Source of the DNA: Streptomyces hygroscopicus
Lineage (GTDB): Bacteria > Actinomycetota > Actinomycetes > Streptomycetales > Streptomycetaceae
DNA: 64,000 nucleotides
Assembly: GCA_002021875.1 (NCBI GenBank)
Contig: CP018627.1
Span: 10,478,001-10,542,000, forward strand
Direction: 5' to 3'
The notes below the pieces were generated by a model, which saw only the letters and a list, made by a program, of their open reading frames with translations, was not told the origin of the DNA and did not search any database. Shown one piece after another: positions 1-64,000 of the stretch. Numbering within the stretch: position 1 is the stretch's first letter; each line of letters opens with the position of its first letter. The position numbers and the translations under genes are program-made.

Positions 1-1
1 C

Positions 2-751
2 ATCTGCGCATACGTCGCTAACTTGATGGGTGTCCGCGACCTCGCGTACGCCTCGATTGGACACGCGCAGCGCGCCGCCGAGAACGCAGGCGACGAGCTG
101 CGGCAGGCGCTCGTCACCTCGGGCCGATCCTGGGTCTACCTGCGGGACGCGCGGCTACCCGAGGCGCTCGAACTCGCCGAGAAGGCCGCCGTCGACATCG
201 AGCCGCGGTTCTCGAAGGCGACTCCCGAGCAGCTCACGGTCTACGGCTCACACGTGAATTTCGCCGCGGTCGTTGCCTCGCGTATGGGCAATAAGGACCG
301 GGCGGCCGACTTCCTGTCGCAGTCGCACGCGGCAGGCGCTCGCATGGGGCAGGAGGTGCGGGCGCACGGAACCCTGTTCGGGCCGGTTTCGGCGACGACG
401 CAGGCCGTCGGCATTAACGTCTCGCTGGGCCAGACTGGCAAGGCACTCGCCCTGATCGACGGGATTACCAACGGCGACACAGTGCAGCTCAGTGAGGCAG
501 CACAGCACCGGTACGCGCTCGATAAAGCCATGGCGCAGGCCGACGCGAAGATGTGGGATGCCAGCCTCGACACGCTCGAGGGGGCGCTGCGCTCGGCACC
601 TCATTGGGCCCGGCATCAAGCGCTGCCGCAGGTGATCGTGTCGAAGGTCGGCAGGGCATCGACTACTCGCCTTCGGCGCGTGTCCAAGTTGATCGGCGCC
701 GGTCCGGCTCTGTCTGGGTTCCCGACGGCGACAGCCAAGAACGCTCTCTGA
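2..751 (+). CDS. TPR-type transcriptional regulator, C-terminal part (5' end outside window)
   Basis: The reading frame is open to the left edge of the window, so the N-terminus, where a helix-turn-helix would lie, is missing. The visible 249 residues are helical repeats of TPR type: paired helices with A/L/G-rich spacing, such as the stretches around ALELAEKAAVD and NKDRAADFLSQSHAAG. This architecture is common in Streptomyces XRE-family regulators with a C-terminal TPR sensor. That family assignment is inference, because the DNA-binding part cannot be seen. The last 20 or so residues (SKLIGAGPALSGF...) are less helical. The gene precedes an operator-like intergenic region and a four-gene cassette in the same direction, so it is a candidate regulator of them. 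A TTG at 23 is an internal in-frame codon, not a supported start. Confidence 0.6.
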   Translation: MCAYVANLMGVRDLAYASIGHAQRAAENAGDELRQALVTSGRSWVYLRDARLPEALELAEKAAVDIEPRFSKATPEQLTVYGSHVNFAAVVASRMGNKDRAADFLSQSHAAGARMGQEVRAHGTLFGPVSATTQAVGINVSLGQTGKALALIDGITNGDTVQLSEAAQHRYALDKAMAQADAKMWDASLDTLEGALRSAPHWARHQALPQVIVSKVGRASTTRLRRVSKLIGAGPALSGFPTATAKNAL

Positions 752-761
752 CGCAAGATTC

Positions 762-854
762 AGTCGTACGTCACGTACGACTCTTCGCCCGCCAAGAGCG
801 TCGAGTCGTACGTGACGAGCGAGTTCGCCCTCGACGGGTTCCGAAAGTCGTACG
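762..854. repeat. Three direct 9-mers at exact 42-bp spacing plus an inverted copy (candidate operator array)
   Basis: AGTCGTACG occurs at 762-770, 804-812 and 846-854, each start exactly 42 bp after the previous one, which is about four helical turns. The first copy is also the left arm of a perfect inverted repeat: AGTCGTACG (762-770), spacer tca, CGTACGACT (774-782). The array lies between the stop of the TPR regulator and the next gene. Regular helical phasing of a palindromic half-site is what a cooperatively binding regulator or an iteron array would show. Which protein binds is unknown; the upstream regulator is the obvious candidate. Confidence 0.6.
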
Positions 855-860
855 CCCCCT

Positions 861-899
861 GCCTGTACGGATACTCGCAGTAGCGAGACCGTTACAGGC
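861..899 (+). promoter_or_regulatory. Long hairpin ending directly at the start codon of the next gene
   Basis: GCCTGTA (861-867) pairs with TACAGGC (893-899), CGG (868-870) with CCG (889-891), and CTCGC (874-878) with GCGAG (883-887) around an AGTA loop. This gives 15 base pairs with two small irregularities. The hairpin ends on the base before the ATG at 900 and would bury any ribosome-binding site; no clear Shine-Dalgarno sequence is visible. It could be a terminator of the preceding gene (there is no T tract), a translational control hairpin, or a DNA operator. Confidence 0.45.
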
Positions 900-1328
900 A
901 TGATCGATACATCGACCACGTCCAAAAGGACGCCGGCACAGTCGCGCCGGCGTCGCGCCTTATACAACGCGTCAAACTGGCGCACGACAGTCGTGCTGTA
1001 CGCCTGCACCACCGACCCGCGTACAACATCAACTAAGGCTCTCGAGGTACTGCTTCGGTATGCGGCCGCCCGAGAGTGGGAAGTAGCCGAGGCCATCCTC
1101 GACCCGTCGCCTCTTACGACGCCCATCTTCGAGCGCGAGCACTGGGCCACCGTGCGGGATGCCATCACCGAAAGGCGCGCCGAGGGCATCGTCGCCCTTC
1201 GAGGGCATGCCTGCGAGGCAGGCACGGCGACCCACGCCGAACTGTCGGACTGGCTCGCACAGCGCGCCGCCTTTCTCTCTGTCGCCGAGGTCACGTCGCG
1301 CGACCGCGCCGAGAGGACGCCAGCATGA
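900..1328 (+). CDS. Hypothetical protein, first gene of a coupled four-gene cassette
   Basis: A 142-residue protein I do not recognise with confidence. After a basic N-terminus (residues 5-22) there is an alternating beta/alpha pattern: WRTTVVLYACTT, then helix ALEVLLRYAAAREWEVAEAI, then TVRDAITERRAEGIVAL. This loosely resembles the nucleotide-like fold of serine-recombinase N-terminal domains, but no catalytic serine motif is obvious. The ATG at 900 follows the hairpin at 861-899 without a clear Shine-Dalgarno sequence. The stop overlaps the next start as ATGA. It probably forms one transcription unit with the next three genes. Confidence 0.65.
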   Translation: MIDTSTTSKRTPAQSRRRRALYNASNWRTTVVLYACTTDPRTTSTKALEVLLRYAAAREWEVAEAILDPSPLTTPIFEREHWATVRDAITERRAEGIVALRGHACEAGTATHAELSDWLAQRAAFLSVAEVTSRDRAERTPA

Positions 1329-1864
1329 GCGCTCCTGACGCGCTGCCACAGCGCGCACCCGGGGCGGCCGCCCAGATCAGCGAGGCGGCGCTCGCCGACG
1401 GCGGGTTCGACGGGTTCCTGCCGATCGAGTGGCTCAAAGGGACCGGCATCAGCATGAGCAATGTTGCCTATGACTGGGCGACCGGGCAGCTCGCTGAGAT
1501 CCCAATCGGCAAGGTATGGGACGTCGTACGGGTGCCGCGCACAGAGGGATGGGAAGTTGTGCGGCAGCTTCGAGTGATGTGCGCACCCATCGGCCCCGTT
1601 CTCCACACCGAGGACGCCGTCGAGTTCCTTGTGCCGGTCGGCTCCGCGGACGACTGGGACCTGCCCGACTCAAGCGTGCTGCAAGTGGGCGCGATCCTTC
1701 ACGCCCCGCACCCGGCGGTCGTCGCCCCCCACACGCGGAACGCGAAGTCGTGGATCGTCGCGCCCCGCGCCGAGAACGTGCTCACCGACGCCGCTGATCT
1801 GTACGGCGCATACGTCGCCGCTCGTGCGAGGATCCTGCCCCGCAGCGGGAGGGCACACCGTTGA
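1325..1864 (+). CDS. Hypothetical protein, second gene of the coupled cassette
   Basis: 179 residues starting at an ATG that overlaps the upstream stop by four bases, so translation is probably coupled. The same frame is open further upstream, but that part lies antiparallel in phase to the first gene and has no support. The protein is soluble with no signal peptide or membrane segment. It has mixed alpha/beta character, with a central part rich in aromatic residues and valines (KVWDVVRVPRTEGWEVVRQL) and an AVEFLVPVG...DDWDLPDSSVL stretch. I do not recognise a family. Similar small soluble proteins next to XRE regulators are common in Streptomyces genomes and are mostly of unknown function. 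Confidence 0.65.
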   Translation: MSAPDALPQRAPGAAAQISEAALADGGFDGFLPIEWLKGTGISMSNVAYDWATGQLAEIPIGKVWDVVRVPRTEGWEVVRQLRVMCAPIGPVLHTEDAVEFLVPVGSADDWDLPDSSVLQVGAILHAPHPAVVAPHTRNAKSWIVAPRAENVLTDAADLYGAYVAARARILPRSGRAHR

Positions 1865-2535
1865 TCAAGGCATTCACCTGCTACGGCTGCCGGCGCCCGA
1901 CCGACAGAGTGTCGCCGATAACCGAAGACGCTGGAACCGGCCCCGGCCCAACCCGCTTCGTGTGCGACGAATGCAAGCCCCCTCAGCCCGCCCGCGTCGT
2001 TCCTCTCAAGCGGATCGACCCGACCGCCCCCGATCTGCCGCCGTTGACGGCCGGGCTGATCGCCCGGATCAACGTCCGCACGTGGCTCGACCACACGGCC
2101 GACGACAACGTGTTCTCGGTCATGATGCTCACCTACCCGGCGCCGCAGTTCGAGGACGTCAACGCCCACGCGATCGAGCGCACCATGCGAGGGGTCGCCG
2201 CCTCTCTGGGCGCCGTCCCCTTCGGTCAGCCCTTACCAGCAGTCGGCGCCCGCGTCGTGGCGAGCGGCGGAGAGGCGCTCGTATGGTTCTCTGGCTGTCC
2301 GTGGGCGTTGAAGCTGACGCATCCTCGATGGGTGCGGACGATCAACAAGTTCGGGCGTGTACTCCTGGCGGTCGGGCTCGATGAGCTTTCGCCGGTCGCG
2401 TCGAAATCCGAAGTTGACGAGTACATAGAGGGCGCTCGCCAGTGCGGGCGCATGCATGTCGCCCTCGCTGACGTCGGATCATCGGTCCGCGAGGCGCGAC
2501 GTGCCACCCTTGCGCTACCTGGGGGCGACCGGTGA
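1861..2535 (+). CDS. Hypothetical protein with N-terminal zinc-ribbon-like Cys pairs
   Basis: 224 residues with a TTG start that overlaps the previous stop as TTGA. The N-terminus carries CYGC (residues 7-10) and CDEC (residues 35-38), a CxxC...CxxC arrangement that could bind one zinc ion. The remainder (about 65-220) is globular with no recognised motif. Start choice rests on the four-base overlap shared by all genes of this cassette. Function is unknown. The zinc ribbon and the association with a TPR regulator would suit a DNA- or protein-binding accessory factor, but that is only inference. Confidence 0.65.
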   Translation: MIKAFTCYGCRRPTDRVSPITEDAGTGPGPTRFVCDECKPPQPARVVPLKRIDPTAPDLPPLTAGLIARINVRTWLDHTADDNVFSVMMLTYPAPQFEDVNAHAIERTMRGVAASLGAVPFGQPLPAVGARVVASGGEALVWFSGCPWALKLTHPRWVRTINKFGRVLLAVGLDELSPVASKSEVDEYIEGARQCGRMHVALADVGSSVREARRATLALPGGDR

Positions 2536-3161
2536 CCAGTACGCCGAGTCGGCCCGATATCGTCCCGTACATCACGACATGGAGCGGCGAGGACGCGATC
2601 GACGAGACGATCGTGCTTGCAAGTGCCTTCGGGATCGCCTACGCCGACGAGACGTCGGCGGACCGCGACAGCCGCGGTGTTCTGTGGAGCCGACGCACCG
2701 TCGCCCCAGGCGCAGGACAACCGAGTTTCGGAAACGTCCACCCGCACCGACAGCGAGTCGTGATGGAAGCGCTGCTATGTCAGATCTGCGGCGGTCCGGC
2801 CGACCAGGACGAGCGTGGCGTGCTGTGGCTCCTGGAGGACAACCGCGCAGATTGGGAGGGGTGGCCGAACGACGTGCTGACCACCCATCCGCCCGTGTGT
2901 CTTCCGTGCGCACGCAAGGCCGTCACGATGTGCCCGCACTTGCTCGGCAAGTACGTCGCCGTGAGGGTCGGTGCGTCGGATGTCTGCGCCGTCCTCGGAG
3001 TTCCGCACATCCTCACCAGGAGGGGCCTGGCGGTCGGCCGACCCGACGTCGTCGCGCTCACCTCCTCGGACATCAGATGGGTCGTCGCAGGGCAGCTCGT
3101 GCGAGGTCTCGACTCGTGCACGATCGTGGACCTGCAGACCGAGGCCGGCTGCCGTCCCTGA
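2532..3161 (+). CDS. Hypothetical protein with Cys-rich centre, last gene of the coupled cassette
   Basis: 209 residues beginning at a GTG that overlaps the previous stop as GTGA. The middle contains LLCQICGGPAD (about residues 81-91), then a VCLPCA motif and CPHL (about 120-140). These are four or more cysteines plus a histidine in a pattern suggesting a zinc-binding knuckle. The C-terminal part (VAVRVGASDVCAVLGV...) is hydrophobic beta-rich. I have seen this kind of protein repeatedly in Streptomyces beside XRE regulators, always uncharacterised. A perfect 13-bp hairpin four bases after the stop closes the transcription unit. Confidence 0.65.
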   Translation: MTSTPSRPDIVPYITTWSGEDAIDETIVLASAFGIAYADETSADRDSRGVLWSRRTVAPGAGQPSFGNVHPHRQRVVMEALLCQICGGPADQDERGVLWLLEDNRADWEGWPNDVLTTHPPVCLPCARKAVTMCPHLLGKYVAVRVGASDVCAVLGVPHILTRRGLAVGRPDVVALTSSDIRWVVAGQLVRGLDSCTIVDLQTEAGCRP

Positions 3162-3165
3162 GACA

Positions 3166-3209
3166 GGATCGCCCGGCGGCGAGTACCCCCGACTCTCGCC
3201 GGGCGATCC
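3166..3209 (+). terminator. Hairpin terminator of the four-gene cassette
   Basis: A 13-bp perfect stem (3166-3178 with 3197-3209) built on GGATCGCCCGGCG starts four bases after the last stop. There is no T tract, as is usual for Streptomyces terminators. Confidence 0.6.
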
Positions 3210-3216
3210 GCCGACC

Positions 3217-3236
3217 GTTCATCCGTTCGAATGAAC
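3217..3236. repeat. Small inverted repeat in the gap before the integrase-like gene
   Basis: GTTCAT (3217-3222) and ATGAAC (3231-3236) flank an 8-base centre. It sits between the cassette terminator and a second terminator, in a gene-free stretch of about 450 bases. No other function is visible for it. Confidence 0.3.
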
Positions 3237-3391
3237 TCCTGTCATATGCCCTTGAGAAGTGAATCATCCGCATGCTTCGCTTGATCGATTGACCCTCTCG
3301 CCTGTAAGACTCCGCCCGCTGTCCGCAGCACCGGCAAGTTGGGCGGTCCGCTGTCGCTGATCCATTGCCCCACAGTGGAGAGGTGACGACC

Positions 3392-3445
3392 GCGCCCCGA
3401 CCCCCTCGTCTCCGCAAAGACCGGGTCGGGGCGCTGGTTTTCTCT
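3392..3445 (+). terminator. Rho-independent-type terminator with T tract
   Basis: GCGCCCCGACCC (3392-3403) pairs perfectly with GGGTCGGGGCGC (3423-3434) across a 19-base loop, followed by TGGTTTTCTCTT. The T tract makes this a more classical terminator than others in the window. No gene ends immediately before it, so it may terminate read-through from the left cassette or a lost small RNA or tRNA gene. I found no tRNA-like sequence here. Confidence 0.55.
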
Positions 3446-3533
3446 TGTCGCAGGCGAGGGAGATGGGTGCTTTAGGGTGACTGACCGACATCAGCAGAAG
3501 ACGCACGCGGACGACCGTACCGCCGTGATGCCC

Positions 3534-3564
3534 TTGACGAAGACATCGACGGAAGAAATAGTGT
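3534..3564 (+). promoter_or_regulatory. Candidate promoter of the integrase-like gene
   Basis: TTGACG (3534-3539) and TAGTGT (3559-3564) are separated by 19 bases, close to the Streptomyces sigma-HrdB consensus. Just downstream an 11-mer, CTCGATGTCGC, is tandemly duplicated (3574-3584 and 3585-3595). Confidence 0.4.
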
Positions 3565-3615
3565 GCCAAGCGACTCGATGTCGCCTCGATGTCGCGAGGC
3601 TCCCAGGGGGTGGAC

Positions 3616-4182
3616 ATGGCAGCGCGGTCCCAGGCGCGGACGGCGAAGGAGGCGGCGCAGGACCGCTATCCGCGGCCGGTGGTCTCGACGGCGGAGGCGG
3701 AGTGGATCTGGCGGCAGCTCTCGGTGCGGGCGATGGAGGACGGCGCGAAGCCGGAGACCGTACGGCTGGCCGTGGTGGTGGGCCTGGCGCGGGCCAGTGG
3801 CGCCCGGTACGGCGGACTGCTGCGCTGCGGACTGTCGGCGCTGGACCTCGACTCCGGATGGGTGACCATCGAGCACGGCAAGCATCGCGTCCCGCGCCGG
3901 CACGGCCTGGACCGCGGCACCGTGCTGGTGCTGCGCCGCTGGCTGCGGGTGCGGCAGGAGCTCTGCGCCGAGCTGGAGGGGTCGGTGCCGGACGCGCTGC
4001 TGCTGACGGTGCACCACACCCATGACAATGGTGTGACCGTGATCGCCGGGCTGCCCATCACCCGGCAGGGGCTGGTGCTCTCCTGGCGCCGGTTCGTCCA
4101 CCGTACGAACGCCCGGTACGCCGGTCGCCGCCCTCCGTTGCCCACCCGCTTCGAACAGGTCCGCCGGGTCTGGGACACCTGA
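3616..4182 (+). CDS. Tyrosine-recombinase-like protein, lacking the C-terminal catalytic half
   Basis: 188 residues from an ATG preceded by a GGGGGTGG ribosome-binding site; the ATG at 3589 has none. The stretch around ARASGARYGGLLRCGLSALD followed by SGWVTIEHGKHRVPRR resembles the start of a phage-integrase catalytic domain. In that domain an Arg sits in the motif GxRxxELxxL, followed by a beta hairpin carrying a Lys, and then a helix like VLVLRRWLRVRQEL. The downstream HxxR and H/Y motifs needed for recombination are absent; the protein ends at RRVWDT. It is therefore either a decayed integrase or a paralogous DNA-binding protein that kept only half the fold. Its position beside a low-GC cassette fits an old mobile element. 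Confidence 0.5.
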   Translation: MAARSQARTAKEAAQDRYPRPVVSTAEAEWIWRQLSVRAMEDGAKPETVRLAVVVGLARASGARYGGLLRCGLSALDLDSGWVTIEHGKHRVPRRHGLDRGTVLVLRRWLRVRQELCAELEGSVPDALLLTVHHTHDNGVTVIAGLPITRQGLVLSWRRFVHRTNARYAGRRPPLPTRFEQVRRVWDT

Positions 4183-4196
4183 GCCCGTTCCCCGTC

Positions 4197-4262
4197 GGGT
4201 CCCGGCCGGGTCCCGGCCGGGCCGCTGTCGGGCCGCTGTCGGGTCCCGGTCGGGCCGCTTGC
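4197..4262. repeat. Six 11-bp tandem units (minisatellite)
   Basis: Units at 4197, 4208, 4219, 4230, 4241 and 4252 read GGGTCCCGGCC (twice), GGGCCGCTGTC (twice), GGGTCCCGGTC and GGGCCGCTTGC. It lies between the integrase-like stop and the GntR gene. A TGACATTGTACGCT stretch just after it may be promoter DNA for the GntR gene. Confidence 0.7.
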
Positions 4263-4323
4263 GCAACGTGACATTGTACGCTGGCACTCCGCGCCGACTC
4301 GACGTGCCATTCGGAGGGCCGAG

Positions 4324-5010
4324 ATGGGTGAACTCAAGCATCGGAGCCTGGCCACCGTTCAGCATCGGCTGCGCGACCAGGTCGCCCATCAGCTGCGTGC
4401 GGCCCTGATAGCGGGTGAACTCCGGCCGGGCACGGTCTACTCGGCGCCCGGTCTGGCCGCGGACTTCGGGGTCTCGGCCACACCGGTGCGGGAGGCCATG
4501 CTCGACTTGGCCCGCGAGGGTCTGGTCGAGCCGGTGCGCAACAAGGGCTTCCGGATCACCGAGGTGAGCGACCGCGACCTCGACCAGTACACCGAGATCC
4601 GGGCGCTGATCGAGGTCCCGGTCGTGGGCCGGGTCACCCGCACCGCGACCCGCGCCCAGCTCGAAGCGCTCCGCCCGATCGCCCTGGAGATCGTCGAGGC
4701 GGCGGCCGCCCATGACCTCGTCGGCTATCTGGAGGCCGACCGTCGCTTCCACCTCGAACTGCTGGGCCTCAGCGGCAATGACCGCCTCGTCGAGACCGTC
4801 GGCGACCTGCGCAAGCGCTCCCGTCTCTACGGCCTGACCTGGCTCGACGAACACGACCAGCTACTGCCGTCCGCCGAGGAGCACGTGGAACTGCTCGATG
4901 TGATGCTGGCCGGGGACGCCGAGGCGGCGGAGGCATGCATGGCCCGCCACCTCGGCCATGTCCGTTCCCTGTGGGCCCAGGGCCGCGAGGAGGCCGCACG
5001 AGTGACCTGA
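4324..5010 (+). CDS. GntR-family regulator, FCD (FadR) subfamily
   Basis: 228 residues. The N-terminal winged helix (about 15-85) contains the characteristic LRPGTVYSAPGLAADFGVS and TPVREAMLDLAREGLVEP motifs of GntR proteins. The C-terminal FCD ligand domain (about 90-220) shows the expected Asp/His metal-site pattern, including EADRRFHLELLGLSGN, EEHVELLD and ARHLGHV. A good ribosome-binding site, GGAGGG, lies 6 bases before the ATG. FCD regulators respond to small organic acids or amino acids. The neighbouring convergent gene is an Xaa-Pro aminopeptidase, which gives no strong hint of the ligand. A target operator was not identified. Confidence 0.9.
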   Translation: MGELKHRSLATVQHRLRDQVAHQLRAALIAGELRPGTVYSAPGLAADFGVSATPVREAMLDLAREGLVEPVRNKGFRITEVSDRDLDQYTEIRALIEVPVVGRVTRTATRAQLEALRPIALEIVEAAAAHDLVGYLEADRRFHLELLGLSGNDRLVETVGDLRKRSRLYGLTWLDEHDQLLPSAEEHVELLDVMLAGDAEAAEACMARHLGHVRSLWAQGREEAARVT

Positions 5011-5081
5011 CGGGGCGTTGCCCGGCCGGGCCCCTCGGACGGGAGCGGGCCCCTCGGGCGGCAGCGCGGCGCGACCGCGGA

Positions 5082-6473
5082 TCAGCCGGACGGGGACAGC
5101 AGCCGGTCCATCCACTCCTCCACCGCATCGGCCGTGCGGGGCAGGGCCGATGACATCAGGCGGGCGCCGTCGGCCGTGATCACCAGATCGTCCTCGATGC
5201 GCACACCGATCCCGCGCAGTTCGGGCGGCAGGGTCGTGTCGTCGGGCTGGAGGTAGAGACCCGGTTCGACGGTGAGGACCTGGCCCTCCTCCAGGACGCC
5301 GTCCAGGTACTGCTCCGCGCGGGCCCGGGCGCAGTCGTGGACGTCGAGCCCGAGCATATGGCCGGAGCTGCACAGGGTGTAGCGCCGGTGGAGGCCGCTC
5401 TCGGCGGTGAGTGCCTGTGCGGCGGGGACGCGCAGTACGCCCCAGTCGGCGAGGCCCTCGGCGAGCACGGTGGAACAGGCCCGGTGGAAGTCGCGGAAGC
5501 TCGCGCCCGGTTTGAGGGCGGCGATCCCCGCGTCCTGCGCGGCGAGCACCAGCTCGTAGACCCGGCGCTGGACGGGGGAGAAGCGCCCGGACAGCGGGAG
5601 GGTGCGGGTGAGGTCGGCGGTGTACAGCGCGTCGGTCTCCACGCCCGCGTCGAGCAGGAGCAGTTGCCGCGGGTCGAGCGGGCCGTCGTTGCGGGTCCAG
5701 TGCAGCACACAGGCGTGGGCGCCGGCGGCGGCGATGGTCTCGTAGCCGGTGCCGTTGCCCTCGGCGCGGGCGCGTAGCTGGAAGACGCCCTCGATCCAGC
5801 GTTCGCCGCGGGGGTGCCGCAGTGCCGACGGCAGGGCGCGGACGACATCCTCGAAGCCGGTGGCGGTGTGATCCACGGCCTGCTGGAGCTGGGCCACCTC
5901 CCACGGGTCCTTCACCAATCGCAACTCGCTGAGCGCGGAGGCGAGTTCGGGATCGCGGGAGGCGTCCCTGCCGGGGCCGAGGCGGGTGAGGCCGGCCAGG
6001 TGGGCGCAGCGGACGCCGGTCAGCCGCTCGGCCTCGGTCAGGTCGGGGCGGCGGCCGACCCAGAACTCGCCGTACTTGCGGTCCCGGTAGAACTCCCCGC
6101 CCTTCTCGCGTGGTGACCGCGGCCGCAGGTACAGCACCGGCTCGCCGTCCGGCTCCAGGACCAGCACGTGACCGGGCTGGTCCTCGCCGGTCAGCCCGGT
6201 CAGCCAGGCGTACGCACTGTGCGGGCGGAAGCGGTGGTCGCAGTCGTGGGAGCGGACCTTCAGCTCGCCGGCCGGGATGAGCAGCCGCTCGCCGGGGAAG
6301 CGGGCGGCGAGCCGGGCCCGGCGGCCGGTGAGCTGCTCGAAGCCGGGGACCCGGGAGTCATCTGGGGGCGGGGCGGGGGCCCAGCCGTCGGCCATGGAGC
6401 GGGCGAGGGCGTCCGATACGGGCAAGTCATGGCTGCCGGTGTGGAGTTGGGCGGCACGTGCGGTCACGGACAC
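5082..6473 (-). CDS. pepP: Xaa-Pro aminopeptidase (M24B)
   Basis: 463 residues. It has an N-terminal aminopeptidase-P domain (about 35-170; FERLLIPAGELKVRSHDCDHRFRPHSAYAWLTG pattern) and a pita-bread catalytic domain (about 190-450). The five metal ligands of M24 peptidases can be placed: Asp in LLLDAGVE and in YTADLTRT, His in SSGHMLGLDVHD, Glu in TVEPGLYL and Glu in GVRIEDDLVIT. The enzyme removes N-terminal residues preceding proline and is normally cytosolic. Length is slightly below the usual 480-500 residues. It is convergent with the GntR gene, and its 5' end faces the collagenase gene. Two PepP paralogues are typical in Streptomyces. Confidence 0.93.
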   Translation of the reverse strand: MSVTARAAQLHTGSHDLPVSDALARSMADGWAPAPPPDDSRVPGFEQLTGRRARLAARFPGERLLIPAGELKVRSHDCDHRFRPHSAYAWLTGLTGEDQPGHVLVLEPDGEPVLYLRPRSPREKGGEFYRDRKYGEFWVGRRPDLTEAERLTGVRCAHLAGLTRLGPGRDASRDPELASALSELRLVKDPWEVAQLQQAVDHTATGFEDVVRALPSALRHPRGERWIEGVFQLRARAEGNGTGYETIAAAGAHACVLHWTRNDGPLDPRQLLLLDAGVETDALYTADLTRTLPLSGRFSPVQRRVYELVLAAQDAGIAALKPGASFRDFHRACSTVLAEGLADWGVLRVPAAQALTAESGLHRRYTLCSSGHMLGLDVHDCARARAEQYLDGVLEEGQVLTVEPGLYLQPDDTTLPPELRGIGVRIEDDLVITADGARLMSSALPRTADAVEEWMDRLLSPSG

Positions 6474-6512
6474 CTCCGGTGAAGGAAATCTGGATGACCT
6501 TTTCCTGACGCC

Positions 6513-6541
6513 TTGTCAGTGCAATTTCACATTACTATGTT
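6513..6541 (+). promoter_or_regulatory. Candidate promoter of the collagenase gene
   Basis: TTGTCA (6513-6518) and TATGTT (6536-6541) are separated by 17 bases in an unusually A/T-rich stretch between two divergent genes. The start codon lies about 75 bases downstream. Confidence 0.45.
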
Positions 6542-6616
6542 ACAGGTCACACCTCGTGAAGTGAAGGCCATTGCCTCGGGCCCCCACTCACCCCCCACCG
6601 CCTCTTGGAGGTTCAG

Positions 6617-8953
6617 GTGTTACATTCGCGCTTCTCGCGCAGACTCCTGCTGGCCGCGACCCTCGTCGCCGCGCTCGTGATGCCGCTCGGGCAGGCCGCC
6701 GCGGCCGCGCCCGGGGACCCCGCGCCATCCGCCCGTCCGTGGCAGCCGAAGGCGGCACCGAAGCCCCCGCCCCGGCCCGCCGACAACCCCTTCGACCACG
6801 CCCAACGCCTCGACGCGGAAACGGAGTTCAGCGCACCTCCGGCCGCCGCGCCCGGCTCCGTCACCACCGATGGACGGATCCCCGGCCCGCTGTCCGGGCC
6901 GGCCACCCCGCACCACGACAAGAAGCCGGCCGTCGCCCCCTGCACTCTGGACGGCATCACCGGGCTGAGCCCTGATCAGCTGGCCGACTTCCTCGCCGAC
7001 CCCGCGGTCACCGCCGACGGCTGTCTGCGCGGCCTCATCTGGAACTGGGACCCGCGGCTGATCCCCGTCATGTCCGACGCGCACGTCCAGACCGTGGCCC
7101 GGCGCATCGCCTCCCTCGCCCCCGGCCACGACGGCGAGAACACCAGCCACCTGTACGAGATGTTCACGTACCTGCACGCGGTGGCGTACCACGACTTCTC
7201 ACACGACGAGATCGACACCACCGACGCCCCCACCGTCAACGCGGTACGCGGCGCGGTCGACGCCTTCGGCGCCGCGGCCCACACCTTCGACGCCACCGGG
7301 GCCAACGCCGACACTCTGCGCGAGGCCCTGATCGGCTGCAGCGGGCCCGGCGGACGCCAGTACCAACTCGGCCTGATCAAGAAGGTCCTGGCCACCATGG
7401 ACCCGGAGCACACCGCCACCAACAAGGACCAGTCCTGGGGCAACGCCGCCCTCTCCGCGCTCTCGCTGAACTACCTGGGTGTCTACTCCGGCAACCAGGA
7501 CAAGGAGTTCCAGGCCGCGGTCGCCGCCGACCCCGGCTACCGTGCCGCCTTCAAGGCGTTCGCCGATTACACCCACCTGAAGGACACCCCCAACGCCTGG
7601 GTCGTACGCGACGCCCTCCTCGAGTACGGCCGCTTCGGCGAGATCGACTCCCTCAAGCAGCAGACCATCGCCGACCTCGGAGCCCTGCTGCCCGTCACGG
7701 TCAGGAACTTCGGCGAGGGCAGCGCACCCTGGGGCAAGGTCGTCTCCTGGCTCATCACCTTCGAGGCGTGCCGGCCCTACGGCGTCTGCAAGGAGGACAT
7801 CGAGAAGCGGATCTTCCCGAACACGTACTCCTACGACAACGGCGGCATCAAGGTCCGCACCGCCCTCGACCGCGCCACCGTCGATCAGCTCTACTATGCG
7901 TCCAAGCAGGTCAGGGCCCAGTTCCACCGGGTGCTCGGTACGGAGGAGCCGCTCGCCGGCGACCCGAACGCCACCCTCACCATCGTGCTGTACGCCTCAC
8001 GCTCCGACTACGAGGTCTACCACCCGATGCTCACCGGCATGGCCACCGACAACGGCGGTGTCTACATCGAGAAGGGTGCGACCTTCTACACGTACCAGCG
8101 CCGCGTGCCCCAGGACTCCTCCCTCACCCTGGAAGAGCTCTTCCGGCATGAGTACACCCACTACCTCAACGGCCGGTTCGCCGTCCCCGGCTTCTTCGGC
8201 GAGGGCCCCTGGTACGAGGGTGACCGCACGACCGCCATGGACGAGGGCAGCGCCGAGTTCTTCGACGGCTCGACCCGTGACGACGGCATCCGCGTACGCC
8301 AGTCCCTGGTCCGCGACATCATCAGCGACACCCAGGGCGGCAGGCCGCGGATGACGATCAACGAGATGCTGCACGCGACCTACGACCGCGACGGCTTCCG
8401 CTTCTACTCCTACGCGGGAACCTTCTTCGAGTTCCTGTGGCGCGACCACCCGGCGAAGCTCCAGGAGATGTACCGGTTCATCCGCGCCGACGACCCCGTC
8501 GCCTTCGACAACTGGCGCAACCAGCAGGGCGCGGACACCAACCTGCAGCAGCAGTACAACGCCTTCCTCGACCAGCAGATAGCCATCGTCGACGACCTGT
8601 TCGTACCGGACACCACGTTCGTCCCCAACCAGGACCTGACGCTCACCGACGCCGCCGGGGCGCAGAGCGCCTTCTCCCGGGCCACCGGCAACCAGCCCGT
8701 CTGCAAGGACAATGGCGACGGCGAGCACGGACGGTTCGTCTGCACCGGCGAGATCACCGCGAACCTCAGCGACCCCGGCAGCCTCAACAAGGTCTTCACC
8801 GAGATGTCCGAGGCGGTCGACGCCAACCTGCTCGACCGTTCCAAGCCCGCGGCCGTCGACTTCAGCGATATGAACTGCAGCTTCGGCCGGCCCACCGTCA
8901 CGGGCAACTCCGGCACCGCGGACTTCAGCTGCGAGGGACCGCTGCGGCGGTGA
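6617..8953 (+). CDS. Secreted microbial collagenase (peptidase M9)
   Basis: 778 residues from GTG at 6617, chosen because GGAGG lies 5 bases upstream; the in-frame TTG at 6605 contains that site. The N-terminus (RFSRRLLLAATLVAALVMPL...AAAA) is a clear secretory signal. An M9 N-terminal helical activator region (about 110-400) precedes the gluzincin catalytic domain. The zinc motif HEYTH is at residues 511-515, and the third ligand Glu (in AMDEGSAEFF, about 543) lies 28 residues after the second His, the same spacing as in clostridial ColG. No PKD or collagen-binding domain is recognisable. Instead the last 110 residues form a Cys-containing module (CKDNGDGEHGRFVCTG...MNCSF...FSCEG). It degrades collagen-like or other extracellular protein. 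Confidence 0.9.
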   Translation: MLHSRFSRRLLLAATLVAALVMPLGQAAAAAPGDPAPSARPWQPKAAPKPPPRPADNPFDHAQRLDAETEFSAPPAAAPGSVTTDGRIPGPLSGPATPHHDKKPAVAPCTLDGITGLSPDQLADFLADPAVTADGCLRGLIWNWDPRLIPVMSDAHVQTVARRIASLAPGHDGENTSHLYEMFTYLHAVAYHDFSHDEIDTTDAPTVNAVRGAVDAFGAAAHTFDATGANADTLREALIGCSGPGGRQYQLGLIKKVLATMDPEHTATNKDQSWGNAALSALSLNYLGVYSGNQDKEFQAAVAADPGYRAAFKAFADYTHLKDTPNAWVVRDALLEYGRFGEIDSLKQQTIADLGALLPVTVRNFGEGSAPWGKVVSWLITFEACRPYGVCKEDIEKRIFPNTYSYDNGGIKVRTALDRATVDQLYYASKQVRAQFHRVLGTEEPLAGDPNATLTIVLYASRSDYEVYHPMLTGMATDNGGVYIEKGATFYTYQRRVPQDSSLTLEELFRHEYTHYLNGRFAVPGFFGEGPWYEGDRTTAMDEGSAEFFDGSTRDDGIRVRQSLVRDIISDTQGGRPRMTINEMLHATYDRDGFRFYSYAGTFFEFLWRDHPAKLQEMYRFIRADDPVAFDNWRNQQGADTNLQQQYNAFLDQQIAIVDDLFVPDTTFVPNQDLTLTDAAGAQSAFSRATGNQPVCKDNGDGEHGRFVCTGEITANLSDPGSLNKVFTEMSEAVDANLLDRSKPAAVDFSDMNCSFGRPTVTGNSGTADFSCEGPLRR

Positions 8954-8967
8954 GCTGACTTTCGGTA

Positions 8968-9002
8968 CCGCGCATCCGCACCTGCTCGGTGCGGATGCGC
9001 GG
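8968..9002. terminator. Bidirectional hairpin terminator
   Basis: A perfect 15-bp stem around a 5-base loop (8968-8982 and 8988-9002; core GCATCCGCACC) lies between the convergent collagenase and phosphodiesterase genes. Confidence 0.8.
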
Positions 9003-9053
9003 GCCGATGCCCCAGCGGGCCAACCGCCGGAATCGTGTTCCGCCGGACGGCCC

Positions 9054-12000
9054 TCAGGCCGCGGGCGCCGCGGCCGCCGCGGTGACGGTGAACCGCGCCT
9101 GCGCGGTGGCGCCGTTCACGCGCACCGCGAGGGTGGCCGTTCCCGGGCGCAGCGCGGTCAGTTTGCCGTCGGCCGGGTCGTACGCCGCCACATCGCGGCG
9201 CCCGGCGTCGTCCGGGTCGCCGATGTGAACGTTTGGCGAGCCGGTCCAGTCCGCGCTCAGCGGGAAGCCGACCGGCACCCGCCGGGCGTCGATCCCCTCG
9301 CCCTGGAAGACGGTCGCCGTGATGCCGGCGGCCTGCCCGGTGTGCAGGTCGTCCGGGGCGGTGACGGTGAGCCCGTCCACATGGGCGCGGGTCTGCACGG
9401 ACACCCAGTCCGGGCCGCCCTGCCACGGTGCGTGGCGCGCGGCCGCCTGGTCCCGGGCCGAGACGTGGTCCACGCCGACCATCGACCAGCCGGTGAACCC
9501 GCCCTGGTTGGGCGGGGTGGCGGGGTTCTTGCCCGAGTTGCCGTTGATCAGGTACGGGACGCCGTCCACCCGTGAGGCGTGGAAGGTGCCGACGTGGCTG
9601 CCGATGAATCCCGCGCCCTTGCCCGTCGTGCGGCGGAAGTCGGTCAGCCAGCCCTCCAGCAGCGCCGCCTCCTTGCGGTCGCCGAGCTGGCTGCCCTGCT
9701 GCGGGGTGGGGTCACGCGGCGGCACATGCTCGATCACCATCACCGAGCCGACGCCGGGGTCCTTCGCGGCCGCGTCGAGCTGGGCGCGCAACTCCTTGAT
9801 CTGGTCGAAGCCACCGGCGCGCAGCCCCAGCCGTGAGGTGTCCAGGGTGAGGAAGCGGGTGCCGCGGTGGTCGAACGAGCGGTGGGCGGGCCCGAATTCG
9901 CCGGTGAAGTTGTCGATGGAGCCGCCCATCACCTCATGGTTGCCGGGCACGTAGTACCAGGGCAGCTCATCGCCCAGCTCCTCGTTCAGCACGGTGCGCG
10001 CGAAGGACAGATCGGCGGGGGAGCCCTCGTCGACCAGGTCCCCGTTGATCACCAGGAAGTCGGGCTTGGCCGCCTTGATCTCCCGCAGGGTGCGGCGGGC
10101 CTGGGCGACGATCGGGCTGCCCGGATCGCGGGCCACGAACTGCGCGTCGGACATCACCGCGAACCGCCAGTCGCGCCCCCGCACCTGCGCGGCGGTGGAG
10201 ATCAGCGGATCGGGGCGCACGCTCTGCGTGGGCAGTCCGACGGAGGGCGGTACCCGCGCCGAGAGGTCGTCGATGACCACGCTGCCGGTGTACTGGCGGG
10301 TGGCGGAGGTCTCGGCGAGGTAGAAGCGGTTGACCTTCAGCGGATACGCGACTCCGGCCGGGACGGCGAAGTCGACATGTCGCCATCCGGTCCAGGTCAC
10401 ATACGGTCCGCGGAGCAACTGGTCGGAGCCCGCCGCGTCCTTGAGGTGCAGGGTGGGCCACGCCCCCTTGCCGTCGCCCTTGATCCACAGGCCGAAGGAC
10501 TGCGGCTGCCCGTCCACCTCGATCTGCTGGGGCGGGGTGACGTAGGCGGCGCGGGTGGCCGTGGACTGGGTGAAGTCGTAGTCCAGCTTCAGCCCGGTGC
10601 CGGTGTGGCCCTCGGGCGTGGCCTGCGCCGAACCGGAGGCGCGGGCCTGGCTGAAGGTCCAGCGATCGGCGTCGTCGAAGGACGCCTCCTGCCGCTCGGT
10701 CAGGCCGACGGTGACGGCGAGCACGGTGGTGGCGCCGCCGACGCGGACCGTGACCTGCCCCGCGGCCTGGTCGTGGCGCGCCCTGACGGTGAAGGTGCCC
10801 GTCCGGGGGGCCGGGGCGATGTCGAACAGCGCGTGGTCGTACGAGAGCCGCACATCGGAGGGTTCGACGGGGGCGCTGGTGCCGTGCGCGTCCAGGCCGA
10901 CGATGCCGAACCGGCCCGTGGCCTCGGCGTCGGCCAGGCCGACCAGCCGGCTGGTGGACTGGATCCGGTCCAGCCGGTCCAGGACGGTGAGGCCGATGTC
11001 GCCGTGGGCGGCGCCGCGCCGGGCGGTGACGGTGGTGTCACCGCCGTGGCGGGCGGTGAAGGTGCCGTCGGAGCCGACCCGGCCGATGTGCGAATCGGCC
11101 GCCCGCCACTGCGGCGCGCCGTCGGCCGGGCCGTACGTCTCGTCGTAACCGGCGGCGGTGAGGCGGCGGGTGAGGCCGGGGAAGACCCGCTCGGGGTGGC
11201 CGCCCCGGACCGGGTCCGTGGTGGGCGCGGACGCGCGGTCCATCGCGGTGCCCACCCAGAAGCCCTTGAGCCGGCCGCTGCCGTCGGGCGCGGTGAGGGC
11301 CAGGCCGTTGGGGACGGTGCGCTCGGCGCCGTCGGACGGGCTGTTCTCCACCCGGGCGGTGTCGCTGCCGGGCTCGCGGGCGACGAGCGTGGAGGAGCCG
11401 CCGCCGTCGAGGTTGAGCGCGCTGTAGGCGCCCGCGTCCTTCATCATCAGGCCCAGCTCGGTGAGGGTGACCCCGCCGCTGTCGGCCTGCCGCCCGTCCA
11501 CGGTGAGGATCTGCATGGTGCGGCCGTCGCGGGAGAAGCCGACCGCGGTGCGCGGCGCCGTGGTGTTGTTGCCCTCGCCGTCGTGGCCGACCGGCTTGCC
11601 GTCCACGACCAGCAGTTCCCGGCCGCTGAGGGCCGTGCGCGGCAGGTCGCCGTCGTCGGTGCGCGGCCGGTACTCCATCGACACCGCGTCGCCGACGGCC
11701 AGTGCGGACAGCTCGTCGGCCCCGGCGTCCCGGCCGAGCAGCACGGTCGCACCGGCCGGGATCGGGCCCTTGCCGGGCGCGGTGGCCGCCTTGGTGACCT
11801 TGCCGTCCACGACCGTGACCTCGGCGGTGCGCCGTGCGCCGTCCACGGTCTGGGCGCGGTCCGCCTCGCCCCACTGGGCGGTGTACGCCCCGATCCCGGC
11901 GGCCGGGACGTTGGCGGCGTTGAGCGCCGCGAGCGGATGGGGGCCGTCGGGGAGGGTCAGGGTGCCGTCGAAGTAGAGCTGGAGGACGCGGCCCGCGTCG

Positions 12001-12560
12001 GCCGGGCCGATGCCGACGGCCTGGGCGGGTCCGGCCGCGGAGGCGGAGTTGACGAGGCGGCCGTCGCCGATGCCGTTGCCCTCGGGGGCGCCGGTCTGGT
12101 TGATGTCGAAGAAGTCACCGTTGATCGCCGCGACCGTGCGGCGCCCCGGCCCGGCGTCGTGCTCGGCGGCCAGTTGGGACACCGTCCGCCGCTTGGCGAC
12201 CTGGTCGGGGTGGAGATAGTCGACATTGGTGCCGCCGGCCAGGTCCACCGACAGCGCGTCGACCCGCAGCCATTTGTCGGACTCCAGCCGGTCGTACGAG
12301 GTCAGCTTCACCCCCGGGGCGACCGGCCGCGAGGAGCGGGCGGTCTGCAGCCCGTCGCCGTCGGCCACGGACCGGGTGCCCGGCGCACCGCTGGCGGCGG
12401 GCGGGGCGACCGGCCGCAGCATCTCCGTGGAGACCCGCGGCAGGGGTTCGGGCGCCGGGGCGGGGGTGGTGTCGGCGGTGGCCTGGCCGGCGGCGCCCAG
12501 CACAAGGGCGGACACCGCGGCCAGGGCCGCCAGAGGTCTGGCGAACGCGACAGGAGGCAC
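9054..12560 (-). CDS. Secreted phosphodiester glycosidase / metallophosphoesterase fusion
   Basis: 1168 residues with a GTG start 5 bases after GGAG and an N-terminal signal peptide (cleavage near QATADTTP). About residues 100-440 form a phosphodiester glycosidase domain (NAGPA/DUF2233 type), with conserved AAINGDFFDINQTGAPEGNG, TAVGFSRDGR and ALNLDGGGSSTLV motifs. A middle region has beta-sandwich and carbohydrate-binding-like modules. About 795-1040 is a calcineurin-like phosphoesterase (SDAQF, NGDLVDEG, PGNHE, IEHVPP, GSHVGTFHAS), followed by an Ig-like Big2-type tail (GKLTALRPGTATLAV). The first metallophosphoesterase motif reads D-x-Q instead of D-x-H, so the metal site is altered. Known NAGPA enzymes cleave sugar-1-phosphodiesters. 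Together the domains could release sugar and then phosphate from teichoic-acid-like polymers outside the cell, but the substrate is inferred. Confidence 0.85.
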   Translation of the reverse strand: MPPVAFARPLAALAAVSALVLGAAGQATADTTPAPAPEPLPRVSTEMLRPVAPPAASGAPGTRSVADGDGLQTARSSRPVAPGVKLTSYDRLESDKWLRVDALSVDLAGGTNVDYLHPDQVAKRRTVSQLAAEHDAGPGRRTVAAINGDFFDINQTGAPEGNGIGDGRLVNSASAAGPAQAVGIGPADAGRVLQLYFDGTLTLPDGPHPLAALNAANVPAAGIGAYTAQWGEADRAQTVDGARRTAEVTVVDGKVTKAATAPGKGPIPAGATVLLGRDAGADELSALAVGDAVSMEYRPRTDDGDLPRTALSGRELLVVDGKPVGHDGEGNNTTAPRTAVGFSRDGRTMQILTVDGRQADSGGVTLTELGLMMKDAGAYSALNLDGGGSSTLVAREPGSDTARVENSPSDGAERTVPNGLALTAPDGSGRLKGFWVGTAMDRASAPTTDPVRGGHPERVFPGLTRRLTAAGYDETYGPADGAPQWRAADSHIGRVGSDGTFTARHGGDTTVTARRGAAHGDIGLTVLDRLDRIQSTSRLVGLADAEATGRFGIVGLDAHGTSAPVEPSDVRLSYDHALFDIAPAPRTGTFTVRARHDQAAGQVTVRVGGATTVLAVTVGLTERQEASFDDADRWTFSQARASGSAQATPEGHTGTGLKLDYDFTQSTATRAAYVTPPQQIEVDGQPQSFGLWIKGDGKGAWPTLHLKDAAGSDQLLRGPYVTWTGWRHVDFAVPAGVAYPLKVNRFYLAETSATRQYTGSVVIDDLSARVPPSVGLPTQSVRPDPLISTAAQVRGRDWRFAVMSDAQFVARDPGSPIVAQARRTLREIKAAKPDFLVINGDLVDEGSPADLSFARTVLNEELGDELPWYYVPGNHEVMGGSIDNFTGEFGPAHRSFDHRGTRFLTLDTSRLGLRAGGFDQIKELRAQLDAAAKDPGVGSVMVIEHVPPRDPTPQQGSQLGDRKEAALLEGWLTDFRRTTGKGAGFIGSHVGTFHASRVDGVPYLINGNSGKNPATPPNQGGFTGWSMVGVDHVSARDQAAARHAPWQGGPDWVSVQTRAHVDGLTVTAPDDLHTGQAAGITATVFQGEGIDARRVPVGFPLSADWTGSPNVHIGDPDDAGRRDVAAYDPADGKLTALRPGTATLAVRVNGATAQARFTVTAAAAAPAA

Positions 12561-12719
12561 GGCAACTCCATGGGGCCAGGGGACTCGCGTGGTTCACACG
12601 CACAGCGCCCCAGCATCGCCCCGGAGTTGACCGGGCACCAGAAGGCGTCGGCGACGACACGGGAAACAAATGACCAAGTCGGCGCGGAGGGTGGTCGCGC
12701 CGACCGCTGTGGGGCGGGG

Positions 12720-13151
12720 TCAGTCGCCGGTCACACCGTCGAGATAGACCCAGTCGCCCTCGTGGCGTACGAAGCGGCTGTTCTCGTGGAGCGAGCCCGC
12801 GCGGCCGCCCTCGGTGTAGTGGGCGCGGAACTCGACGGTGCCCGTGGTGTGGAACGCGCTGCCCTCGGTGGTGCCCAGGATCTCCAGGCGCACCCAGCGC
12901 AGGCCCGGGTCGAGCCCGGCGCCGGGCGGCCGGGTGGTGGGGTGCCAACTGCGCAGCAGATACGCCTGGTCGCCGACGGCGAAGGCGCTGTAGCGCGAGC
13001 GCATCAGCTGCTCGGCGGTGGTCGCGCGGGCCTGGCCGCGGTGCAGCCGGCCGCAGCAGTCGTCGTAGGCCGCGGGCAGCCCGCAGGGGCAGGAGGCCGG
13101 GGTGGGGCGGGCCGGCTGCGGGCGTCGGGTACGTCGGGACATGATCCCCAT
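12720..13151 (-). CDS. YchJ-family (UPF0225) protein with N-terminal SEC-C motif
   Basis: 143 residues. The N-terminal SEC-C zinc motif (CPCGLPAAYDDCCG, about residues 21-34) is followed by the NTF2-like YchJ domain. That domain carries the signature TAEQLMRSRYSAFAVGDQAYLLRSWH, with motif residues LMRSRYSA, and a C-terminal beta sheet ending WVYLDGVTGD. The length matches the family. A second in-frame ATG three codons in (MSRRTRR) is an equally good start. The molecular role is unknown; SEC-C motifs are known to bind zinc and, in SecA, to contact SecB. It stands alone between the phosphodiesterase gene and the sugar-acid operon. Confidence 0.88.
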   Translation of the reverse strand: MGIMSRRTRRPQPARPTPASCPCGLPAAYDDCCGRLHRGQARATTAEQLMRSRYSAFAVGDQAYLLRSWHPTTRPPGAGLDPGLRWVRLEILGTTEGSAFHTTGTVEFRAHYTEGGRAGSLHENSRFVRHEGDWVYLDGVTGD

Positions 13152-13213
13152 TGTGACGGGTGGGACGGACGGGGTGCCGCCCCGGCCCGGACGGCTGCTC
13201 AGGGCTCGTCTGT

Positions 13214-13265
13214 TCGGGCGGCCATGGCTCAGGGCCCGACCGCTCGGACGGCCATGGCTCAGGGC
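13214..13265. repeat. Near-identical 22-bp direct repeats spanning the dehydrogenase stop codon
   Basis: A 22-mer with core GGCCATGGCTCAGGGC occurs at 13214-13235 and 13244-13265 with one mismatch, 30 bp apart; a weaker third copy lies near 13189-13207. The second copy includes the stop codon of the zinc dehydrogenase gene, so the 3' end of that gene has been locally duplicated. Confidence 0.65.
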
Positions 13266-14266
13266 TCGATGACGACCTTGAGCTGTGCGGGGTCGGAGAG
13301 CGCCGTCTGGAGCGCGTCCGCCGTACGTTCCAGCGGGAAGCGGGCGGTGACCAGCGACTCCAGGTCGATCCGTCCGGTGGCGGCCAGGGACACCGCCGCG
13401 GGGAACTCCCCGGCGTAGCGGAAGGCGGTGACCAGGGTGAGCTCCTGACGCTGCATCCAGGCCAGCGGCAGCGTGGTGCGGGGCTGGGGCGGGTTGCCGA
13501 CGGCGACCACGGTGCCGCCGGGGCGTACCGCGTGCGCGGCAGCCGCCAGGGCGGACTCGATACCGGAGCAGTCGAGCGCGATATCGAACACCGGATCCTG
13601 GGGGAGGAGCTCACGGGAGGTGTCCAGGGCGTGGTCGGCGCCCAGGCGGCGGGCGTGGGCCAGCCGGCCGGGGTTGACGTCGGTCACCACGGTCTCGCCC
13701 GCCCCCACGGCGCGGGCGGCCTGGAGGACCAGCAGGCCGATCGGCCCGGCACCGGTGATCAGCACCCGGTCCCCGGCCGCGACATCGCCGCGGCGCACCG
13801 CGTGCAGGGCGACCGCGAGGGGTTCGATGAGCGCCCCGGAGGTGAGGGGGAAGCCGTCGGGGAGCGGATGGGCGAACTCCGCGGGCACGGCCAGATGCCC
13901 GGTCAGGGCGCCGTCGGTGGGCGGGGAGCCGAAGCAGCGGCCGTGGGGGCACTGGTTGTAGCGGCCCGCGCGGCAGGCGCGGCAGCGTCCGCACGGGATG
14001 GCGGGCTCGATCGCGACCCGGGTGCCCGCGGGCAGGGGGCCGTCGCCGGCCACGACCGTTCCGGCCGCCTCGTGGCCGAGCGCGGTGGGGGAGCGCAGCA
14101 CATTGGGGCCGTTCTCGCCGTGGGCGTAGTAGTGCAGGTCGGAGCCGCACAGCCCCACCGCGCCGATCTCCACCAGGATCTCGCCGACGGCGGGTCGCGG
14201 AATCGGGCGCCGCTCGATGCGCACGTCCTTGGGGCCGTGCAGGATCGCGGCGGTGGCGTCGTTCAT
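13259..14266 (-). CDS. Zinc-dependent alcohol/polyol dehydrogenase, likely hexonate 5-dehydrogenase
   Basis: 335 residues of the medium-chain dehydrogenase family. The catalytic zinc site shows as GLCGSDLHYY and GHEAAGTVV. The structural zinc site has four cysteines in the CGRCRACRAGRYNQCPHGRC pattern. The NAD-binding Rossmann motif is GAGPIGLLVLQ. Closest in style are L-idonate and L-gulonate 5-dehydrogenases and sorbitol dehydrogenases. In the operon with mannonate dehydratase and mannonate oxidoreductase, the most economical role is oxidation of L-gulonate (or idonate) to a 5-keto acid. Start chosen at the ATG at 14266, 12 bases after GAGGAG; the ATG at 14290 has no ribosome-binding site. 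It follows the MFS gene by about 30 bases. Confidence 0.85.
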   Translation of the reverse strand: MNDATAAILHGPKDVRIERRPIPRPAVGEILVEIGAVGLCGSDLHYYAHGENGPNVLRSPTALGHEAAGTVVAGDGPLPAGTRVAIEPAIPCGRCRACRAGRYNQCPHGRCFGSPPTDGALTGHLAVPAEFAHPLPDGFPLTSGALIEPLAVALHAVRRGDVAAGDRVLITGAGPIGLLVLQAARAVGAGETVVTDVNPGRLAHARRLGADHALDTSRELLPQDPVFDIALDCSGIESALAAAAHAVRPGGTVVAVGNPPQPRTTLPLAWMQRQELTLVTAFRYAGEFPAAVSLAATGRIDLESLVTARFPLERTADALQTALSDPAQLKVVIEP

Positions 14267-14299
14267 ATCGGGGTGGTTCTCCTCGTACATGAGTGGGGC

Positions 14300-15670
14300 T
14301 CAGGCGGCGGACAGCCGCAGCGGTTCGACGCGCTTGATGACCAGGCCGTAGGTGAGGGCGCCGATCACGCACAGCGCGCCGGACAGCATCAGCGGTGCGA
14401 CGAAGGAGTGGTTGAAAGCGCCCAGCAGCAGCCCGGTGGTGGTCGAGCCGAGCACCCCGGCCAGGTTGGACGCGAAGTTCTGGATGCCGCCGAGCGAGGC
14501 GACATGGCGCGGGGTGGGTGCGACGTCGGCGGGCAGGCTGGCCACCGAGGCGGCGGAGAAGGCCAGGCTCGCGTAGCTGACGGACAGCAGTGCCAGGGCC
14601 CCCGTGGCGCTGGGGACGAGCACCGCGAAGGCGATGACCGAGGAGAAGAGCATCCCGCACACCAGACAGGTCTTACGGGCCCGGGTCACCGACCAGCCGC
14701 GGCGCAGCAGTGTGTCGCTGGTCCAGCCGCCGAGCAGACTGCCGCCGATGGCGACGACGCCGGGCAGGGCGCCGTAGAAGCCCAGCTTGAGCAGGTCGAA
14801 GCCGCGGGCGTCGACGAGGTAGCTGGGGAACCAGGTGATGAAGAAGTAGATGACGTAGTTGAGGCAGAAGAAGCCGATCATCATGCCCCAGACCGTGCGG
14901 TACCGGAACAGGTCGCGCCAGCGGACGGCGGGTTCCTCCGGGGCCGTCTCCTCGGCGGGGTTCTCCTCGAGCCGGGCGCCGCCCGCCGTGACGTACGCGC
15001 GCTCCTCGGCGCTGAGCCCGTCGCGCGCCGTGGGCTCGCGGTATGCCTTCAGCCACAGCGCGACCCACAGCAGACCGGCCGCGCCGGTGACCCAGAACGC
15101 CATCCGCCAGCCCTGCCAGGCGATCAGCGCGGTCACCACCGGGGCGGCGACCGCGGTGCCGGCGCGGGCGCCGTTGTCCCAGACGCTGTTGGCCAGCGCC
15201 CGTTCGCGGACCGGGAACCAGCGGGAGACGGACTTGGCGCACGAGGGGTAGGCCGGGGCCTCGCCCGCGCCGAGGGCGAGGCGGGCGAACAGCAGGCTGC
15301 CGATGCCCCGGACGAAGCCGGTGCCCACGGTGACCAGGGACCAGAGCAGCCCGCCGATGGCGAACATGCGCTTCTCGCCGTAGCGGTCGATCAGTGCCCC
15401 GGCGGGCAGTTGGCCCAGCGCGTAGGTCACGAAGAACATGCTGAGGATGACGCCCTGCCATTCGGGGCCGATGTTGAGGTCATCGGTCATATAGGGCAGG
15501 GAGAGGGAGATGGTGGCGCGGTCGACGTAGTTGACGGTCATGCCGAGGAAACAGAGGAAGACCATCAGCCAGCGGGTGTTGTGCCGCAGACCGCGTGGGC
15601 GCGGTGGCGCGGGGCTTGCCCCGTCCTGGGATGGCGTGTCGGTGGCGGGGGCGACTCTGGGCGTCTTCAA
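14300..15670 (-). CDS. MFS sugar-acid:cation symporter (ACS family)
   Basis: 456 residues from a TTG preceded by AAAGGAGA, six bases upstream; much longer frames extending upstream overlap the oxidoreductase gene and are not supported. Twelve hydrophobic segments are evident. The first helix carries NYVDRATISLSLPYM, and RYGEKR is the conserved loop between helices 2 and 3, as in hexuronate (ExuT), glucarate (GudP) and galactonate transporters. A hydrophilic central loop (about 215-255) is typical. Its place between the dehydrogenase and oxidoreductase genes implies it imports the sugar acid that the operon degrades, by proton or sodium symport across the inner membrane. Confidence 0.9.
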   Translation of the reverse strand: MKTPRVAPATDTPSQDGASPAPPRPRGLRHNTRWLMVFLCFLGMTVNYVDRATISLSLPYMTDDLNIGPEWQGVILSMFFVTYALGQLPAGALIDRYGEKRMFAIGGLLWSLVTVGTGFVRGIGSLLFARLALGAGEAPAYPSCAKSVSRWFPVRERALANSVWDNGARAGTAVAAPVVTALIAWQGWRMAFWVTGAAGLLWVALWLKAYREPTARDGLSAEERAYVTAGGARLEENPAEETAPEEPAVRWRDLFRYRTVWGMMIGFFCLNYVIYFFITWFPSYLVDARGFDLLKLGFYGALPGVVAIGGSLLGGWTSDTLLRRGWSVTRARKTCLVCGMLFSSVIAFAVLVPSATGALALLSVSYASLAFSAASVASLPADVAPTPRHVASLGGIQNFASNLAGVLGSTTTGLLLGAFNHSFVAPLMLSGALCVIGALTYGLVIKRVEPLRLSAA

Positions 15671-15702
15671 GGCGGCTCTCCTTTGAAGGGGCGTGCGTGT
15701 GG

Positions 15703-17136
15703 TCAGCGCGGCGGCCGGGCGCCGGAGTCCAGCTCCGCCCGTACGGACGCGACGAGGGCGGTGTCGTCCGCGAGGTCCTCGGCGCCCAGCAGCCGCAGCA
15801 GCCGGCGCGGGGCCTCGGAGTGCGGGCCGTCCCAGGCCCGGCGCAGCTCCTCGGCGCGCGGATCGTCCAGGGGGTGGTCCCGGGTGCGGCGGGCCCAGGC
15901 GGCGAGGGCCGCGGCCAGGAGGGGGGTGTCCCGTCCGGCGGCGCGCAGTTCGCGCAGCGGGGCGAGCCACCGTTCGGGGATCTTCTGGGATCCGTCCATG
16001 GCGATCTGCTGGATGCGATGGTGCATCGCGGGGTTGGCGAAGCGGTCCACCAGGCTGTCGATGTAGGCGGGGAGGTCCAGCCCCTCGGTGGGCGGCAGGC
16101 TCTGGGCGGCCTCGGCGCAGTAGGCGCGTACGGTCTCCTCGCCCCAGGGGGTGGCCAGGACATCGGCGACGGTCTCGCATCCGGCGGCCAGGCCGAGATA
16201 GGCGATGAGCGAGTGGGAGCCGTTGAGCAGCCGCAGCTTGGCGAGCTGGTAGGGGGCGACGTCCGCGACGAAGCGCACCCCCGCCTCCTCCCAGCGGGGG
16301 CGGTCGGCGGCGAAGATGTCCTGGAGGACCCACTGGGTGAACGGTTCGCCGGTCACCGCGCCCTGGTCGGCCACGGTCAGCGCGCGGGCGGCGGCCTGCC
16401 GGTCGGCGTCGGTGGCGGCGGGGACGATGCGGTCGACGACGGTGGCGGGGAAGGCGACCGAGCCGGTGATCCAGTCCAGCAGGCGGTCACGGTCCTCCCA
16501 CCCGGTCGCGGCGATGAACTCCCGTACCAGGCGCCGCAGTACGGCGCCGTTGTCGGCCATGTTGTCGCAGGACACCAGCGACACCGGGGCGCCGCCGGCC
16601 CGCAGCCGGGCGCGCAGCCCCGCCGCGAGCTGCCCGGCCACGCTCGCGGGGGCGGGCCGTCCCTCCAGATCGCCCCGGACGAGCGGGTCGTCCAGGGCGA
16701 GTCCGCCGGTGGCGGCGTCGCGCCGGTAGCCCTTCTCGGTGACGGTGAGGGTGACGACGGTGACCTCGGGGGAGGCGAGGAGCGCGCCGAGCCGGGCACC
16801 GTCGTCGGCGGCGTGCAGCACCTCGGTCACGGTGCCGACCACGCGGGTGGCCGGGCCGTCGGGGCGCCGCTCGGTGAACGAGTACAGCCCGTCCTGCGGA
16901 CGCAGCGCGTCCACGACGGCCCGGCTGCGCTGGGTGACACCGGCGATGCCCCAGCCGCCGCCGTGTGCCGCCTCGGCGGCCTGTGTGTAGAGGGCCTGGT
17001 GGGCGCGGTGGAAGGCGCCGATGCCCAGATGCACGATCCGGGGGCGCAGCGCCCGCGGGTCGATCGGCGGGCGGCTCTCCGCGGGGACGCCGGGCAGGGT
17101 GGCCAGGGACAGGCGTCGCGTGGGGTTGGCGCTCAC
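15703..17136 (-). CDS. uxuB: D-mannonate oxidoreductase / fructuronate reductase (mannitol dehydrogenase family)
   Basis: 477 residues. The N-terminal NAD domain begins with [18 protein letters not shown], the C-terminal domain contains the polyol long-chain dehydrogenase signature [10 protein letters not shown] (K-x4-N-x2-H), and SCDNMADNG is the other hallmark. UxuB interconverts D-fructuronate and D-mannonate using NAD(H). The GTG start overlaps the stop of the mannonate dehydratase gene by four bases, so translation is coupled and the two enzymes act in sequence. Family members also include mannitol and arabinitol dehydrogenases; the operon context decides for mannonate. Confidence 0.88.
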
Positions 17137-18350
17137 CAGTCGTGCACCGACCCGTCGGTACGGCGGCTCACCGGAAGGTACTTCGGGTCGTACGGGAAGC
17201 GGGCGGCCGCCTCCTCGTCGAACTCGATGCCGAGGCCGGGCGCGGCCGAGGGGTGCAGCGCGCCGTCGCGCAGCTCGTAGGTCGGCCGGAACACCTCATG
17301 GGTGAGCGGGTCGTGCGCCATGTACTCCTGGATGCCGAAGTTGGGCACGGTGACATCGAGGTGGACGGCGGCGGACATGCTCACCGGCGACAGGTCGGTG
17401 GCGCCGTGCGAGCCGGTGCGCACCTGGTACAGCTCGGCGAGGTGGAAGATCCGCCGCAGATGGGTGATGCCGCCGGCGTGTACGACCGAGGCGCGGATGT
17501 AGTCGATGAGCCGCTCGGTGATGAGCTGCTGGCAGTCCCAGATGGAGTTGAAGACCTCGCCGACCGCGATCGGGGTGGAGGTGGAATGGCGGATCTGGCG
17601 GAAGGACTCCTGGAGCTCGGCGGGGGTGGGGTCCTCCATCCAGAACAGCCGCAGCTCCTCCAGGCTGCGGCCGAGCCGCCCCGCCTCGGTGGGGGTGAGC
17701 CGGTGGTGGACGTCGTGCAGCAGATGGAAGCCGAAGCCGAACCGTTCGCGGACCGCCTCCAGATAGCGCGGCGCGAAGTCCAGATACGCCTCGGTGGACC
17801 AGGGCTGTTCCTCGGGCAGCGCGCCGGTGGCGGGCTCGTAGACGGTGGCGACCGTACCGTGGCGGATGCCGTAGGTCCCCGGTGAGCCGGGGACGGCGGC
17901 CTGGGCGCGGATCGCGCGGTAGCCCATCTCCTGGAAGCGGGCGACGTCCTCCAGCAGCTCGGGGACGTCGCCGCCGCTGGCGTGGCCGTAGACCATGGCG
18001 CCCTCGCGGGCCTTGCCGCCCAGCAGGTCGTACACCGGAAGGCCCGCGACCTTGCCCTTGATGTCCCACAGCGCGGTGTCCACGGCCGAGATGGCGGTCA
18101 TGGTCACCGGGCCGCGGCGCCAGTAGGCCCCCTTGTAGAGGTAGTGCCAGGTGTCCTCGATCCGGGCGGGGTCGCGGCCGGTCAGCAGCGGTACGAGGTG
18201 GTCCTCCAGGTAGGAGGCGACCGCGAGTTCGCGGCCGTTGAGGGTCGCGTCACCGAGACCGGTCACGCCGTCGGAGGTGGTCACCTTCAGGGTCACGAAA
18301 TTGCGACCCGGCGAGGTGACGATGACCTTGGCCTCCGTGATCGTGGCCAT
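17133..18350 (-). CDS. manD: D-mannonate dehydratase (enolase superfamily, ManD type)
   Basis: 405 residues. It starts with [14 protein letters not shown], the usual ManD N-terminus; the ATG two codons earlier is too close to GAGGAG. Family signatures are visible: [28 protein letters not shown], Arg148 and Tyr160 in the loop before the barrel, [11 protein letters not shown] with Asp213 and His215, MEDPTPAE, and GEVFNS. ManD converts D-mannonate to 2-keto-3-deoxy-D-gluconate with Mg2+. It is the promoter-proximal gene of the minus-strand operon ManD, UxuB-like, MFS, zinc dehydrogenase, and it diverges from the GntR gene. Some family members act on D-gluconate as well. Confidence 0.93.
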
Positions 18351-18488
18351 ACGCATGTGCTCCTCACTGAGCGGGCTCCCGGGGGCTCTGGGGGGCTCCC
18401 GTGGAGCTCCGGGGGTGGAGTCCGGACTGTCGGTCGGCTACCATACAAGTACGTCAGCGAGGCGAGTCAAGGGTTCGGAAGGGGTCGG
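18351..18488. promoter_or_regulatory. Divergent control region of the hexonate operon and its GntR gene
   Basis: 138 bases shared by two divergent starts. The A/T-richer segment 18439-18454 (TACCATACAAGTACGT) is the best place for a promoter and GntR operator; its outer AC/GT ends are symmetric but the centre is not, so the operator call is weak. Confidence 0.35.
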
Positions 18489-19247
18489 ATGGCACCGGCG
18501 GAAGGACTGCACACGGCACGCTCCCGGGGGCGCAACACCCGGCAACTGGTCCATGAGCTGCTGCGTTCGCGCATCGTCGGCCTGGAGCTGGAGCCCGGCT
18601 CCGCCGTCTCGGAGAACGATCTGGCGGCCGAACTCGGAGTGAGCCGCACCCCCGTCCGCGAGTCCCTGATCCTGCTCGCCGACGAGGGACTGGTCGACAT
18701 CTATCCCCAGATGGGAACGTTCATCTCGCGCATCCGGGAGCGCGATGTCGCCTCCGCCCAGTTCATCCGGGAGGCGCTGGAGTGCGCCGCGCTGCGGGAG
18801 GCCGTGGAGAAGGCCACCGCGCGGGATGTGGCGGAGCTGCGGGTGCTGCTCACCGCGCAGGAGGAGGCCGACCGCCAGTCCGATATGCAGGGCTTCTTCC
18901 AGCTGGACGAGGAGTTCCACGCCCGGCTGATGGCCGTCAGCGGACACGCCTCGGCCTGGCCGGTCGTCAGCCAGGCCAAGGCCCAGCTGGACCGGGCCCG
19001 CAGGCTGTCACTGCCCATGACCCAGCAGATGTCCCTGCTCATCGGCCAGCACCGCGAGGTGGTCGACCTGCTGGAGGAGGGCGATCTGGACCGGGCCGAC
19101 GGGGCGCTGCGCTCCCATCTGCGGCTGGTCTTCAGCGATGTGGAGAAGATCCGCGCCAAGCACCCGGAGCTCTTCAGCGACGAGGACGCCCCCCTCAGGC
19201 CGCGCCGCGACAGCGCCCGGCGCACCGCCTCCCGGGGAGACGGCTGA
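18489..19247 (+). CDS. GntR-family regulator (FCD type), likely repressor of the hexonate operon
   Basis: 252 residues from an ATG preceded by GGAAGGGG; the longer open frame upstream overlaps the divergent manD gene. The winged-helix domain (about 15-85) has LELEPGSAVSENDLAAELGVS and TPVRESLILLADEGLV. The FCD domain (about 95-230) has the usual helices with FQLDEEFHARLMAVSGH and IGQHREVVDLLEEGD, containing metal-binding Asp/His residues. UxuR, ExuR and DgoR belong to the same subfamily and respond to sugar acids. The C-terminal 20 residues are basic and probably disordered. The divergent arrangement supports control of the neighbouring operon. Confidence 0.9.
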   Translation: MAPAEGLHTARSRGRNTRQLVHELLRSRIVGLELEPGSAVSENDLAAELGVSRTPVRESLILLADEGLVDIYPQMGTFISRIRERDVASAQFIREALECAALREAVEKATARDVAELRVLLTAQEEADRQSDMQGFFQLDEEFHARLMAVSGHASAWPVVSQAKAQLDRARRLSLPMTQQMSLLIGQHREVVDLLEEGDLDRADGALRSHLRLVFSDVEKIRAKHPELFSDEDAPLRPRRDSARRTASRGDG

Positions 19248-19301
19248 CCTGGCCGGGGGTGACCCGTTCGTCCCCACGTGATCATTGGGGTCGCACCGGA
19301 A

Positions 19302-19329
19302 CCGCCGGAACACCGAAGCGTTCCGGCGG
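19302..19329. terminator. Bidirectional hairpin terminator
   Basis: CCGCCGGAAC (19302-19311) pairs perfectly with GTTCCGGCGG (19320-19329) across an 8-base loop, between convergent genes. An 11-base direct repeat, AGACCGGCCGA, follows at 19331 and 19347. Confidence 0.7.
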
Positions 19330-19358
19330 CAGACCGGCCGATTCACAGACCGGCCGAC

Positions 19359-20558
19359 TCAGCTGAACAGCGATAGGTCTATGGAGTCGGCCAGGGCCCG
19401 GTAACCCGCGTCGCTGCCGTGCAGATGGTCGCCGACGTGGAAGTCCTCCCTGATCCGGCTGGGGCGGGCCGGGTCGCGCCAGACGGCGTCGAAGTCCAGC
19501 ACGGTGTCGAAGGCGCCACTGGTGCGGATCCATTCGTTGACCGCCTGGCGTGCGCTCTCGCCCTCCGGTGTGTAGACCTCCGCGCCCTCATACGGCGCGA
19601 TGGTCGTGGCATAGACCCTCACGCCGTGGTCATGCGCCCGGGCGATCAGCTGGCGGTAGCCCGCGATGACGTCGTCCGTCGTCACCGGAGCGCCGGGGAA
19701 CACCTTCAGGAAATCGGCCAGGGGGCCGTCGCCGTCCCGTGGGGCGAAGGAGATGGCGAGGTCGTTGCCGCCCACGGAGAGCACCACGTAACCGAGGCCG
19801 GGCGTCGCCAGCACATCCCGGTCGAAGCGGGCCGAGGCGGCGACCCCGATGCCGTTGTTGAGCATCCGGTTGCCGCTGATCCCCTGGTTGGAAACGTAGC
19901 CGGTGGCCACGGTCCGCTCGGCGAGACGCTCGGCCAGCAGCTCCGGCCAGCTCCGGTTGGCGTCCGGGGTCGAGCCGACGCCGTCGGTGCGGGAGTCACC
20001 CACCACGACGATGGCCTTGGCAGGGGCGTCGGGAAGCAGCTCCACGGCGGAGATCAGGGCCCGCACCGGCAGAACCTCGGCGTTCTCCGGCAGGGCGGGG
20101 GATGCAACGGCGTCGCCCGGAATCGTCCAGCCGGTCTCCAGGGCGGGGTCGTGGCAGGTGCAGGTCTCCACGCGCCCTGGCAGATAGAGGCTGATGGACA
20201 GCTTGGCGAGGGCGGGCAGCCGCAGGTCGACCGGATCGCTGAGGAGCGGCGCGCCCGCCGGGACGGTGACGGCCGGCGCGCCGGAGAAGGTCAGCACGTG
20301 CTCGCTGCCCGGCCGCACCCCGCCACCGGGCGCCGCGAGGCCCACCCGCGCCGCGCCGATGGTGAAGGGCGCGGTCCCGAACTCGTTGGTGAAACGGATG
20401 CGCACCCGGCGCCCGCCGCCGCTGACGCGCACCACCTGGCGCAGGGTCACGTCGGCGAGGGGCGGGCAGTCGTTGAGCGAGCCGAGCCCGTCGTGGGCCG
20501 CCTGGGGCGAGGCACCCCAGCTCCGGACCCAGTTGCCGGCGTTGTTTGTCGCGGTCAT
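19359..20558 (-). CDS. SGNH/GDSL hydrolase (esterase/lipase type)
   Basis: 399 residues from the ATG at 20558 (GGAG seven bases upstream); an ATG 12 codons earlier adds a His-rich stretch without support. An N-terminal beta-sandwich (about 10-175) precedes the SGNH domain. Catalytic blocks: VVVGDSRTDG with nucleophile Ser189, NQGISGNRML (Gly/Asn block), SVGGNDLA, and DHLHGSDAGY with the Asp-His pair near the C-terminus. There is no signal peptide, so it is probably cytoplasmic, unlike the commonly secreted relatives. The substrate is unknown; related two-domain enzymes act as carbohydrate esterases or lipases. It diverges from the SARP gene by about 130 bases. Confidence 0.88.
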   Translation of the reverse strand: MTATNNAGNWVRSWGASPQAAHDGLGSLNDCPPLADVTLRQVVRVSGGGRRVRIRFTNEFGTAPFTIGAARVGLAAPGGGVRPGSEHVLTFSGAPAVTVPAGAPLLSDPVDLRLPALAKLSISLYLPGRVETCTCHDPALETGWTIPGDAVASPALPENAEVLPVRALISAVELLPDAPAKAIVVVGDSRTDGVGSTPDANRSWPELLAERLAERTVATGYVSNQGISGNRMLNNGIGVAASARFDRDVLATPGLGYVVLSVGGNDLAISFAPRDGDGPLADFLKVFPGAPVTTDDVIAGYRQLIARAHDHGVRVYATTIAPYEGAEVYTPEGESARQAVNEWIRTSGAFDTVLDFDAVWRDPARPSRIREDFHVGDHLHGSDAGYRALADSIDLSLFS

Positions 20559-20691
20559 CTGTTGTCTCCATTGCTCGTGATGGTGGTGCGGCATGAGGAG
20601 ACTGAGGCGGGTCGCTCACAGGGGGCTGATACGGCGCTGACACGGGCGCCCTGATTTGGGGCCTTGCGGGTGGGCGCGCGAAGATCGGGGA

Positions 20692-23600
20692 ATGGAGAGG
20701 GGCGCACGGCTTCGCATCACGCTGCTCGGCCCGTTTCAGGTGTCGCGCGGTGACACCGCTCTGACCGTTTCGGGCGCGCGGTTGCGGGGTTTGCTGGTCC
20801 GGCTGGCGCTCGCCGGTGGCCACGCGGTCGAGCCCGGCGTGCTGGTCGACGCGATCTGGGCCGAGGAGCCGCCGTCCGGCCCCGCCCACGCCCTGCAGGC
20901 CCTCGTCTCCCGGCTGCGCCGCGCCCTCACCCCGACCGACCCGGCCCGTGGCGTGGTCGTGCAGGTCACGGGCGGCTACCGGCTGGCGGTGGACGCGGCC
21001 GACGTGGACGCGCTGCGCTTCGAGCGGCTCACCGCTGCCGGTCGGGAGGGGCTGCGGGCAGGTGACCCGGAGGCCGCGGTCGCCGCGCTGTCCAAGGCCG
21101 TGGCGTTGTGGGGCGACCATCCTGGCGCCGAACCCGCGGTCATCGCCGCGGTCGCGCCCACGGTCGCGACACGGCTGGCGCGGGTGTCGATCGAGGCGGT
21201 CACCGATCTCGCCGACGCCGAGTTGTCGCTGGGGCGGGCCGAGTTGGCCGCCGCCCGGCTGACCGGGTTGCTGGCCGAGCGGACGGTCGACGAGCGGGCG
21301 GCCGCATTGCTGATGGACGCGCTCGCCGCGCAAGGGCGTCAGGCCGAGGCGCTCGCGGTCTACGAGCGGGTCCGCGAGACGCTGGCCGACGCCCTCGGCG
21401 CCGACCCGGGCACCGCCCTGCGGGAACGCCATCTGCGCCTGCTGCGCCCCGGCCGGCCCAACCTGGTGCCGGACGCCTTGGCTGCGGGCGCTCCGGCCGG
21501 GAGCCCGGCGGCTTCCAGCGCCCCGGCCGGGCGTGCGGTGAGTTCGAGGGCCTCGGTTCCGACGACGGAGGCGACCGCCCGGGCCACCAGCGCGACGGAA
21601 GCGAGCGCGGCGGGCATGAGCGTGGCAGGCATGAGCCCGGCAGGCATGAGCCAGGCGGGCGCGAACGCCGAGGTCGGGAGCCCTGCGGCCGCAACCGGGC
21701 GGAATTCCGGGGGACAGGCGGGGGGACGGGCGGCCACCGAACCCGATCGGATCCGGCCGACCAACCTGCCCGCGCCGCTGACCAGCTTCATCGGCCGCGA
21801 CGACGACCTCACTCGCATCGGCACGCTGCTCACCACCGGACGCCTGGTCACCGTCCTCGGTCCCGGTGGCGCCGGGAAGACCCGGCTCGCGCTGGAGGCC
21901 GCCCGCCGGCACCGCCACACATGGCGCGACGGCGCCTGGCTCATCGACCTCGTGTCCGTCACCGAACCGGCGAAGATCGCCACGGCAGTGCTCACCGGGA
22001 CCGGGCTGCGGGGCGGCGCGATGCTCGACGCCCGCAAGCGGCTCGAGGGTGACGAGCTGGATGTCCTCGTCGGCGAGCTCGGCGGCCGCGAGAGTCTGCT
22101 GCTGGTCGACAACTGTGAGCACCTGATCGACGCCGTGGCCCGCCTCGTCTCGGCGCTGCTGCCCCGCTGCCCCGGGCTGCGCGTGCTCGCCACCAGCCGC
22201 GAACCCCTCGCGGTCGACGGCGAGGCGCTCGTGCCGCTGGCCCCGCTCGCGCTGCCCGACCCGGACGACGGCGTCGAACAGGCCCGAAGGGCGGCCTCGG
22301 TGCGCCTGTTCACCGAGCGGGCCGCCGCCGTGCGACCCGGTTTCGACGTCGACGAGACCTCACTGCCCGACATCGTGCGCGTGGTGCGCGGGCTGGACGG
22401 CCTGCCGCTGGCCCTCGAGCTGGCCGCCGCCCGGTTGCGGACGCTGTCACTGCCCGACCTGGCCGATGGACTCTCCGACCGGTTCCGGCTGCTCACCACC
22501 GGCAGCCGTACCGCACCACCCCGGCACCGCACCCTGCGCGCGGTCATCGCCTGGAGCTGGGAGCTGCTGGGCGAGCGCGAACGCACCGTCGCGGAACGAA
22601 TCTCCATCCTGCCCGGCGGCGTCACCCCCGCCTCGGCCACCGCCGTCTGCGCCGGCACCACCGTGCCCACAGCCGACATCCCCGAACTGCTCGCCACCCT
22701 CGTCGACCGGTCACTGCTGCAGCTCGTGCCCGCCACCGGCCGCTACCGCATGCTCGAAACCATCCGCGAGTACGGCGCCGACCGCCTGACCGACACCGGC
22801 GACCTCGGCACGGCCCGCGATCTGGCCGCCGCCCACTCCACGCAGCTGATGGCCCGTCAGGACCCGCTGCTGCGCGGGCCCGGCCAGCTGACAGCCATGA
22901 AGGTCATCGGCGCCGAGTACGACAACACGCTCGCCGCCCTGCGCCATCTGTGCGCCACCCGCGACTCCCACGGCGCGACCACTCTCGCCCTGACCCTGAT
23001 CTGGTACTGGCAGATGTTCGGCCGCCACTCCGACGCCGCCTACTGGCTGGGCGAGGTGCTGGCGGCGACCAGTGGCGGGCCGACGCCCGAGCGCGACTGC
23101 GTCCGAGCCGCCTACCTGCTCAACCGGGCGGACATCCTGTCGGGGATCACCGCCGGGGAAGCCGCGGACGACCGGACGGAGATGCGCGAGCTGGCCGAAC
23201 GGCTGCTCGCGCACCCGGAGCTGCCGAGCCACTACCGCGTGTTCGGCCCGGTCCTGCTCTTCCTGCAGAAGGAGGAGGCCGCGCTCGCGATCTTCCAGCG
23301 CCTGGCCGACGGCGACGACGTGTGGCTGTCCGGGCTGGCCCATATGTTCCAGGCCGAGATCGCCGAGAACGTGGGCGCGCTGATGCGAATGCGTGTCCAT
23401 GTGAAGGCGGCCCTGGCCCGCTTCCGGCAGGCCGGCGACCGTTGGGGCCGGGCCGCCACGCTGCCGATGAGCGCCCACTTGCGGCGATACGACGACCTCG
23501 ACGGCGCGCTGGCCGACCTGCGCGAGGCCCGGACGCTGGCGGGCGAGTTCGGCTCGCTCAGCCTCGGCGACCAGCTCTACAGCGACCTGCGCTGGATCGA

Positions 23601-24207
23601 CGTGCACCTGCGGCGCGGCGACACCGACCGGGCGATGGCGGTGATCGACTCCGCCCGGGAGCGGGCGCTGCACGCGTCCTCGGCGGACCTGCTGGTCCTG
23701 GTCGACGTGTGCGAGGCCGACTTCCGGGTGCGGCTCGGCGACCTGGACAGAGCGGGCGACCTGATCGACGCCGCCGAACGGGGTCTGCTCGACAAGACCG
23801 CGTTCCCCACGGACCACGTCCGGACGCTGGTCGGCGGCGCACGGGCCGCGCTCTGCCTGGCGCTGGGCGACCTGCCCGGCGTGGACAAGGCGCTGCGCGA
23901 GGCGTACGCGGCCGCGCTGGCGACCCGGGATCTGCCGATCCTGTCGCTGGTGACGGTGAAGGCGGCCGCGCTCGCCAAGACGCGCAGGCGGCACCACGAG
24001 TCGGCCGTGCTGCTCGGGGCCGCCGCCCGGCTCCGCGGCACGCATGACCACACCGATCCGCAGGTCCGCGAGCTCACCCGCCGGGGTGAGGCCGCGCTGG
24101 GCGGCGAGGAGTTCGCCGCGGCGTACGCGAAAGGCTGGGAGCTGGACGGGAAGACGGCCGTGGCCGTGGCCGACCCGGCCCGGCTGTCCGGCACCGTCGA
24201 CAGATAG
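20692..24207 (+). CDS. SARP/BTAD transcriptional regulator with NB-ARC ATPase and TPR-like region
   Basis: 1171 residues from the ATG at 20692. Domains: OmpR-type winged helix (about 5-95), BTAD helical domain (about 100-250), a low-complexity linker (about 262-350), an NB-ARC ATPase, and TPR-like repeats to the end. The ATPase begins with FIGRDDDL, has Walker A GPGGAGKT near residue 391, Walker B LLLVDNCEHL, and VLATSREPLAV. This is the AfsR layout. AfsR-type proteins activate secondary metabolism or respond to global signals through ATP-dependent oligomerisation. The linker contains a tandem GMS repeat (positions 21613-21660). No biosynthetic genes are adjacent, so its target is unknown; the divergent GDSL hydrolase gene is one possibility. 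Confidence 0.9.
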   Translation: MERGARLRITLLGPFQVSRGDTALTVSGARLRGLLVRLALAGGHAVEPGVLVDAIWAEEPPSGPAHALQALVSRLRRALTPTDPARGVVVQVTGGYRLAVDAADVDALRFERLTAAGREGLRAGDPEAAVAALSKAVALWGDHPGAEPAVIAAVAPTVATRLARVSIEAVTDLADAELSLGRAELAAARLTGLLAERTVDERAAALLMDALAAQGRQAEALAVYERVRETLADALGADPGTALRERHLRLLRPGRPNLVPDALAAGAPAGSPAASSAPAGRAVSSRASVPTTEATARATSATEASAAGMSVAGMSPAGMSQAGANAEVGSPAAATGRNSGGQAGGRAATEPDRIRPTNLPAPLTSFIGRDDDLTRIGTLLTTGRLVTVLGPGGAGKTRLALEAARRHRHTWRDGAWLIDLVSVTEPAKIATAVLTGTGLRGGAMLDARKRLEGDELDVLVGELGGRESLLLVDNCEHLIDAVARLVSALLPRCPGLRVLATSREPLAVDGEALVPLAPLALPDPDDGVEQARRAASVRLFTERAAAVRPGFDVDETSLPDIVRVVRGLDGLPLALELAAARLRTLSLPDLADGLSDRFRLLTTGSRTAPPRHRTLRAVIAWSWELLGERERTVAERISILPGGVTPASATAVCAGTTVPTADIPELLATLVDRSLLQLVPATGRYRMLETIREYGADRLTDTGDLGTARDLAAAHSTQLMARQDPLLRGPGQLTAMKVIGAEYDNTLAALRHLCATRDSHGATTLALTLIWYWQMFGRHSDAAYWLGEVLAATSGGPTPERDCVRAAYLLNRADILSGITAGEAADDRTEMRELAERLLAHPELPSHYRVFGPVLLFLQKEEAALAIFQRLADGDDVWLSGLAHMFQAEIAENVGALMRMRVHVKAALARFRQAGDRWGRAATLPMSAHLRRYDDLDGALADLREARTLAGEFGSLSLGDQLYSDLRWIDVHLRRGDTDRAMAVIDSARERALHASSADLLVLVDVCEADFRVRLGDLDRAGDLIDAAERGLLDKTAFPTDHVRTLVGGARAALCLALGDLPGVDKALREAYAAALATRDLPILSLVTVKAAALAKTRRRHHESAVLLGAAARLRGTHDHTDPQVRELTRRGEAALGGEEFAAAYAKGWELDGKTAVAVADPARLSGTVDR

Positions 24208-24211
24208 CTGA

Positions 24212-24310
24212 TCAGTCGGCTCGCCGCCGGGCCGCCGCCCGCACCACCGCGCCCCAGCCCGGATCCACCGCCGGGTGGCGGGCGATCCGTTGATCTCGAT
24301 GTAGGTCACC
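24212..24310 (-). pseudogene. Possible C-terminal remnant of a lost gene
   Basis: Reading the minus strand from about 24310 to a TGA at 24212-24214 gives a protein-like end (IARHPAVDPGWGAVVRAAA...). It is blocked by a stop just upstream and has no start. It sits between the SARP and DinB genes, where a second decayed gene lies only 700 bases away. The 33 codons are too few for a family call. Confidence 0.2.
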
Positions 24311-24329
24311 CGGTCACCGCGGCGGGGCG

Positions 24330-24845
24330 TCAGTAGTAGCCCTTCTCGCCGTCGACGAGTTCCCGGATGGTGTCCATGTGGCCGGCGTGGCGGGCGGTTT
24401 CCTCGATCATGTGGAAGAGGATCCATCGCAGGCTGGTGGAGGTGGCGTTGAAGTCCGGGTGGCGGCCGGTGTCGTCCAGGGCGTGGGCCGCGATGATCTC
24501 GTTGGACACCTCGCACTGCTGCGCGTAGTCCTTGAGGAGCTGGGCGAGCGGGACGCCCTCGACCCTCATATCGGCATCCTCGACGTCCTCGTCGAACCGG
24601 GGGCCCTCGGCCGGGCGGCCGAGGAGGACGATCTCGAACCACAGGTGTTCCACCCAGCGCATATGGGAGACGAGCCCGGCCAGGGTCATCTGGGGCGAGG
24701 CCGGAAGGAAGGACCGGTGGGCGTCCGCCTCGGACAGGCCCTCGCACTTCCACCCGATGACGGCACGCTGCATATCGAGCCAGCCCAGCAGTTGGGTGCG
24801 CTCATCGGCGGTGCGGGGAGGGCGGATGCGCGGTGGCGTCGTCAT
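24330..24845 (-). CDS. DinB-like (DUF664) four-helix protein
   Basis: 171 residues. Four long helices carry the metal-binding histidines typical of DinB/YfiT-like proteins: LVSHMRWVEHLWF near residue 60, ILFHMIEETARHAGHMDTIRELVDG near residues 140-165. The C-terminal HAGHMDTIRE motif is characteristic of the DUF664 group. Members bind divalent metal and include thiol-S-transferases for mycothiol or bacillithiol. In an actinomycete a mycothiol link is possible, but nothing in the neighbourhood confirms it. Start at ATG 24845 gives the usual family length. Confidence 0.88.
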   Translation of the reverse strand: MTTPPRIRPPRTADERTQLLGWLDMQRAVIGWKCEGLSEADAHRSFLPASPQMTLAGLVSHMRWVEHLWFEIVLLGRPAEGPRFDEDVEDADMRVEGVPLAQLLKDYAQQCEVSNEIIAAHALDDTGRHPDFNATSTSLRWILFHMIEETARHAGHMDTIRELVDGEKGYY

Positions 24846-24887
24846 GAGCGGCGACGCCAGCCCAGCGCGTGGGCGGGGCGCACCGGA

Positions 24888-25097
24888 TTATCGGCGGTGG
24901 CTCAGCACATTGATCACGCGGCCGTTGGGGTCGCGGACGAAGAAGCGGCGGACGCCCCGCTCCTCGTCCCGCAGCGAGTGCACGATCCCGGCACCGCGGT
25001 CGCACATCACCGCGTAGGCCGCGTCCACGTCGTCCACCTCGACGCTCACATCGGGGACCACCGGTCCGGTCTCGTCGTGGGTCAGCTTGCGGTGTTG
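24888..25097 (-). pseudogene. VOC/glyoxalase-family gene remnant (C-terminal half only)
   Basis: On the minus strand, codons from about 25097 to the TAA at 24888-24890 read KLTHDETGPVVPDVSVEVDD, then DVDAAYAVMCDRGAGIVHSL, ending with GVRRFFVRDPNGRVINVLSH. That is the second beta-alpha-beta module of a vicinal-oxygen-chelate protein, including the conserved FFVRDPNG and final VINVLSH strand. Everything before it is missing: upstream the frame hits a stop (TAA) inside the MerR gene. The remnant begins exactly where the MerR gene ends (MerR stop at 25082-25084), so a deletion or insertion fused the two. An internal GTG could still produce a 58-residue stub. Confidence 0.7.
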
Positions 25098-25453
25098 TTA
25101 CTGAGCACGGCGTCAAGGTACTCGGAGATCGCGTCCCGGTTGCGGGTCAGGCACTCGATGCGCCGGCTCATGCGGTCCCGCTCGTTCTCCAGCGTGGCGA
25201 TCATCTCCGGTGTGGCGTCGGAGAAGTGAATGCGCCGCGGCTTGTCGAGGCACGGCAGGATCTGCTTGATGATCCGGGTCGGAAGCCCCGCGTCGAGCAG
25301 CCCCCTGATCTGCAGCACCCGGTCGACGAGACGCTCGTCGTAGGAGCGGTAGCCGTTCGCACAGCGGTCGGGCAGGATCAGCTTCTGCTCCTCGTAGTAG
25401 CGCAGCAGCCGGCGCGGTGTGCCGGTGCGCTCCGAGAGCTCTCCGATACGCAT
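25082..25453 (-). CDS. MerR-family transcriptional regulator
   Basis: 123 residues. The N-terminal winged helix begins MRIGELSERTGTPRRLLRYY, the canonical MerR start. It is followed by EEQKLILPDRCANGYRSYDE (wing) and a coiled-coil dimerisation helix (about 75-110; TPEMIATLENERDRMSRRIE). There is no long C-terminal effector domain and no metal-binding Cys pattern, so it belongs to the short MerR group that senses drugs or stress. The extreme C-terminus runs into the sequence that now encodes the VOC remnant, so its last few residues may not be ancestral. It probably controls its own promoter at the palindrome 25501-25516. Confidence 0.92.
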   Translation of the reverse strand: MRIGELSERTGTPRRLLRYYEEQKLILPDRCANGYRSYDERLVDRVLQIRGLLDAGLPTRIIKQILPCLDKPRRIHFSDATPEMIATLENERDRMSRRIECLTRNRDAISEYLDAVLSNNTAS

Positions 25454-25500
25454 GTGTCCGTCCTTGTCTCTCCGCCCGCGTGCCGCCGATCCGGCTGACT

Positions 25501-25516
25501 CTCACATTCATGTGAG
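25501..25516. promoter_or_regulatory. Perfect palindrome, likely MerR operator
   Basis: CTCACAT-TC-ATGTGAG is a perfect 7+2+7 inverted repeat 48 bases upstream of the MerR start. MerR proteins bind such palindromes within an extended promoter spacer. The flanking -35 and -10 hexamers are not clear on either strand. Confidence 0.6.
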
Positions 25517-25684
25517 GGTTGCAGCGTATCGTGGGGCGGGTGCACTCGCGAGCGGGCGGCGCCGGGAAAAGTGCCAGGTGATTGAACGGAGGCCCCCGGC
25601 GCGCCGTACGGATAACGGCGGGCCCGACTACCCGAGCCGGGTCCGCCGTGCCACCACCGGGCTTCGCAGGGAAGGACCTTCGGG

Positions 25685-27619
25685 TTGTCGCGCCAATCGA
25701 GCTCTCATCAGCGGTCGGAAACGGACAAGGGAACCACGGAGCAGGCCCCGACGGAGGGCCCGGCTCCGGAGAGTCCACCTCAGGCTGAGCCTGAGGCCAC
25801 GCCGGATCTCCCCGCCCAGCGGCAGGATGACACCGGGGAGCGGGACGCGGTCCCCGACCAGGAGGTGAGCTCCGTCCACGACACGGCCGCCGCCCCCAAG
25901 GGCTGGCGGGCCAAGTACCCCGCCGTGGCGCGGACGGTGGCGTGGACGGCCACGGGGCTCTCCCTCGCCCTCGTGTTCCTCGCCCTCCTCCTGCCGACCC
26001 GGCTCAGCCTCATCGAACCCAGCGCCTTCATGCGCATCCCGGTGGAGGGGGTGTTCGGCGCCACGCTGCTGCTGATGCTGCCGTCGATGGCGCGGCGGGT
26101 GGTGGCGGTGCTCGCCGGGGTGGGACTCGGCGCGCTGACCATATTGAACCTGCTCGACATCGGCTTCAACGAGTTCCTCGGCCGTGGGTTCAACGTGGTG
26201 CTCGACTGGATACTGCTGGACGACGCCCAGTCGTACGTCGAGGACGCGCTCGGCGACACGGCCGCCACCGCCGCCGTGATCGGTGTCGTGGTCCTCGCCG
26301 TGGTGATGCTCGTCCTGATGGGGCTCGCCGTCCTGCGGATCAGCAACGTCATGGCGAGGAACAGCGCCGTGGCGACCCGTACCACCCTGGTGCTCGGCAC
26401 CGTCTGGGTCATGTGCGCGGCGCTCGGCGTGCAGGTGGCCGGGGCGCCGTTCGCGTCCCGGAGCACCACCGCGCTCGTCCAGGACCGGGCGGAGCGGGTG
26501 CGCAAGACCCTCAAGGACGAGCGGGAGTTCGCCAAGGTGGCCGCCGTCGACACCTACGGCGACACCCCCGGCGACCAGCTGCTGACCGGGTTGCGCGGCA
26601 AGGACATGATGTTCACCTTCATCGAGAGCTATGGCCGCTCGGCCATCGAGGACCCGGCGATCGCGCCCGGTGTCGACAAGACTCTCAAGAACGCCACCAA
26701 GCGGTTGAACAAGGCCGGGTTCGCCTCCAAGAGCGGCTGGCTCACCTCGGCCACCTACGGCGGCAGCAGCTGGCTGGGGCACTCGACCTTCCTCACCGGC
26801 CTGTGGATCGACAACCAGAACCGCTACCGCACCGTCACCGCGGGCGACCACATGTCCCTCACCCGCGCCTTCCAGCGCACCGGCGCCTGGCGCACGGTCG
26901 GCATCATGCCGGGAGTCACCAAGGGCTGGCCGGAGGGCAAGTTCTACGGCCTCGACCACGTCTACGACTCCCGCGACCTCGGCTACAAGGGCCCGAAGTT
27001 CAGCTGGTCGACCATGCCCGACCAGTACGCCCTCAAGGCGTTTGAGCACCTGGAGCACGGCAAGAAGCGCGACAAGCCGCTGATGTCGGAGATCATCCTG
27101 ACCTCCAGCCACCAGCCCTGGGCGCCCATCCCCAAGACGGTCCCCTGGAGCCAGGTCGGCGACGGCTCGGTCTACAAGGCCATCGAGAAGGCCGGCAAGA
27201 ATCCCGCGGATGTGTTCACCGACTCCGGCAAGGTGAAGACCGAGTACGGAAAGTCCATCCAGTACTCGGTGAACAGCCTCATCGACTATGTGCTGAAGTA
27301 CGGCAACAAGAACACCGTGCTCGTCTTCCTCGGCGACCACCAGCCCCTCGCCCGGGTCAGCGGCGACAACGCCAGCCGGGACGTACCGGTCGCGATCGTC
27401 GCGCACGACAAGGCGGTGCTGGACCGGATCTCCCACTGGGGCTGGGAGGACGGCCTGATGCCGGGCGCGAAGGCCCCGGTGTGGAAGATGAGCTCCTTCC
27501 GCGACCGCTTCCTGGACGCCTACGGTCCGAACCCCGGCGGCGCCACGGCCCCTTCCGCACTGTCGACCTCACCGAAAGCCTCGCCCGAAGCCGCGCCGAA
27601 GGCTTCGGCAAAGCGATAG
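25685..27619 (+). CDS. Membrane-anchored sulfatase-like (alkaline phosphatase superfamily) protein
   Basis: 644 residues from a TTG eight bases after AAGGA. The N-terminal 75 residues are acidic/Pro-rich and disordered. About 78-245 contains four or five transmembrane helices (ARTVAWTATGLSLALVFLALL and similar). About 300-610 is an extracytoplasmic sulfatase/phosphotransferase fold. Recognisable parts are FIESYGRSA with metal-binding residues, the substrate loop with SATYGGSSWLGHSTF, and the C-terminal metal pair in FLGDHQPLARVSG. This layout resembles lipoteichoic-acid synthase-like and phosphoglycerol-transferase enzymes, but the usual catalytic Thr context is not certain. It may act on a cell-envelope substrate. 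The tail is a KAS/PEA-rich stretch. Confidence 0.8.
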   Translation: MSRQSSSHQRSETDKGTTEQAPTEGPAPESPPQAEPEATPDLPAQRQDDTGERDAVPDQEVSSVHDTAAAPKGWRAKYPAVARTVAWTATGLSLALVFLALLLPTRLSLIEPSAFMRIPVEGVFGATLLLMLPSMARRVVAVLAGVGLGALTILNLLDIGFNEFLGRGFNVVLDWILLDDAQSYVEDALGDTAATAAVIGVVVLAVVMLVLMGLAVLRISNVMARNSAVATRTTLVLGTVWVMCAALGVQVAGAPFASRSTTALVQDRAERVRKTLKDEREFAKVAAVDTYGDTPGDQLLTGLRGKDMMFTFIESYGRSAIEDPAIAPGVDKTLKNATKRLNKAGFASKSGWLTSATYGGSSWLGHSTFLTGLWIDNQNRYRTVTAGDHMSLTRAFQRTGAWRTVGIMPGVTKGWPEGKFYGLDHVYDSRDLGYKGPKFSWSTMPDQYALKAFEHLEHGKKRDKPLMSEIILTSSHQPWAPIPKTVPWSQVGDGSVYKAIEKAGKNPADVFTDSGKVKTEYGKSIQYSVNSLIDYVLKYGNKNTVLVFLGDHQPLARVSGDNASRDVPVAIVAHDKAVLDRISHWGWEDGLMPGAKAPVWKMSSFRDRFLDAYGPNPGGATAPSALSTSPKASPEAAPKASAKR

Positions 27620-27642
27620 TCCTCGGCGTCTGGACGACCATT

Positions 27643-27697
27643 TCAGGGCGGTGGCCGGCCACCGCCCCGGAATGGTCAGGGCGGTGGCCGGCCACCG
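27643..27697. repeat. Duplicated 22-bp unit containing an 18-bp palindrome
   Basis: A 22-mer (27643-27664 and 27676-27697) contains GCGGTGGCCGGCCACCG. In the first copy this extends to a perfect 18-bp palindrome. It lies between the convergent sulfatase and DUF475 genes and could act as a terminator in both directions. Confidence 0.65.
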
Positions 27698-27741
27698 GTG
27701 GGGTTTCGCGGAGGACACCGTCCGCCTGGCGGCGGCCCGGC

Positions 27742-28890
27742 TCAGACCCCGGAGGAGACCTCAGCCTTCTCGCTGGACCCCGTGTCCGTTCCCTCGGCCG
27801 CCGCTAGCCTGCGGTTGCGCTGGACCGAGGAGAAGAAGGACCAGGCGATCAGGACGACGCCGACGAGGCCCGTGATGACCTCGTGTATCTCGTACCGGAT
27901 GGTGACGAGCAGGATCACGGCGAGGGCGCCGATCGCGTAGTGCGCGCCGTGCTCCAGGTAGACGTAGTCGTCGAGGGTGCCCTGGCGGACCAGGTAGACC
28001 GTGAGCGAGCGGACGTACATCGCGCCGATGCCGAGGCCGAGCGCCATCAGGACGATGTCGTTGGTGATCGCGAAGGCGCCGATGACGCCGTCGAAGGAGA
28101 AGGACGCGTCCAGGACCTCCAGGTAGAGGAACATGAAGAACGCGGCCTTGCCGGCCATCACGACCGCCGGGACCTTCTTGCCGCTCCTCCTGGCCTCTTC
28201 CTCGGCCTCGTGCTCGCGCTCCTCCTCTTCCTCGAGCTTGTTCTCGAAGTAGCCGGAGAGGCCGCTGACGATCAGGTAGGTGATCAAGCCCGCGACGCCG
28301 GCGATCAGGACGGTCTCCGCCTTGTCCGCATGGATGCCGCCGTGCTGGTGGGCCTTGGTGGCGAAGGTCATCGCGGAGACGAGCAGCACGATGAGCGCGA
28401 TGCAGACGGAGAGCATGTCGACCTTGCCGAGCTTGGCGAGCGGACGCTCCAGCCAGCCGAGCCACTTGATCTCCCGTTCCTCGAAGATGAAGTCGAGGAA
28501 GATCATCAACAGGAACATGCCACCGAAGGCGGCGATCGACGGATGGGCGTCGGTCACCAACTGCTGGTACTTGTCCTTGTCGTCGACCGCGAGCCGTACC
28601 GCTTCGATCGGACCGATCTTGGCGCTGATGGCGACGATCACGACCGGGAAGACCAGGCGCATGCCGAAGACCGCGATCAGGACGCCGATGGTGAGGAAGA
28701 TCTTCTGCCAGAAGGCATTCATCTTCTTCAGGATCCCGGCGTTGACCACGGCGTTGTCGAAGGACACCGAGATCTCGAGGATGGACAGGATCGCCACGAT
28801 CCCGAAGCCGGTCCACCCCCCGTAGAACACGGCCGCGACCAGGCCGAGCGCGGTGACCGCGAACGACCAGCCGAACGTTTTCAGAAGCAC
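27742..28890 (-). CDS. DUF475 (TerC-like) integral membrane protein
   Basis: 382 residues with about eight to nine hydrophobic segments. Signature sequences are ILEISVSFDNAVVNAGIL near residue 40, and LEVLDASFSFDGVIGAFAIT near residue 255, two copies of the Asp-containing motif that characterises the TerC/DUF475 membrane fold. A very acidic and basic cytosolic loop (KLEEEEEREHEAEEEARR) lies at about 218-238. TerC-like proteins are implicated in metal-ion (Mn2+, tellurite-linked) homeostasis or in protein secretion at the membrane. DUF475 itself is not characterised well. The GTG start has only a weak ribosome-binding site. In Streptomyces these genes are often near TerD-type stress genes; here a TerD fusion lies 30 kb away. 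Confidence 0.88.
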   Translation of the reverse strand: MLLKTFGWSFAVTALGLVAAVFYGGWTGFGIVAILSILEISVSFDNAVVNAGILKKMNAFWQKIFLTIGVLIAVFGMRLVFPVVIVAISAKIGPIEAVRLAVDDKDKYQQLVTDAHPSIAAFGGMFLLMIFLDFIFEEREIKWLGWLERPLAKLGKVDMLSVCIALIVLLVSAMTFATKAHQHGGIHADKAETVLIAGVAGLITYLIVSGLSGYFENKLEEEEEREHEAEEEARRSGKKVPAVVMAGKAAFFMFLYLEVLDASFSFDGVIGAFAITNDIVLMALGLGIGAMYVRSLTVYLVRQGTLDDYVYLEHGAHYAIGALAVILLVTIRYEIHEVITGLVGVVLIAWSFFSSVQRNRRLAAAEGTDTGSSEKAEVSSGV

Positions 28891-29293
28891 TGGCTACCCA
28901 ATCGTTTTGTACGGGGCTCCCCCGCACGGTACCTGACTTTGCGAAACATTGACCCCGAAGTCTAGAGCGATGCCTCGCAGCCCTGACACATAGTCCGGGC
29001 CAACAGCGCGAAACTTCCACTCGCCGCCGTGCCGGTAGAGCGCCCACTGCAAACGCCGAGTACACAACCCCCCGGATGCGGTTGCAGTACGAGGAGCGCA
29101 GATGAGTCAGCAACCCGTGGGCCGTCGCGAACCTTTCCGACGCCAGTTCATGACCGCTCGGGGAAGGCCTGCCGCTCCTGGTCCGGCCACGGGGCACAGT
29201 CGGCCGCGGCTGACCGGTGAGTCGGGGTCGCCCTCGATCCTCGCCGGTCTTTTCGCGCCGTTCTGCCCCGTACCGGCCCATCGGCGTGGTCGG

Positions 29294-30034
29294 ATGCGGC
29301 GCATGGGTTCCCGTCGCGATGCTCACACCCCGCCCGCACCCGGATGCGCCGGTTCATCCGTCGTGGGGGTGGACGCCTGCCGTACCGGCTGGGTGGCCGT
29401 GACCCTGTGCGAGGAGGGCCGCTTCGCCGGGGCGGATACCGCGGGCGGGCTGCGCGAGCTGCTCGGCCGGCTTCCGGATGCCGCCGTGGTCGCGGTCGAC
29501 ATGCCGCTGGGGCTGCTGACGGCCGGATGGCGCGAGGCGGAGGCCCTGGCCGTGGCGATGGTGGCCCCGCACCGCTCCCGGGTCTTCTCCGTGCCGCCGC
29601 GCGAGGTCTGGGAGGCGGATGACTACGACGACGCCAATCTGCGCTGCCGGACCCTTACCGGTCGGGGGCTGAGCCGTCAGACCTGGGGGCTGGCCGCGAA
29701 GCTGCGCGAGGCCAACGCCTGCCGCGACGGGGGCGACCACCGGCTCTACGAGGTCCATCCCGAGGTCTCCTTCGCCGCCGTCAACGAGGGTCGGCCCGTG
29801 GCCTGGAGCAAGAAGAGCTGGAACGGCCAGGCCGTGCGCCGCCGGTTGCTGGAGGACCAGGGCATCGTCCTGCCCGACGACCTCGGACCGGTCGGCCGGG
29901 TGCCGCCCGACGACGTCCTGGACGCCGCGGCGGCCGCCTGGAGCGCGCGGCGCATCGTGCTCGGGGCCGCCCGGAGCCTTCCCGATCCGCCTCAGACGGC
30001 GGACACCGGGCTGCCCGCCGCGATCTGGTACTGA
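29294..30034 (+). CDS. DUF429 family protein (RNase H-like fold)
   Basis: About 246 residues. The family signature begins at VVGVDACRTGWVAV, followed by VVAVDMPLGL (second acidic strand), APHRSRVFSVPPREVWEA, GLSRQTWGLAAKLREAN, YEVHPEVSFAAVN and PPDDVLDAAAAAWSARR. The conserved acidic residues suggest an RNase H-like nuclease fold, but the function is unknown. The start is uncertain: the ATG at 29294 gives the normal family length, yet a perfect GAGGAG (29091-29096) five bases before an in-frame ATG at 29102 would add 64 residues that look unlike a protein domain. A strong terminator follows 20 bases after the stop. Confidence 0.8.
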   Translation: MRRMGSRRDAHTPPAPGCAGSSVVGVDACRTGWVAVTLCEEGRFAGADTAGGLRELLGRLPDAAVVAVDMPLGLLTAGWREAEALAVAMVAPHRSRVFSVPPREVWEADDYDDANLRCRTLTGRGLSRQTWGLAAKLREANACRDGGDHRLYEVHPEVSFAAVNEGRPVAWSKKSWNGQAVRRRLLEDQGIVLPDDLGPVGRVPPDDVLDAAAAAWSARRIVLGAARSLPDPPQTADTGLPAAIWY

Positions 30035-30054
30035 CCGATCCCCGCGCGGATGGC

Positions 30055-30090
30055 GGGAGGCCGCCCGAGCCGTGCCTCGGGCGGCCTCCC
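30055..30090 (+). terminator. Strong hairpin terminator
   Basis: A perfect 15-bp stem (30055-30069 with 30076-30090; GGGAGGCCGCCCGAG) closes on a 6-base loop, followed by CTTCCCCC. It ends the DUF429 transcript and may also serve the convergent peptidase gene. Confidence 0.8.
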
Positions 30091-30249
30091 CTTCCCCCAC
30101 CCCCTGGAGATGGACCTATGGGGTGTCCGGCGGGTCTTTCCCCTCCCCGCCCCTTTCCGTTGCCAGGGGTGGGGAGGGAGCGGCCTGCCGCAGGCGTCAA
30201 GCTCTGCCGGACACTTCCTTGAGGGGCGCCGTGCGTCCGGTGTGAGCCG

Positions 30250-32933
<2,684 letters not shown>

Positions 32934-33767
32934 GTGGCGATCGTTGTCGAGCTGACCTCCTACCCCGTCAAGGGCTGCGCGGGTGTTCCCGTATCCGAGG
33001 CGCTGCTGACGGAGGCGGGTCTGCGGCACGACCGCAGCTTCATGGTCATCGGCGAGGACGGAGAGTGCCGCACGCAGCGGCGCGATCCCCGGCTCGCCGT
33101 CATCCGCCCCGCCATCGACCCGGACGGCACCCGGCTCACCCTGTCGGCACCCGGCGAGGGTGAAGTGGCCATCGACGTCGACACCACCTCCGCCCGGCGC
33201 GAGGTCGAGCTGTTCCACAACCCCTTCCTCGGTATCGACCAGGGTGATGACGCCGCCACGTGGCTTTCGCGGGCGCTGGGCGCGCCGAGCCGGCTGGTGC
33301 GGGTGCCCCCGGAGCACGACCGGGTGACCGAAGGATGGATCCCCGGCACCTGCGGCTACGCCGACAGCGGCGCCGTGCACCTCGTCTCCCGGGCCAGCCT
33401 GGACGGGCTGAACCAGCGGATCGCCGAGGCGGGCGGCGCCGCGCTGCCCATGAACCGCTTCCGCCCCGGCATCGTGCTCGGCGGATGGGATGAACCCCAT
33501 CGGGAGGACCGGATCCGCAGGATCGCCATCGGCGGCGCCGAGCTGGGCTTCGCCAAGCCCACCGCCCGGTGCGTCGTGACGACCGTCGATCAGATCAAGG
33601 GCGTCAAGGCGGGCCCGGAGCCACTGCGCACCCTGGCCGGCTACCGGCGCGGCCCGGGTGGCGCCACCCTGTTCGGCTGCCAGTTCTCCGTGACCCGCGC
33701 CGGAAAGCTGGCCGTGGGCGATGAGGTGGACGTCATCGAGTGGGACGGGCCGCCGCCGGGGGAGTGA
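32934..33767 (+). CDS. MOSC domain protein (YcbX-like)
   Basis: 277 residues from GTG. An N-terminal MOSC_N beta-barrel (about 1-115; VELTSYPVKGCAGVPVSEA, LRHDRSFMVIGEDG, TQRRDPRLAVI) precedes the MOSC core (about 130-270). Conserved MNRFRPGIVLGG and TARCVVTTVDQ are present; the Cys of the latter coordinates molybdenum in this family. mARC/YcbX proteins reduce N-hydroxylated compounds using the molybdenum cofactor and a separate electron donor. No ferredoxin domain is fused, unlike Escherichia coli YcbX. The last eight codons and stop are part of a 32-bp tandem duplication. Confidence 0.9.
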   Translation: MAIVVELTSYPVKGCAGVPVSEALLTEAGLRHDRSFMVIGEDGECRTQRRDPRLAVIRPAIDPDGTRLTLSAPGEGEVAIDVDTTSARREVELFHNPFLGIDQGDDAATWLSRALGAPSRLVRVPPEHDRVTEGWIPGTCGYADSGAVHLVSRASLDGLNQRIAEAGGAALPMNRFRPGIVLGGWDEPHREDRIRRIAIGGAELGFAKPTARCVVTTVDQIKGVKAGPEPLRTLAGYRRGPGGATLFGCQFSVTRAGKLAVGDEVDVIEWDGPPPGE

Positions 33768-33804
33768 CCGGGTGGGACGGGCCGCCGCCGGGGGAGTGAC
33801 CGGG
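33741..33804 (+). repeat. Perfect 32-bp tandem duplication carrying the MOSC stop codon
   Basis: The 32 bases 33741-33772, starting TGGGACGGGCCGCCGCC, are repeated without change at 33773-33804. The first copy encodes the last codons and TGA of the MOSC gene; the second copy is downstream. A perfect copy suggests a recent replication slippage event. Confidence 0.9.
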
Positions 33805-33809
33805 AGCGC

Positions 33810-34220
33810 TCAGACCGACGCGAGCACCTTGGCGAAGCTGTCCAGGAGCTGGGCGGCGCCCTCCTCGGCCTGGGCGCACTGCTCCTGCGGTGGGGCCGGC
33901 TGCCGGAGCACCACCCGGGTCCGGCCGTCGCCGAGCTCGGTGAAGGTGGCGGTCATCTCCATGACCCCCTGCGGAAGGTCCAGGGTCCACACCAGCCGCT
34001 CCTGGCCGACCACCTCGCGGTAGACGCCGCGCATCGGCATCTCGCCCCCGGGAGTGGCGATGTCCGCCTTCCAGGCGCCACCCGGCCGCACGTCGAGGGC
34101 GACGGACTCGGGGGCGGCGCCGAACCAGCGGGCGAAGTACTCCGGCTCGGTCCACACCCGCCACACCGTCTCGCGCGGTGCGTCCAGGTCCCGGGTGACG
34201 GTGATCTCGGTGTCTCTCAT
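33810..34220 (-). CDS. SRPBCC/AHSA1-type (START-like) protein
   Basis: 136 residues. The fold is recognisable from the opening ITVTRDLDAPRETVWRVWTEPEYFARWFG, with the motif PRETVWRVWTEPE, then DVRPGGAWKADI, the long strand around VWTLDLPQGVMEMTATFTELGDG, and a C-terminal helix (EEGAAQLLDSFAKVLASV). AHSA1-type proteins form a hydrophobic cavity for small ligands; a specific ligand cannot be inferred. In many actinobacteria such genes are paired with an ArsR regulator, which is not the case here. It is convergent with the MOSC gene, separated only by the 32-bp duplication. Confidence 0.9.
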   Translation of the reverse strand: MRDTEITVTRDLDAPRETVWRVWTEPEYFARWFGAAPESVALDVRPGGAWKADIATPGGEMPMRGVYREVVGQERLVWTLDLPQGVMEMTATFTELGDGRTRVVLRQPAPPQEQCAQAEEGAAQLLDSFAKVLASV

Positions 34221-34281
34221 GGTCTCTCCTCGGTGCGCGGGAAGGTGTCGTCACCCATCAGACCGGCCCCCCGCGCGGAAC

Positions 34282-35328
34282 TCATCGGTCCTGGCTCAGC
34301 AGCCTTCCGTCCTCCCGGCCGATCCAGTACCGGCGCAGCACATCGAGGACCACCGACACCTCGCAGGCGGTGATGCCGGGGAGCTTCGCCAGATCGTGGG
34401 TGAGCAGGTCGGCGAGGCCGTCCTCGTCCCGGAACACGCCGTGATGGATCACCGAGGAGGTGCCCGCGACGATCGAGACATAGCGCGCCGAGGGATGCCG
34501 GGCCAGCGCGTCGGCCACTTCCTGGATGGCCCCGGGGGCGGCATGCAGCTCGATCACGACCTCCAGCGCATGGCCGAGCAGCGCCGGTTCGATCTCCACA
34601 CGGGGCCGTACCAGACCGCGCTGGAGGAGCGACTGGGTCAGCCGGTAGGCGGTGGACCGGCTGATGCCGAGCCCGCGCGCCACATCGGCGGCGCTCGCCC
34701 GTGCGTCCTGGCGCAGCAGCTCCACGGCCCGCAGCTCGTCGTCGCTGAACTCCGTGACGGCGGTGGGCTCCGCCACCGGATCGGCGACCTGGCGCAGCGC
34801 CCGCACCTGGGCGTCGTCCAGCCGCCGCAGCCGCCAGGAGTCGGACTTCGCCGTCGCCCTGAGCACCAGTTCGGTACGGGCCGACCGCACACCGGGGACG
34901 GACGGGATCCGGGTCATCAGCAGCTCCCGGGCCCGGTCGCGCCGGGTCGCGTGCAGGGAGCAGTAGACATCGGTGCGGCCCGTGGTCGTGGCGACGAACG
35001 GTATCTCGGGCAGCTCCGACAGCCGCCGGGCCACCTGCCACGCCTGCCCCGGGGCCGTGGCCACCCAGACGTGCATGGGGTTGCCCTCGGCCAGCATGGG
35101 CCACTCCACCTGACCGATCACCCGCAGCAGCCGCTCCTCCCCGAGCCGGGTCAGCCGGCGGCCGACGGTGCTGGCCGAGCTGCCGAGCACCTCGGCCAGC
35201 GCGCTCAGCGGCGCCCTCGGCGCCACCTGCAGGGCGGCCACCAGATCGAGGTCGGCGTCGTCGAGTACCGGTGGTGTGGTGGGAACGGCTGCCATGGGTA
35301 CGAATCTATCGTGCGATTGGTGCTCCAT
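34282..35328 (-). CDS. Lrp/AsnC-family regulator with two Lrp modules
   Basis: 348 residues, about twice the usual Lrp length. It contains two successive Lrp units. Helix-turn-helix 1 (LDDADLDLVAALQVAPRAPLSALAEVLGSSASTVGRRLTRL pattern, about 22-65) is followed by a RAM-like domain. Helix-turn-helix 2 (FSDDELRAVELLRQDARASAADVARGLGISRSTAYRLTQSL pattern, about 200-240) is followed by a second RAM domain (about 255-330). Double-module Lrp proteins are common in Streptomyces and bind amino acids or related ligands. It is divergent from an AbgT transporter and M20 peptidase operon. The ATG at 35328 has AGGA upstream; the ATG at 35295 has no site. Confidence 0.88.
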   Translation of the reverse strand: MEHQSHDRFVPMAAVPTTPPVLDDADLDLVAALQVAPRAPLSALAEVLGSSASTVGRRLTRLGEERLLRVIGQVEWPMLAEGNPMHVWVATAPGQAWQVARRLSELPEIPFVATTTGRTDVYCSLHATRRDRARELLMTRIPSVPGVRSARTELVLRATAKSDSWRLRRLDDAQVRALRQVADPVAEPTAVTEFSDDELRAVELLRQDARASAADVARGLGISRSTAYRLTQSLLQRGLVRPRVEIEPALLGHALEVVIELHAAPGAIQEVADALARHPSARYVSIVAGTSSVIHHGVFRDEDGLADLLTHDLAKLPGITACEVSVVLDVLRRYWIGREDGRLLSQDR

Positions 35329-35361
35329 GCGTGAATCATTCCTGCGTTACAAGTCTTTTAC

Positions 35362-35390
35362 TTGCCTCATTCCGTCATGCCTTCTCTAAT
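35362..35390 (+). promoter_or_regulatory. Candidate promoter of the AbgT-M20 operon
   Basis: TTGCCT (35362-35367) and TCTAAT (35385-35390) are separated by 17 bases, about 40 bases upstream of the GTG start and close to the divergent Lrp start. The whole 35295-35430 stretch is A/T-rich for this genome and is the likely Lrp binding region. Confidence 0.45.
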
Positions 35391-35430
35391 GGACGACCAC
35401 TACTGCGTCACCGACGAAGGAGTGCGGACG

Positions 35431-37074
35431 GTGAGTTCCAAAGACACCACGACCACACCCGACAACACGCCCGGGAAGACACCCGGCACCACACCCGGGC
35501 AAACGCCTCCCGAGGCGCCCGGGGAGTCCTCGGCGGCGCTGTCCGCACTGCTCCGGGTGCTCGGCGCCGTCGAGCGCGCGGGCAATAGACTTCCCCACCC
35601 CTTCTGGCTGTTCGCGATCCTCAGCGTCCTCCTCGCGCTGATCAGCTGGGGGCTCGCCACCGCGGACGTCTCCGCGGTCGATCCGGCCGGCGGCAAGACC
35701 GTGGCGGTGCGCAGCCTGATCTCGGTCGACGGGGTGCGGTCGATGATCAGCGACGCGATCACCAACTACGCCACCTTCCCACCGCTCGGCACGATCCTGG
35801 TCGTCATGCTCGGTGTCGCCGTCGCCGACCGGTCGGGGCTGCTCGCGGCGATGCTGCGGGCCGGTGTCGCCAAGGTCCCGGCGCGCTGGATGACCTTCGC
35901 CCTGGCCTTCACCGCGATGGTCGCCCACATCGCCTCCGACGCCGCCTATGTGGCGCTGGTCCCCCTGGGCGGGCTGGCCTTCCGGGCCGTCGGGCGCAGT
36001 CCGATCCTGGGGATCGTGGTGGCCTTCGTGGGCGTATCGGCGGGCTATGACGCCAGCCCGCTGATCACCCCCATGGACGCGGTCCTGTCCGGGCTGACCA
36101 CGGCCGCCGCGCACACCGTGGACCCCGGCTATGTCGTCACCCCGCTGTCCAACTACTTCTTCTCCCTGGCCTCCTCAGTGGTGCTGGCCGCCGTGATCAC
36201 CTTCGTCACCGAGAAGGTGCTGGTGAAGCGGGTGGCGGCGCTTCCGCCCGAGCCCGAGGAGGCGGCCGGGGACACGGCCGCGGAGACCGGGCAGACCACG
36301 GAGGTCGAGCTCACCCTGGCACCCGAGGAGCGCCGTGGGCTGCGCCACGCCACCATCGCCCTCTTCGTCTTCCTCGCGGTGGTCGTGGTGGCGATGATCC
36401 CCACCGGGTCACCGCTGCGCGGCGAGGGCGGCAGCATCGTCGAATCGCCCGTGCTCTCCGGCATCGCCGTGGTGCTCGGACTGCTCTTCGCCCTCCTCGG
36501 CGCGGTCTACGGACGTGCGGCCGGCACGGTGCGCGGCGGCCGTGACATCCCGGACTTCATGGCGCAGGGCATGCGGGAGATGGCCCCCATCCTGGTGCTG
36601 TTCTTCGCCATCTCCCAGTTCCTCGCCTACTTCAAGTGGACCGGCGTCGGCCAGGTGCTCGCCATCCGCGGCGCCGATCTGCTCAAGGACCTCGGGGTCA
36701 CCGGCCCGGTCGCCTTCGTCGGCATCGTGCTGGTGTGCACGGTGATCAATCTGGCGATGACCAGCGGTTCGGCCATGTGGGCGCTGGTGGCCCCGGTCTT
36801 CGTGCCGATGCTGATGCTGTTGCACATTCCCCCGGAGGCCACCCAGGCCGTCTACCGCATCGCCGACTCCTGCACCAACGCCATCACCCCGATGAGCGCC
36901 TACTTCGTCATGGCGCTCGGCTTCCTCCAGCGCTACCGGCGCTCCGCCGGAATCGGCACCCTCGCCTCGCTGACCCTGCCGCTCTCCGTGGCCATGCTGG
37001 TGGCCTGGACCCTGCTCTTCTACGCCTGGTGGGCGCTGGGCATTCCACTCGGCCCCGGCGCGCCCGTCCGCTGA
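35431..37074 (+). CDS. AbgT-family transporter (p-aminobenzoyl-glutamate type)
   Basis: 547 residues from GTG, chosen for the GAAGGAG seven bases upstream; ATGs further upstream lie within the promoter. A disordered Thr/Pro-rich start (1-40) is followed by about 11-12 hydrophobic segments. Typical AbgT features are visible: LPHPFWLFAILSVLLALISW near the N-terminus, SDAAYVALVPLGGLAF, AGYDASPLITPMDAVLSGLT, NYFFSLASSVVLAAVITF, and the C-terminal SGSAMWALVAPVFVPMLM and DSCTNAITPMSAYFVMALGF. AbgT proteins import p-aminobenzoyl-glutamate, a folate breakdown product, and some export sulfonamides. The gene is followed 48 bases later by an M20 peptidase that could split such a conjugate. Confidence 0.9.
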   Translation: MSSKDTTTTPDNTPGKTPGTTPGQTPPEAPGESSAALSALLRVLGAVERAGNRLPHPFWLFAILSVLLALISWGLATADVSAVDPAGGKTVAVRSLISVDGVRSMISDAITNYATFPPLGTILVVMLGVAVADRSGLLAAMLRAGVAKVPARWMTFALAFTAMVAHIASDAAYVALVPLGGLAFRAVGRSPILGIVVAFVGVSAGYDASPLITPMDAVLSGLTTAAAHTVDPGYVVTPLSNYFFSLASSVVLAAVITFVTEKVLVKRVAALPPEPEEAAGDTAAETGQTTEVELTLAPEERRGLRHATIALFVFLAVVVVAMIPTGSPLRGEGGSIVESPVLSGIAVVLGLLFALLGAVYGRAAGTVRGGRDIPDFMAQGMREMAPILVLFFAISQFLAYFKWTGVGQVLAIRGADLLKDLGVTGPVAFVGIVLVCTVINLAMTSGSAMWALVAPVFVPMLMLLHIPPEATQAVYRIADSCTNAITPMSAYFVMALGFLQRYRRSAGIGTLASLTLPLSVAMLVAWTLLFYAWWALGIPLGPGAPVR

Positions 37075-37122
37075 TCCCCGGCCGCTCCCTCACCCACGCC
37101 ACTTCGGGAAGGATCCCCTCGA

Positions 37123-38277
37123 ATGACCCCCTCCGATCTCGCCGCCGCCACCGCCCGGGTGCTGCCCGAGATGATCGAAGACCTACGGACGCTGGTGGAG
37201 CTGGAGACGCCGAGCCATGACAAGCGGCTGCTGGACGCCGGGCTCGCCACGATCAGCGGCTGGCTCGTCGACCGGCTCGGCGAGCCGGACGGCACGGAGC
37301 GCCACGACTGCGGGACGTACGGCGATGTGCTGGCCGTGACATATCGCGGCACGGCACCCGGCACCGTGCTGCTGCTGTGCCACTACGACACGGTCTGGCC
37401 GGCCGGAACGCTCGCCGAATGGCCCTTCCAGGTCGAGGACGGCCGGGCGAGCGGACCCGGTGTCTTCGATATGAAGACGGGTCTGGTGCAGGCCGTCTGG
37501 ACCCTGCGGCTGCTGCGCGAGCTGGAGCTTCCGCACCCCTCGGTGCGGCTGCTGCTCAACGGCGACGAGGAGATCGGCAGCCCCGCCTCCCGGCGCCATA
37601 TCGAGCGGCTGAGCGAGGACGTCCTGGCCACGCTGGTCTTCGAGGCATCGCTGGACGGGGCGCTCAAGACCTCCCGCAAGGGCGTCGGGCTGTTCGATGT
37701 GACCGCCTACGGCATCGAATCGCATGCGGGACTCGACCCGTTCGCGGGCGCGAGCGCCATCCACGCGCTGGCCGAGGTCGTCCCGCAGATCGCCGCACTC
37801 AGCGCCCCGGAGCGCGGAACCACGGTGAACGTGGGGCTGATCAGCGGCGGCACCGGGCGCAATGTGATCGCCGCACAGGCGAGCTGCGGTATCGACATCC
37901 GGATCGCCGAACCGGAGGAGATGAAGCGGATCGACACCGCGCTGCACGCCCTCGCCCCCTCCGACCAGCGGGTGCGGCTGACCGTCACCGGTGAGTGGAA
38001 CCGCCCGCCGATGGTCCCCAATGATCCGTCCCGCCGACTGTTCGAGCAGGCCCACGCGGTCGCCGCGAAACACGGCTGGGAGCTGGCGGAGACCGCGGTC
38101 GGCGGGGCCAGCGACGGCAACTTCGTCTCCGCGCTCGGCCGTCCGGTCCTCGACGGGCTCGGTGCCCTCGGCTCCGGCGCCCACGCCCGCCATGAGCACA
38201 CGGTGCTCGCCCCGATCCCGGCCCGTACCGCGCTCGCCATCGGTCTGCTGCGGGCGCTGGCGGCGGACGTCTCGTAA
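37123..38277 (+). CDS. M20 family metallopeptidase (carboxypeptidase G2-like)
   Basis: 384 residues. Di-zinc ligands of the M20 fold: LLLCHYDTVWPAGT (His, then catalytic Asp), ASGPGVFDMKTGL (bridging Asp), LLNGDEEIGS (catalytic Glu and ligand Glu), VFEASLDG, and the C-terminal GAHARHEHTVL (His). A lid dimerisation domain lies at about 190-300 with YGIESHAGLDPFAGASAIHALAEV. Carboxypeptidase G2 hydrolyses the C-terminal glutamate from folate and p-aminobenzoyl-glutamate. Coupled to an AbgT transporter, the inferred job is to import p-aminobenzoyl-glutamate and release p-aminobenzoate and glutamate. A ribosome-binding site, GGAAGGA, lies upstream. A 42-bp palindrome 32 bases beyond the stop terminates the operon. 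Confidence 0.9.
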   Translation: MTPSDLAAATARVLPEMIEDLRTLVELETPSHDKRLLDAGLATISGWLVDRLGEPDGTERHDCGTYGDVLAVTYRGTAPGTVLLLCHYDTVWPAGTLAEWPFQVEDGRASGPGVFDMKTGLVQAVWTLRLLRELELPHPSVRLLLNGDEEIGSPASRRHIERLSEDVLATLVFEASLDGALKTSRKGVGLFDVTAYGIESHAGLDPFAGASAIHALAEVVPQIAALSAPERGTTVNVGLISGGTGRNVIAAQASCGIDIRIAEPEEMKRIDTALHALAPSDQRVRLTVTGEWNRPPMVPNDPSRRLFEQAHAVAAKHGWELAETAVGGASDGNFVSALGRPVLDGLGALGSGAHARHEHTVLAPIPARTALAIGLLRALAADVS

Positions 38278-38309
38278 CGGCCGACGCCGACGGCCGGACG
38301 GCCGGAAAC

Positions 38310-38351
38310 CCGTGGGCCGCCGCCGTGTCCGGACACGGCGGCGGCCCACGG
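38310..38351. terminator. 42-bp perfect palindrome, bidirectional terminator
   Basis: A 21-bp stem (38310-38330 with 38331-38351; arm starts CCGTGGGCCGCC) without mismatch, between the convergent M20 peptidase and DUF397 genes. Confidence 0.85.
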
Positions 38352-38398
38352 TGGCACCGGCGCGGCCGCGGTGTGCGGGCCGGTGCACGGGAGACATG

Positions 38399-38635
38399 TC
38401 AGGAGATGAGGAAATCGGCCTCGCCCGCCTTGGCGCCCTCGATGAACGCCATGATCTCGTTGCGGGTGTAGATCAGCGCCGGACCGTCCGGATCGGTCGA
38501 CTGACGGATCGCGACCCGGCCGTCGTCCAGCCTCATGGCCTCGACGCAGTTGCCGCCGTTGCCACCGCTCCACGGCTTGTGCCAGCCCTCGCTGCCGAGG
38601 TCGCTCGCGCGCATGCCGTTGTGAATGCGATCCAT
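38399..38635 (-). CDS. DUF397 protein
   Basis: 78 residues with the DUF397 core: GWHKPWSGGNGGNCVEAMRL, then GRVAIRQSTDPDGPALIYTRNEIMAFIEGAKAGEAD. The normal start of the family is W-x-K-S(x)-x-S, and here WHKPWS is a slight variant. These small proteins are almost always encoded next to an XRE/DUF5753 regulator, as here, and act as its partner or antagonist, similar to BldB-associated pairs and anti-sigma-like switches. The start follows the upstream XRE stop by 5 bases, so the two are co-translated. Confidence 0.93.
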   Translation of the reverse strand: MDRIHNGMRASDLGSEGWHKPWSGGNGGNCVEAMRLDDGRVAIRQSTDPDGPALIYTRNEIMAFIEGAKAGEADFLIS

Positions 38636-38640
38636 TCCGA

Positions 38641-39501
38641 TCAGAGCTCCTTGCGGAAATCACGGAGGATTTCCTTTGTGCGTCGTGCGGTTGCCGCCTG
38701 GGCCGCCATGCGGTCCAGGGCCTCCAGATGGGAGGCCACCTCGATGCGCTCATCCAGGTAGACGGCGCCGGTCAGGTACTCGACGTAGACCATGTCCGGC
38801 AGTTCGGTAACAGCGAAGCGGAAGAGGACGAAGGGCCCATAGGTGCCCGGATGGTGTCCGGAGGTGAACTCCGAGATCTGCAGCGTGATGTGCGGCATCT
38901 CGACGGACTCCAGCAGCCGGTCGATCTGGTCGCGCATCACCGCCGCCGAACCCACTTGGCGGCGCAGTACCGTCTCGTCCATCACCACCCACAGACGGGG
39001 CGCGTCCCGCCGGGTGAGCAGCGCCTGCCGCTCCATGCGCAGCGCCACATGGCGCTCCGCTTGCCGGGGGGCGGACTGGCCGACCGCCCCGGTCTGCATG
39101 ACCGCGTGGGCGTACTCCTCGGTCTGGAGCAGTCCCGGGACGAAATGCGGCTCGTACGCCCGGATCATCTCGGCCGCGCCCTCCAGGCTGACGTGCACGC
39201 TGAACCAGTCCGGGAGGATGTCGTGGAACCGCTGCCACCAGCCGGGCTTGTTGGCCTCCTCGGTCAGGGTGATGAAGGAATCGAGCTCCTCGCCGGTGAT
39301 CCCGTAGCTGTCCAACAGCATCTGCACATACGGAACCTTCAGCGCGACCTCGGCGGTCTCCATGCGGCGGACGGTGGCGGGCGCGACCCGCAGCACTCTG
39401 GCCGCCTCGTCCCGCTTGAACCCGGCCTTTTCCCGCAGATCCTGCAGCCTCTTGCCGAGGACGACCTGACCCACGGTCGGGGCCGACCGCGGTTCGCTCA
39501 C
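38641..39501 (-). CDS. XRE-family regulator with DUF5753 domain
   Basis: 286 residues from a GTG with GGAGG eight bases upstream; the longer frame adds an unlikely N-terminus. Helix-turn-helix (about 12-65): LGKRLQDLREKAGFKRDEAARVL and PATVRRMETAEVALKVPYVQML. DUF5753 (about 85-265): the block around IRAYEPHFVPGLLQTEEYAHAVM, VVMDETVLRRQVGS, MPHITLQI and HPGTYGPFVLFRF. Together with the following DUF397 gene this is the most common XRE/DUF397 two-gene unit in Streptomyces, and it often affects morphological development or antibiotic production. A symmetric ACTCTG...CAGAGT element at 39582-39600 lies in the region upstream. Confidence 0.92.
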   Translation of the reverse strand: MSEPRSAPTVGQVVLGKRLQDLREKAGFKRDEAARVLRVAPATVRRMETAEVALKVPYVQMLLDSYGITGEELDSFITLTEEANKPGWWQRFHDILPDWFSVHVSLEGAAEMIRAYEPHFVPGLLQTEEYAHAVMQTGAVGQSAPRQAERHVALRMERQALLTRRDAPRLWVVMDETVLRRQVGSAAVMRDQIDRLLESVEMPHITLQISEFTSGHHPGTYGPFVLFRFAVTELPDMVYVEYLTGAVYLDERIEVASHLEALDRMAAQAATARRTKEILRDFRKEL

Positions 39502-39581
39502 CTGAATCCCTCCCTGACCTCCCCAACGCTGATGTTCGCAGTGTGCCATGGCCAGTGCGGAACGGGCACATTGCACTTACG

Positions 39582-39600
39582 ACTCTGCATTGTTCAGAGT
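39582..39600. promoter_or_regulatory. Inverted repeat between XRE gene and divergent gene
   Basis: ACTCTG (39582-39587) and CAGAGT (39595-39600) flank 7 bases in the A/T-richer stretch upstream of the XRE gene. It is a candidate autoregulatory operator. Confidence 0.35.
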
Positions 39601-39713
39601 GCCGCTTGCCAAGTGTGCGCGGCGGTGCGCATAGTTGCGTCATGATCCCGTTACCGCGTTCTGCCGCGGCGACCGCAGGCGCGAGCGGCCCGACCTTTGT
39701 GAAGTGCCCCTAG

Positions 39714-40184
39714 ATGACGTACGCCTTCGCCGGTGCGCTGACCGGCCTCGTCCGCGGCCGGTTCGGCCGGCGCGGATTCCGTCCGGCGTCCGGACGGAAC
39801 TGCCTTCAACTGCCGCCGGCGCTGCGGACGGACCGGGCCTACGACGCGGTGGGGATCGCCGAGCGGCACGGCCCCGGGGTCATGGCCCTGCTGCCCCGGG
39901 CGGGATGTGTCCTCGCTCGCGCCGGGCGCTGGTGGTGGATCGTGCCGCCGCAGTCGGACATCGGGGTCAACTGGCCCGCACCGGCCGTCTACGCGGTCGG
40001 TGCCGTGGTGACCGGCCCGCCCGGGTGGCGGACCGGTCCCACCGGGACCAAGGAGCCCGGTGTGGTGCACTGGCCGGGCGACGGAGAGCCGTACACCCAT
40101 CCCCTGCTGCTGCATATCGCGGTCTGCGCGGCGGCCGGGGTCTCCCCGGTCTGGCCGTGCGACGAAGGGCTGCCACGGTCATGA
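39714..40184 (+). CDS. Conserved Streptomyces hypothetical protein
   Basis: 156 residues, start ATG with weak GAAG nine bases upstream. The central motif VLARAGRWWWIVPPQSDIGVNWPAP, with core WWWIVP...D..NWP, and the later VVHWPGDGEPYTHPLLLHIAVCAA block are strongly reminiscent of a small protein family seen in many Streptomyces beside XRE/DUF397 pairs. The function is unknown. There is no signal peptide or membrane helix. It diverges from the XRE gene across about 210 bases that include the inverted repeat at 39582. It could be a target or co-regulated partner of the XRE pair. Confidence 0.75.
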   Translation: MTYAFAGALTGLVRGRFGRRGFRPASGRNCLQLPPALRTDRAYDAVGIAERHGPGVMALLPRAGCVLARAGRWWWIVPPQSDIGVNWPAPAVYAVGAVVTGPPGWRTGPTGTKEPGVVHWPGDGEPYTHPLLLHIAVCAAAGVSPVWPCDEGLPRS

Positions 40185-40195
40185 CCTCGGCCCGG

Positions 40196-42211
40196 TCATG
40201 ACATCGAGTTGTCCTGGAGATACGCCGCGGGGCGCGGATAGCGCTGCAGCGCCGGAGTCTGCCCGGTCGGGTCGTCCTCCTGCTCGCTGAGGGGCACCAC
40301 CGGGGCCGCGGCCGCGGCCTTCAGCTCGGCGGGGTCGTAGGTCATGGCCTGCGTCCGCTCCACCGGCGACGGCTCGGGCACACCGCCGTCGCGCTGACCG
40401 TAGACCGGGATCTGGTCGACCGTCGTCTCCTCGGGCCGGAACAAGTTGTACGCGGGCGCCGCCCCCTGCCCCTGGGCGCCCTGGACCTGGACCATCGGGA
40501 TCTGGCCGGTCTGTGCCTGAGCGCCCTGGTACTGCGCGCTCTGCGGCTGTGGCGCCATCTGCATGAACGGCGCCTGGCTCTGCGGCGCTTGACCCTGCGG
40601 CGCCTGGCTCTGGGCCGGTTGTAACTGCGGTGCCTGGAACTGCTGCGCCGGTGCCTGCTGCGGGATCAGCGGCTGCGCGGCCTGGGCCATCTGGGGCTGG
40701 GCCATCTGGGGCTGCGGCAGCGCCGCCGGGGCCTGGTACAGGGGCGTCTGGGCCGGAGGAGTGGCGACATACGCGGGCGACAGCTCCGCGAGCGGCTGCT
40801 GCTGGGCGTACCCCGTCGAGGCGCCCGCGAAGGACGCCTGCCCGTACGGATCGCCGGAGACGCCCTGCGGGGCCGGAAGGGCGGCCGCGGAGTACATCGG
40901 CTGGGGCTCCTGCGCCATGGGCGCCGCGGGCAGCTGGGGCGGCTGCTGGTAGGAGTAGTCCAGCGACGGCGCTTGCGCGGCGGATCCCCAGGACCCCGAC
41001 GCTCCCGAGTACCCCGCGTACCCCGAAGACACCGAAGGCTGCTGCTCCCAGCTCACCTGCGGGGCGTAGAAGGACGTCCCGTACAGCACCGTGCTCAGCC
41101 CCGTCAGCAGTCGCTGCACATCGGGCTGGGAGCGCACCACCAGCCGCATGAACTGGCTGCTGCTGCCCAGCTTGTTGCCGCATTCGCGCACCAGCACACC
41201 GTGCTGGGAGAGCAGTTGGTCCCGGACCCAGCCGCCGTCCGTTCCGGCCGGCAGCTTGACGAAGACGAAGTTGCCCTGGGAGGGGTAGACCGTCATCCCG
41301 GGCAGCCCGGACAACTGGCTGGTCATCTGCTGCCGGTCGCGGCTGAGCATGCGCAGGCTGTCCACGTACTCCTGCCGGTACCGCTTCAGCATGAAGACGA
41401 TGACCTCGGCGAAGGAGTTGAGGTTCCACTTCGGCAGCCGGGAGCGGATCTGCACGGCGAGCGAGGGATTGGCGACCAGATAGCCGAAGCGCACACCGTG
41501 CAGTCCGAAGTTCTTGCCGAGGCTGCGCAGCACGATCACATTCGGGCGCAGGATGGCCTCGTCGACGACGCTCGGATACGCCTCGGCGTCCGCGAACTCC
41601 AGGAAGGACTCGTCGATCACGATCAGGTCGAGGTCGGCCAGGGCGTCCATGATGCCGATGAGGGCCTGGCGGGACACCAGCCCGCCGTCGGGGTTGTTGG
41701 GGTTGCAGATCACGGCGACCCGAGAGCCCCGGGAGCGTACGAAGTTGACGAAGGCGTTCGGGTCGAGTGCGAATCCGCTCATTTCCGGAAGCTGGAACAA
41801 GTCGACCCGTTTGCCGGTCTCCATCGGCTGGTCGGTCCAGCGGCCGAAGGTGGGAATCGGCACCGCCAGGCTTTCCTTCACCAGCAGGTGGTCGATCCAC
41901 GTGATGAGCTCGGTCGAGCCATTGCCCATCGCCATGGTCTGCGGCTGCAGCCCGAGCACATCGGCCAGTTCGGCGGTGATGGTCTCGGCGGAGCTCGGGT
42001 AGTAGGTGAGGATGTCCCGCAGCCTGACCGCCATCACGGCGAACATGGCGGGGGTGGGGAAGTAGGGATTGCAGGGGATGCAGAAGTCCACGAGCTCCTG
42101 TCCGCCACCCGTGACCCCGGCGCGGTTGAGCGCGAAGAACGACGGGCTGTGGGCGGTGCCACGGAAAAGTTCCATGGCATCACCGGTATTGCCGACTGCG
42201 GCAACAGTCAC
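40196..42211 (-). CDS. PLP-dependent aminotransferase (HisC/CobD-like) with long disordered Q/P/A-rich tail
   Basis: 671 residues from a GTG with GAGGAGGT six bases upstream. Residues about 20-380 form a fold-type I aminotransferase: YYPSSAETITAELADVLGL (substrate loop), AVICNPNNPDGG (NPN-P motif), VIDESFLEFAD (Asp), and VLRSLGKNFGLHGVRFGY with the PLP lysine near residue 230. It also has an Arg-containing C-terminal small domain (FMRLVV). After about residue 385 the protein changes completely. It becomes a roughly 285-residue tail rich in Gln, Pro, Ala, Tyr and Ser with repeats such as QPQMAQPQMAQ and QAPQGQAPQSQAP. This is like prion-like or scaffold-forming sequences. Histidinol-phosphate or L-threonine-phosphate metabolism is suggested by family, but the substrate is unknown. 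Confidence 0.85.
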   Translation of the reverse strand: MTVAAVGNTGDAMELFRGTAHSPSFFALNRAGVTGGGQELVDFCIPCNPYFPTPAMFAVMAVRLRDILTYYPSSAETITAELADVLGLQPQTMAMGNGSTELITWIDHLLVKESLAVPIPTFGRWTDQPMETGKRVDLFQLPEMSGFALDPNAFVNFVRSRGSRVAVICNPNNPDGGLVSRQALIGIMDALADLDLIVIDESFLEFADAEAYPSVVDEAILRPNVIVLRSLGKNFGLHGVRFGYLVANPSLAVQIRSRLPKWNLNSFAEVIVFMLKRYRQEYVDSLRMLSRDRQQMTSQLSGLPGMTVYPSQGNFVFVKLPAGTDGGWVRDQLLSQHGVLVRECGNKLGSSSQFMRLVVRSQPDVQRLLTGLSTVLYGTSFYAPQVSWEQQPSVSSGYAGYSGASGSWGSAAQAPSLDYSYQQPPQLPAAPMAQEPQPMYSAAALPAPQGVSGDPYGQASFAGASTGYAQQQPLAELSPAYVATPPAQTPLYQAPAALPQPQMAQPQMAQAAQPLIPQQAPAQQFQAPQLQPAQSQAPQGQAPQSQAPFMQMAPQPQSAQYQGAQAQTGQIPMVQVQGAQGQGAAPAYNLFRPEETTVDQIPVYGQRDGGVPEPSPVERTQAMTYDPAELKAAAAAPVVPLSEQEDDPTGQTPALQRYPRPAAYLQDNSMS

Positions 42212-42407
42212 GGCGGGACCTCCTCGGTCGCATGGGTCGCGTCGACGCGCTGACACGGCCGTTGCGGCTCGTCCCTCGAGCCTGACGCATGATCCCTCGA
42301 AGCCGGGCCGGGCGAGGATTTTCGTGGGGCTTGTGAAAACTTCGGGGACATGTGCGCCCGTATCGAATAGAATTCCGCCTCTTGCCCCTTGAGAATGCCG
42401 GTATGGC

Positions 42408-44783
42408 TCAGACCGTATCCTCCGGCGGGTGTTCGCCATCGGCCTCCGCGGTGCGGTGCTGTTCCGCTACCCAGACCGCCACCTGCGCACGCGAGGTGAA
42501 ACCCAGCTTGCTCAAAATGTGCTCAATATGGCCCTCGGCCGTGCGCTGGGCGATGACCAGGGACGAGGCGATCTCCTTGTTGCTGAGCCCCTGCGCGACC
42601 AGTCGCGCGATTTCGGACTCCCGGGGCGTCAGCGGCGACGGCCGCCCGCCCACCGCCGTCTCCTCGCTGGGCAGTTCGTCCTCGAGCGCGTACACCAGCG
42701 CCTCGGCGTAGGACAGCCGGGCGCCCCGTTTGAACGCCGCGTTGAAGGCCGCTTTGCCCAGGGCCCGCCGCACCGTGGCTTCGCACTCCTCGTGGTAGTG
42801 GACGAGATGCCCGTAGCCGGAGTGCGGGGCGCCGATGGCGTGCCAGATGGTCCGCAGGGCGCCGAGCAGCCCGGCCGCCCGCGTATGGTCCCGGTCGGTG
42901 GCCGCGATCCAGGCCAGCACCTCCAGATTGACCGCGACACCCAGCGGATCGTCCAGCGAGCGGTTGAACGTGAGGCTGTCCTTCTCCAGGGCGGCCGCCC
43001 GGGCGGTGTCGCCCTGGCGCCAGACGTCCATGCCGAGCGCCATCATCGTGTAGGCCCGGTGCCAGCCCTCCCCGTACGCGTCGCACACCGCCAGCGACTC
43101 CTCGCCCAGGGCGATCGCGCGTGGTGAGTCGCCGATGAAGGAGTGGGCGAGCGAGAGCCGGATGAGCGCCAGGGCCAGCCCCACCGGATCGCCGGTCGCG
43201 CGATGGCGGGTCACGGCCTCCTCGTAGAGCGCGATCGCGGATCGGGTCTCGCCCCGGTACATGGCGACCATGCCGGAGTAGAGCGCGGTGTAGGCGAGCA
43301 CCGGGTCCAGGCCCAGCCGGGTCCCGATGGACCGGCTCTCCTCGAGCATGGCCGCGGCGGCATCGGTGTCCGACTGGATGACGGCCAGCCAGCTGTCGGT
43401 CCACAGGGCCCGCGCCCGTGCCCCGGTCGGTTCGGTGCACAGCGCCAGGGCCCGGTCCAGCCAGCGGCGGCCCTCGCCGAGGTAGTAGCTGGTGATCCAG
43501 TGGTAGAGCAGATCGGCCGCCATCTCCAGACCGCGGCCGGTCTGCCCTGGCTCGGCCAGGCAGCCCTCCAGCGCGGTGCGCAGATTGGCGTGCTCCAGCT
43601 GGAGCCGGGCGAACCACTGCACCTGGGCCGGTCCGAAGAGCGCCGCCCGCGCGTCCGCGGCGAGCCCGCGGTAGTAGTCGCGATGGCGCTCCAGCCGTAC
43701 GGCCTCCTCCCCGGCGGCGGCCAGCCGCTCACGGCCGTAACCGCGCAGTGTGTCCAGCATCCGGTAGCGCACCGTCGTCCGGTGCTCCTCTCTGAGCAGC
43801 ACCGACTTGTCCACCAGCTCGGTCACCAGGTCCAGGATCTCCTCGCGGTCGATGCCCTCGCCCGAGCAGACCGCCTCGGCCGCGTCCAGGTCCAGGCTTC
43901 CGGCGAACACCGAGACCCGGGCCCACAGCAGCCGCTCCCGCTCGGTGCACAGCTCATAGCTCCAGTCGATCAGCGCCCGCAGCGTCTGATGGCGGGGGAG
44001 GACCGTCCGGGAGCCGGTGGTCAGCAGCCGGAACCGGTCGTCGAGCCGGTCCAGCAGCTGCTGGACGGACAGGGCGCGCAGCCGTACGACCGCGATCTCG
44101 ATGCCCAGCGGGATGCCGTCGAGCCGGCGGCAGATCAGCTCGATGGCGTCGCGGTTGTCCTCGGTGAGCTGGAATCCGGGCACGATGGCCGCCGCCCGCT
44201 CGGTGAACAGCCGTATCGCGTCGCACCGCGCGAGGGTGGCGAGGGTGGGCCGTGGACCTTCGAGGTCCGGCAGCCCGAGGGTGGGGACGGCCAGGCTCTG
44301 CTCACCGGCCGTGCCCAGCGCCTGACGGCTGGTGGCCAGCAGCCGCAGCCGGGGCGCCGCGCGCAGCAGCCGGTCGGCGAGCCGGGCGCACTCCTCCAGG
44401 AGGTGTTCGCAGTTGTCGAGGACGATCAGTGCCTGCCGGTCCCGCAGATGGTCGACGAGGACGTCAAGCGCCGGGCGGGGGGAGTGGTCCCGTATCTCCA
44501 GTGCTTCGGTGACGCCCTGGGCGAGCATCGCGGGGTTGTCCAGCTCGGCGAGTTCGGCCAGCCAGACGCCGTCGGGGAAGGCCCGGCGCGCCTCGTCCGC
44601 CACCCGCAGCGCCAGCCGGGTCTTGCCCACTCCGCCGACGCCGGTGAGGGTGACCAGGCGGGACGCGGACAGCATCTCCTTGACCTCGGCCGCCTCATGC
44701 CGACGTCCCACAAAACTCGTCACCTCGGCCGGCAGCCTGACTGTCTGCCGTCCGGTCGGGGTGCTCGTCGCCACCGCACCCAT
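42408..44783 (-). CDS. LuxR-family regulator with N-terminal NB-ARC ATPase and TPR-like region
   Basis: 791 residues. An ATPase domain (about 20-330) begins with VTSFVGRRHEAAEVKEML. It has Walker A GVGGVGKT at residues 48-55, Walker B ALIVLDNCEHLL, and RLLATSRQALG, typical of the AfsR/LuxR NB-ARC group. Helical TPR-like repeats (about 340-700) follow. The C-terminal LuxR-type helix-turn-helix (about 725-785) reads SPLTPRESEIARLVAQGLSN and KEIASSLVIAQRTAEGHIEH, then ILSKLGFTSRAQ. It is divergent from the DUF5999 gene across a 305-base region. Regulators of this type switch on ligand and ATP binding. No target is apparent, though the three LAL genes lie 1.2 kb away. Confidence 0.92.
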   Translation of the reverse strand: MGAVATSTPTGRQTVRLPAEVTSFVGRRHEAAEVKEMLSASRLVTLTGVGGVGKTRLALRVADEARRAFPDGVWLAELAELDNPAMLAQGVTEALEIRDHSPRPALDVLVDHLRDRQALIVLDNCEHLLEECARLADRLLRAAPRLRLLATSRQALGTAGEQSLAVPTLGLPDLEGPRPTLATLARCDAIRLFTERAAAIVPGFQLTEDNRDAIELICRRLDGIPLGIEIAVVRLRALSVQQLLDRLDDRFRLLTTGSRTVLPRHQTLRALIDWSYELCTERERLLWARVSVFAGSLDLDAAEAVCSGEGIDREEILDLVTELVDKSVLLREEHRTTVRYRMLDTLRGYGRERLAAAGEEAVRLERHRDYYRGLAADARAALFGPAQVQWFARLQLEHANLRTALEGCLAEPGQTGRGLEMAADLLYHWITSYYLGEGRRWLDRALALCTEPTGARARALWTDSWLAVIQSDTDAAAAMLEESRSIGTRLGLDPVLAYTALYSGMVAMYRGETRSAIALYEEAVTRHRATGDPVGLALALIRLSLAHSFIGDSPRAIALGEESLAVCDAYGEGWHRAYTMMALGMDVWRQGDTARAAALEKDSLTFNRSLDDPLGVAVNLEVLAWIAATDRDHTRAAGLLGALRTIWHAIGAPHSGYGHLVHYHEECEATVRRALGKAAFNAAFKRGARLSYAEALVYALEDELPSEETAVGGRPSPLTPRESEIARLVAQGLSNKEIASSLVIAQRTAEGHIEHILSKLGFTSRAQVAVWVAEQHRTAEADGEHPPEDTV

Positions 44784-45087
44784 CGATGCCTCGCACCGGG
44801 CTCGGGTGGACGGGCAGACGCCCGACGGACCCGAGGCCCTGTTTCCAGGCTATGCCCCGGCCGCGAGCCACCGCACGCACTTCGGGCGGGCGGTCTGCCT
44901 GCCGGGGCGGTGTTTCACCGAGGGTGAGCGGGGGTCGGCCGCCCGTGACCTCCCCGGGGGGCCGGAGGCGGGTTCGGGTACCGATGCGGGGAGATCTCCC
45001 CTCGTCGCGCACCGCCGCGCCGACCCACCATGGTGACCTCGGATACGAGTTCCGCCAGCCCATGGCGGAAGATCGAAGGTTCGGACC
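44784..45087. other. Divergent intergenic region with a 14-bp perfect palindrome
   Basis: A 304-base gap between the NB-ARC LuxR gene and the DUF5999 gene. GGGGAGATCTCCCC at 44988-45001 is a perfect palindrome. It superficially resembles the GGGA-WW-TCCC core recognised by PAS-LuxR regulators of polyene clusters but has two extra central bases. No other gene or RNA feature is visible. Confidence 0.4.
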
Positions 45088-45282
45088 ATGTGCCTCCATC
45101 AACCTCCCTGTCCGTCGGCCGACGCATCGGATCATGATTCGGCGCGTCTGGTGGCCACCCACCCCGAGCAGGGGTGGAGCCTGCTCTGCAACGGAGTGGT
45201 GATCTTCGCGGACGCGGGTGAACTCCTTCCCGACGGGCGTGCCATCCCCGCCCCCCGGACCAGCCCCGACCAGTCGACATGA
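45088..45282 (+). CDS. DUF5999 family small protein
   Basis: 64 residues: MCLHQPPCPSADASDHDSAR, then LVATHPEQGWSLLCNGVV, then IFADAGELLPDGRAIP. The HQPPCPSA start, HPEQGWSLLCNGV centre and ELLPDG are diagnostic of this actinobacterial small family. Two N-terminal Cys residues and a third in LLCNG could bind metal. The function is unknown. GAAGG lies eight bases upstream of the start, and the stop overlaps the next ATG as ATGA, so it is co-translated with the RsbW-like ATPase. DUF5999 genes commonly accompany such ATPases in Streptomyces. Confidence 0.9.
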   Translation: MCLHQPPCPSADASDHDSARLVATHPEQGWSLLCNGVVIFADAGELLPDGRAIPAPRTSPDQST

Positions 45283-45785
45283 ACGCGACCACTCCCACCA
45301 TCTCGCGTGGCGCCCCGGTGAGCACCGAGCGCCGGCCCGAGGCCGCCCGGCCTCCCGCCACCCGTGGCGGGACGTCATGGCTGCTGCCCTCCGAGCCCTC
45401 GTCGGTGCCCAGGGCCCGGCGGCTGGCCATCGCCCAGCTCGGGGTATGGGGGCTGCACGACTTCTCCGACGACGCCGAGCTGCTCGTCAGCGAGCTGGTG
45501 ACCAATGCCCTGCGGCACGCGGGCGGACCGATCCGCCTGACGCTCTCCTTGTGCTCCGTCGACCGCGCTTTCCGGTGCGAGGTGGCGGACGAGCACCCCG
45601 GGGAGCTCCGGGTGCGCCGCACATGCGGCGATGACGAAGGCGGCCGCGGACTCCATCTGCTGGACCTGCTCTCCCGCTGCTGGGGCTCCACCTGCACGGC
45701 GGCGGGCAAGGTCGTCTGGTTCGAGCTCCACCCGCCTGCCGTCGCCCTGGAAGCCGCCCTGGAAGAAGCGCACATGACCCCGTGA
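45279..45785 (+). CDS. RsbW-like ATP-binding protein (HATPase_c, anti-sigma/regulatory type)
   Basis: 168 residues. The GHKL ATP-binding fold shows the N-box ELLVSELVTNALRHAGG (Asn ligand), the G1-box EVADEHPGELR (usually D-x-G-x-G; here D-E-H-P-G), and the G2-box GDDEGGRGLHLLDLLSRCWG. The N-terminal 35 residues are disordered. The family includes anti-sigma factors that bind sigma B-type factors, and many Streptomyces paralogues with unknown partners. Translation is coupled to the DUF5999 gene. Presence next to the regulator island suggests a role in signal relay, but a partner sigma factor or anti-anti-sigma factor is not in the window. Confidence 0.9.
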   Translation: MNATTPTISRGAPVSTERRPEAARPPATRGGTSWLLPSEPSSVPRARRLAIAQLGVWGLHDFSDDAELLVSELVTNALRHAGGPIRLTLSLCSVDRAFRCEVADEHPGELRVRRTCGDDEGGRGLHLLDLLSRCWGSTCTAAGKVVWFELHPPAVALEAALEEAHMTP

Positions 45786-45918
45786 ACGTGAGCCGACGAA
45801 AGGAGATGCCATAGACGACTTCATGCCTCGTACCCACACAGTGATACCGAAGGGCCCGGGGGCGGAATGGTGATCGCCCTCACCACGCCTTCCGTCTCCG
45901 GGCTCCACTGAATCGATA

Positions 45919-45948
45919 TTGATCGTCGTCACAGCGGTCGTGTAGCCT
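45919..45948 (+). promoter_or_regulatory. Candidate promoter for the LAL regulator cluster
   Basis: TTGATC (45919-45924) and TAGCCT (45943-45948) are 18 bases apart in an A/T-rich intergenic region, about 70 bases before the first LAL start. The flanking AATCGATATTGATC is partly symmetric and may be an operator. Confidence 0.4.
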
Positions 45949-46016
45949 CCTGATCGCGGCATTAGCAAACTTTTCCGGAAGATTGTTCGCGTTTTGTGGC
46001 TCTAGGAGGCTGCGTG

Positions 46017-48914
46017 GTGGACCGGAAAATCGATTCCGGTTTACCCGGCGCGCTTGTCGGGCGCGCTGCCGAACTCGCGGCGCTGACCGCCCACGCGGAG
46101 GCCGCCCACAACGGCCGTTCCGGTCTGGTGGTCCTGTCGGGCCCGGCCGGAATCGGCAAGACCAGCCTGCTGCGCGCCTTCCTCGACAGCGACGTCTGCC
46201 GGAAGATGACCGTTCTGCACGGCACCTGCGGTCAGGTGGTGGCCGGCGCCGGCTACAGCGGAGTGCGTGCCCTCTTCGGGGGACTCGGGCTCTCGGCCGA
46301 GGACGCCCAGGACTCCCCGCTGCTGCGCGGCAGCGCCCGCCGCGCTCTTCCCGCGCTCAGCCCCCACCCGGGCGAGGAGGGACCGCCCACGGCGGCCTCC
46401 GTCTACCCGGTGCTGCACGGCCTGTACTGGCTTGCGGCCAACCTGATGACCCAGGGCCCGCTCGTGCTGGTCCTGGACGATGTGCACTGGTGCGACGAGC
46501 GGTCCCTGCGCTGGATCGACTTCCTGCTGCGCCGGGCCGACGAGCTGCCGCTGCTGGTGGTGCTCGCCCAGCGCACCGAGGAGGAGCCGGTCGCCCCCGC
46601 GACCCTGGCGGACGTCCTCGCCCAGCCCCGCTCCTCGGTGATCCGCCTTGACCCGCTGACCGACACCGAAGTGGCCGAAATGGCCCGCCAGGTCTTCGCG
46701 GTCCCCGTCGCGCACTCCTTCGCCGGGCGCGCCGCCGCCGTCTGCGGCGGCAATCCGCTGACCGTCACCCGGCTGTTGCGCGAGCTGCGGGCCAAGGGCG
46801 TCTCACCCGACGAGACCGGCCTGCGCGAGATCGCCGAGGTCGGGCAGTACGTGGTCGCCCTCTCCGTGCGCGCCCTCTTCGAGGCCCGGCCCGCCTGGGT
46901 CCGGGAGGTGGCCACCGCCATCGCGGTGCTCGGCGAGGAGGACGTGGAGCACGTCGGCGCGCTGGCCGGGGTGCCCGCGGCCCGTGTCGCGGAAGCCGTG
47001 GAGCTGCTGCGCGGGGCCGAGGTGATGGCGCCGGACCGGGCGGACCTGGCCCATGACGTGGTGCGCTCCGCGGTTCTGGAAGCCGCCGGGGAGGGGCCGC
47101 TGGCCGAGCTGCGCGCCCGGGCGGCACTGCTGCTGAGCGATGCCGGACGGCCCGCCGAGGAGGTCGCCAACCAGGTGCTGCTGGTGCCCGGCACCCCCCA
47201 GCCGTGGATGGGCTGGGTGCTGCGGGAGGCCGCCGTCCAGGCCGAGCACCGAGGCGCCCCGGAGGCCGCCGCCCGCTATCTCTACCGCGTCCTGGAGGCG
47301 GAGCCGGACAGCCTGTCGGCCCATGTCCCGCTCGCCAAGGCGCTCGCGGAGATCAATCCCGCCGAGGCCATCCGCCTGCTCAGGCGCGCGCTCACCCTGG
47401 CCACCGACGTCCGGACCAAGGCGCCCGTCGCCGTGCAGTTCGGCCTCACCTGCCTCACCGTCCAGCAGTCACCGACCGCCGTCCGGGTGCTCAGCGAGGT
47501 GCTCGACGAGCTCGAGGCCGAGCTGGGGCCCGACCCCGATCCGCGCGACCGTGAGCTGCGCACCCTCGTCCAATCGGCGCTGCTGATCAGCGGATCCGAC
47601 GAGAAGGCCACGATCCATACGGTCCGGGAGCGCTTCGCGCGGATTCCCGAACCCTCCGGGGACACCCCCGCCCAGCGGCAGATGCTCGCCATGATGACGG
47701 TCCTGTCCGCGATGGAGGGCCGCTCGGTGCGGCGGACCGTGGAACAGGCCCACCGCGCGCTGAGCTCCTCGGACCGGCTCGACAACTGGTCGCTGCTCTT
47801 CTCCGCGTTCACCCTGGGCCTGGCCGACGAGGTCGAGGGGGCGATGGAGGCGCTGGACCACGCGCTGCGCCAGGGCCAGGACAACGCCGCGGTGTGGTCG
47901 TATGTGATCACCCTGTCCTACCGCGCCATGCTGCTGCACGGCTTCGGCGCGATCCCCGACGCGCTCGCCGACGCCCAGACCGCCGTCGAGATCATCGGCG
48001 AGGAGCGCTGGAGCGGCAATGTGACCATGCCCCAGACCGCGCTGGCGACGATCCTGATCGACCGGGGCGAACCGGAGCGGGCCGAGGAGCTGCTGGCCGC
48101 CGTCACCCGGCCGAACCTGGACGGGTTCGTCATGGAGTACCACTGGTATCTCATGGCCCGGGCCCGGGCCCGCTGGGCGCTCGGCGACGGCGCCACCGCG
48201 CTGCGGCTGCTGCTCGACTGCGGCGCCTCGCTGGAGGATTCCGGTTTCGCCAACCCGGCGTTCGTGCCCTGGTGGACCGAGGCGGCCTGTGTGCTCGCGG
48301 CGGAGAAGCGGGCGGACGAGGCGCGGGACCTGGTCGAGCACGGCGCCGAGCTGGCCCGCCGCTGGAGCACCCCGCGCGCCTTCGGGCTCGCCGCCCTCGC
48401 CCGCGGGGTGACCACCCCCGGCGAGGAGGGCATCGCGCATCTCACCGAGGCGGTCGAGCACCTCTCCGGGTCGCCCGCCCGCGCCGAGCACGCCCGGGCC
48501 GAGTTCCTGCTCGGCGGGGCGCTGTTGGACATCGGGCGGCCGCGCGACGCCCGGGAGCGGCTGCGCTCGGCCGTCGACCTCGCCCAGGGCTGCGGCGCGC
48601 TCGCGCTCGCCAAGGACGCCCGTAACCGGCTGGTCGCCGCGGGCGGCCGGATGCGTGAGATCACCGCCTCACCGGTCGATCTGCTCACCGGCACCGAGCG
48701 CAAAGTGGCCCAAATGGCCTCGCTCGGGGCGGGCAACCGTGAGATCGCCGAGTCGCTGTTCGTCACCGTACGCACCGTCGAGACCCATCTCACCAGCGTC
48801 TACCGGAAGCTGAGTGTCGGTCAGCGCGGTGAGCTGGCCTCGGTGCTGAACACCCCGAGCCTTCCCGACCCACAGGCACCGGCGTGGGTCTTCGCCTCCC
48901 GCGGCCGACGCTGA
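46017..48914 (+). CDS. LAL-family LuxR regulator 1 (intact Walker A)
   Basis: 965 residues from GTG at 46017, seven bases after AGGAGG; the GTG at 46014 is also possible. The ATPase domain has LVGRAAELAAL, Walker A GPAGIGKT (42-49) and Walker B LVLVLDDVHWCDE (149-161). Helical repeats fill the middle. The C-terminal LuxR helix-turn-helix (about 900-950) shows LTGTERKVAQMASLGAGNRE, IAESLFVTVRTVETHLTSVY and RKLSVGQRGELA. The length and order fit NysRI/AmphRI-type activators of polyene biosynthesis. It is the first of three tandem LALs and the only one with an unaltered Walker A lysine. It is probably activated by ATP and an inducer and then drives target promoters. Confidence 0.92.
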   Translation: MDRKIDSGLPGALVGRAAELAALTAHAEAAHNGRSGLVVLSGPAGIGKTSLLRAFLDSDVCRKMTVLHGTCGQVVAGAGYSGVRALFGGLGLSAEDAQDSPLLRGSARRALPALSPHPGEEGPPTAASVYPVLHGLYWLAANLMTQGPLVLVLDDVHWCDERSLRWIDFLLRRADELPLLVVLAQRTEEEPVAPATLADVLAQPRSSVIRLDPLTDTEVAEMARQVFAVPVAHSFAGRAAAVCGGNPLTVTRLLRELRAKGVSPDETGLREIAEVGQYVVALSVRALFEARPAWVREVATAIAVLGEEDVEHVGALAGVPAARVAEAVELLRGAEVMAPDRADLAHDVVRSAVLEAAGEGPLAELRARAALLLSDAGRPAEEVANQVLLVPGTPQPWMGWVLREAAVQAEHRGAPEAAARYLYRVLEAEPDSLSAHVPLAKALAEINPAEAIRLLRRALTLATDVRTKAPVAVQFGLTCLTVQQSPTAVRVLSEVLDELEAELGPDPDPRDRELRTLVQSALLISGSDEKATIHTVRERFARIPEPSGDTPAQRQMLAMMTVLSAMEGRSVRRTVEQAHRALSSSDRLDNWSLLFSAFTLGLADEVEGAMEALDHALRQGQDNAAVWSYVITLSYRAMLLHGFGAIPDALADAQTAVEIIGEERWSGNVTMPQTALATILIDRGEPERAEELLAAVTRPNLDGFVMEYHWYLMARARARWALGDGATALRLLLDCGASLEDSGFANPAFVPWWTEAACVLAAEKRADEARDLVEHGAELARRWSTPRAFGLAALARGVTTPGEEGIAHLTEAVEHLSGSPARAEHARAEFLLGGALLDIGRPRDARERLRSAVDLAQGCGALALAKDARNRLVAAGGRMREITASPVDLLTGTERKVAQMASLGAGNREIAESLFVTVRTVETHLTSVYRKLSVGQRGELASVLNTPSLPDPQAPAWVFASRGRR

Positions 48915-48959
48915 CGGGCAGGCGGGGCCGGGTGCCATGTCCGCCCCCCGCCCCAGGCA

Positions 48960-48965
48960 TATAGT
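48960..48965 (+). promoter_or_regulatory. Candidate -10 box for a leaderless LAL2 transcript
   Basis: TATAGT at 48960-48965 matches the Streptomyces -10 consensus and ends six bases before the LAL2 ATG at 48972, where no ribosome-binding site is present. Transcription starting at this ATG would give a leaderless mRNA. Confidence 0.45.
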
Positions 48966-48971
48966 CACACC

Positions 48972-51728
48972 ATGCAGCTCAACGGGCTCCCGTTCCCCGG
49001 CCGTGAACGAGAGCAGGCCATGCTTGCCCAGACCGTCGCCGATCTCGGCAGGGGCCGTTCCTCGGTGGTGACGCTGATCGGCAGACCCGGCTACGGACAG
49101 AGCCGTCTGCTGAACCTCGCCGCCCGGCTGGCCGAGGACCAGGGCTATCGCGTTCTGCGCGCCCAGGCGACGCCGGGCGAGCGCGAGGTGCGCTACGGCG
49201 TGGTGGCACAGTTGCTGACCCCGATGGACGGACTCACCGACGGCTCGCTGAAGGCCCTGACCGGACGGGGACCCGAGAGCCGCTTACCGGGCCTGACCGA
49301 GTTGCTACGAACCGCGCGTGGACAGCCCACGCTGCTGGTGGTCGATGATGTGGAATGGCTGGACCCGGCCTCGCAGCGCTGGTTCGGGGCGCTCATCCGG
49401 CGCCTGCCCGACGCCCGGATCGCCCTGCTGGTGAGCGGCACCGGCCGGCTCCGCCCGGGCGCCTGCCCCCTTTCCACCGCGCCGCAGCAGGTGATCACCC
49501 TCGAAGTCGAGCTGGCCCCGCTCGCTCCGCGCGATGTGGCCGCCACGGTCGCGCTGATCTGCGACCGCCCCGGCGAGCCCGCCTTCACCTCGGCCGCCCT
49601 GGAGGCCAGCGCGGGCAACCCCGAGGTGCTGTCCGAGGCGCTGAGGCGCTTCATCAGACGCGGATACGCACCGGTGGCCGGGCGGGTGCCGGAACTGTCC
49701 ACGATCGCCGAGGCCGTCAGCGGTGAACTCGCCGTCCGCGCACTCGGAGCGCTGTCCGACACGGCCGTCGCCGTCGTCCGCGCCCTCGCCGTCTGCGGCG
49801 ATCTGCTGGATCTGTCCCTGCTGTACGCGCTCGCGGATCCCCGCGCCGCGAGCGAGCCCGGACTGCCCGAGGCACTCCAGGAAAGCGGGCTCGCCACCGC
49901 CACCGAGACCGGGCTCCGGCTGAGCCGGCCCGAGGCGCGGAGCTGGATCCTCGCCGAGATGCCCGGCGACGAGCGGGCCGAACTGCACGCCCGCGCCGCC
50001 GAGTTGGCCTACCGGGCGGCCGTACCCGACGAGGACATCGCCCGGCTGCTGCTCGCCGCCCGCCCGGTCGACGAGCCCTGGGTGATCCCCGTACTGCGCC
50101 GTACCTGCGCCGCCGCACTGCGCGGGGGCCGGACCGCCCAGGCGATCGCCTGCCTGTCGCGGGCGCTGGAGGAACCGCTGGACCCGGCGCCGCGCGCCCA
50201 GTTGGGCCTGGAACTGGCCGCCGTCGAAGTGCTGGCCGTCCCCGAGGCCGCGGGCCGCCGGCTGGCGGAGATCATCCGCACCGGCGACGGCGGGCCCGGC
50301 CGGATCCGGGTACGCGCCGCCGACCTGGGGCTCTCCCGCGGCGACGACAAGGCCCTGCGCCGCGCGATCGCCGACGTACTGCCCTTCACCGACGGCGAGG
50401 AACGAGGGGCCCTGGCCGGGCTGTTCTGGCTCACCGAGTCCGTCGGGCAGGAGGACACCGATCTGGTCCCGGACGGCATCCCCCCGCTGCCCGCCGACCC
50501 CACCTGCCCGGTGCAGGCCGCGGCGCTCGCCTGGCGACTGGCCCTGCGCGGCGAGGACCTGCCCACCGCCCGGGCGCTGGCCCAGCGGGTCTTCACCGTG
50601 GACGGCGCCGCGGGGGCCCTGATCCTGCCCCGGCTCACCGCCGCCCGCACCCTGCTGCTGACCGACGACCTGGACGAGGCCGAGGTCCGGCTGGACGTGC
50701 TCAACACCGATCTGCGCAGGCGGCACGCCCGCGCGGCCGCCGCACAGGCCATGGCCGTGCGCGGCGAGCTGAACCTGCGGCGCGGCCGGCTCGACATGGC
50801 CGAACGGGACGTGGCCGCCGCGGAGCGGTCACTGCCGCGCTCCCTCTGGCATCGCTACACCGTCCCGTATCTGATGGCCATCCGGATCCTCATCGCCCTG
50901 GAGAACGGCGATGTCGGCCAGGCCAGTGCGCTCGCGGGCGCGTCCGCGCCCGCCGAGTCGCGGGAGGGCGGCTCCTGGGGCTATCTGCTCTTCGCCAGGG
51001 CGCTGGTGGCCGTCAAGGACGACCGGCTGCCCGAGGCGCTGGAGCTGTTCCGCTCCACCGGCAGGTGGGAGCTGGGCCGCGGACGGATCAACCCCGCCCT
51101 GATGCCTTGGCGTTCGATGGCCGCCCGGGTCCACGACGCCCTCGGCGACCACGAGGAGGCACGGCGGCTCACCGATGAGGAGCTCGCGCTGGCCCGGCTG
51201 TGGGGCGCCCCCAACACGATCGGCTGGGCTCAGCTGGGCGCCGGACGGCTGGCCCGCGAGGGGCAGGTCGACCGTCTCCGCGAGGCGGTGGCCACCCTGC
51301 GCGACACCCCGGCCCGGCTCGCCTACGCGGGGTCCCTGATGGAGCTGGCCACGGCCGAGCTCGACGCCGGGAACCCGCGGGCCGCGGCCCCCCTGGTGGC
51401 CGAGCTGTTCACCTTCGCCATCGCCCACCGGTCCTCCAGCCGGCTGGTCGAACGGGTGCGCGCGCTGTCCGAGCGGGCCGGGCCGTCCGCCGTTCGCGGA
51501 CGCGTCCCGCATCCGGCGTGGGCGAGCCTGACCGAACCCGAACAGCGCACCGCGGCCCTTGTCGGACTCGGTCATGGCAACCGGGAGATAGCGGAAACCC
51601 TCTCTGTCACCAGACGCACCGTGGAGCTGAGGCTCAGCGGCGCGTACCGGAAGCTGGGGATCAGCGGCCGAGCAGAGCTGATCGCGTTGCTGCGGGCGGC
51701 AGAGGGAGGCGGAACGGATGTTGCTTGA
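48972..51728 (+). CDS. LAL-family LuxR regulator 2 (Walker A Lys replaced by Gln)
   Basis: 918 residues. ATPase region: GREREQAMLAQTV, then Walker A GRPGYGQS at 37-44 with Gln43 (codon 49098-49100) where the family has Lys, and Walker B TLLVVDDVEWLD. Helical repeats follow. The C-terminal helix-turn-helix (about 855-910) reads SLTEPEQRTAALVGLGHGN and REIAETLSVTRRTVELRLSG, then AYRKLGISGRAELIAL. Loss of the lysine should prevent normal ATP hydrolysis, so the protein may work as a constitutive or modulating partner of LAL1. No ribosome-binding site precedes the ATG. The stop overlaps the start of LAL3 by 11 bases. Confidence 0.9.
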   Translation: MQLNGLPFPGREREQAMLAQTVADLGRGRSSVVTLIGRPGYGQSRLLNLAARLAEDQGYRVLRAQATPGEREVRYGVVAQLLTPMDGLTDGSLKALTGRGPESRLPGLTELLRTARGQPTLLVVDDVEWLDPASQRWFGALIRRLPDARIALLVSGTGRLRPGACPLSTAPQQVITLEVELAPLAPRDVAATVALICDRPGEPAFTSAALEASAGNPEVLSEALRRFIRRGYAPVAGRVPELSTIAEAVSGELAVRALGALSDTAVAVVRALAVCGDLLDLSLLYALADPRAASEPGLPEALQESGLATATETGLRLSRPEARSWILAEMPGDERAELHARAAELAYRAAVPDEDIARLLLAARPVDEPWVIPVLRRTCAAALRGGRTAQAIACLSRALEEPLDPAPRAQLGLELAAVEVLAVPEAAGRRLAEIIRTGDGGPGRIRVRAADLGLSRGDDKALRRAIADVLPFTDGEERGALAGLFWLTESVGQEDTDLVPDGIPPLPADPTCPVQAAALAWRLALRGEDLPTARALAQRVFTVDGAAGALILPRLTAARTLLLTDDLDEAEVRLDVLNTDLRRRHARAAAAQAMAVRGELNLRRGRLDMAERDVAAAERSLPRSLWHRYTVPYLMAIRILIALENGDVGQASALAGASAPAESREGGSWGYLLFARALVAVKDDRLPEALELFRSTGRWELGRGRINPALMPWRSMAARVHDALGDHEEARRLTDEELALARLWGAPNTIGWAQLGAGRLAREGQVDRLREAVATLRDTPARLAYAGSLMELATAELDAGNPRAAAPLVAELFTFAIAHRSSSRLVERVRALSERAGPSAVRGRVPHPAWASLTEPEQRTAALVGLGHGNREIAETLSVTRRTVELRLSGAYRKLGISGRAELIALLRAAEGGGTDVA

Positions 51729-54525
51729 ACGGGAGGCCGAACTGGCCCAGGTCGCGGAGGCCCTGCGGGCCGGGGCGGCGGGCGACTCGTCGCTGGTGTT
51801 ACTCACCGGCCCCATGGGCATCGGCCGGACCGCGCTGCTGCAGCAGCTGCCGATGCTCGCCGAGGGCGAGGAGATCCACGTCCTGCGCGCCAACGCCGCG
51901 CCGGTGGAGCAGGACTTCGCCCTCGGCGTGGTCCGCCAGCTCTTCGACAGCCTGCTGACCGGTGTCCCGGAGGAACTCCACGAGTGCCGGCTGGGGGGAG
52001 AGGGCGACCTCTACCGGACGGTCTTCTCCGACGACGCCCCGCTGCTCGACGACGGCGGAACTCGAACGATGCCCGAGGAGGCGCTGTACGGCCTGCGCTC
52101 GGCGGTGGCTGCGGTCAGCGCCGACAGCCCGCTGCTCATCCTGGTGGACGACCTGCAGTGGGTCGACGCCCCGTCGCTGCGCTGGCTCGCCTTCCTCGTC
52201 AAGCGGTTGCACGGGCTGCGCGCCGTGGTCGTCTGCGCGCTGCGGGACGGCTACCGGCGCCCCGGGGACCCTCTGCTGCGGGAGCTCGTCGACGCGGCGC
52301 GGCGGGAGCTGCGCCCCGCGCCGCTGTCGCTGGGCGCCACCAAGGAAGTGATCCACGAGCAGTTCGGCGTGCCGGGGGACGAGGAGTTCGCCCGCGCCTG
52401 CCATGAGACCTCCGCGGGCAACCCGCTGTTCCTGAAGTCGGTGCTGGCGGACCTGGCCATGGGCGGCCTGCGGCCCACCGCCGAGCAGGTCGAGGCGGTC
52501 CGCTCGCTGCGCCCCGCCCTGCTGCGCGAGCGGCTGGCCGGCTCCCTGCGCGTCCAGCCGCGGCCGGCGCGGGACCTGGCCGCGGCCATCGCGGTCCTCG
52601 GCGGCCAGGCGGAACCGGACCTGCTGGCCCGGCTGGCCGGGCTGGACCCGATCGGCTTCCTGGCCACGCTGCGCGACCTCCACGAGGTGGGGCTGCTCGC
52701 CGCCGAGCAGGAGCCGCGCTTCCTCCACCGGGTGGTGCAGGACGCGGTCGAGTCCTCGATGACCGTGGCGGAACGGGAGCGGCTGCACGACGCCGCGGCG
52801 GCCCTGCTGTACCACGACGGACGCCCCGCCGAACTGGTCGCCGCCCAGCTCATGGCCGTCACCAGCTCGAGCCATCCCTGGGCGGTGGAGGTGCTGCGGG
52901 CCGCGGCGGACACCGCGCTGCGCCGCGGAGCGCCGCGTACCGCCGCCCGCTATCTGCGCCGCGCCCTTCTGGACGGCTCGCTGGCGGGGGAGGGCCGGGC
53001 CCGGCTGCTGATCGATCTGGCCACCGCGGAGCGCGGCTTCGACCCGGCCGCCTGCGAACGCCATATCTCCCAGGCGATACCCCTGCTGACCACGCCCAGG
53101 CTCCGGGCCGCCGCGGCCCTGCGGATCTCGCCGACCATCGTGGGCCTGGGTCCCCCGTCGGCCATCGATCTGCTGCACCAGGTCGCCGAGGACCTGGGGC
53201 CCGCGACCTCGCTGGAGGGCACGGCGCGAGATGTGGCGCTGCGGCTCGAGGCGCGGCTGCGACACGCCGGACACGAGGATCCGGCGGAGCTGGCCGCCGC
53301 GGTGGAGCGGCTGTCCGCGCTGGGGGAGGATCCGGCGCTGATCACCGCGGCCGAGCGGGAGCTGACGGCGGTGCTGCTCAACTCGGCGGTGCTCACCGCC
53401 CGATGGCCCGCGGCCGAGGTCTCCCGGCTGGCGAACCGCATCCTGGAGCGTGAACCCGCCACCTCCGAACAGGTCCACACCCCGCTGCCGCTGGTGGTGA
53501 TCGGGCTGGTCGCCGCCGATTCGGTACGGGGGATCAGCTCCTGGCTCGCGATGGAACAGCAGACGCGGCGGCAGGGCGGCACGGTCGCCGACGCGCTCGT
53601 CAACGTCCAGCAGGCGATGGTGCTCAGCGCCCGGGGGCGCGTCTCCCAGGCGCGTGAGTACGCCGAGCGGGCCGTGCGGCTGGCCGAGGTGCACTGGCAG
53701 GAGGCCGGGGTCGTCTCCACCCTCGCCCTCACCCGCGTCGCCCTGGACCTTCAGGACCCCGTACTGATCGAGCGGATTCTGGACGGCCCCGGGCGGCGGC
53801 GCTCCTCGAGCCTGGCCCTGACCGCGACGCTGCAGTTCGCCAAGGCGGCGCAGGACGCCGGGAACGGACGCTGGACCAGCGCCCTGGAAACCCTCCTGGC
53901 CTGCGGCCGACAGCTGGAGGCATCGGGCTGGCGCAACCCCGTGCTCTTCGCCTGGCGGCCCTGGGCGGCCGAGCTTCACCGGCGCGTCGGCGACCCCGGC
54001 GCGGCCGGGGCGCTGGCCGAGGAGGAGCTGCTGCGGACGAAGGAGTGGGGCGCCCCGGTGGCGCTGGGCCGCGCGCTGCGGGTGAAGGCCCGGCTGCTCG
54101 GCGGTGACCAGGGGGTGCGGCTGCTGCGTGAATCGGTCGATGTGCTGCGCGCCTCGGCCGATGAACTGGAACTCGCCCGCACGCTCCTGTCGCTGGGCCG
54201 GCAGCTGAGACCGGGCGGCGAGGCGACGGCGGTGCTCCAGGAGGCCGGTGGCCTGGCCGCGGCGTGCGGGGTCCCATGGCTGGTCGAGCGGATCCGCGCC
54301 GCGGACGGCAGCGGTGCGTCGGCCGCCCCGCCGGAGGCGGCCCTCACCCGAACCGAGCGCACCGTGGCCTCCCTTGTGGGACGCGGCCTCACCAACCAGG
54401 AGGTCGCCGCCGAGCTGGGGGTGAGCTCCCGCGCCATCGAGAAGCATCTGACGAGTTCCTATCGCAAACTGGGCGTCTCCGGACGCCGCGAGCTCATCGA
54501 GCTGCTGCCTCGCATGGATTCGTGA
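51718..54525 (+). CDS. LAL-family LuxR regulator 3 (Walker A Lys replaced by Arg)
   Basis: 935 residues from an ATG that overlaps the LAL2 stop by 11 bases; a GGAGGCGGA site lies inside LAL2. N-terminal LEREAELAQVAEAL, Walker A GPMGIGRT (31-38) with Arg37 (codon 51826-51828) instead of Lys, Walker B LLILVDDLQWVD. Helical repeats follow, and the C-terminal helix-turn-helix (about 875-930) reads LTRTERTVASLVGRGLTNQE, VAAELGVSSRAIEKHLTSSY and RKLGVSGRRELIEL. The size and order fit NysRIII-type regulators. Lys-to-Arg at this position usually lowers or abolishes ATPase activity. The gene ends 252 bases before the PAS-LuxR gene. Confidence 0.9.
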   Translation: MLLEREAELAQVAEALRAGAAGDSSLVLLTGPMGIGRTALLQQLPMLAEGEEIHVLRANAAPVEQDFALGVVRQLFDSLLTGVPEELHECRLGGEGDLYRTVFSDDAPLLDDGGTRTMPEEALYGLRSAVAAVSADSPLLILVDDLQWVDAPSLRWLAFLVKRLHGLRAVVVCALRDGYRRPGDPLLRELVDAARRELRPAPLSLGATKEVIHEQFGVPGDEEFARACHETSAGNPLFLKSVLADLAMGGLRPTAEQVEAVRSLRPALLRERLAGSLRVQPRPARDLAAAIAVLGGQAEPDLLARLAGLDPIGFLATLRDLHEVGLLAAEQEPRFLHRVVQDAVESSMTVAERERLHDAAAALLYHDGRPAELVAAQLMAVTSSSHPWAVEVLRAAADTALRRGAPRTAARYLRRALLDGSLAGEGRARLLIDLATAERGFDPAACERHISQAIPLLTTPRLRAAAALRISPTIVGLGPPSAIDLLHQVAEDLGPATSLEGTARDVALRLEARLRHAGHEDPAELAAAVERLSALGEDPALITAAERELTAVLLNSAVLTARWPAAEVSRLANRILEREPATSEQVHTPLPLVVIGLVAADSVRGISSWLAMEQQTRRQGGTVADALVNVQQAMVLSARGRVSQAREYAERAVRLAEVHWQEAGVVSTLALTRVALDLQDPVLIERILDGPGRRRSSSLALTATLQFAKAAQDAGNGRWTSALETLLACGRQLEASGWRNPVLFAWRPWAAELHRRVGDPGAAGALAEEELLRTKEWGAPVALGRALRVKARLLGGDQGVRLLRESVDVLRASADELELARTLLSLGRQLRPGGEATAVLQEAGGLAAACGVPWLVERIRAADGSGASAAPPEAALTRTERTVASLVGRGLTNQEVAAELGVSSRAIEKHLTSSYRKLGVSGRRELIELLPRMDS

Positions 54526-54660
54526 ACGTAGCGTTAACGGCGATAATTGGCGGGTGTTTGACGAGGATTCGTGAACCGACCGTACCGGCCCACCGAAGCG
54601 GTGGGGTGCGGACCGAACCTTCGGACCACCCCACCACGGGATTGGGCGGCGACACCCCTG

Positions 54661-54696
54661 TTGACGTTGACTTCCGTACTCGTAGATCCCTAGTCT
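54661..54696 (+). promoter_or_regulatory. Candidate promoter(s) of the PAS-LuxR gene
   Basis: Two overlapping options: TTGACG (54661) with TAGATC (54683), spacer 16; and TTGACT (54667) with TAGTCT (54691), spacer 18. Downstream, an A/T-rich stretch (54715-54760) contains two TATTCGG copies and GAATATTC. Confidence 0.5.
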
Positions 54697-54776
54697 CAAT
54701 TCTGAAATGAACATTTGGAATTGAATATTCGGTATTCGGTTCCGAATTCTGAGAATTAGGAAGGGATGGCAGTCCC

Positions 54777-55463
54777 TTGGCATTGCCTTTACTGACCGAT
54801 TCGGCTCGGCCAACCCCCCACGAGCTTGGACACGAGCAGACCGAGTACACGGATCTATTGCGCCAGTTCGACCAGCCAGGGGCCTGTGTCGTCTGTCTTG
54901 ACCCGTCGCTCACCGTCCAGCAGGCGAACCGGGAGTTCTTCCGGCAGTTCGACGACGCCTCCACGGACGTTTGCGGCCGTGACTTCTGTGACCTTCTGCA
55001 CCCCAGTGTGCGGCAGGCGGTGAAGCGGCAGTTCACCCGGCTCCTCGACGGCTCCCGTCACCGGTTCACCACCCATGTGGTGGCCATCGGGGCCGAGGGG
55101 GCCGCCTTCACCAGCGGGCTCACGGCGGTCGCCGTGCGCGAGGGCTCCGCCCATGTGGCCTCGATCCTGGTGGTCCTGCGGCCCACGGCGGGTGGCGAGG
55201 AGGTGGACATGGTCACCGACCGTAAGAAGCTCCTCACCGAGACCGAGGCGCGCATTCTGGAGGGCATCGCTGCCGGGCTCTCCACGATCCCCCTGGCCTC
55301 CCGGCTCTACCTCAGCCGGCAGGGTGTCGAGTACCACGTGACACGGCTGCTGCGGAAGCTGCGGGTGCCCAACCGGGCCGCCCTCGTCTCCCGCGCCTAC
55401 TCCATCGGCGTCCTCAACGTCGGCTGCTGGCCGCCAAAGGTCGTCGACGACTTCGTCAAATGA
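54777..55463 (+). CDS. PAS-LuxR regulator of the PimM/NysRIV type
   Basis: 228 residues. The PAS domain (about 30-140) has QPGACVVCLDPSLTVQQANR, EFFRQF, GRDFCDLLHPSVRQAVKRQF and TRLLDGSRHRFTTHVVAIG. The C-terminal LuxR helix-turn-helix (about 155-215) has TETEARILEGIAAGLSTIPL and LYLSRQGVEYHVTRLLRKLR, followed by VPNRAALVSRAYSIGVLNVG. These sections, including the final CWPPKVVDDFVK, match the PAS-LuxR group of polyene regulators (PimM, AmphRIV, NysRIV). In that group the regulator activates polyene macrolide genes. The start is a TTG, 12 bases after AGGAAGG; a tiny ATG frame at 54766 lies in between. No GGGA-WW-TCCC operator core was seen nearby. Confidence 0.88.
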   Translation: MALPLLTDSARPTPHELGHEQTEYTDLLRQFDQPGACVVCLDPSLTVQQANREFFRQFDDASTDVCGRDFCDLLHPSVRQAVKRQFTRLLDGSRHRFTTHVVAIGAEGAAFTSGLTAVAVREGSAHVASILVVLRPTAGGEEVDMVTDRKKLLTETEARILEGIAAGLSTIPLASRLYLSRQGVEYHVTRLLRKLRVPNRAALVSRAYSIGVLNVGCWPPKVVDDFVK

Positions 55464-55486
55464 CGCGCGCCCCGCGGGTGCCGACA

Positions 55487-55530
55487 GACGCGCCGCGGCC
55501 GGCCCGGATCCGGGCCGGCCGCGGCGCGTC
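55487..55530. terminator. 44-bp perfect palindrome, bidirectional terminator
   Basis: A perfect inverted repeat centred on GGATCC (55487-55508 with 55509-55530) sits between the convergent PAS-LuxR and PucR genes. It contains repeated GGCCGGCCC and CGCGCCGCGG-like blocks. Confidence 0.85.
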
Positions 55531-55536
55531 GCCATG

Positions 55537-57222
55537 TCAGGACGGGGCCGGGCCCCGGGACAGCCGCAGCAGACGGAAGGCGGTGAGCGCCACATGGAGT
55601 TGGGTGCGCTGCTCACCCGACTCCAGATCGCAGCCGAGCACCCGCTCTATCGAGTGCAGCCGCTGGTAGAACGCCTGGCGGGACAGGTTCGCGCGCTTGG
55701 CGGCCACCGTCTTGTTGCCCGCCGCGTCCAGAAAGGTGTGCAGCACCGGCAGCAGATCGGTGCCGTGCCGCTCGTCGTAGTCCACCAGCCGTCCCAACTG
55801 CCGCTCCACGAACTCCTGGAGCCGCACATCGCCGCGCAGCGCGTACAGCAACTGCCGCAGCCCGATGTCGGACAGCTCGTGGAACGCCTTGTCCGGCGTC
55901 CCCGGAACGGCGGCGTCCGCGACCCGCGCCGCCTGCTGGAACGACCGGGCGGTCTGTGACAGCTCCGACACCTCCGAGCCGACGCTGATCACGGCCTCCG
56001 GACGGGACTCCCGCACCGACCGGCTCAGCCGCTCCACCAGCGGCCGCCAGGGCGTGGCGGCGGGCAGGGCCAGCAGAACCCCTATGTGGTCACCGGGCAC
56101 CGCGCCGACCAGCACGGCGGCCCCGGCCGCCCCCAGCTCGTCCGTCAGCCGGTCCTCCAGCTCGGTCGTCTCCCCGGCGCCGGGGCCGGGGCTGACCAGT
56201 GCCACCATCAGCCGGCGGCCCGCGACCGGCACGCCCAGCGCCTCGGCCCTGGCCCGGGCCTCCCCCATCGAACGGCAGCGCTGCTCCACCAGGTCCAGCA
56301 GCAGCGTGCGCTGGGCCCGCCGCTCCCAGCGGGTGTGATGGGTGAGCCGGGCGATGGTCAGGGCCGTGGCGGTGCGCTCCAGGACCATCGCGTCCTCGGG
56401 ACCGACCGCCGAGTGCCCGGCCCCGTCCGGGAGCATCAGCAGCCGCCCCCACCGCTCGCCCCGGTACTCCACCGCGGTCACCAGCCAGTCCTCCGGACCG
56501 CTCAGCCCGGTCCGGTCGGGCGAGGGCGTGGCGCGCGAGCGCCGCTCCCAGCCGGTCAGCGCCCCCTCCACGCCGCGCCCCGGCGAACCGCAGATCACGG
56601 CCTGGTGCACCAGGTTCTCCAGCACCACGGGATGCCCGCTCATCTCGGCCGCCATGTCCACCACCTCCTCGGGCCCGGCGCCCCGCAGGGTCAGCGCGGT
56701 GAAGGTGTCATGGACGTCCTGGGCCCGGCGCAGGCTCTCCACCTGACTGCCGACGATCAGGGAGTGGAGGACCTGGGTGACCTCCACGAAGTTCACGGTC
56801 CGGGAGAGCAGGACGAGCGGGAAGTCCCGCGCCAGACAGGCCCGCACCAGCTCCGACGGCGGCCGGTGGTAGCGCCGCACCAGCTCGATGACCAGCCCGG
56901 CGGCGCCGATGTCCGCGAGCTCGTCGACATACCGGCGGACCAGCGCCGGGTCCTCGGGCAGCGGCATCCCGGTGGTCAGCACCAGCTCCCCGCCCTTGAG
57001 GAAGGACGCCGGGTCGAGCAGTTCGGTGACATGTACCCAGCGGACCGGCCGGGACAGCTGCCCATGGCCGGACACCACCTCCGGCACCCCGGCGGCCAGC
57101 ACCGGAAGCCGCAGCACGTCGGCGAGGCTGAGGGGGGAGCGCCCCGGGACCCGCGGGGGCCCGGCGGGGCGGGACGGCGGCCGTCCGGCGGCGTCGTACG
57201 CGGTGCCGCCGGAGCCGTTCAT
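55537..57222 (-). CDS. PucR-family transcriptional regulator
   Basis: 561 residues from the ATG at 57222; a frame 12 codons longer is possible. The N-terminal PucR domain (about 30-150) has LADVLRLPVLAAGVPEVVSG, VRWVHVTELLDPASFLKGGELVLTTGMPLP, with core HVTELLDPASFL. A GGDEF-like middle follows. The C-terminal PucR helix-turn-helix (about 495-550) reads LLPVLHTFLDAAGNKTVAAK and RANLSRQAFYQRLHSIERVL, then GCDLESGEQRTQLHVALTAF. It diverges from the GABA aminotransferase and aldehyde dehydrogenase genes. This arrangement is a frequent design for GABA or polyamine catabolism in actinobacteria, so it probably activates them on sensing an amino-acid-derived signal. Confidence 0.9.
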   Translation of the reverse strand: MNGSGGTAYDAAGRPPSRPAGPPRVPGRSPLSLADVLRLPVLAAGVPEVVSGHGQLSRPVRWVHVTELLDPASFLKGGELVLTTGMPLPEDPALVRRYVDELADIGAAGLVIELVRRYHRPPSELVRACLARDFPLVLLSRTVNFVEVTQVLHSLIVGSQVESLRRAQDVHDTFTALTLRGAGPEEVVDMAAEMSGHPVVLENLVHQAVICGSPGRGVEGALTGWERRSRATPSPDRTGLSGPEDWLVTAVEYRGERWGRLLMLPDGAGHSAVGPEDAMVLERTATALTIARLTHHTRWERRAQRTLLLDLVEQRCRSMGEARARAEALGVPVAGRRLMVALVSPGPGAGETTELEDRLTDELGAAGAAVLVGAVPGDHIGVLLALPAATPWRPLVERLSRSVRESRPEAVISVGSEVSELSQTARSFQQAARVADAAVPGTPDKAFHELSDIGLRQLLYALRGDVRLQEFVERQLGRLVDYDERHGTDLLPVLHTFLDAAGNKTVAAKRANLSRQAFYQRLHSIERVLGCDLESGEQRTQLHVALTAFRLLRLSRGPAPS

Positions 57223-57424
57223 GCCGCTCACTCTGGCAAGCCCCCGCGCCGAGCGCAACCATCACCCCGCCCGGCATCTTGACAAGAGCCGTGTGGGAGG
57301 TCGTTGACAGATCGTCCATACCGATCACCACCCCGCGACACAGTGATCATTGTCCTGACCGGGTTCGGCCCCTCACCCTCGAAGTGTCCGAGCGCATCGC
57401 CGACCTGTGCGTGTGGGAGAGAAC
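57223..57424. promoter_or_regulatory. Divergent control region of pucR-like and gabT genes
   Basis: About 200 bases between the divergent starts. TTGACA at 57304-57309 is a consensus -35 box, but a fitting -10 is not clear. TGATCA occurs at 57344-57349 inside GTGATCAT. The operator is unknown. Confidence 0.35.
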
Positions 57425-58684
57425 ATGACCAATCTGTCGCCGCAGCTCCGTCAAGCCACTCCGGTGGTCGCCGTCCGAGGAGAGGGCGCCTACATCGACG
57501 GCGAGGACGGGCGGCGATACCTCGACTTCACCGCGGGCATCGGCGTCACCAGCACCGGACACTGCCATCCGCGGGTCGTCGCCGCCGCGCAGGAGCAGGT
57601 GGGCACGCTCATCCACGGCCAGTACACGACCGTCATGCACCCACCGCTGCGGCGGCTGGTCGAGAAGCTCGGCGAGGTGCTCCCCACGGGCCTCGACAGT
57701 CTGTTCTTCTCCAACTCCGGCAGCGAGGCCGTCGAGTCGGCCCTGCGCCTCGCCCGCCAGGCCACCGGCCGGCCCAACGTTCTGGTCTGCCACGGCGGAT
57801 TCCACGGCCGCACCGTGGCCGCCGCCTCCATGACCACCTCCGGAACCCGTTTCCGCTCCGGCTTCTCGCCCCTGATGAGCGGCGTCGTGGTGACCCCGTT
57901 CCCCACGGCCTACCGGTACGGCTGGGACGAGGAGACCGCGACCCGGTTCGCCCTGCGGGAGCTGGACTACGTCCTGCAGACCATCTCCCCGCCCGACGAC
58001 ACCGCCGCGATCATCGTCGAACCGGTGCTCGGCGAGGGCGGCTACGTACCCGCCACCGAGGGCTTCCTGCAGGGCCTGCGGGAGCGGGCCGACCGCCATG
58101 GCTTCCTGCTGATCCTGGACGAGGTGCAGACCGGGGTGGGCCGCACCGGACGGTTCTGGGGCCACGACCACTTCGGCATCCGCCCCGACATCCTGGTCAC
58201 CGCCAAGGGACTGGCCAGCGGCTTCCCGCTGTCCGGCATCGCCGCCTCCGAGGAGCTGATGAGCAAGGCATGGCCCGGCTCCCAGGGCGGCACCTACGGT
58301 GCCAACGCCGTGGCCTGCGCGGCCGCCGCCGCCACCCTCGACGTGGTCCGCGAGGAGAACCTGGTGGCCAACGCCGAGGCCATGGGGGCGCGGCTGCGCA
58401 GCGGCCTGGAGGACGTGGCCGCCAAGACCCCGGCCATCGGCGATGTGCGCGGCCTCGGCCTCATGCTGGCCAGCGAATTCGTCACCGAGGACGGGGAACC
58501 CGACCCGGCGACCGCGGCCCGGGTGCAGCGCGCCGCCGTGGACGAGGGACTGTTGCTGCTCCTGTGCGGGGCCTGGAACCATGTGGTCCGGATGATCCCC
58601 GCCCTCGTCGTCGACGAAGCGGCGATCGACGAGGGCCTGCGCGCCTGGTCCGCCGCCGTCAGCGCCGGAACAGCGGACTCCTGA
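57425..58684 (+). CDS. gabT: 4-aminobutyrate aminotransferase (class III)
   Basis: 419 residues from an ATG preceded by GGGAGAGA; the ATG six codons earlier has no site. Class-III signatures: TAGIGVTSTGHCHPRVVAAA, FFSNSGSEAVESALRLAR, FHGRTVAAASMT, and the PLP block LILDEVQTGVGRTGRFWGHD with Asp. The lysine is in VTAKGLASGFPLSG, near residue 261. It transfers the amino group of GABA (or another omega-amino acid) to 2-oxoglutarate to give succinic semialdehyde. It is directly followed by an aldehyde dehydrogenase of the GabD type, so the pair completes GABA breakdown to succinate. Confidence 0.9.
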   Translation: MTNLSPQLRQATPVVAVRGEGAYIDGEDGRRYLDFTAGIGVTSTGHCHPRVVAAAQEQVGTLIHGQYTTVMHPPLRRLVEKLGEVLPTGLDSLFFSNSGSEAVESALRLARQATGRPNVLVCHGGFHGRTVAAASMTTSGTRFRSGFSPLMSGVVVTPFPTAYRYGWDEETATRFALRELDYVLQTISPPDDTAAIIVEPVLGEGGYVPATEGFLQGLRERADRHGFLLILDEVQTGVGRTGRFWGHDHFGIRPDILVTAKGLASGFPLSGIAASEELMSKAWPGSQGGTYGANAVACAAAAATLDVVREENLVANAEAMGARLRSGLEDVAAKTPAIGDVRGLGLMLASEFVTEDGEPDPATAARVQRAAVDEGLLLLLCGAWNHVVRMIPALVVDEAAIDEGLRAWSAAVSAGTADS

Positions 58685-58773
58685 CGCGCACCGCATATCG
58701 CCCAACGGGAGCCCGATCCGCCCGCCGGTCCGAACCCCTCGGACCGGCGGCGGTCACGAAGGAGATTGCCCCT

Positions 58774-60246
58774 ATGCCCACCCCCTCGTACCCCTCGGCC
58801 GCCGAGGTACTCGCGGCGGTGCCCAAGCAGCTCTACATCGCCGGATCGTGGTCCGACGCGGCCGGCGGTCGGACCATGCCGGTCGACGACCCGGCCACCG
58901 GTGAGGTGCTGTGCGAGGTCGCCGACGCCGCCCCCGCCGACGGGCAGCGCGCCCTGGCCGCCGCCGAGGACGCCCAGGAGAAGTGGGCGGCCACCGCGCC
59001 CCGCGCGCGCAGCGAGATCCTGCGCCGCGCCTATGAGCTGATCACGGAGCGGGCCGACGCGCTCGCCGCGCTGATGACCGCCGAGATGGGCAAGCCGCTG
59101 GCCGAGGCGCGGGGTGAGGCGGCTTACGCCGCGGAGTTCTTCCGCTGGTTCTCGGAAGAGGCCGTACGCATCGAGGGCGGGTTCTCCACGCTGCCGGACG
59201 GCAGGAACCGCATGCTGCTGATGCGCCGCCCGGTCGGCCCCTGTCTGCTCGTCACGCCGTGGAACTTCCCGCTGGCCATGGGCACCCGCAAGATCGGCCC
59301 GGCCATCGCCGCGGGCTGCACCATGGTGCTCAAGCCCGCCCCGCAGACCCCGCTGTCCAGCCTGGCGCTCGCCGGCATCCTGGCGGAGGCGGGGCTTCCG
59401 GCCGGGGTGCTCAACGTGGTCACCACCTCCCGCGCGGGCGAGGTCGTGGAGCCGCTGCTGACCGGCGGGCACGTCCGCAAGCTCTCCTTCACCGGCTCCA
59501 CCCAGGTCGGCCGCACCCTGCTCGCCCAGTGCGCGCCCGCGGTGGTCCGCACCTCCATGGAGCTCGGCGGCAACGCCCCCTTCATCGTCTTCGAGGACGC
59601 CGACCTGGACGCCGCGGTCGAGGGCGCCATGACCGCCAAGATGCGCAACATGGGCGAGGCGTGCACGGCGGCCAACCGGTTCTTCGTCCACTCCTCCGTC
59701 GCGGCCGAGTTCGCCGACCGGCTCGCCCGCCGGATGGGCGCGCTGGAGGTCGGCCCCGGCAGCCGGCCCGGTGTCGACGTCGGGCCGCTCATCGACCGGG
59801 CCGGCCGTACCAAGGTCGAGGAGCTGGTCGCGGACGCCGTGGCACGCGGCGCCGAGGTCCTGGTCGGGGGCAGCACCCCCGAGGGCCCCGGCTGCTTCTA
59901 TCCGCCCACGGTGCTCACCGGCGTCTCCCCGGCCAGCCGGCTGATGGGGACCGAGATCTTCGGACCGGTCGCGGCCGTCCTCACCTTCGACGACGAGGAC
60001 GAGGTCGTCGCCACCGCCAACAGCACCGAATGGGGCCTGGTGGGCTATGTGTTCACCCAGGACCTGAGCCGTTCGCTGCGGGTGAGCGAGCGGCTCGAGG
60101 TCGGCATGGTCGGCCTCAACACCGGTCTGGTCTCCAACCCCGCGGCCCCCTTCGGCGGCGTCAAACAGTCCGGGCTCGGACGTGAGGGCGGCCGCGTCGG
60201 TATCGACGAGTTCCTGGAGTACAAGTACGTCGCGGTGCCGGTCTGA
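58774..60246 (+). CDS. gabD: Succinate-semialdehyde dehydrogenase-type aldehyde dehydrogenase
   Basis: 490 residues from an ATG nine bases after AAGGAG; the long open frame upstream is in the wrong phase for the gabT gene. ALDH motifs: PCLLVTPWNFPLAM (Asn), KPAPQTPLSSLAL, FTGSTQVGRTL (NAD site), MELGGNAPFIVF (general base Glu, near residue 262), GEACTAANRFF (catalytic Cys, near residue 297), and GPVAAVL. The GEACT(A)ANR pattern fits SSADHs. It uses NAD(P)+ to convert succinic semialdehyde to succinate. The spacing of 89 bases from the gabT stop suggests one operon, with the PucR regulator divergent upstream. Confidence 0.92.
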   Translation: MPTPSYPSAAEVLAAVPKQLYIAGSWSDAAGGRTMPVDDPATGEVLCEVADAAPADGQRALAAAEDAQEKWAATAPRARSEILRRAYELITERADALAALMTAEMGKPLAEARGEAAYAAEFFRWFSEEAVRIEGGFSTLPDGRNRMLLMRRPVGPCLLVTPWNFPLAMGTRKIGPAIAAGCTMVLKPAPQTPLSSLALAGILAEAGLPAGVLNVVTTSRAGEVVEPLLTGGHVRKLSFTGSTQVGRTLLAQCAPAVVRTSMELGGNAPFIVFEDADLDAAVEGAMTAKMRNMGEACTAANRFFVHSSVAAEFADRLARRMGALEVGPGSRPGVDVGPLIDRAGRTKVEELVADAVARGAEVLVGGSTPEGPGCFYPPTVLTGVSPASRLMGTEIFGPVAAVLTFDDEDEVVATANSTEWGLVGYVFTQDLSRSLRVSERLEVGMVGLNTGLVSNPAAPFGGVKQSGLGREGGRVGIDEFLEYKYVAVPV

Positions 60247-60359
60247 GGACCGGCCCCACCGCCGCAACGGCCGGGAGCACACCGTCGGAACCGGCGGGCG
60301 CGCCCGGCCGTTGCCTTCATGACGCGTTGCCTCCATGAACGCGGCGGTGAGGAGCGGAC

Positions 60360-61739
60360 ATGGGCGAGTTGGTGCCCGGCGGCAACCGGGCGCTGCCCGA
60401 CGGCGCGCTGACCATCCGGGTGCCGGGCCCGTTCGACCTGTCCGCGCTGATCACCGGCGAGGACGGCAAGGTCGCGGGTGACGGCGACTTCGTCTTCTTC
60501 AACCAGCCCACCGCGCCCGGCGCCCGGCTGGACGGCGACACCGTCACCCTGCGGCCCCGGGGGCTGCGGCCCGGCGCCGCCCGGGTCACCCTCGTCATCA
60601 GCCCCGCCGACCCGGGCACCCCGCTCGGGCGGCTGCCGGCGCCCGTGCTGAGCGTCCTGGACGAACGGGGAGCGCCACTGGCCCGGTTCGCCCCGCCGCG
60701 CCCCTCGGCGGAGACGGTGCTGCTGCTCGCCGAGATCTACCGCCGCGGCGGCGGATGGAAGGTGCGGGCGATCGGCCAGGGCTACGCCGACGGACTGGCC
60801 GGTGTGGCGCGGGACTTCGGCGTCGACGTCGCCGACGACGGAGCCCCGCCCCCGCCCGCCCCGACCACCCGGCCCATGCCCCCGCCGACCACTCGGGCCG
60901 GGACCGCGCCTTCCGCCCGGGGCATGCCCGCGCCTTCCGCTGCGCCGCCCGCCGACGGGGCCTCACGGCATGCCCTGGAGGTGGTGAACGCGGCGCGGGC
61001 ACGGGCCGGAGCCGCCCCCGTGGCCCTCGACGGACGGCTGACCGCTGCCGCCGAGGCGCACGCCCGGGCCATGGCCGCCCACGGTGCGCTGGCGCTGGAG
61101 ACCCCGGACGGCAGATCGCTCTTCCACCGGATCGCCGCGCACGGATACACCCCGCTGACCATCGCCGAGCACATCGTCTCCGGGCCGCGCACCCCGCGGG
61201 AGTTCGTGGACTACTGCCTCGAAGGCGATGAGCGCCGGGGCCCGTTCCACGATCCGGACCTCGTCCACCTGGGGATCGGCCGGGCCGACGGCCCCACCAC
61301 CGGGGACGTCTACTGGACGGCGGTATGGGCCCGGCCGTTCACTCCGGACGGACTGCTGCGCCTGGCCTCCGAGGTCATCGCCCTCACCAACGCGGAGCGT
61401 GCCGCCGCCCGGCTGGCACCGCTCGCCCCGGACCCCCGGCTCACGGCCGCCGCCCAGGCGCACAGCGACGACATGGTGGCCCGCGATTTCTACTCCCACA
61501 CAGGCCCCGAAGGACATCAGCCCTGGGACCGGGCGCGGACCGCCGGGGCCACGCACCGCGGCATCGGCGAGAACATCGCATGCGGCCAGCGCTCCCCGGC
61601 GGAGGTGGTGCGCGGCTGGATGAACAGCCCGGGCCATCGCGCCAACATCCTGAAGCCCGACTTCACCCATATCGGCGTCGGCCACGCCACCGGCAGCCGC
61701 GCGGGCACGTACTGGACCCAGGTCTTCGGCGCCGTCTGA
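60360..61739 (+). CDS. TerD-CAP-CAP fusion protein
   Basis: 459 residues. The N-terminal TerD-like domain (about 1-160) carries a variant of the family core: FDLSALITGEDGKVAGDGDFV, FFNQPTAPG, and the final AEIYRRGGGWKVRAIGQGYADGL, with core YRRGGGWKVRAIG. A Pro/Ala-rich linker (160-205) follows, then two CAP/SCP domains (about 206-330 and 335-459). CAP2 has the catalytic-cavity residues of the canonical family: AAAQAHSDDMVARDFYSHTG, IGENIACG and GWMNSPGHRANIL. CAP1 is degenerate, with no His in the equivalent place (AHARAMAAHGAL...IAEHIV). No signal peptide is visible, although CAP proteins are usually secreted. TerD proteins bind calcium and act in metal/stress responses. The combined function is unknown. 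Confidence 0.85.
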   Translation: MGELVPGGNRALPDGALTIRVPGPFDLSALITGEDGKVAGDGDFVFFNQPTAPGARLDGDTVTLRPRGLRPGAARVTLVISPADPGTPLGRLPAPVLSVLDERGAPLARFAPPRPSAETVLLLAEIYRRGGGWKVRAIGQGYADGLAGVARDFGVDVADDGAPPPPAPTTRPMPPPTTRAGTAPSARGMPAPSAAPPADGASRHALEVVNAARARAGAAPVALDGRLTAAAEAHARAMAAHGALALETPDGRSLFHRIAAHGYTPLTIAEHIVSGPRTPREFVDYCLEGDERRGPFHDPDLVHLGIGRADGPTTGDVYWTAVWARPFTPDGLLRLASEVIALTNAERAAARLAPLAPDPRLTAAAQAHSDDMVARDFYSHTGPEGHQPWDRARTAGATHRGIGENIACGQRSPAEVVRGWMNSPGHRANILKPDFTHIGVGHATGSRAGTYWTQVFGAV

Positions 61740-61778
61740 CGACCCGGGCCGACGGTCCCCCGGCCGACGGCGGAACGG

Positions 61779-62513
61779 TCAGGTGCGCGACTCCAACTGC
61801 TGCCGCGTGGCGGACCCGTACACCCCGTTCGCATCGCCCCGGATCCCGTACCACACCTGGAACCGGGAGACCGCCTGGGCGAGGCTCTGGTCGTACTGCC
61901 CGTTGACCGGCCCGTCCTGGTACACGTTCGGAATCCGCAGCAGACGCTTCTGGAGCTCGGTCACCTCCGGGCCGGTGGATCCGAGGGTCAGCACATCGCC
62001 CGGATCGCCCGGCGGCGGTAGCGCGTCGTCCGGCGGCTGCGAGGCGGGCGCGCTCGGCGTCCCGGGCGCGGCGGAGGTCGCGGGCGCCGTCGGCGTGGCC
62101 GACGCGCCGCCCTCGGCCGCACCGGACGCCGAGTCCCGGGGCACCATCACCACCAGTGAGAGGGCGACCCCCGCGCCGAGTCCGGCCAGCACCAGCAGGG
62201 CGGCCCTGGGGTGGCGCCGCCCGGCCGGGGCGGGCGGTTCGGCCGGACGGCGTGGCTCGGCCGGTGCGTCCTGAACCGCCCAGGCGTCGGCCGAGGTCGG
62301 GCTGCCGGTCATCTCCTGGGTGTCCGCGTCCGCCATGGGCGGCGCCTCGGGCGGAAGTTCGGTGCCCGGCGGCCGGAAGAGGTCGAGCTCCTCCATCCAT
62401 CCCTCGACCGGCCGCTCCGAGTCGTCGTCGTACTCCGGCGTCGCACGGAAGATCGCGGTCGGCTCGAGCACCTCGCGCCCGGCTGGTCGGTCCGGATCGG
62501 GTTCGGCTGCCAT
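61779..62513 (-). CDS. Membrane protein with C-terminal peptidoglycan-binding domain
   Basis: 244 residues with an ideal AAGGAGGT ribosome-binding site. About 1-100 is a cytoplasmic acidic/Pro-rich disordered part. A single transmembrane helix follows (about 103-123; AALLVLAGLGAGVALSLVVM). The extracytoplasmic linker is Ala/Pro/Ser/Thr-rich. The C-terminal PG_binding_1 domain (about 175-244) shows LTLGSTGPEVTELQKRLLRI, DGPVNGQYDQSLAQAVSRFQ, and ANGVYGSATRQQLE. Such type II membrane proteins attach to peptidoglycan and are encoded in many Streptomyces genomes. It is convergent with the TerD-CAP gene. Confidence 0.88.
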   Translation of the reverse strand: MAAEPDPDRPAGREVLEPTAIFRATPEYDDDSERPVEGWMEELDLFRPPGTELPPEAPPMADADTQEMTGSPTSADAWAVQDAPAEPRRPAEPPAPAGRRHPRAALLVLAGLGAGVALSLVVMVPRDSASGAAEGGASATPTAPATSAAPGTPSAPASQPPDDALPPPGDPGDVLTLGSTGPEVTELQKRLLRIPNVYQDGPVNGQYDQSLAQAVSRFQVWYGIRGDANGVYGSATRQQLESRT

Positions 62514-62686
62514 ACAGACCTCCTTATGCGCCCCACACCATCACGCGGGGATACGGACGCGGGCCCAGGAGGATTCAAGCCGATCGTGATCGGGCGCACC
62601 CGCGGCGCCGGTGTGGCGTGCCGCCACGGGGTAAGCCCTCCTGAGAGGGTGCCCATGGCCTCGGGGACGTCGAAGGGAGCCGTGAG

Positions 62687-63940
62687 ATGGAGCGGACCAC
62701 ATGCTGTGTGGTGGGCGGCGGGCCCGCCGGGATGGTCCTCGGGCTGCTGCTGGCCCGGGCCGGGGTGGAGGTCACCGTCCTGGAGAAGCACGGGGACTTC
62801 CTGCGCGACTTCCGCGGCGACACGGTCCATCCCAGCACGCTGCGGCTCCTGGACGAGCTGGGCCTCGCCGAGCGGTTCGCGGCCCTGCCGCAGCGGCATG
62901 TGCACTCCGTCCAGCTGCCCATCGGACGGGACGGCGATCTGTTCACGGTCGGCGACATCAGCTCGCTGCCGGGGAAGTACAACTACGTCGCGATGGTGCC
63001 CCAGTGGGATCTGCTCGATCTGCTGGCGGACGAGGCCAAGCGGGAGCCCACCTTCCAGTTGCGGATGAACACCGAGGTGACCTCCTTCCTCATGGAGCGC
63101 GGACGGGTCACCGGAGTGCGCTACCGCGACCGCGTCGCCGGCTCCACCGGAGAGCTGCGCGCCACCCTCACCGTGGCCTGCGACGGCCGGGGGTCGCTCG
63201 CCCGTGTCCTGCCCGAGCTGGGGCTGCGGGAGTTCCCCTGCCCGATGGACGTCTGGTGGTTCCGGCTGCCACGCGAGGAGCGCGACCCGCGGGGGCTGGT
63301 GGGCAACGCCGGCGAACGCTATCTCACGGCCATGATCGACCGCGGGGACTACTGGCAGTGCGCCGCCCTGATCCCCAAGGGGGCCGACGACGCCTGGCGC
63401 GCCCAGCCCCTCGACCAGTTCCTCGCCTCGTTCGCCGAGGCCACGCCATGGATACGGCAGGGCGTGGCCGACCGCGAACCCCGCCCGCGGTCCTGGGACG
63501 AGGTCAAGCTGCTGGACGTCCGGATGGACCGGCTCCGCCGCTGGCACCGCCCCGGACTGCTGTGCATCGGGGACGCGGCCCACGCGATGTCGCCCGTGTT
63601 CGGGATCGGCATCAACCTCGCCGTCGAGGACGCGGTCGCCGCCGCCCGCCATCTGGCCGGGCCGCTGCGGAAGGGCACCGTGGGCCTCGCCGACGTACGC
63701 GCCATCCAGAACCGCCGGTGGCCGACCGCCGCCGGGACGCAGATACTGCAGCGGATCGCCCACGCACGGGTCATCGAGCCGCTGCTGCAGGGGCGTTCAC
63801 CGGCCGTCGCGGGGCGGCCGCTGCGGCTGACCCAGGTGCTCACCAAGGCGCCCTGGCTGAAGCGGGGGCCCGCGTACTTCCTAGCCTACGGCGCCGGCCG
63901 CGAGCGGCCCCCGGCCGCGTCGCTGCGGCATTCCGGATGA
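62687..63940 (+). CDS. FAD-dependent monooxygenase (PHBH fold, group A)
   Basis: 417 residues. FAD-binding motifs: CVVGGGPAGMVLGLLLARAG (GxGxxG type), CDGRGSLARVLPELGL (D-G motif), and LLCIGDAAHAMSPVFGIGIN (G-D motif), followed by LAVEDAVAAARHLAGPL. An Arg residue after DFRGDTVHPSTLRLLDELGL is typical of aromatic-ring hydroxylases and geranylgeranyl-reductase-like enzymes. The substrate is not deducible. It lies alone at the right end and is followed by a strong terminator. Similar genes occur in antibiotic clusters and in primary metabolism; no partner gene is visible here. Confidence 0.88.
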   Translation: MERTTCCVVGGGPAGMVLGLLLARAGVEVTVLEKHGDFLRDFRGDTVHPSTLRLLDELGLAERFAALPQRHVHSVQLPIGRDGDLFTVGDISSLPGKYNYVAMVPQWDLLDLLADEAKREPTFQLRMNTEVTSFLMERGRVTGVRYRDRVAGSTGELRATLTVACDGRGSLARVLPELGLREFPCPMDVWWFRLPREERDPRGLVGNAGERYLTAMIDRGDYWQCAALIPKGADDAWRAQPLDQFLASFAEATPWIRQGVADREPRPRSWDEVKLLDVRMDRLRRWHRPGLLCIGDAAHAMSPVFGIGINLAVEDAVAAARHLAGPLRKGTVGLADVRAIQNRRWPTAAGTQILQRIAHARVIEPLLQGRSPAVAGRPLRLTQVLTKAPWLKRGPAYFLAYGAGRERPPAASLRHSG

Positions 63941-63955
63941 GTCCGATCGCGCGGC

Positions 63956-63986
63956 ACCGGGGTGCGGAATCCCTCCGCACCCCGGT
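63956..63986 (+). terminator. Hairpin terminator with short T tract
   Basis: A 13-bp perfect stem (63956-63968 with 63974-63986; arm ACCGGGGTGCGGA) around a 5-base loop is followed by TTT, 16 bases beyond the FAD monooxygenase stop. Confidence 0.8.
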
Positions 63987-64000
63987 TTCGGACAGACACC

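Follow-up and report, generated by a model that had tools for sequence, protein, structure and literature searches.

Three LAL genes and one PAS-LuxR gene in a 12.0 Mb Streptomyces genome close to S. niphimycinicus form an intact cascade of nystatin type that is maintained by selection, and we conclude, with moderate confidence, that this cascade was separated from its cluster and acts in trans. The quartet lies in a stretch of 64,000 nucleotides (the window; 10478001-10542000 of a 12,012,215-base contig), to which the coordinates of its parts refer. The four genes are under purifying selection, form a single clade with those of their relatives, and occupy an orphan position in the genome; the region separating LAL3 from the PAS-LuxR gene holds a conserved composite sequence.

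Architecture and relatives of the quartet

Using GC3 and start-codon rules rather than a gene finder, we confirmed four open reading frames on the + strand at 46017-55463. LAL1 (46017-48914, +), in the NysRI position, starts with a GTG at 46017, supported by AGGAGG at 46004-46009, within a frame that is itself open from 45996; it is the only LAL in the window with a canonical Walker A motif (GPAGIGKT). LAL2 (48972-51728, +; NysRII position) has the degenerate motif GRPGYGQS, and LAL3 (51718-54525, +; NysRIII position), whose reading frame shares 11 bp with that of LAL2, has GPMGIGRT, with K changed to R. The last gene (54777-55463, +) encodes a regulator of the NysRIV / PimM type. Pfam placed AAA_16 at the N terminus and GerE at the C terminus of each LAL, and PAS_4/PAS plus GerE in the PAS-LuxR protein. 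The architecture is that of the polyene sets, with three LALs of 900-1000 aa (N-terminal AAA_16, C-terminal LuxR HTH) and one PAS-LuxR gene in a single direction. As in the PimM / PteF / FscRI class, the PAS-LuxR protein combines a PAS domain with a highly conserved LuxR HTH region in a length of about 190-240 aa.

Three LALs and one PAS-LuxR regulator also make up NysRI-RIV, AmphRI-RIV, TtmRI-IV and FscRI-IV, which a review describes as regulator sets of polyene macrolide clusters (PMC9774167). The window quartet has the LAL1-LAL2-LAL3-PAS order of its cluster-linked homologues. Its PAS-LuxR protein was 65% identical to SlnM2 of S. lydicus, with 84% of the length covered, and 52-68% identical, among 80 loci, to class members outside the S. 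violaceusniger group and its sisters. Relatives of LAL1 included proteins of S. noursei, the nystatin producer (63% identity), S. albidoflavus (56%) and S. rimosus (53%). Gene order, domains and closest relatives therefore uphold the description of these genes as a polyene-type quartet in the initial annotation. That annotation had named placement with unrelated families as evidence against itself; instead, the sequences grouped with cluster-linked regulator sets, in a tree that contained the S. rimosus locus but not NysRI-RIV, AmphRI-RIV or FscRI-RIV, S. noursei and S. albidoflavus being present only in the search list.

Orphan position and conservation in the lineage

The quartet neither lies inside a polyene PKS cluster nor borders one. 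No polyketide synthase and no KS were found within 104 kb to its left or 108 kb to its right, which agrees with the earlier remark that no polyketide genes were in sight, and a polyene cluster just outside the window, which would have undone that remark, was looked for and was not there. Between contig positions 10,420,001 and 10,641,637 there was no ORF of at least 800 aa with a KS motif; the nearest KS domain by PF00109 (150 of 195 candidates scored) was at 10,641,838. None of the 28 largest listed ORFs from 10.42-10.64 Mb, the three LALs included, starts like a PKS or NRPS, as judged for most of them from the first 60 residues rather than by a domain scan. Unlike the polyene-cluster sets, the window quartet had no polyene PKS, thioesterase or glycosyltransferase gene that we could find adjoining it, and its LAL1 is preceded by a different neighbour and a hairpin. 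To the right lie genes for a PucR regulator, a GABA-type aminotransferase and a semialdehyde dehydrogenase, some of which are missing from sister-lineage loci. A genome-wide search for a polyene-type glycosyltransferase gave no match with its single query, which is labelled NysDI-type from its position next to quartets and from a weak match to UDPGT; in a local tblastn the same query found an 85% homologue adjoining the quartet of Kitasatospora sp. MAA4. Because this search had no match, the host genome is unlikely to contain a glycosylated polyene cluster of the classical kind.

The same quartet was present at 17 named loci, all in the S. violaceusniger group or its sister lineages; two of them had broken frames, and no KS was found in the available stretches of any. 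The 15 usable loci and the window made up one clade (16 of 42 rows; UFBoot 100). In Streptomyces sp. NBS 14/10, left neighbours of the window quartet were present and about 40 kb on each side showed no KS; the S. sparsogenes quartet likewise had none in about 40 kb to its left. By contrast, KS genes occurred within 20 kb to the left of the quartet in six of ten sampled genomes. Values of dN/dS from 0.03 to 0.66 in 52 gene comparisons with 13 relatives indicated purifying selection on all four genes, whose aligned segments had no in-frame stop in these relatives. The comparison excluded S. violaceusniger NBRC 13459 and S. himastatinicus, the two assemblies with broken LAL frames; in the former a sulfotransferase gene is also split, which points to assembly errors there.

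Putative control sequences of the cascade

A strong hairpin (45852..45910, +) separates LAL1 from the HATPase gene upstream; it is a probable terminator and would make the quartet a transcription unit of its own. Folding of 45825-45910, for the window sequence only, gave a minimum free energy of -42.6 kcal/mol (z -4.2), and none of 200 shuffles was equally stable. The short motif that opens this block precedes LAL1 in the window and in all 17 group and sister loci; of 32 other scanned loci, 0 had it. We had first taken the block for a promoter motif, and gave this up because it folds as a hairpin. The probable LAL1 promoter, TTGATC-N18-TAGCCT (45919..45948, +), is proposed from conservation: TTGATC is invariant and TCnTGTAGnCT mostly invariant across 13 aligned orphan loci, of which the window is one.

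Ahead of the PAS-LuxR gene lies a conserved, putative composite operator (54579..54645, +), with the parts ACCGTACC (54579-54586, +), CCACCGAA (54590-54597, +), ACCGAACC (54612-54619, +) and CCACGGGATTGG (54634-54645, +). The predicted PAS-LuxR promoter follows at 54661..54696 (+), with TTGAC at 54661-54665 and again at 54667-54671 as -35 and TAGTCT at 54691-54696 as -10. Its GTTGAC is invariant in 16 aligned loci, and the second TTGAC starts 55 bp from the start of ACCGAACC. The composite sequence is common to the window and homologous cluster-linked loci. Its pattern, ACCGWACC-N45-48-TTGAC with CCRCRGNNTT in between, is present in the window; ACCGWACC-N45-48-TTGAC occurred in 52 of 55 LAL-quartet (LAL3-PAS) loci and in 0 of 8 SARP-LAL loci, a class set by sequence clustering in which Pfam, run on two of the eight members (L113 and L126), found BTAD plus AAA_16. 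It appeared in 1 of 11000 resampled sequences and also in 4 of 12 loci without a LAL adjoining the PAS-LuxR gene. The operator was scanned over the whole genome and over 1.58 Mb as well.

We regard this operator as a putative new element. A literature search of limited scope, in sources accessible in part, returned no description of such a DNA target of polyene LALs. According to the review cited above (PMC9774167), TtmRI-III each directly regulate ttmRIV; another paper reports that the rimocidin LAL RimR2 showed no in vitro binding to the promoter of the PAS-LuxR gene rimR1 (PMC9942304). The composite operator supplies an exact prediction for the DNA target of polyene LALs.

Candidate targets and competing explanations

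Since the quartet has been retained in relatives while standing alone, what it controls probably lies elsewhere on the chromosome. Control of unlinked clusters has precedents: the PAS-LuxR regulators FscRI (S. albus S4) and PteF are reported to act in trans on antimycin (PMC5143413) and oligomycin (PMC9394381), respectively. We infer a similar role for the window quartet; FscRI and PteF, however, still have their own polyene cluster, whereas the window PAS-LuxR gene has none adjoining. It also differs from the PimM / PteF / FscRI class in its genome, where a whole-genome scan found no exact PimM operator (CTVGGGAWWTCCCBAG). There were 7 near-sites with one mismatch and 37 with two (control 22), and 31 of these 44 fall within called genes. 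No PimM-type site with fewer than three mismatches stood ahead of a PKS gene in the fetched PKS regions. Three sites were discarded: a one-mismatch site at 5,230,635, first read as a cle operator, is inside a called gene (putative amine oxidase); tandem exact sites in S. himastatinicus lie between two convergent gene ends; and the GGGAATTTCCC site at 2.73 Mb precedes a putative metallo-hydrolase gene and no antimycin cluster. Weak candidate targets are promoters of a clethramycin-type cluster, the divergent promoter of a PKS at 4.0 Mb and the promoter of an FG-GAP protein gene at 10.91 Mb.

Alternatively, the quartet might act pleiotropically, regulating primary metabolism or development through numerous weak sites rather than being devoted to one antibiotic cluster, a possibility we rate as modest. 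PteF is reported to affect many genes beyond its own cluster (PMC4700089, PMC9394381). An intergenic near-site directly before the FG-GAP protein gene is common to the host and strain S465, and other near-sites shared with S465 lie some 200-420 bp before genes for a putative DeoR-type regulator and an anti-sigma-type ATPase, labels read by eye rather than from a domain scan. These near-sites are predictions, however, and although the PucR, aminotransferase and dehydrogenase neighbours would suit such a role, the absence of some of them from sister lineages means that adjacency alone says little.

We consider it unlikely that the quartet, although displaced, is dedicated to activating in trans the linear polyene cluster of clethramycin type that lies 5.1 Mb away, at 5.24-5.38 Mb. 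This cluster has nine ORFs with 27 KS in all, the numbers that S. malaysiensis DSM4137 is reported to have for clethramycin (PMC5704753), and a sulfotransferase gene marks its edge. The sulfotransferase promoter retains CTAGGGAAnnnACTAG, with 2-4 mismatches to the PimM consensus, in eight of nine aligned genomes (six mismatches in the ninth), and CTCGGGGGATCGCCAG, with three mismatches, stands ahead of the first PKS gene here and in S465. The compared genomes, however, are so similar at the sulfotransferase promoter that 16 conserved bases carry little weight, and the cluster already has two LALs of its own. Moreover, among 16 quartet-bearing group and sister genomes searched, a close sulfotransferase was found in only 10 (once in two pieces), with only 52-56% homologues in four and none in two, so the quartet persists without a clethramycin-type sulfotransferase. 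A comparison of where the PAS-LuxR gene and the cle sulfotransferase occur together, over 80 relatives and the host's own genome, was uninformative: the best PAS matches elsewhere were 64-66%, so other genomes of the group were apparently missing from the sample.

That the quartet is the decaying, functionless remains of a lost polyene cluster is very improbable, and this earlier suggestion survives at most as a statement about ancestry: the quartet does group with quartets, many of them cluster-linked, the genome gave neither a glycosyltransferase match nor an exact PimM operator, and LAL frames are broken in two assemblies, but the four genes are free of in-frame stops and under purifying selection in 13 relatives, the whole lineage shares them, promoter and operator are conserved, neighbours are the same in two sister genomes, and the split sulfotransferase of NBRC 13459 suggests assembly errors.

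We thus favour a maintained cascade acting in trans. The quartet would have become separated from any polyketide cluster in the ancestor shared by the S. violaceusniger group and its sisters, and would then have kept one position on the chromosome. The LALs would act on the composite sequence and switch on the PAS-LuxR gene, whose product would in turn reach unlinked targets in trans, through degenerate sites of PimM type. Against this explanation stand the missing exact operator, the intragenic position of most near-sites, the lack of a target conserved beyond doubt, the non-binding of RimR2, the operators at loci without an adjoining LAL, and the two assemblies with broken LALs. A bolder version, which we offer tentatively and rather doubt, is a lineage-wide trans switch in which ATP-competent LAL1 and two Walker-defective LALs would form a hetero-oligomer on the chromosome's single operator, at the PAS-LuxR promoter, and the PAS-LuxR regulator would coordinate several unlinked antifungal and other loci in the S. 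violaceusniger group.

Regulator genes serve as beacons for their clusters; this complete set has persisted without such a cluster throughout a group of antibiotic producers with large genomes. It is an uncluttered system in which to ask if 'pathway-specific' cascades turn trans-acting, and the quartet offers a handle for waking silent clusters in the S. violaceusniger group.

Composition and constraint of the regulator quartet

The window (10478001-10542000) lies within a single contig of 12,012,215 bases. Four open reading frames on the forward strand make up the quartet: LAL1 (46017-48914), LAL2 (48972-51728), LAL3 (51718-54525) and the PAS-LuxR gene (54777-55463). Pfam assigned AAA_16 and GerE domains to each LAL, and PAS_4/PAS and GerE domains to the PAS-LuxR protein. 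The latter had 382 relatives at E <= 0.001, with SlnM2 of S. lydicus (65% identity) among the best 120 of them, and LAL1 had a 63% identical relative in S. noursei. Because the quartet proteins are nearly identical to those of Streptomyces niphimycinicus 4503 (L068; PAS-LuxR identical in rounded percent, LALs 96-97%), we place the window's genome in Streptomyces of the S. violaceusniger group.

Pairwise Nei-Gojobori dN/dS values were computed between the window and 13 relatives, using the best tblastn segment of each and leaving out L072, L077, L092 and L124. The 52 comparisons, covering all four genes, gave values of 0.03-0.66, and these segments held no in-frame stop. Constraint was strongest on PAS-LuxR (0.03-0.43) and weakest on LAL2 (0.25-0.66). 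The LALs evolve faster than the neighbouring genes GabT and PucR, whose values were lower (0.03-0.17 and 0.07-0.30).

The window's quartet shares its Walker A pattern with most LAL3-PAS sets, cluster-linked ones included: the motif was canonical (GKT/S) in LAL1 only, lacked the lysine in LAL2 (GQN, GQS and the like) and read GRT/S in LAL3. Exceptions were GRT in LAL1 of L099, L115, L121 and L127 and GKS in LAL3 of L130; the PAS-first sets (L107, L110, L125, L131) had GRS in LAL1 and GKT in LAL3. The pattern suggests that LAL1-3 form a hetero-oligomer in which one regulator binds ATP and the other two are pseudo-ATPases.

Position relative to polyketide genes

Species genomes were scanned with a 25-sequence alignment, and 80 of 172 loci around PAS-LuxR genes were kept; the end of a LAL3 homologue directly preceded the PAS-LuxR gene in 55 of them. 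Seventeen loci (L068-L081, L092, L105, L124) belong to the S. violaceusniger group and its sisters, the lineages of S. milbemycinicus, S. sparsogenes and strain NBS 14/10. All 17 had the order LAL1-LAL2-LAL3-PAS, with broken frames in L077 and L124, and none contained a ketosynthase (KS) gene within stretches reaching about 1 kb left of LAL1, compared with 14 of the 80 loci overall. Longer flanks were examined for ten genomes (G001-G010), which cover the far left side in the group and sisters for NBS 14/10 and S. sparsogenes. KS genes lay less than 20 kb left of the quartet in six (G003, G004, G005, G006, G009, G010). None was seen in the remaining four: NBS 14/10 (G001; roughly 40 kb on each side), S. 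sparsogenes (G002; roughly 40 kb on the left, the right side being a contig end), strain 150FB (G007; 40 kb left, 19 kb plus the locus right) and Gandjariella (G008; 15.6 kb on the left and 40 kb on the right). The first two of these also have left neighbours of the window's quartet, at 70-83% identity.

A midpoint-rooted tree (LG+G4) of all four proteins from the window and 41 loci, with 39 left out, grouped the window's quartet with 15 from the group and sisters in a single clade (UFBoot 100) that excluded every other quartet. The 150FB and Gandjariella quartets branched outside it. Since the tree is midpoint-rooted, we infer the direction of descent from the many surrounding cluster-linked quartets.

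The initial annotation had called the quartet an orphan of polyene type. With 150 of 195 PF00109 candidates scored, the genome contained at least 151 matches, of which the one nearest to the quartet began at 10,641,838. Among long ORFs with KS motifs in 10,420,001-10,790,000, none occurred before 10,641,637, and the 28 largest listed ORFs of 10.42-10.64 Mb, mostly judged on 60 residues each, had no PKS- or NRPS-like start. In many other quartet loci LAL1 is adjoined by a family F5 glycosyltransferase (weak Pfam match to UDPGT), which we take to be a mycosaminyl transferase. An F5 query had no match anywhere in the window's genome; in local tblastn it recovered an 85% homologue in L265.

The genome also holds a cluster at 5.24-5.38 Mb (cle), with 27 KS across nine ORFs, a sulfotransferase gene at its edge and two LALs of its own. 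This fits the clethramycin genes of S. malaysiensis DSM4137, reported to encode 27 modules on nine subunits and to include an slf gene (PMC5704753). A second PAS-LuxR gene (G000:C1:1798946-1799605) is 46% identical to the quartet's, and its nearest KS is about 54 kb off (150 of 195 candidates scored). Its S. himastatinicus counterpart carries CTAGGGAATCCCCGAG 57 bp ahead of the called start, a site not seen at the gene in the window's genome.

Directly right of the quartet (55537-60246) are a PucR regulator (-), then a GABA-type aminotransferase and a succinate-semialdehyde-type dehydrogenase (+); weaker homologues of all three (34-41%) lie less than 10 kb from the orphan-like Gandjariella quartet. 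On the left, a large LuxR/AAA/TPR regulator (42408-44783) is also a neighbour in NBS 14/10 and S. sparsogenes. The window further contains a large SARP-type BTAD regulator (20656-24207). Beyond it to the right, G000:C1:10608974-10622921 looks like a phage-tail or contractile-injection cluster, including a 754 aa ORF with phage tail sheath domains.

Candidate targets of the PAS-LuxR protein

The PimM consensus CTVGGGAWWTCCCBAG had no exact match in the window's genome. At 1-2 mismatches there were 44 sites, 13 of them outside called genes, against 22 for a control pattern; the corresponding counts were 32 against 9 in strain S465 and 39 (two exact) against 11 in S. himastatinicus. In these last two genomes, 15 sites each were examined for their context. 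Three candidate sites were shared with S465, none decisive: a divergent PKS promoter at 4.0 Mb (3 mismatches here, 1 in S465), the promoter of an FG-GAP protein gene at 10,912,086 (1 and 2) and the cle sulfotransferase promoter (4 here, 2-4 in eight of nine genomes and 6 in the ninth). Within the group and sisters, only 10 of 16 genomes with the quartet (L072 outside the sample) had a close sulfotransferase (>=77%), so cle can hardly be the sole reason for the quartet's retention. Four had only 52-56% homologues, and in two none was found, although drafts may miss genes.

The two exact S. himastatinicus sites are separated by 23 bp and lie between convergent genes (L309; G012:C2:10688815-10688853). 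The adjoining gene has an FtsK/SpoIIIE domain and resembles a type VII secretion ATPase.

A composite motif and the upstream signals

Alignment of the LAL3-PAS gap revealed blocks kept far outside the S. violaceusniger group. ACCGWACC followed 45-48 bases on by TTGAC occurred in 52 of 55 LAL3-PAS loci, 3 of 5 PAS-LAL1 loci, 4 of the 12 in which no LAL adjoins the PAS-LuxR gene and none of 8 with a SARP-LAL gene beside the PAS-LuxR gene (S. natalensis, S. chattanoogensis and S. filipinensis included; two of the eight proteins checked by Pfam). First-order resampling of the upstream regions gave it once in 11,000, and the reversed motif appeared in none of the 80 loci. Between the two boxes sits CCRCRGNNTT. 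Across the 80 loci (1.55 Mb), ACCGWACC-N10-16-CCRCRGNNTT occurred 65 times: PAS-LuxR promoters accounted for 61 copies, and the other 4 followed LAL3 in PAS-LAL1 loci. In the 1.58 Mb scanned from the window's genome there were two copies, one of them the quartet's. Genome-wide, ACCGWACC-N43-51-TTGAC had 3 copies against 4 for the reversed control; only the quartet's had the CCRCRG box in register, and another overlaps a putative DnaA box.

On sequence grounds, we read the composite motif before the PAS-LuxR gene as a candidate operator of the LALs. In the literature, ttmRIV is said to be regulated directly by TtmRI-III (PMC9774167), whereas RimR2 reportedly did not bind the rimR1 promoter (PMC9942304). 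The PAS-first quartets have, at about 19.1-19.7 kb of their loci, a second copy of this candidate operator after LAL3, before a family F17 gene (the one member scanned is a GMC oxidoreductase); in L107 this copy lies just inside the called F17 start.

A hairpin (-42.6 kcal/mol, z -4.2) precedes LAL1 in the window. All 17 loci of the group and sisters share the first motif of its block, which was absent from the 32 others scanned, and a conserved TTGATC-N18-TAGCCT follows the block. The input side is thus unlike that of cluster-linked sets, with the LAL-to-PAS part retained.

Action of PAS-LuxR proteins beyond their own cluster is already known, as reported for FscRI, on antimycin (PMC5143413), and for PteF (PMC9394381). 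We found no report of a complete regulator set without a cluster in the open-licence literature, and no description of ACCGWACC as a LAL site among the best literature matches. Set against known cluster-linked sets, the quartet stands without a cluster, yet it has the same parts and, we infer, the same internal wiring.
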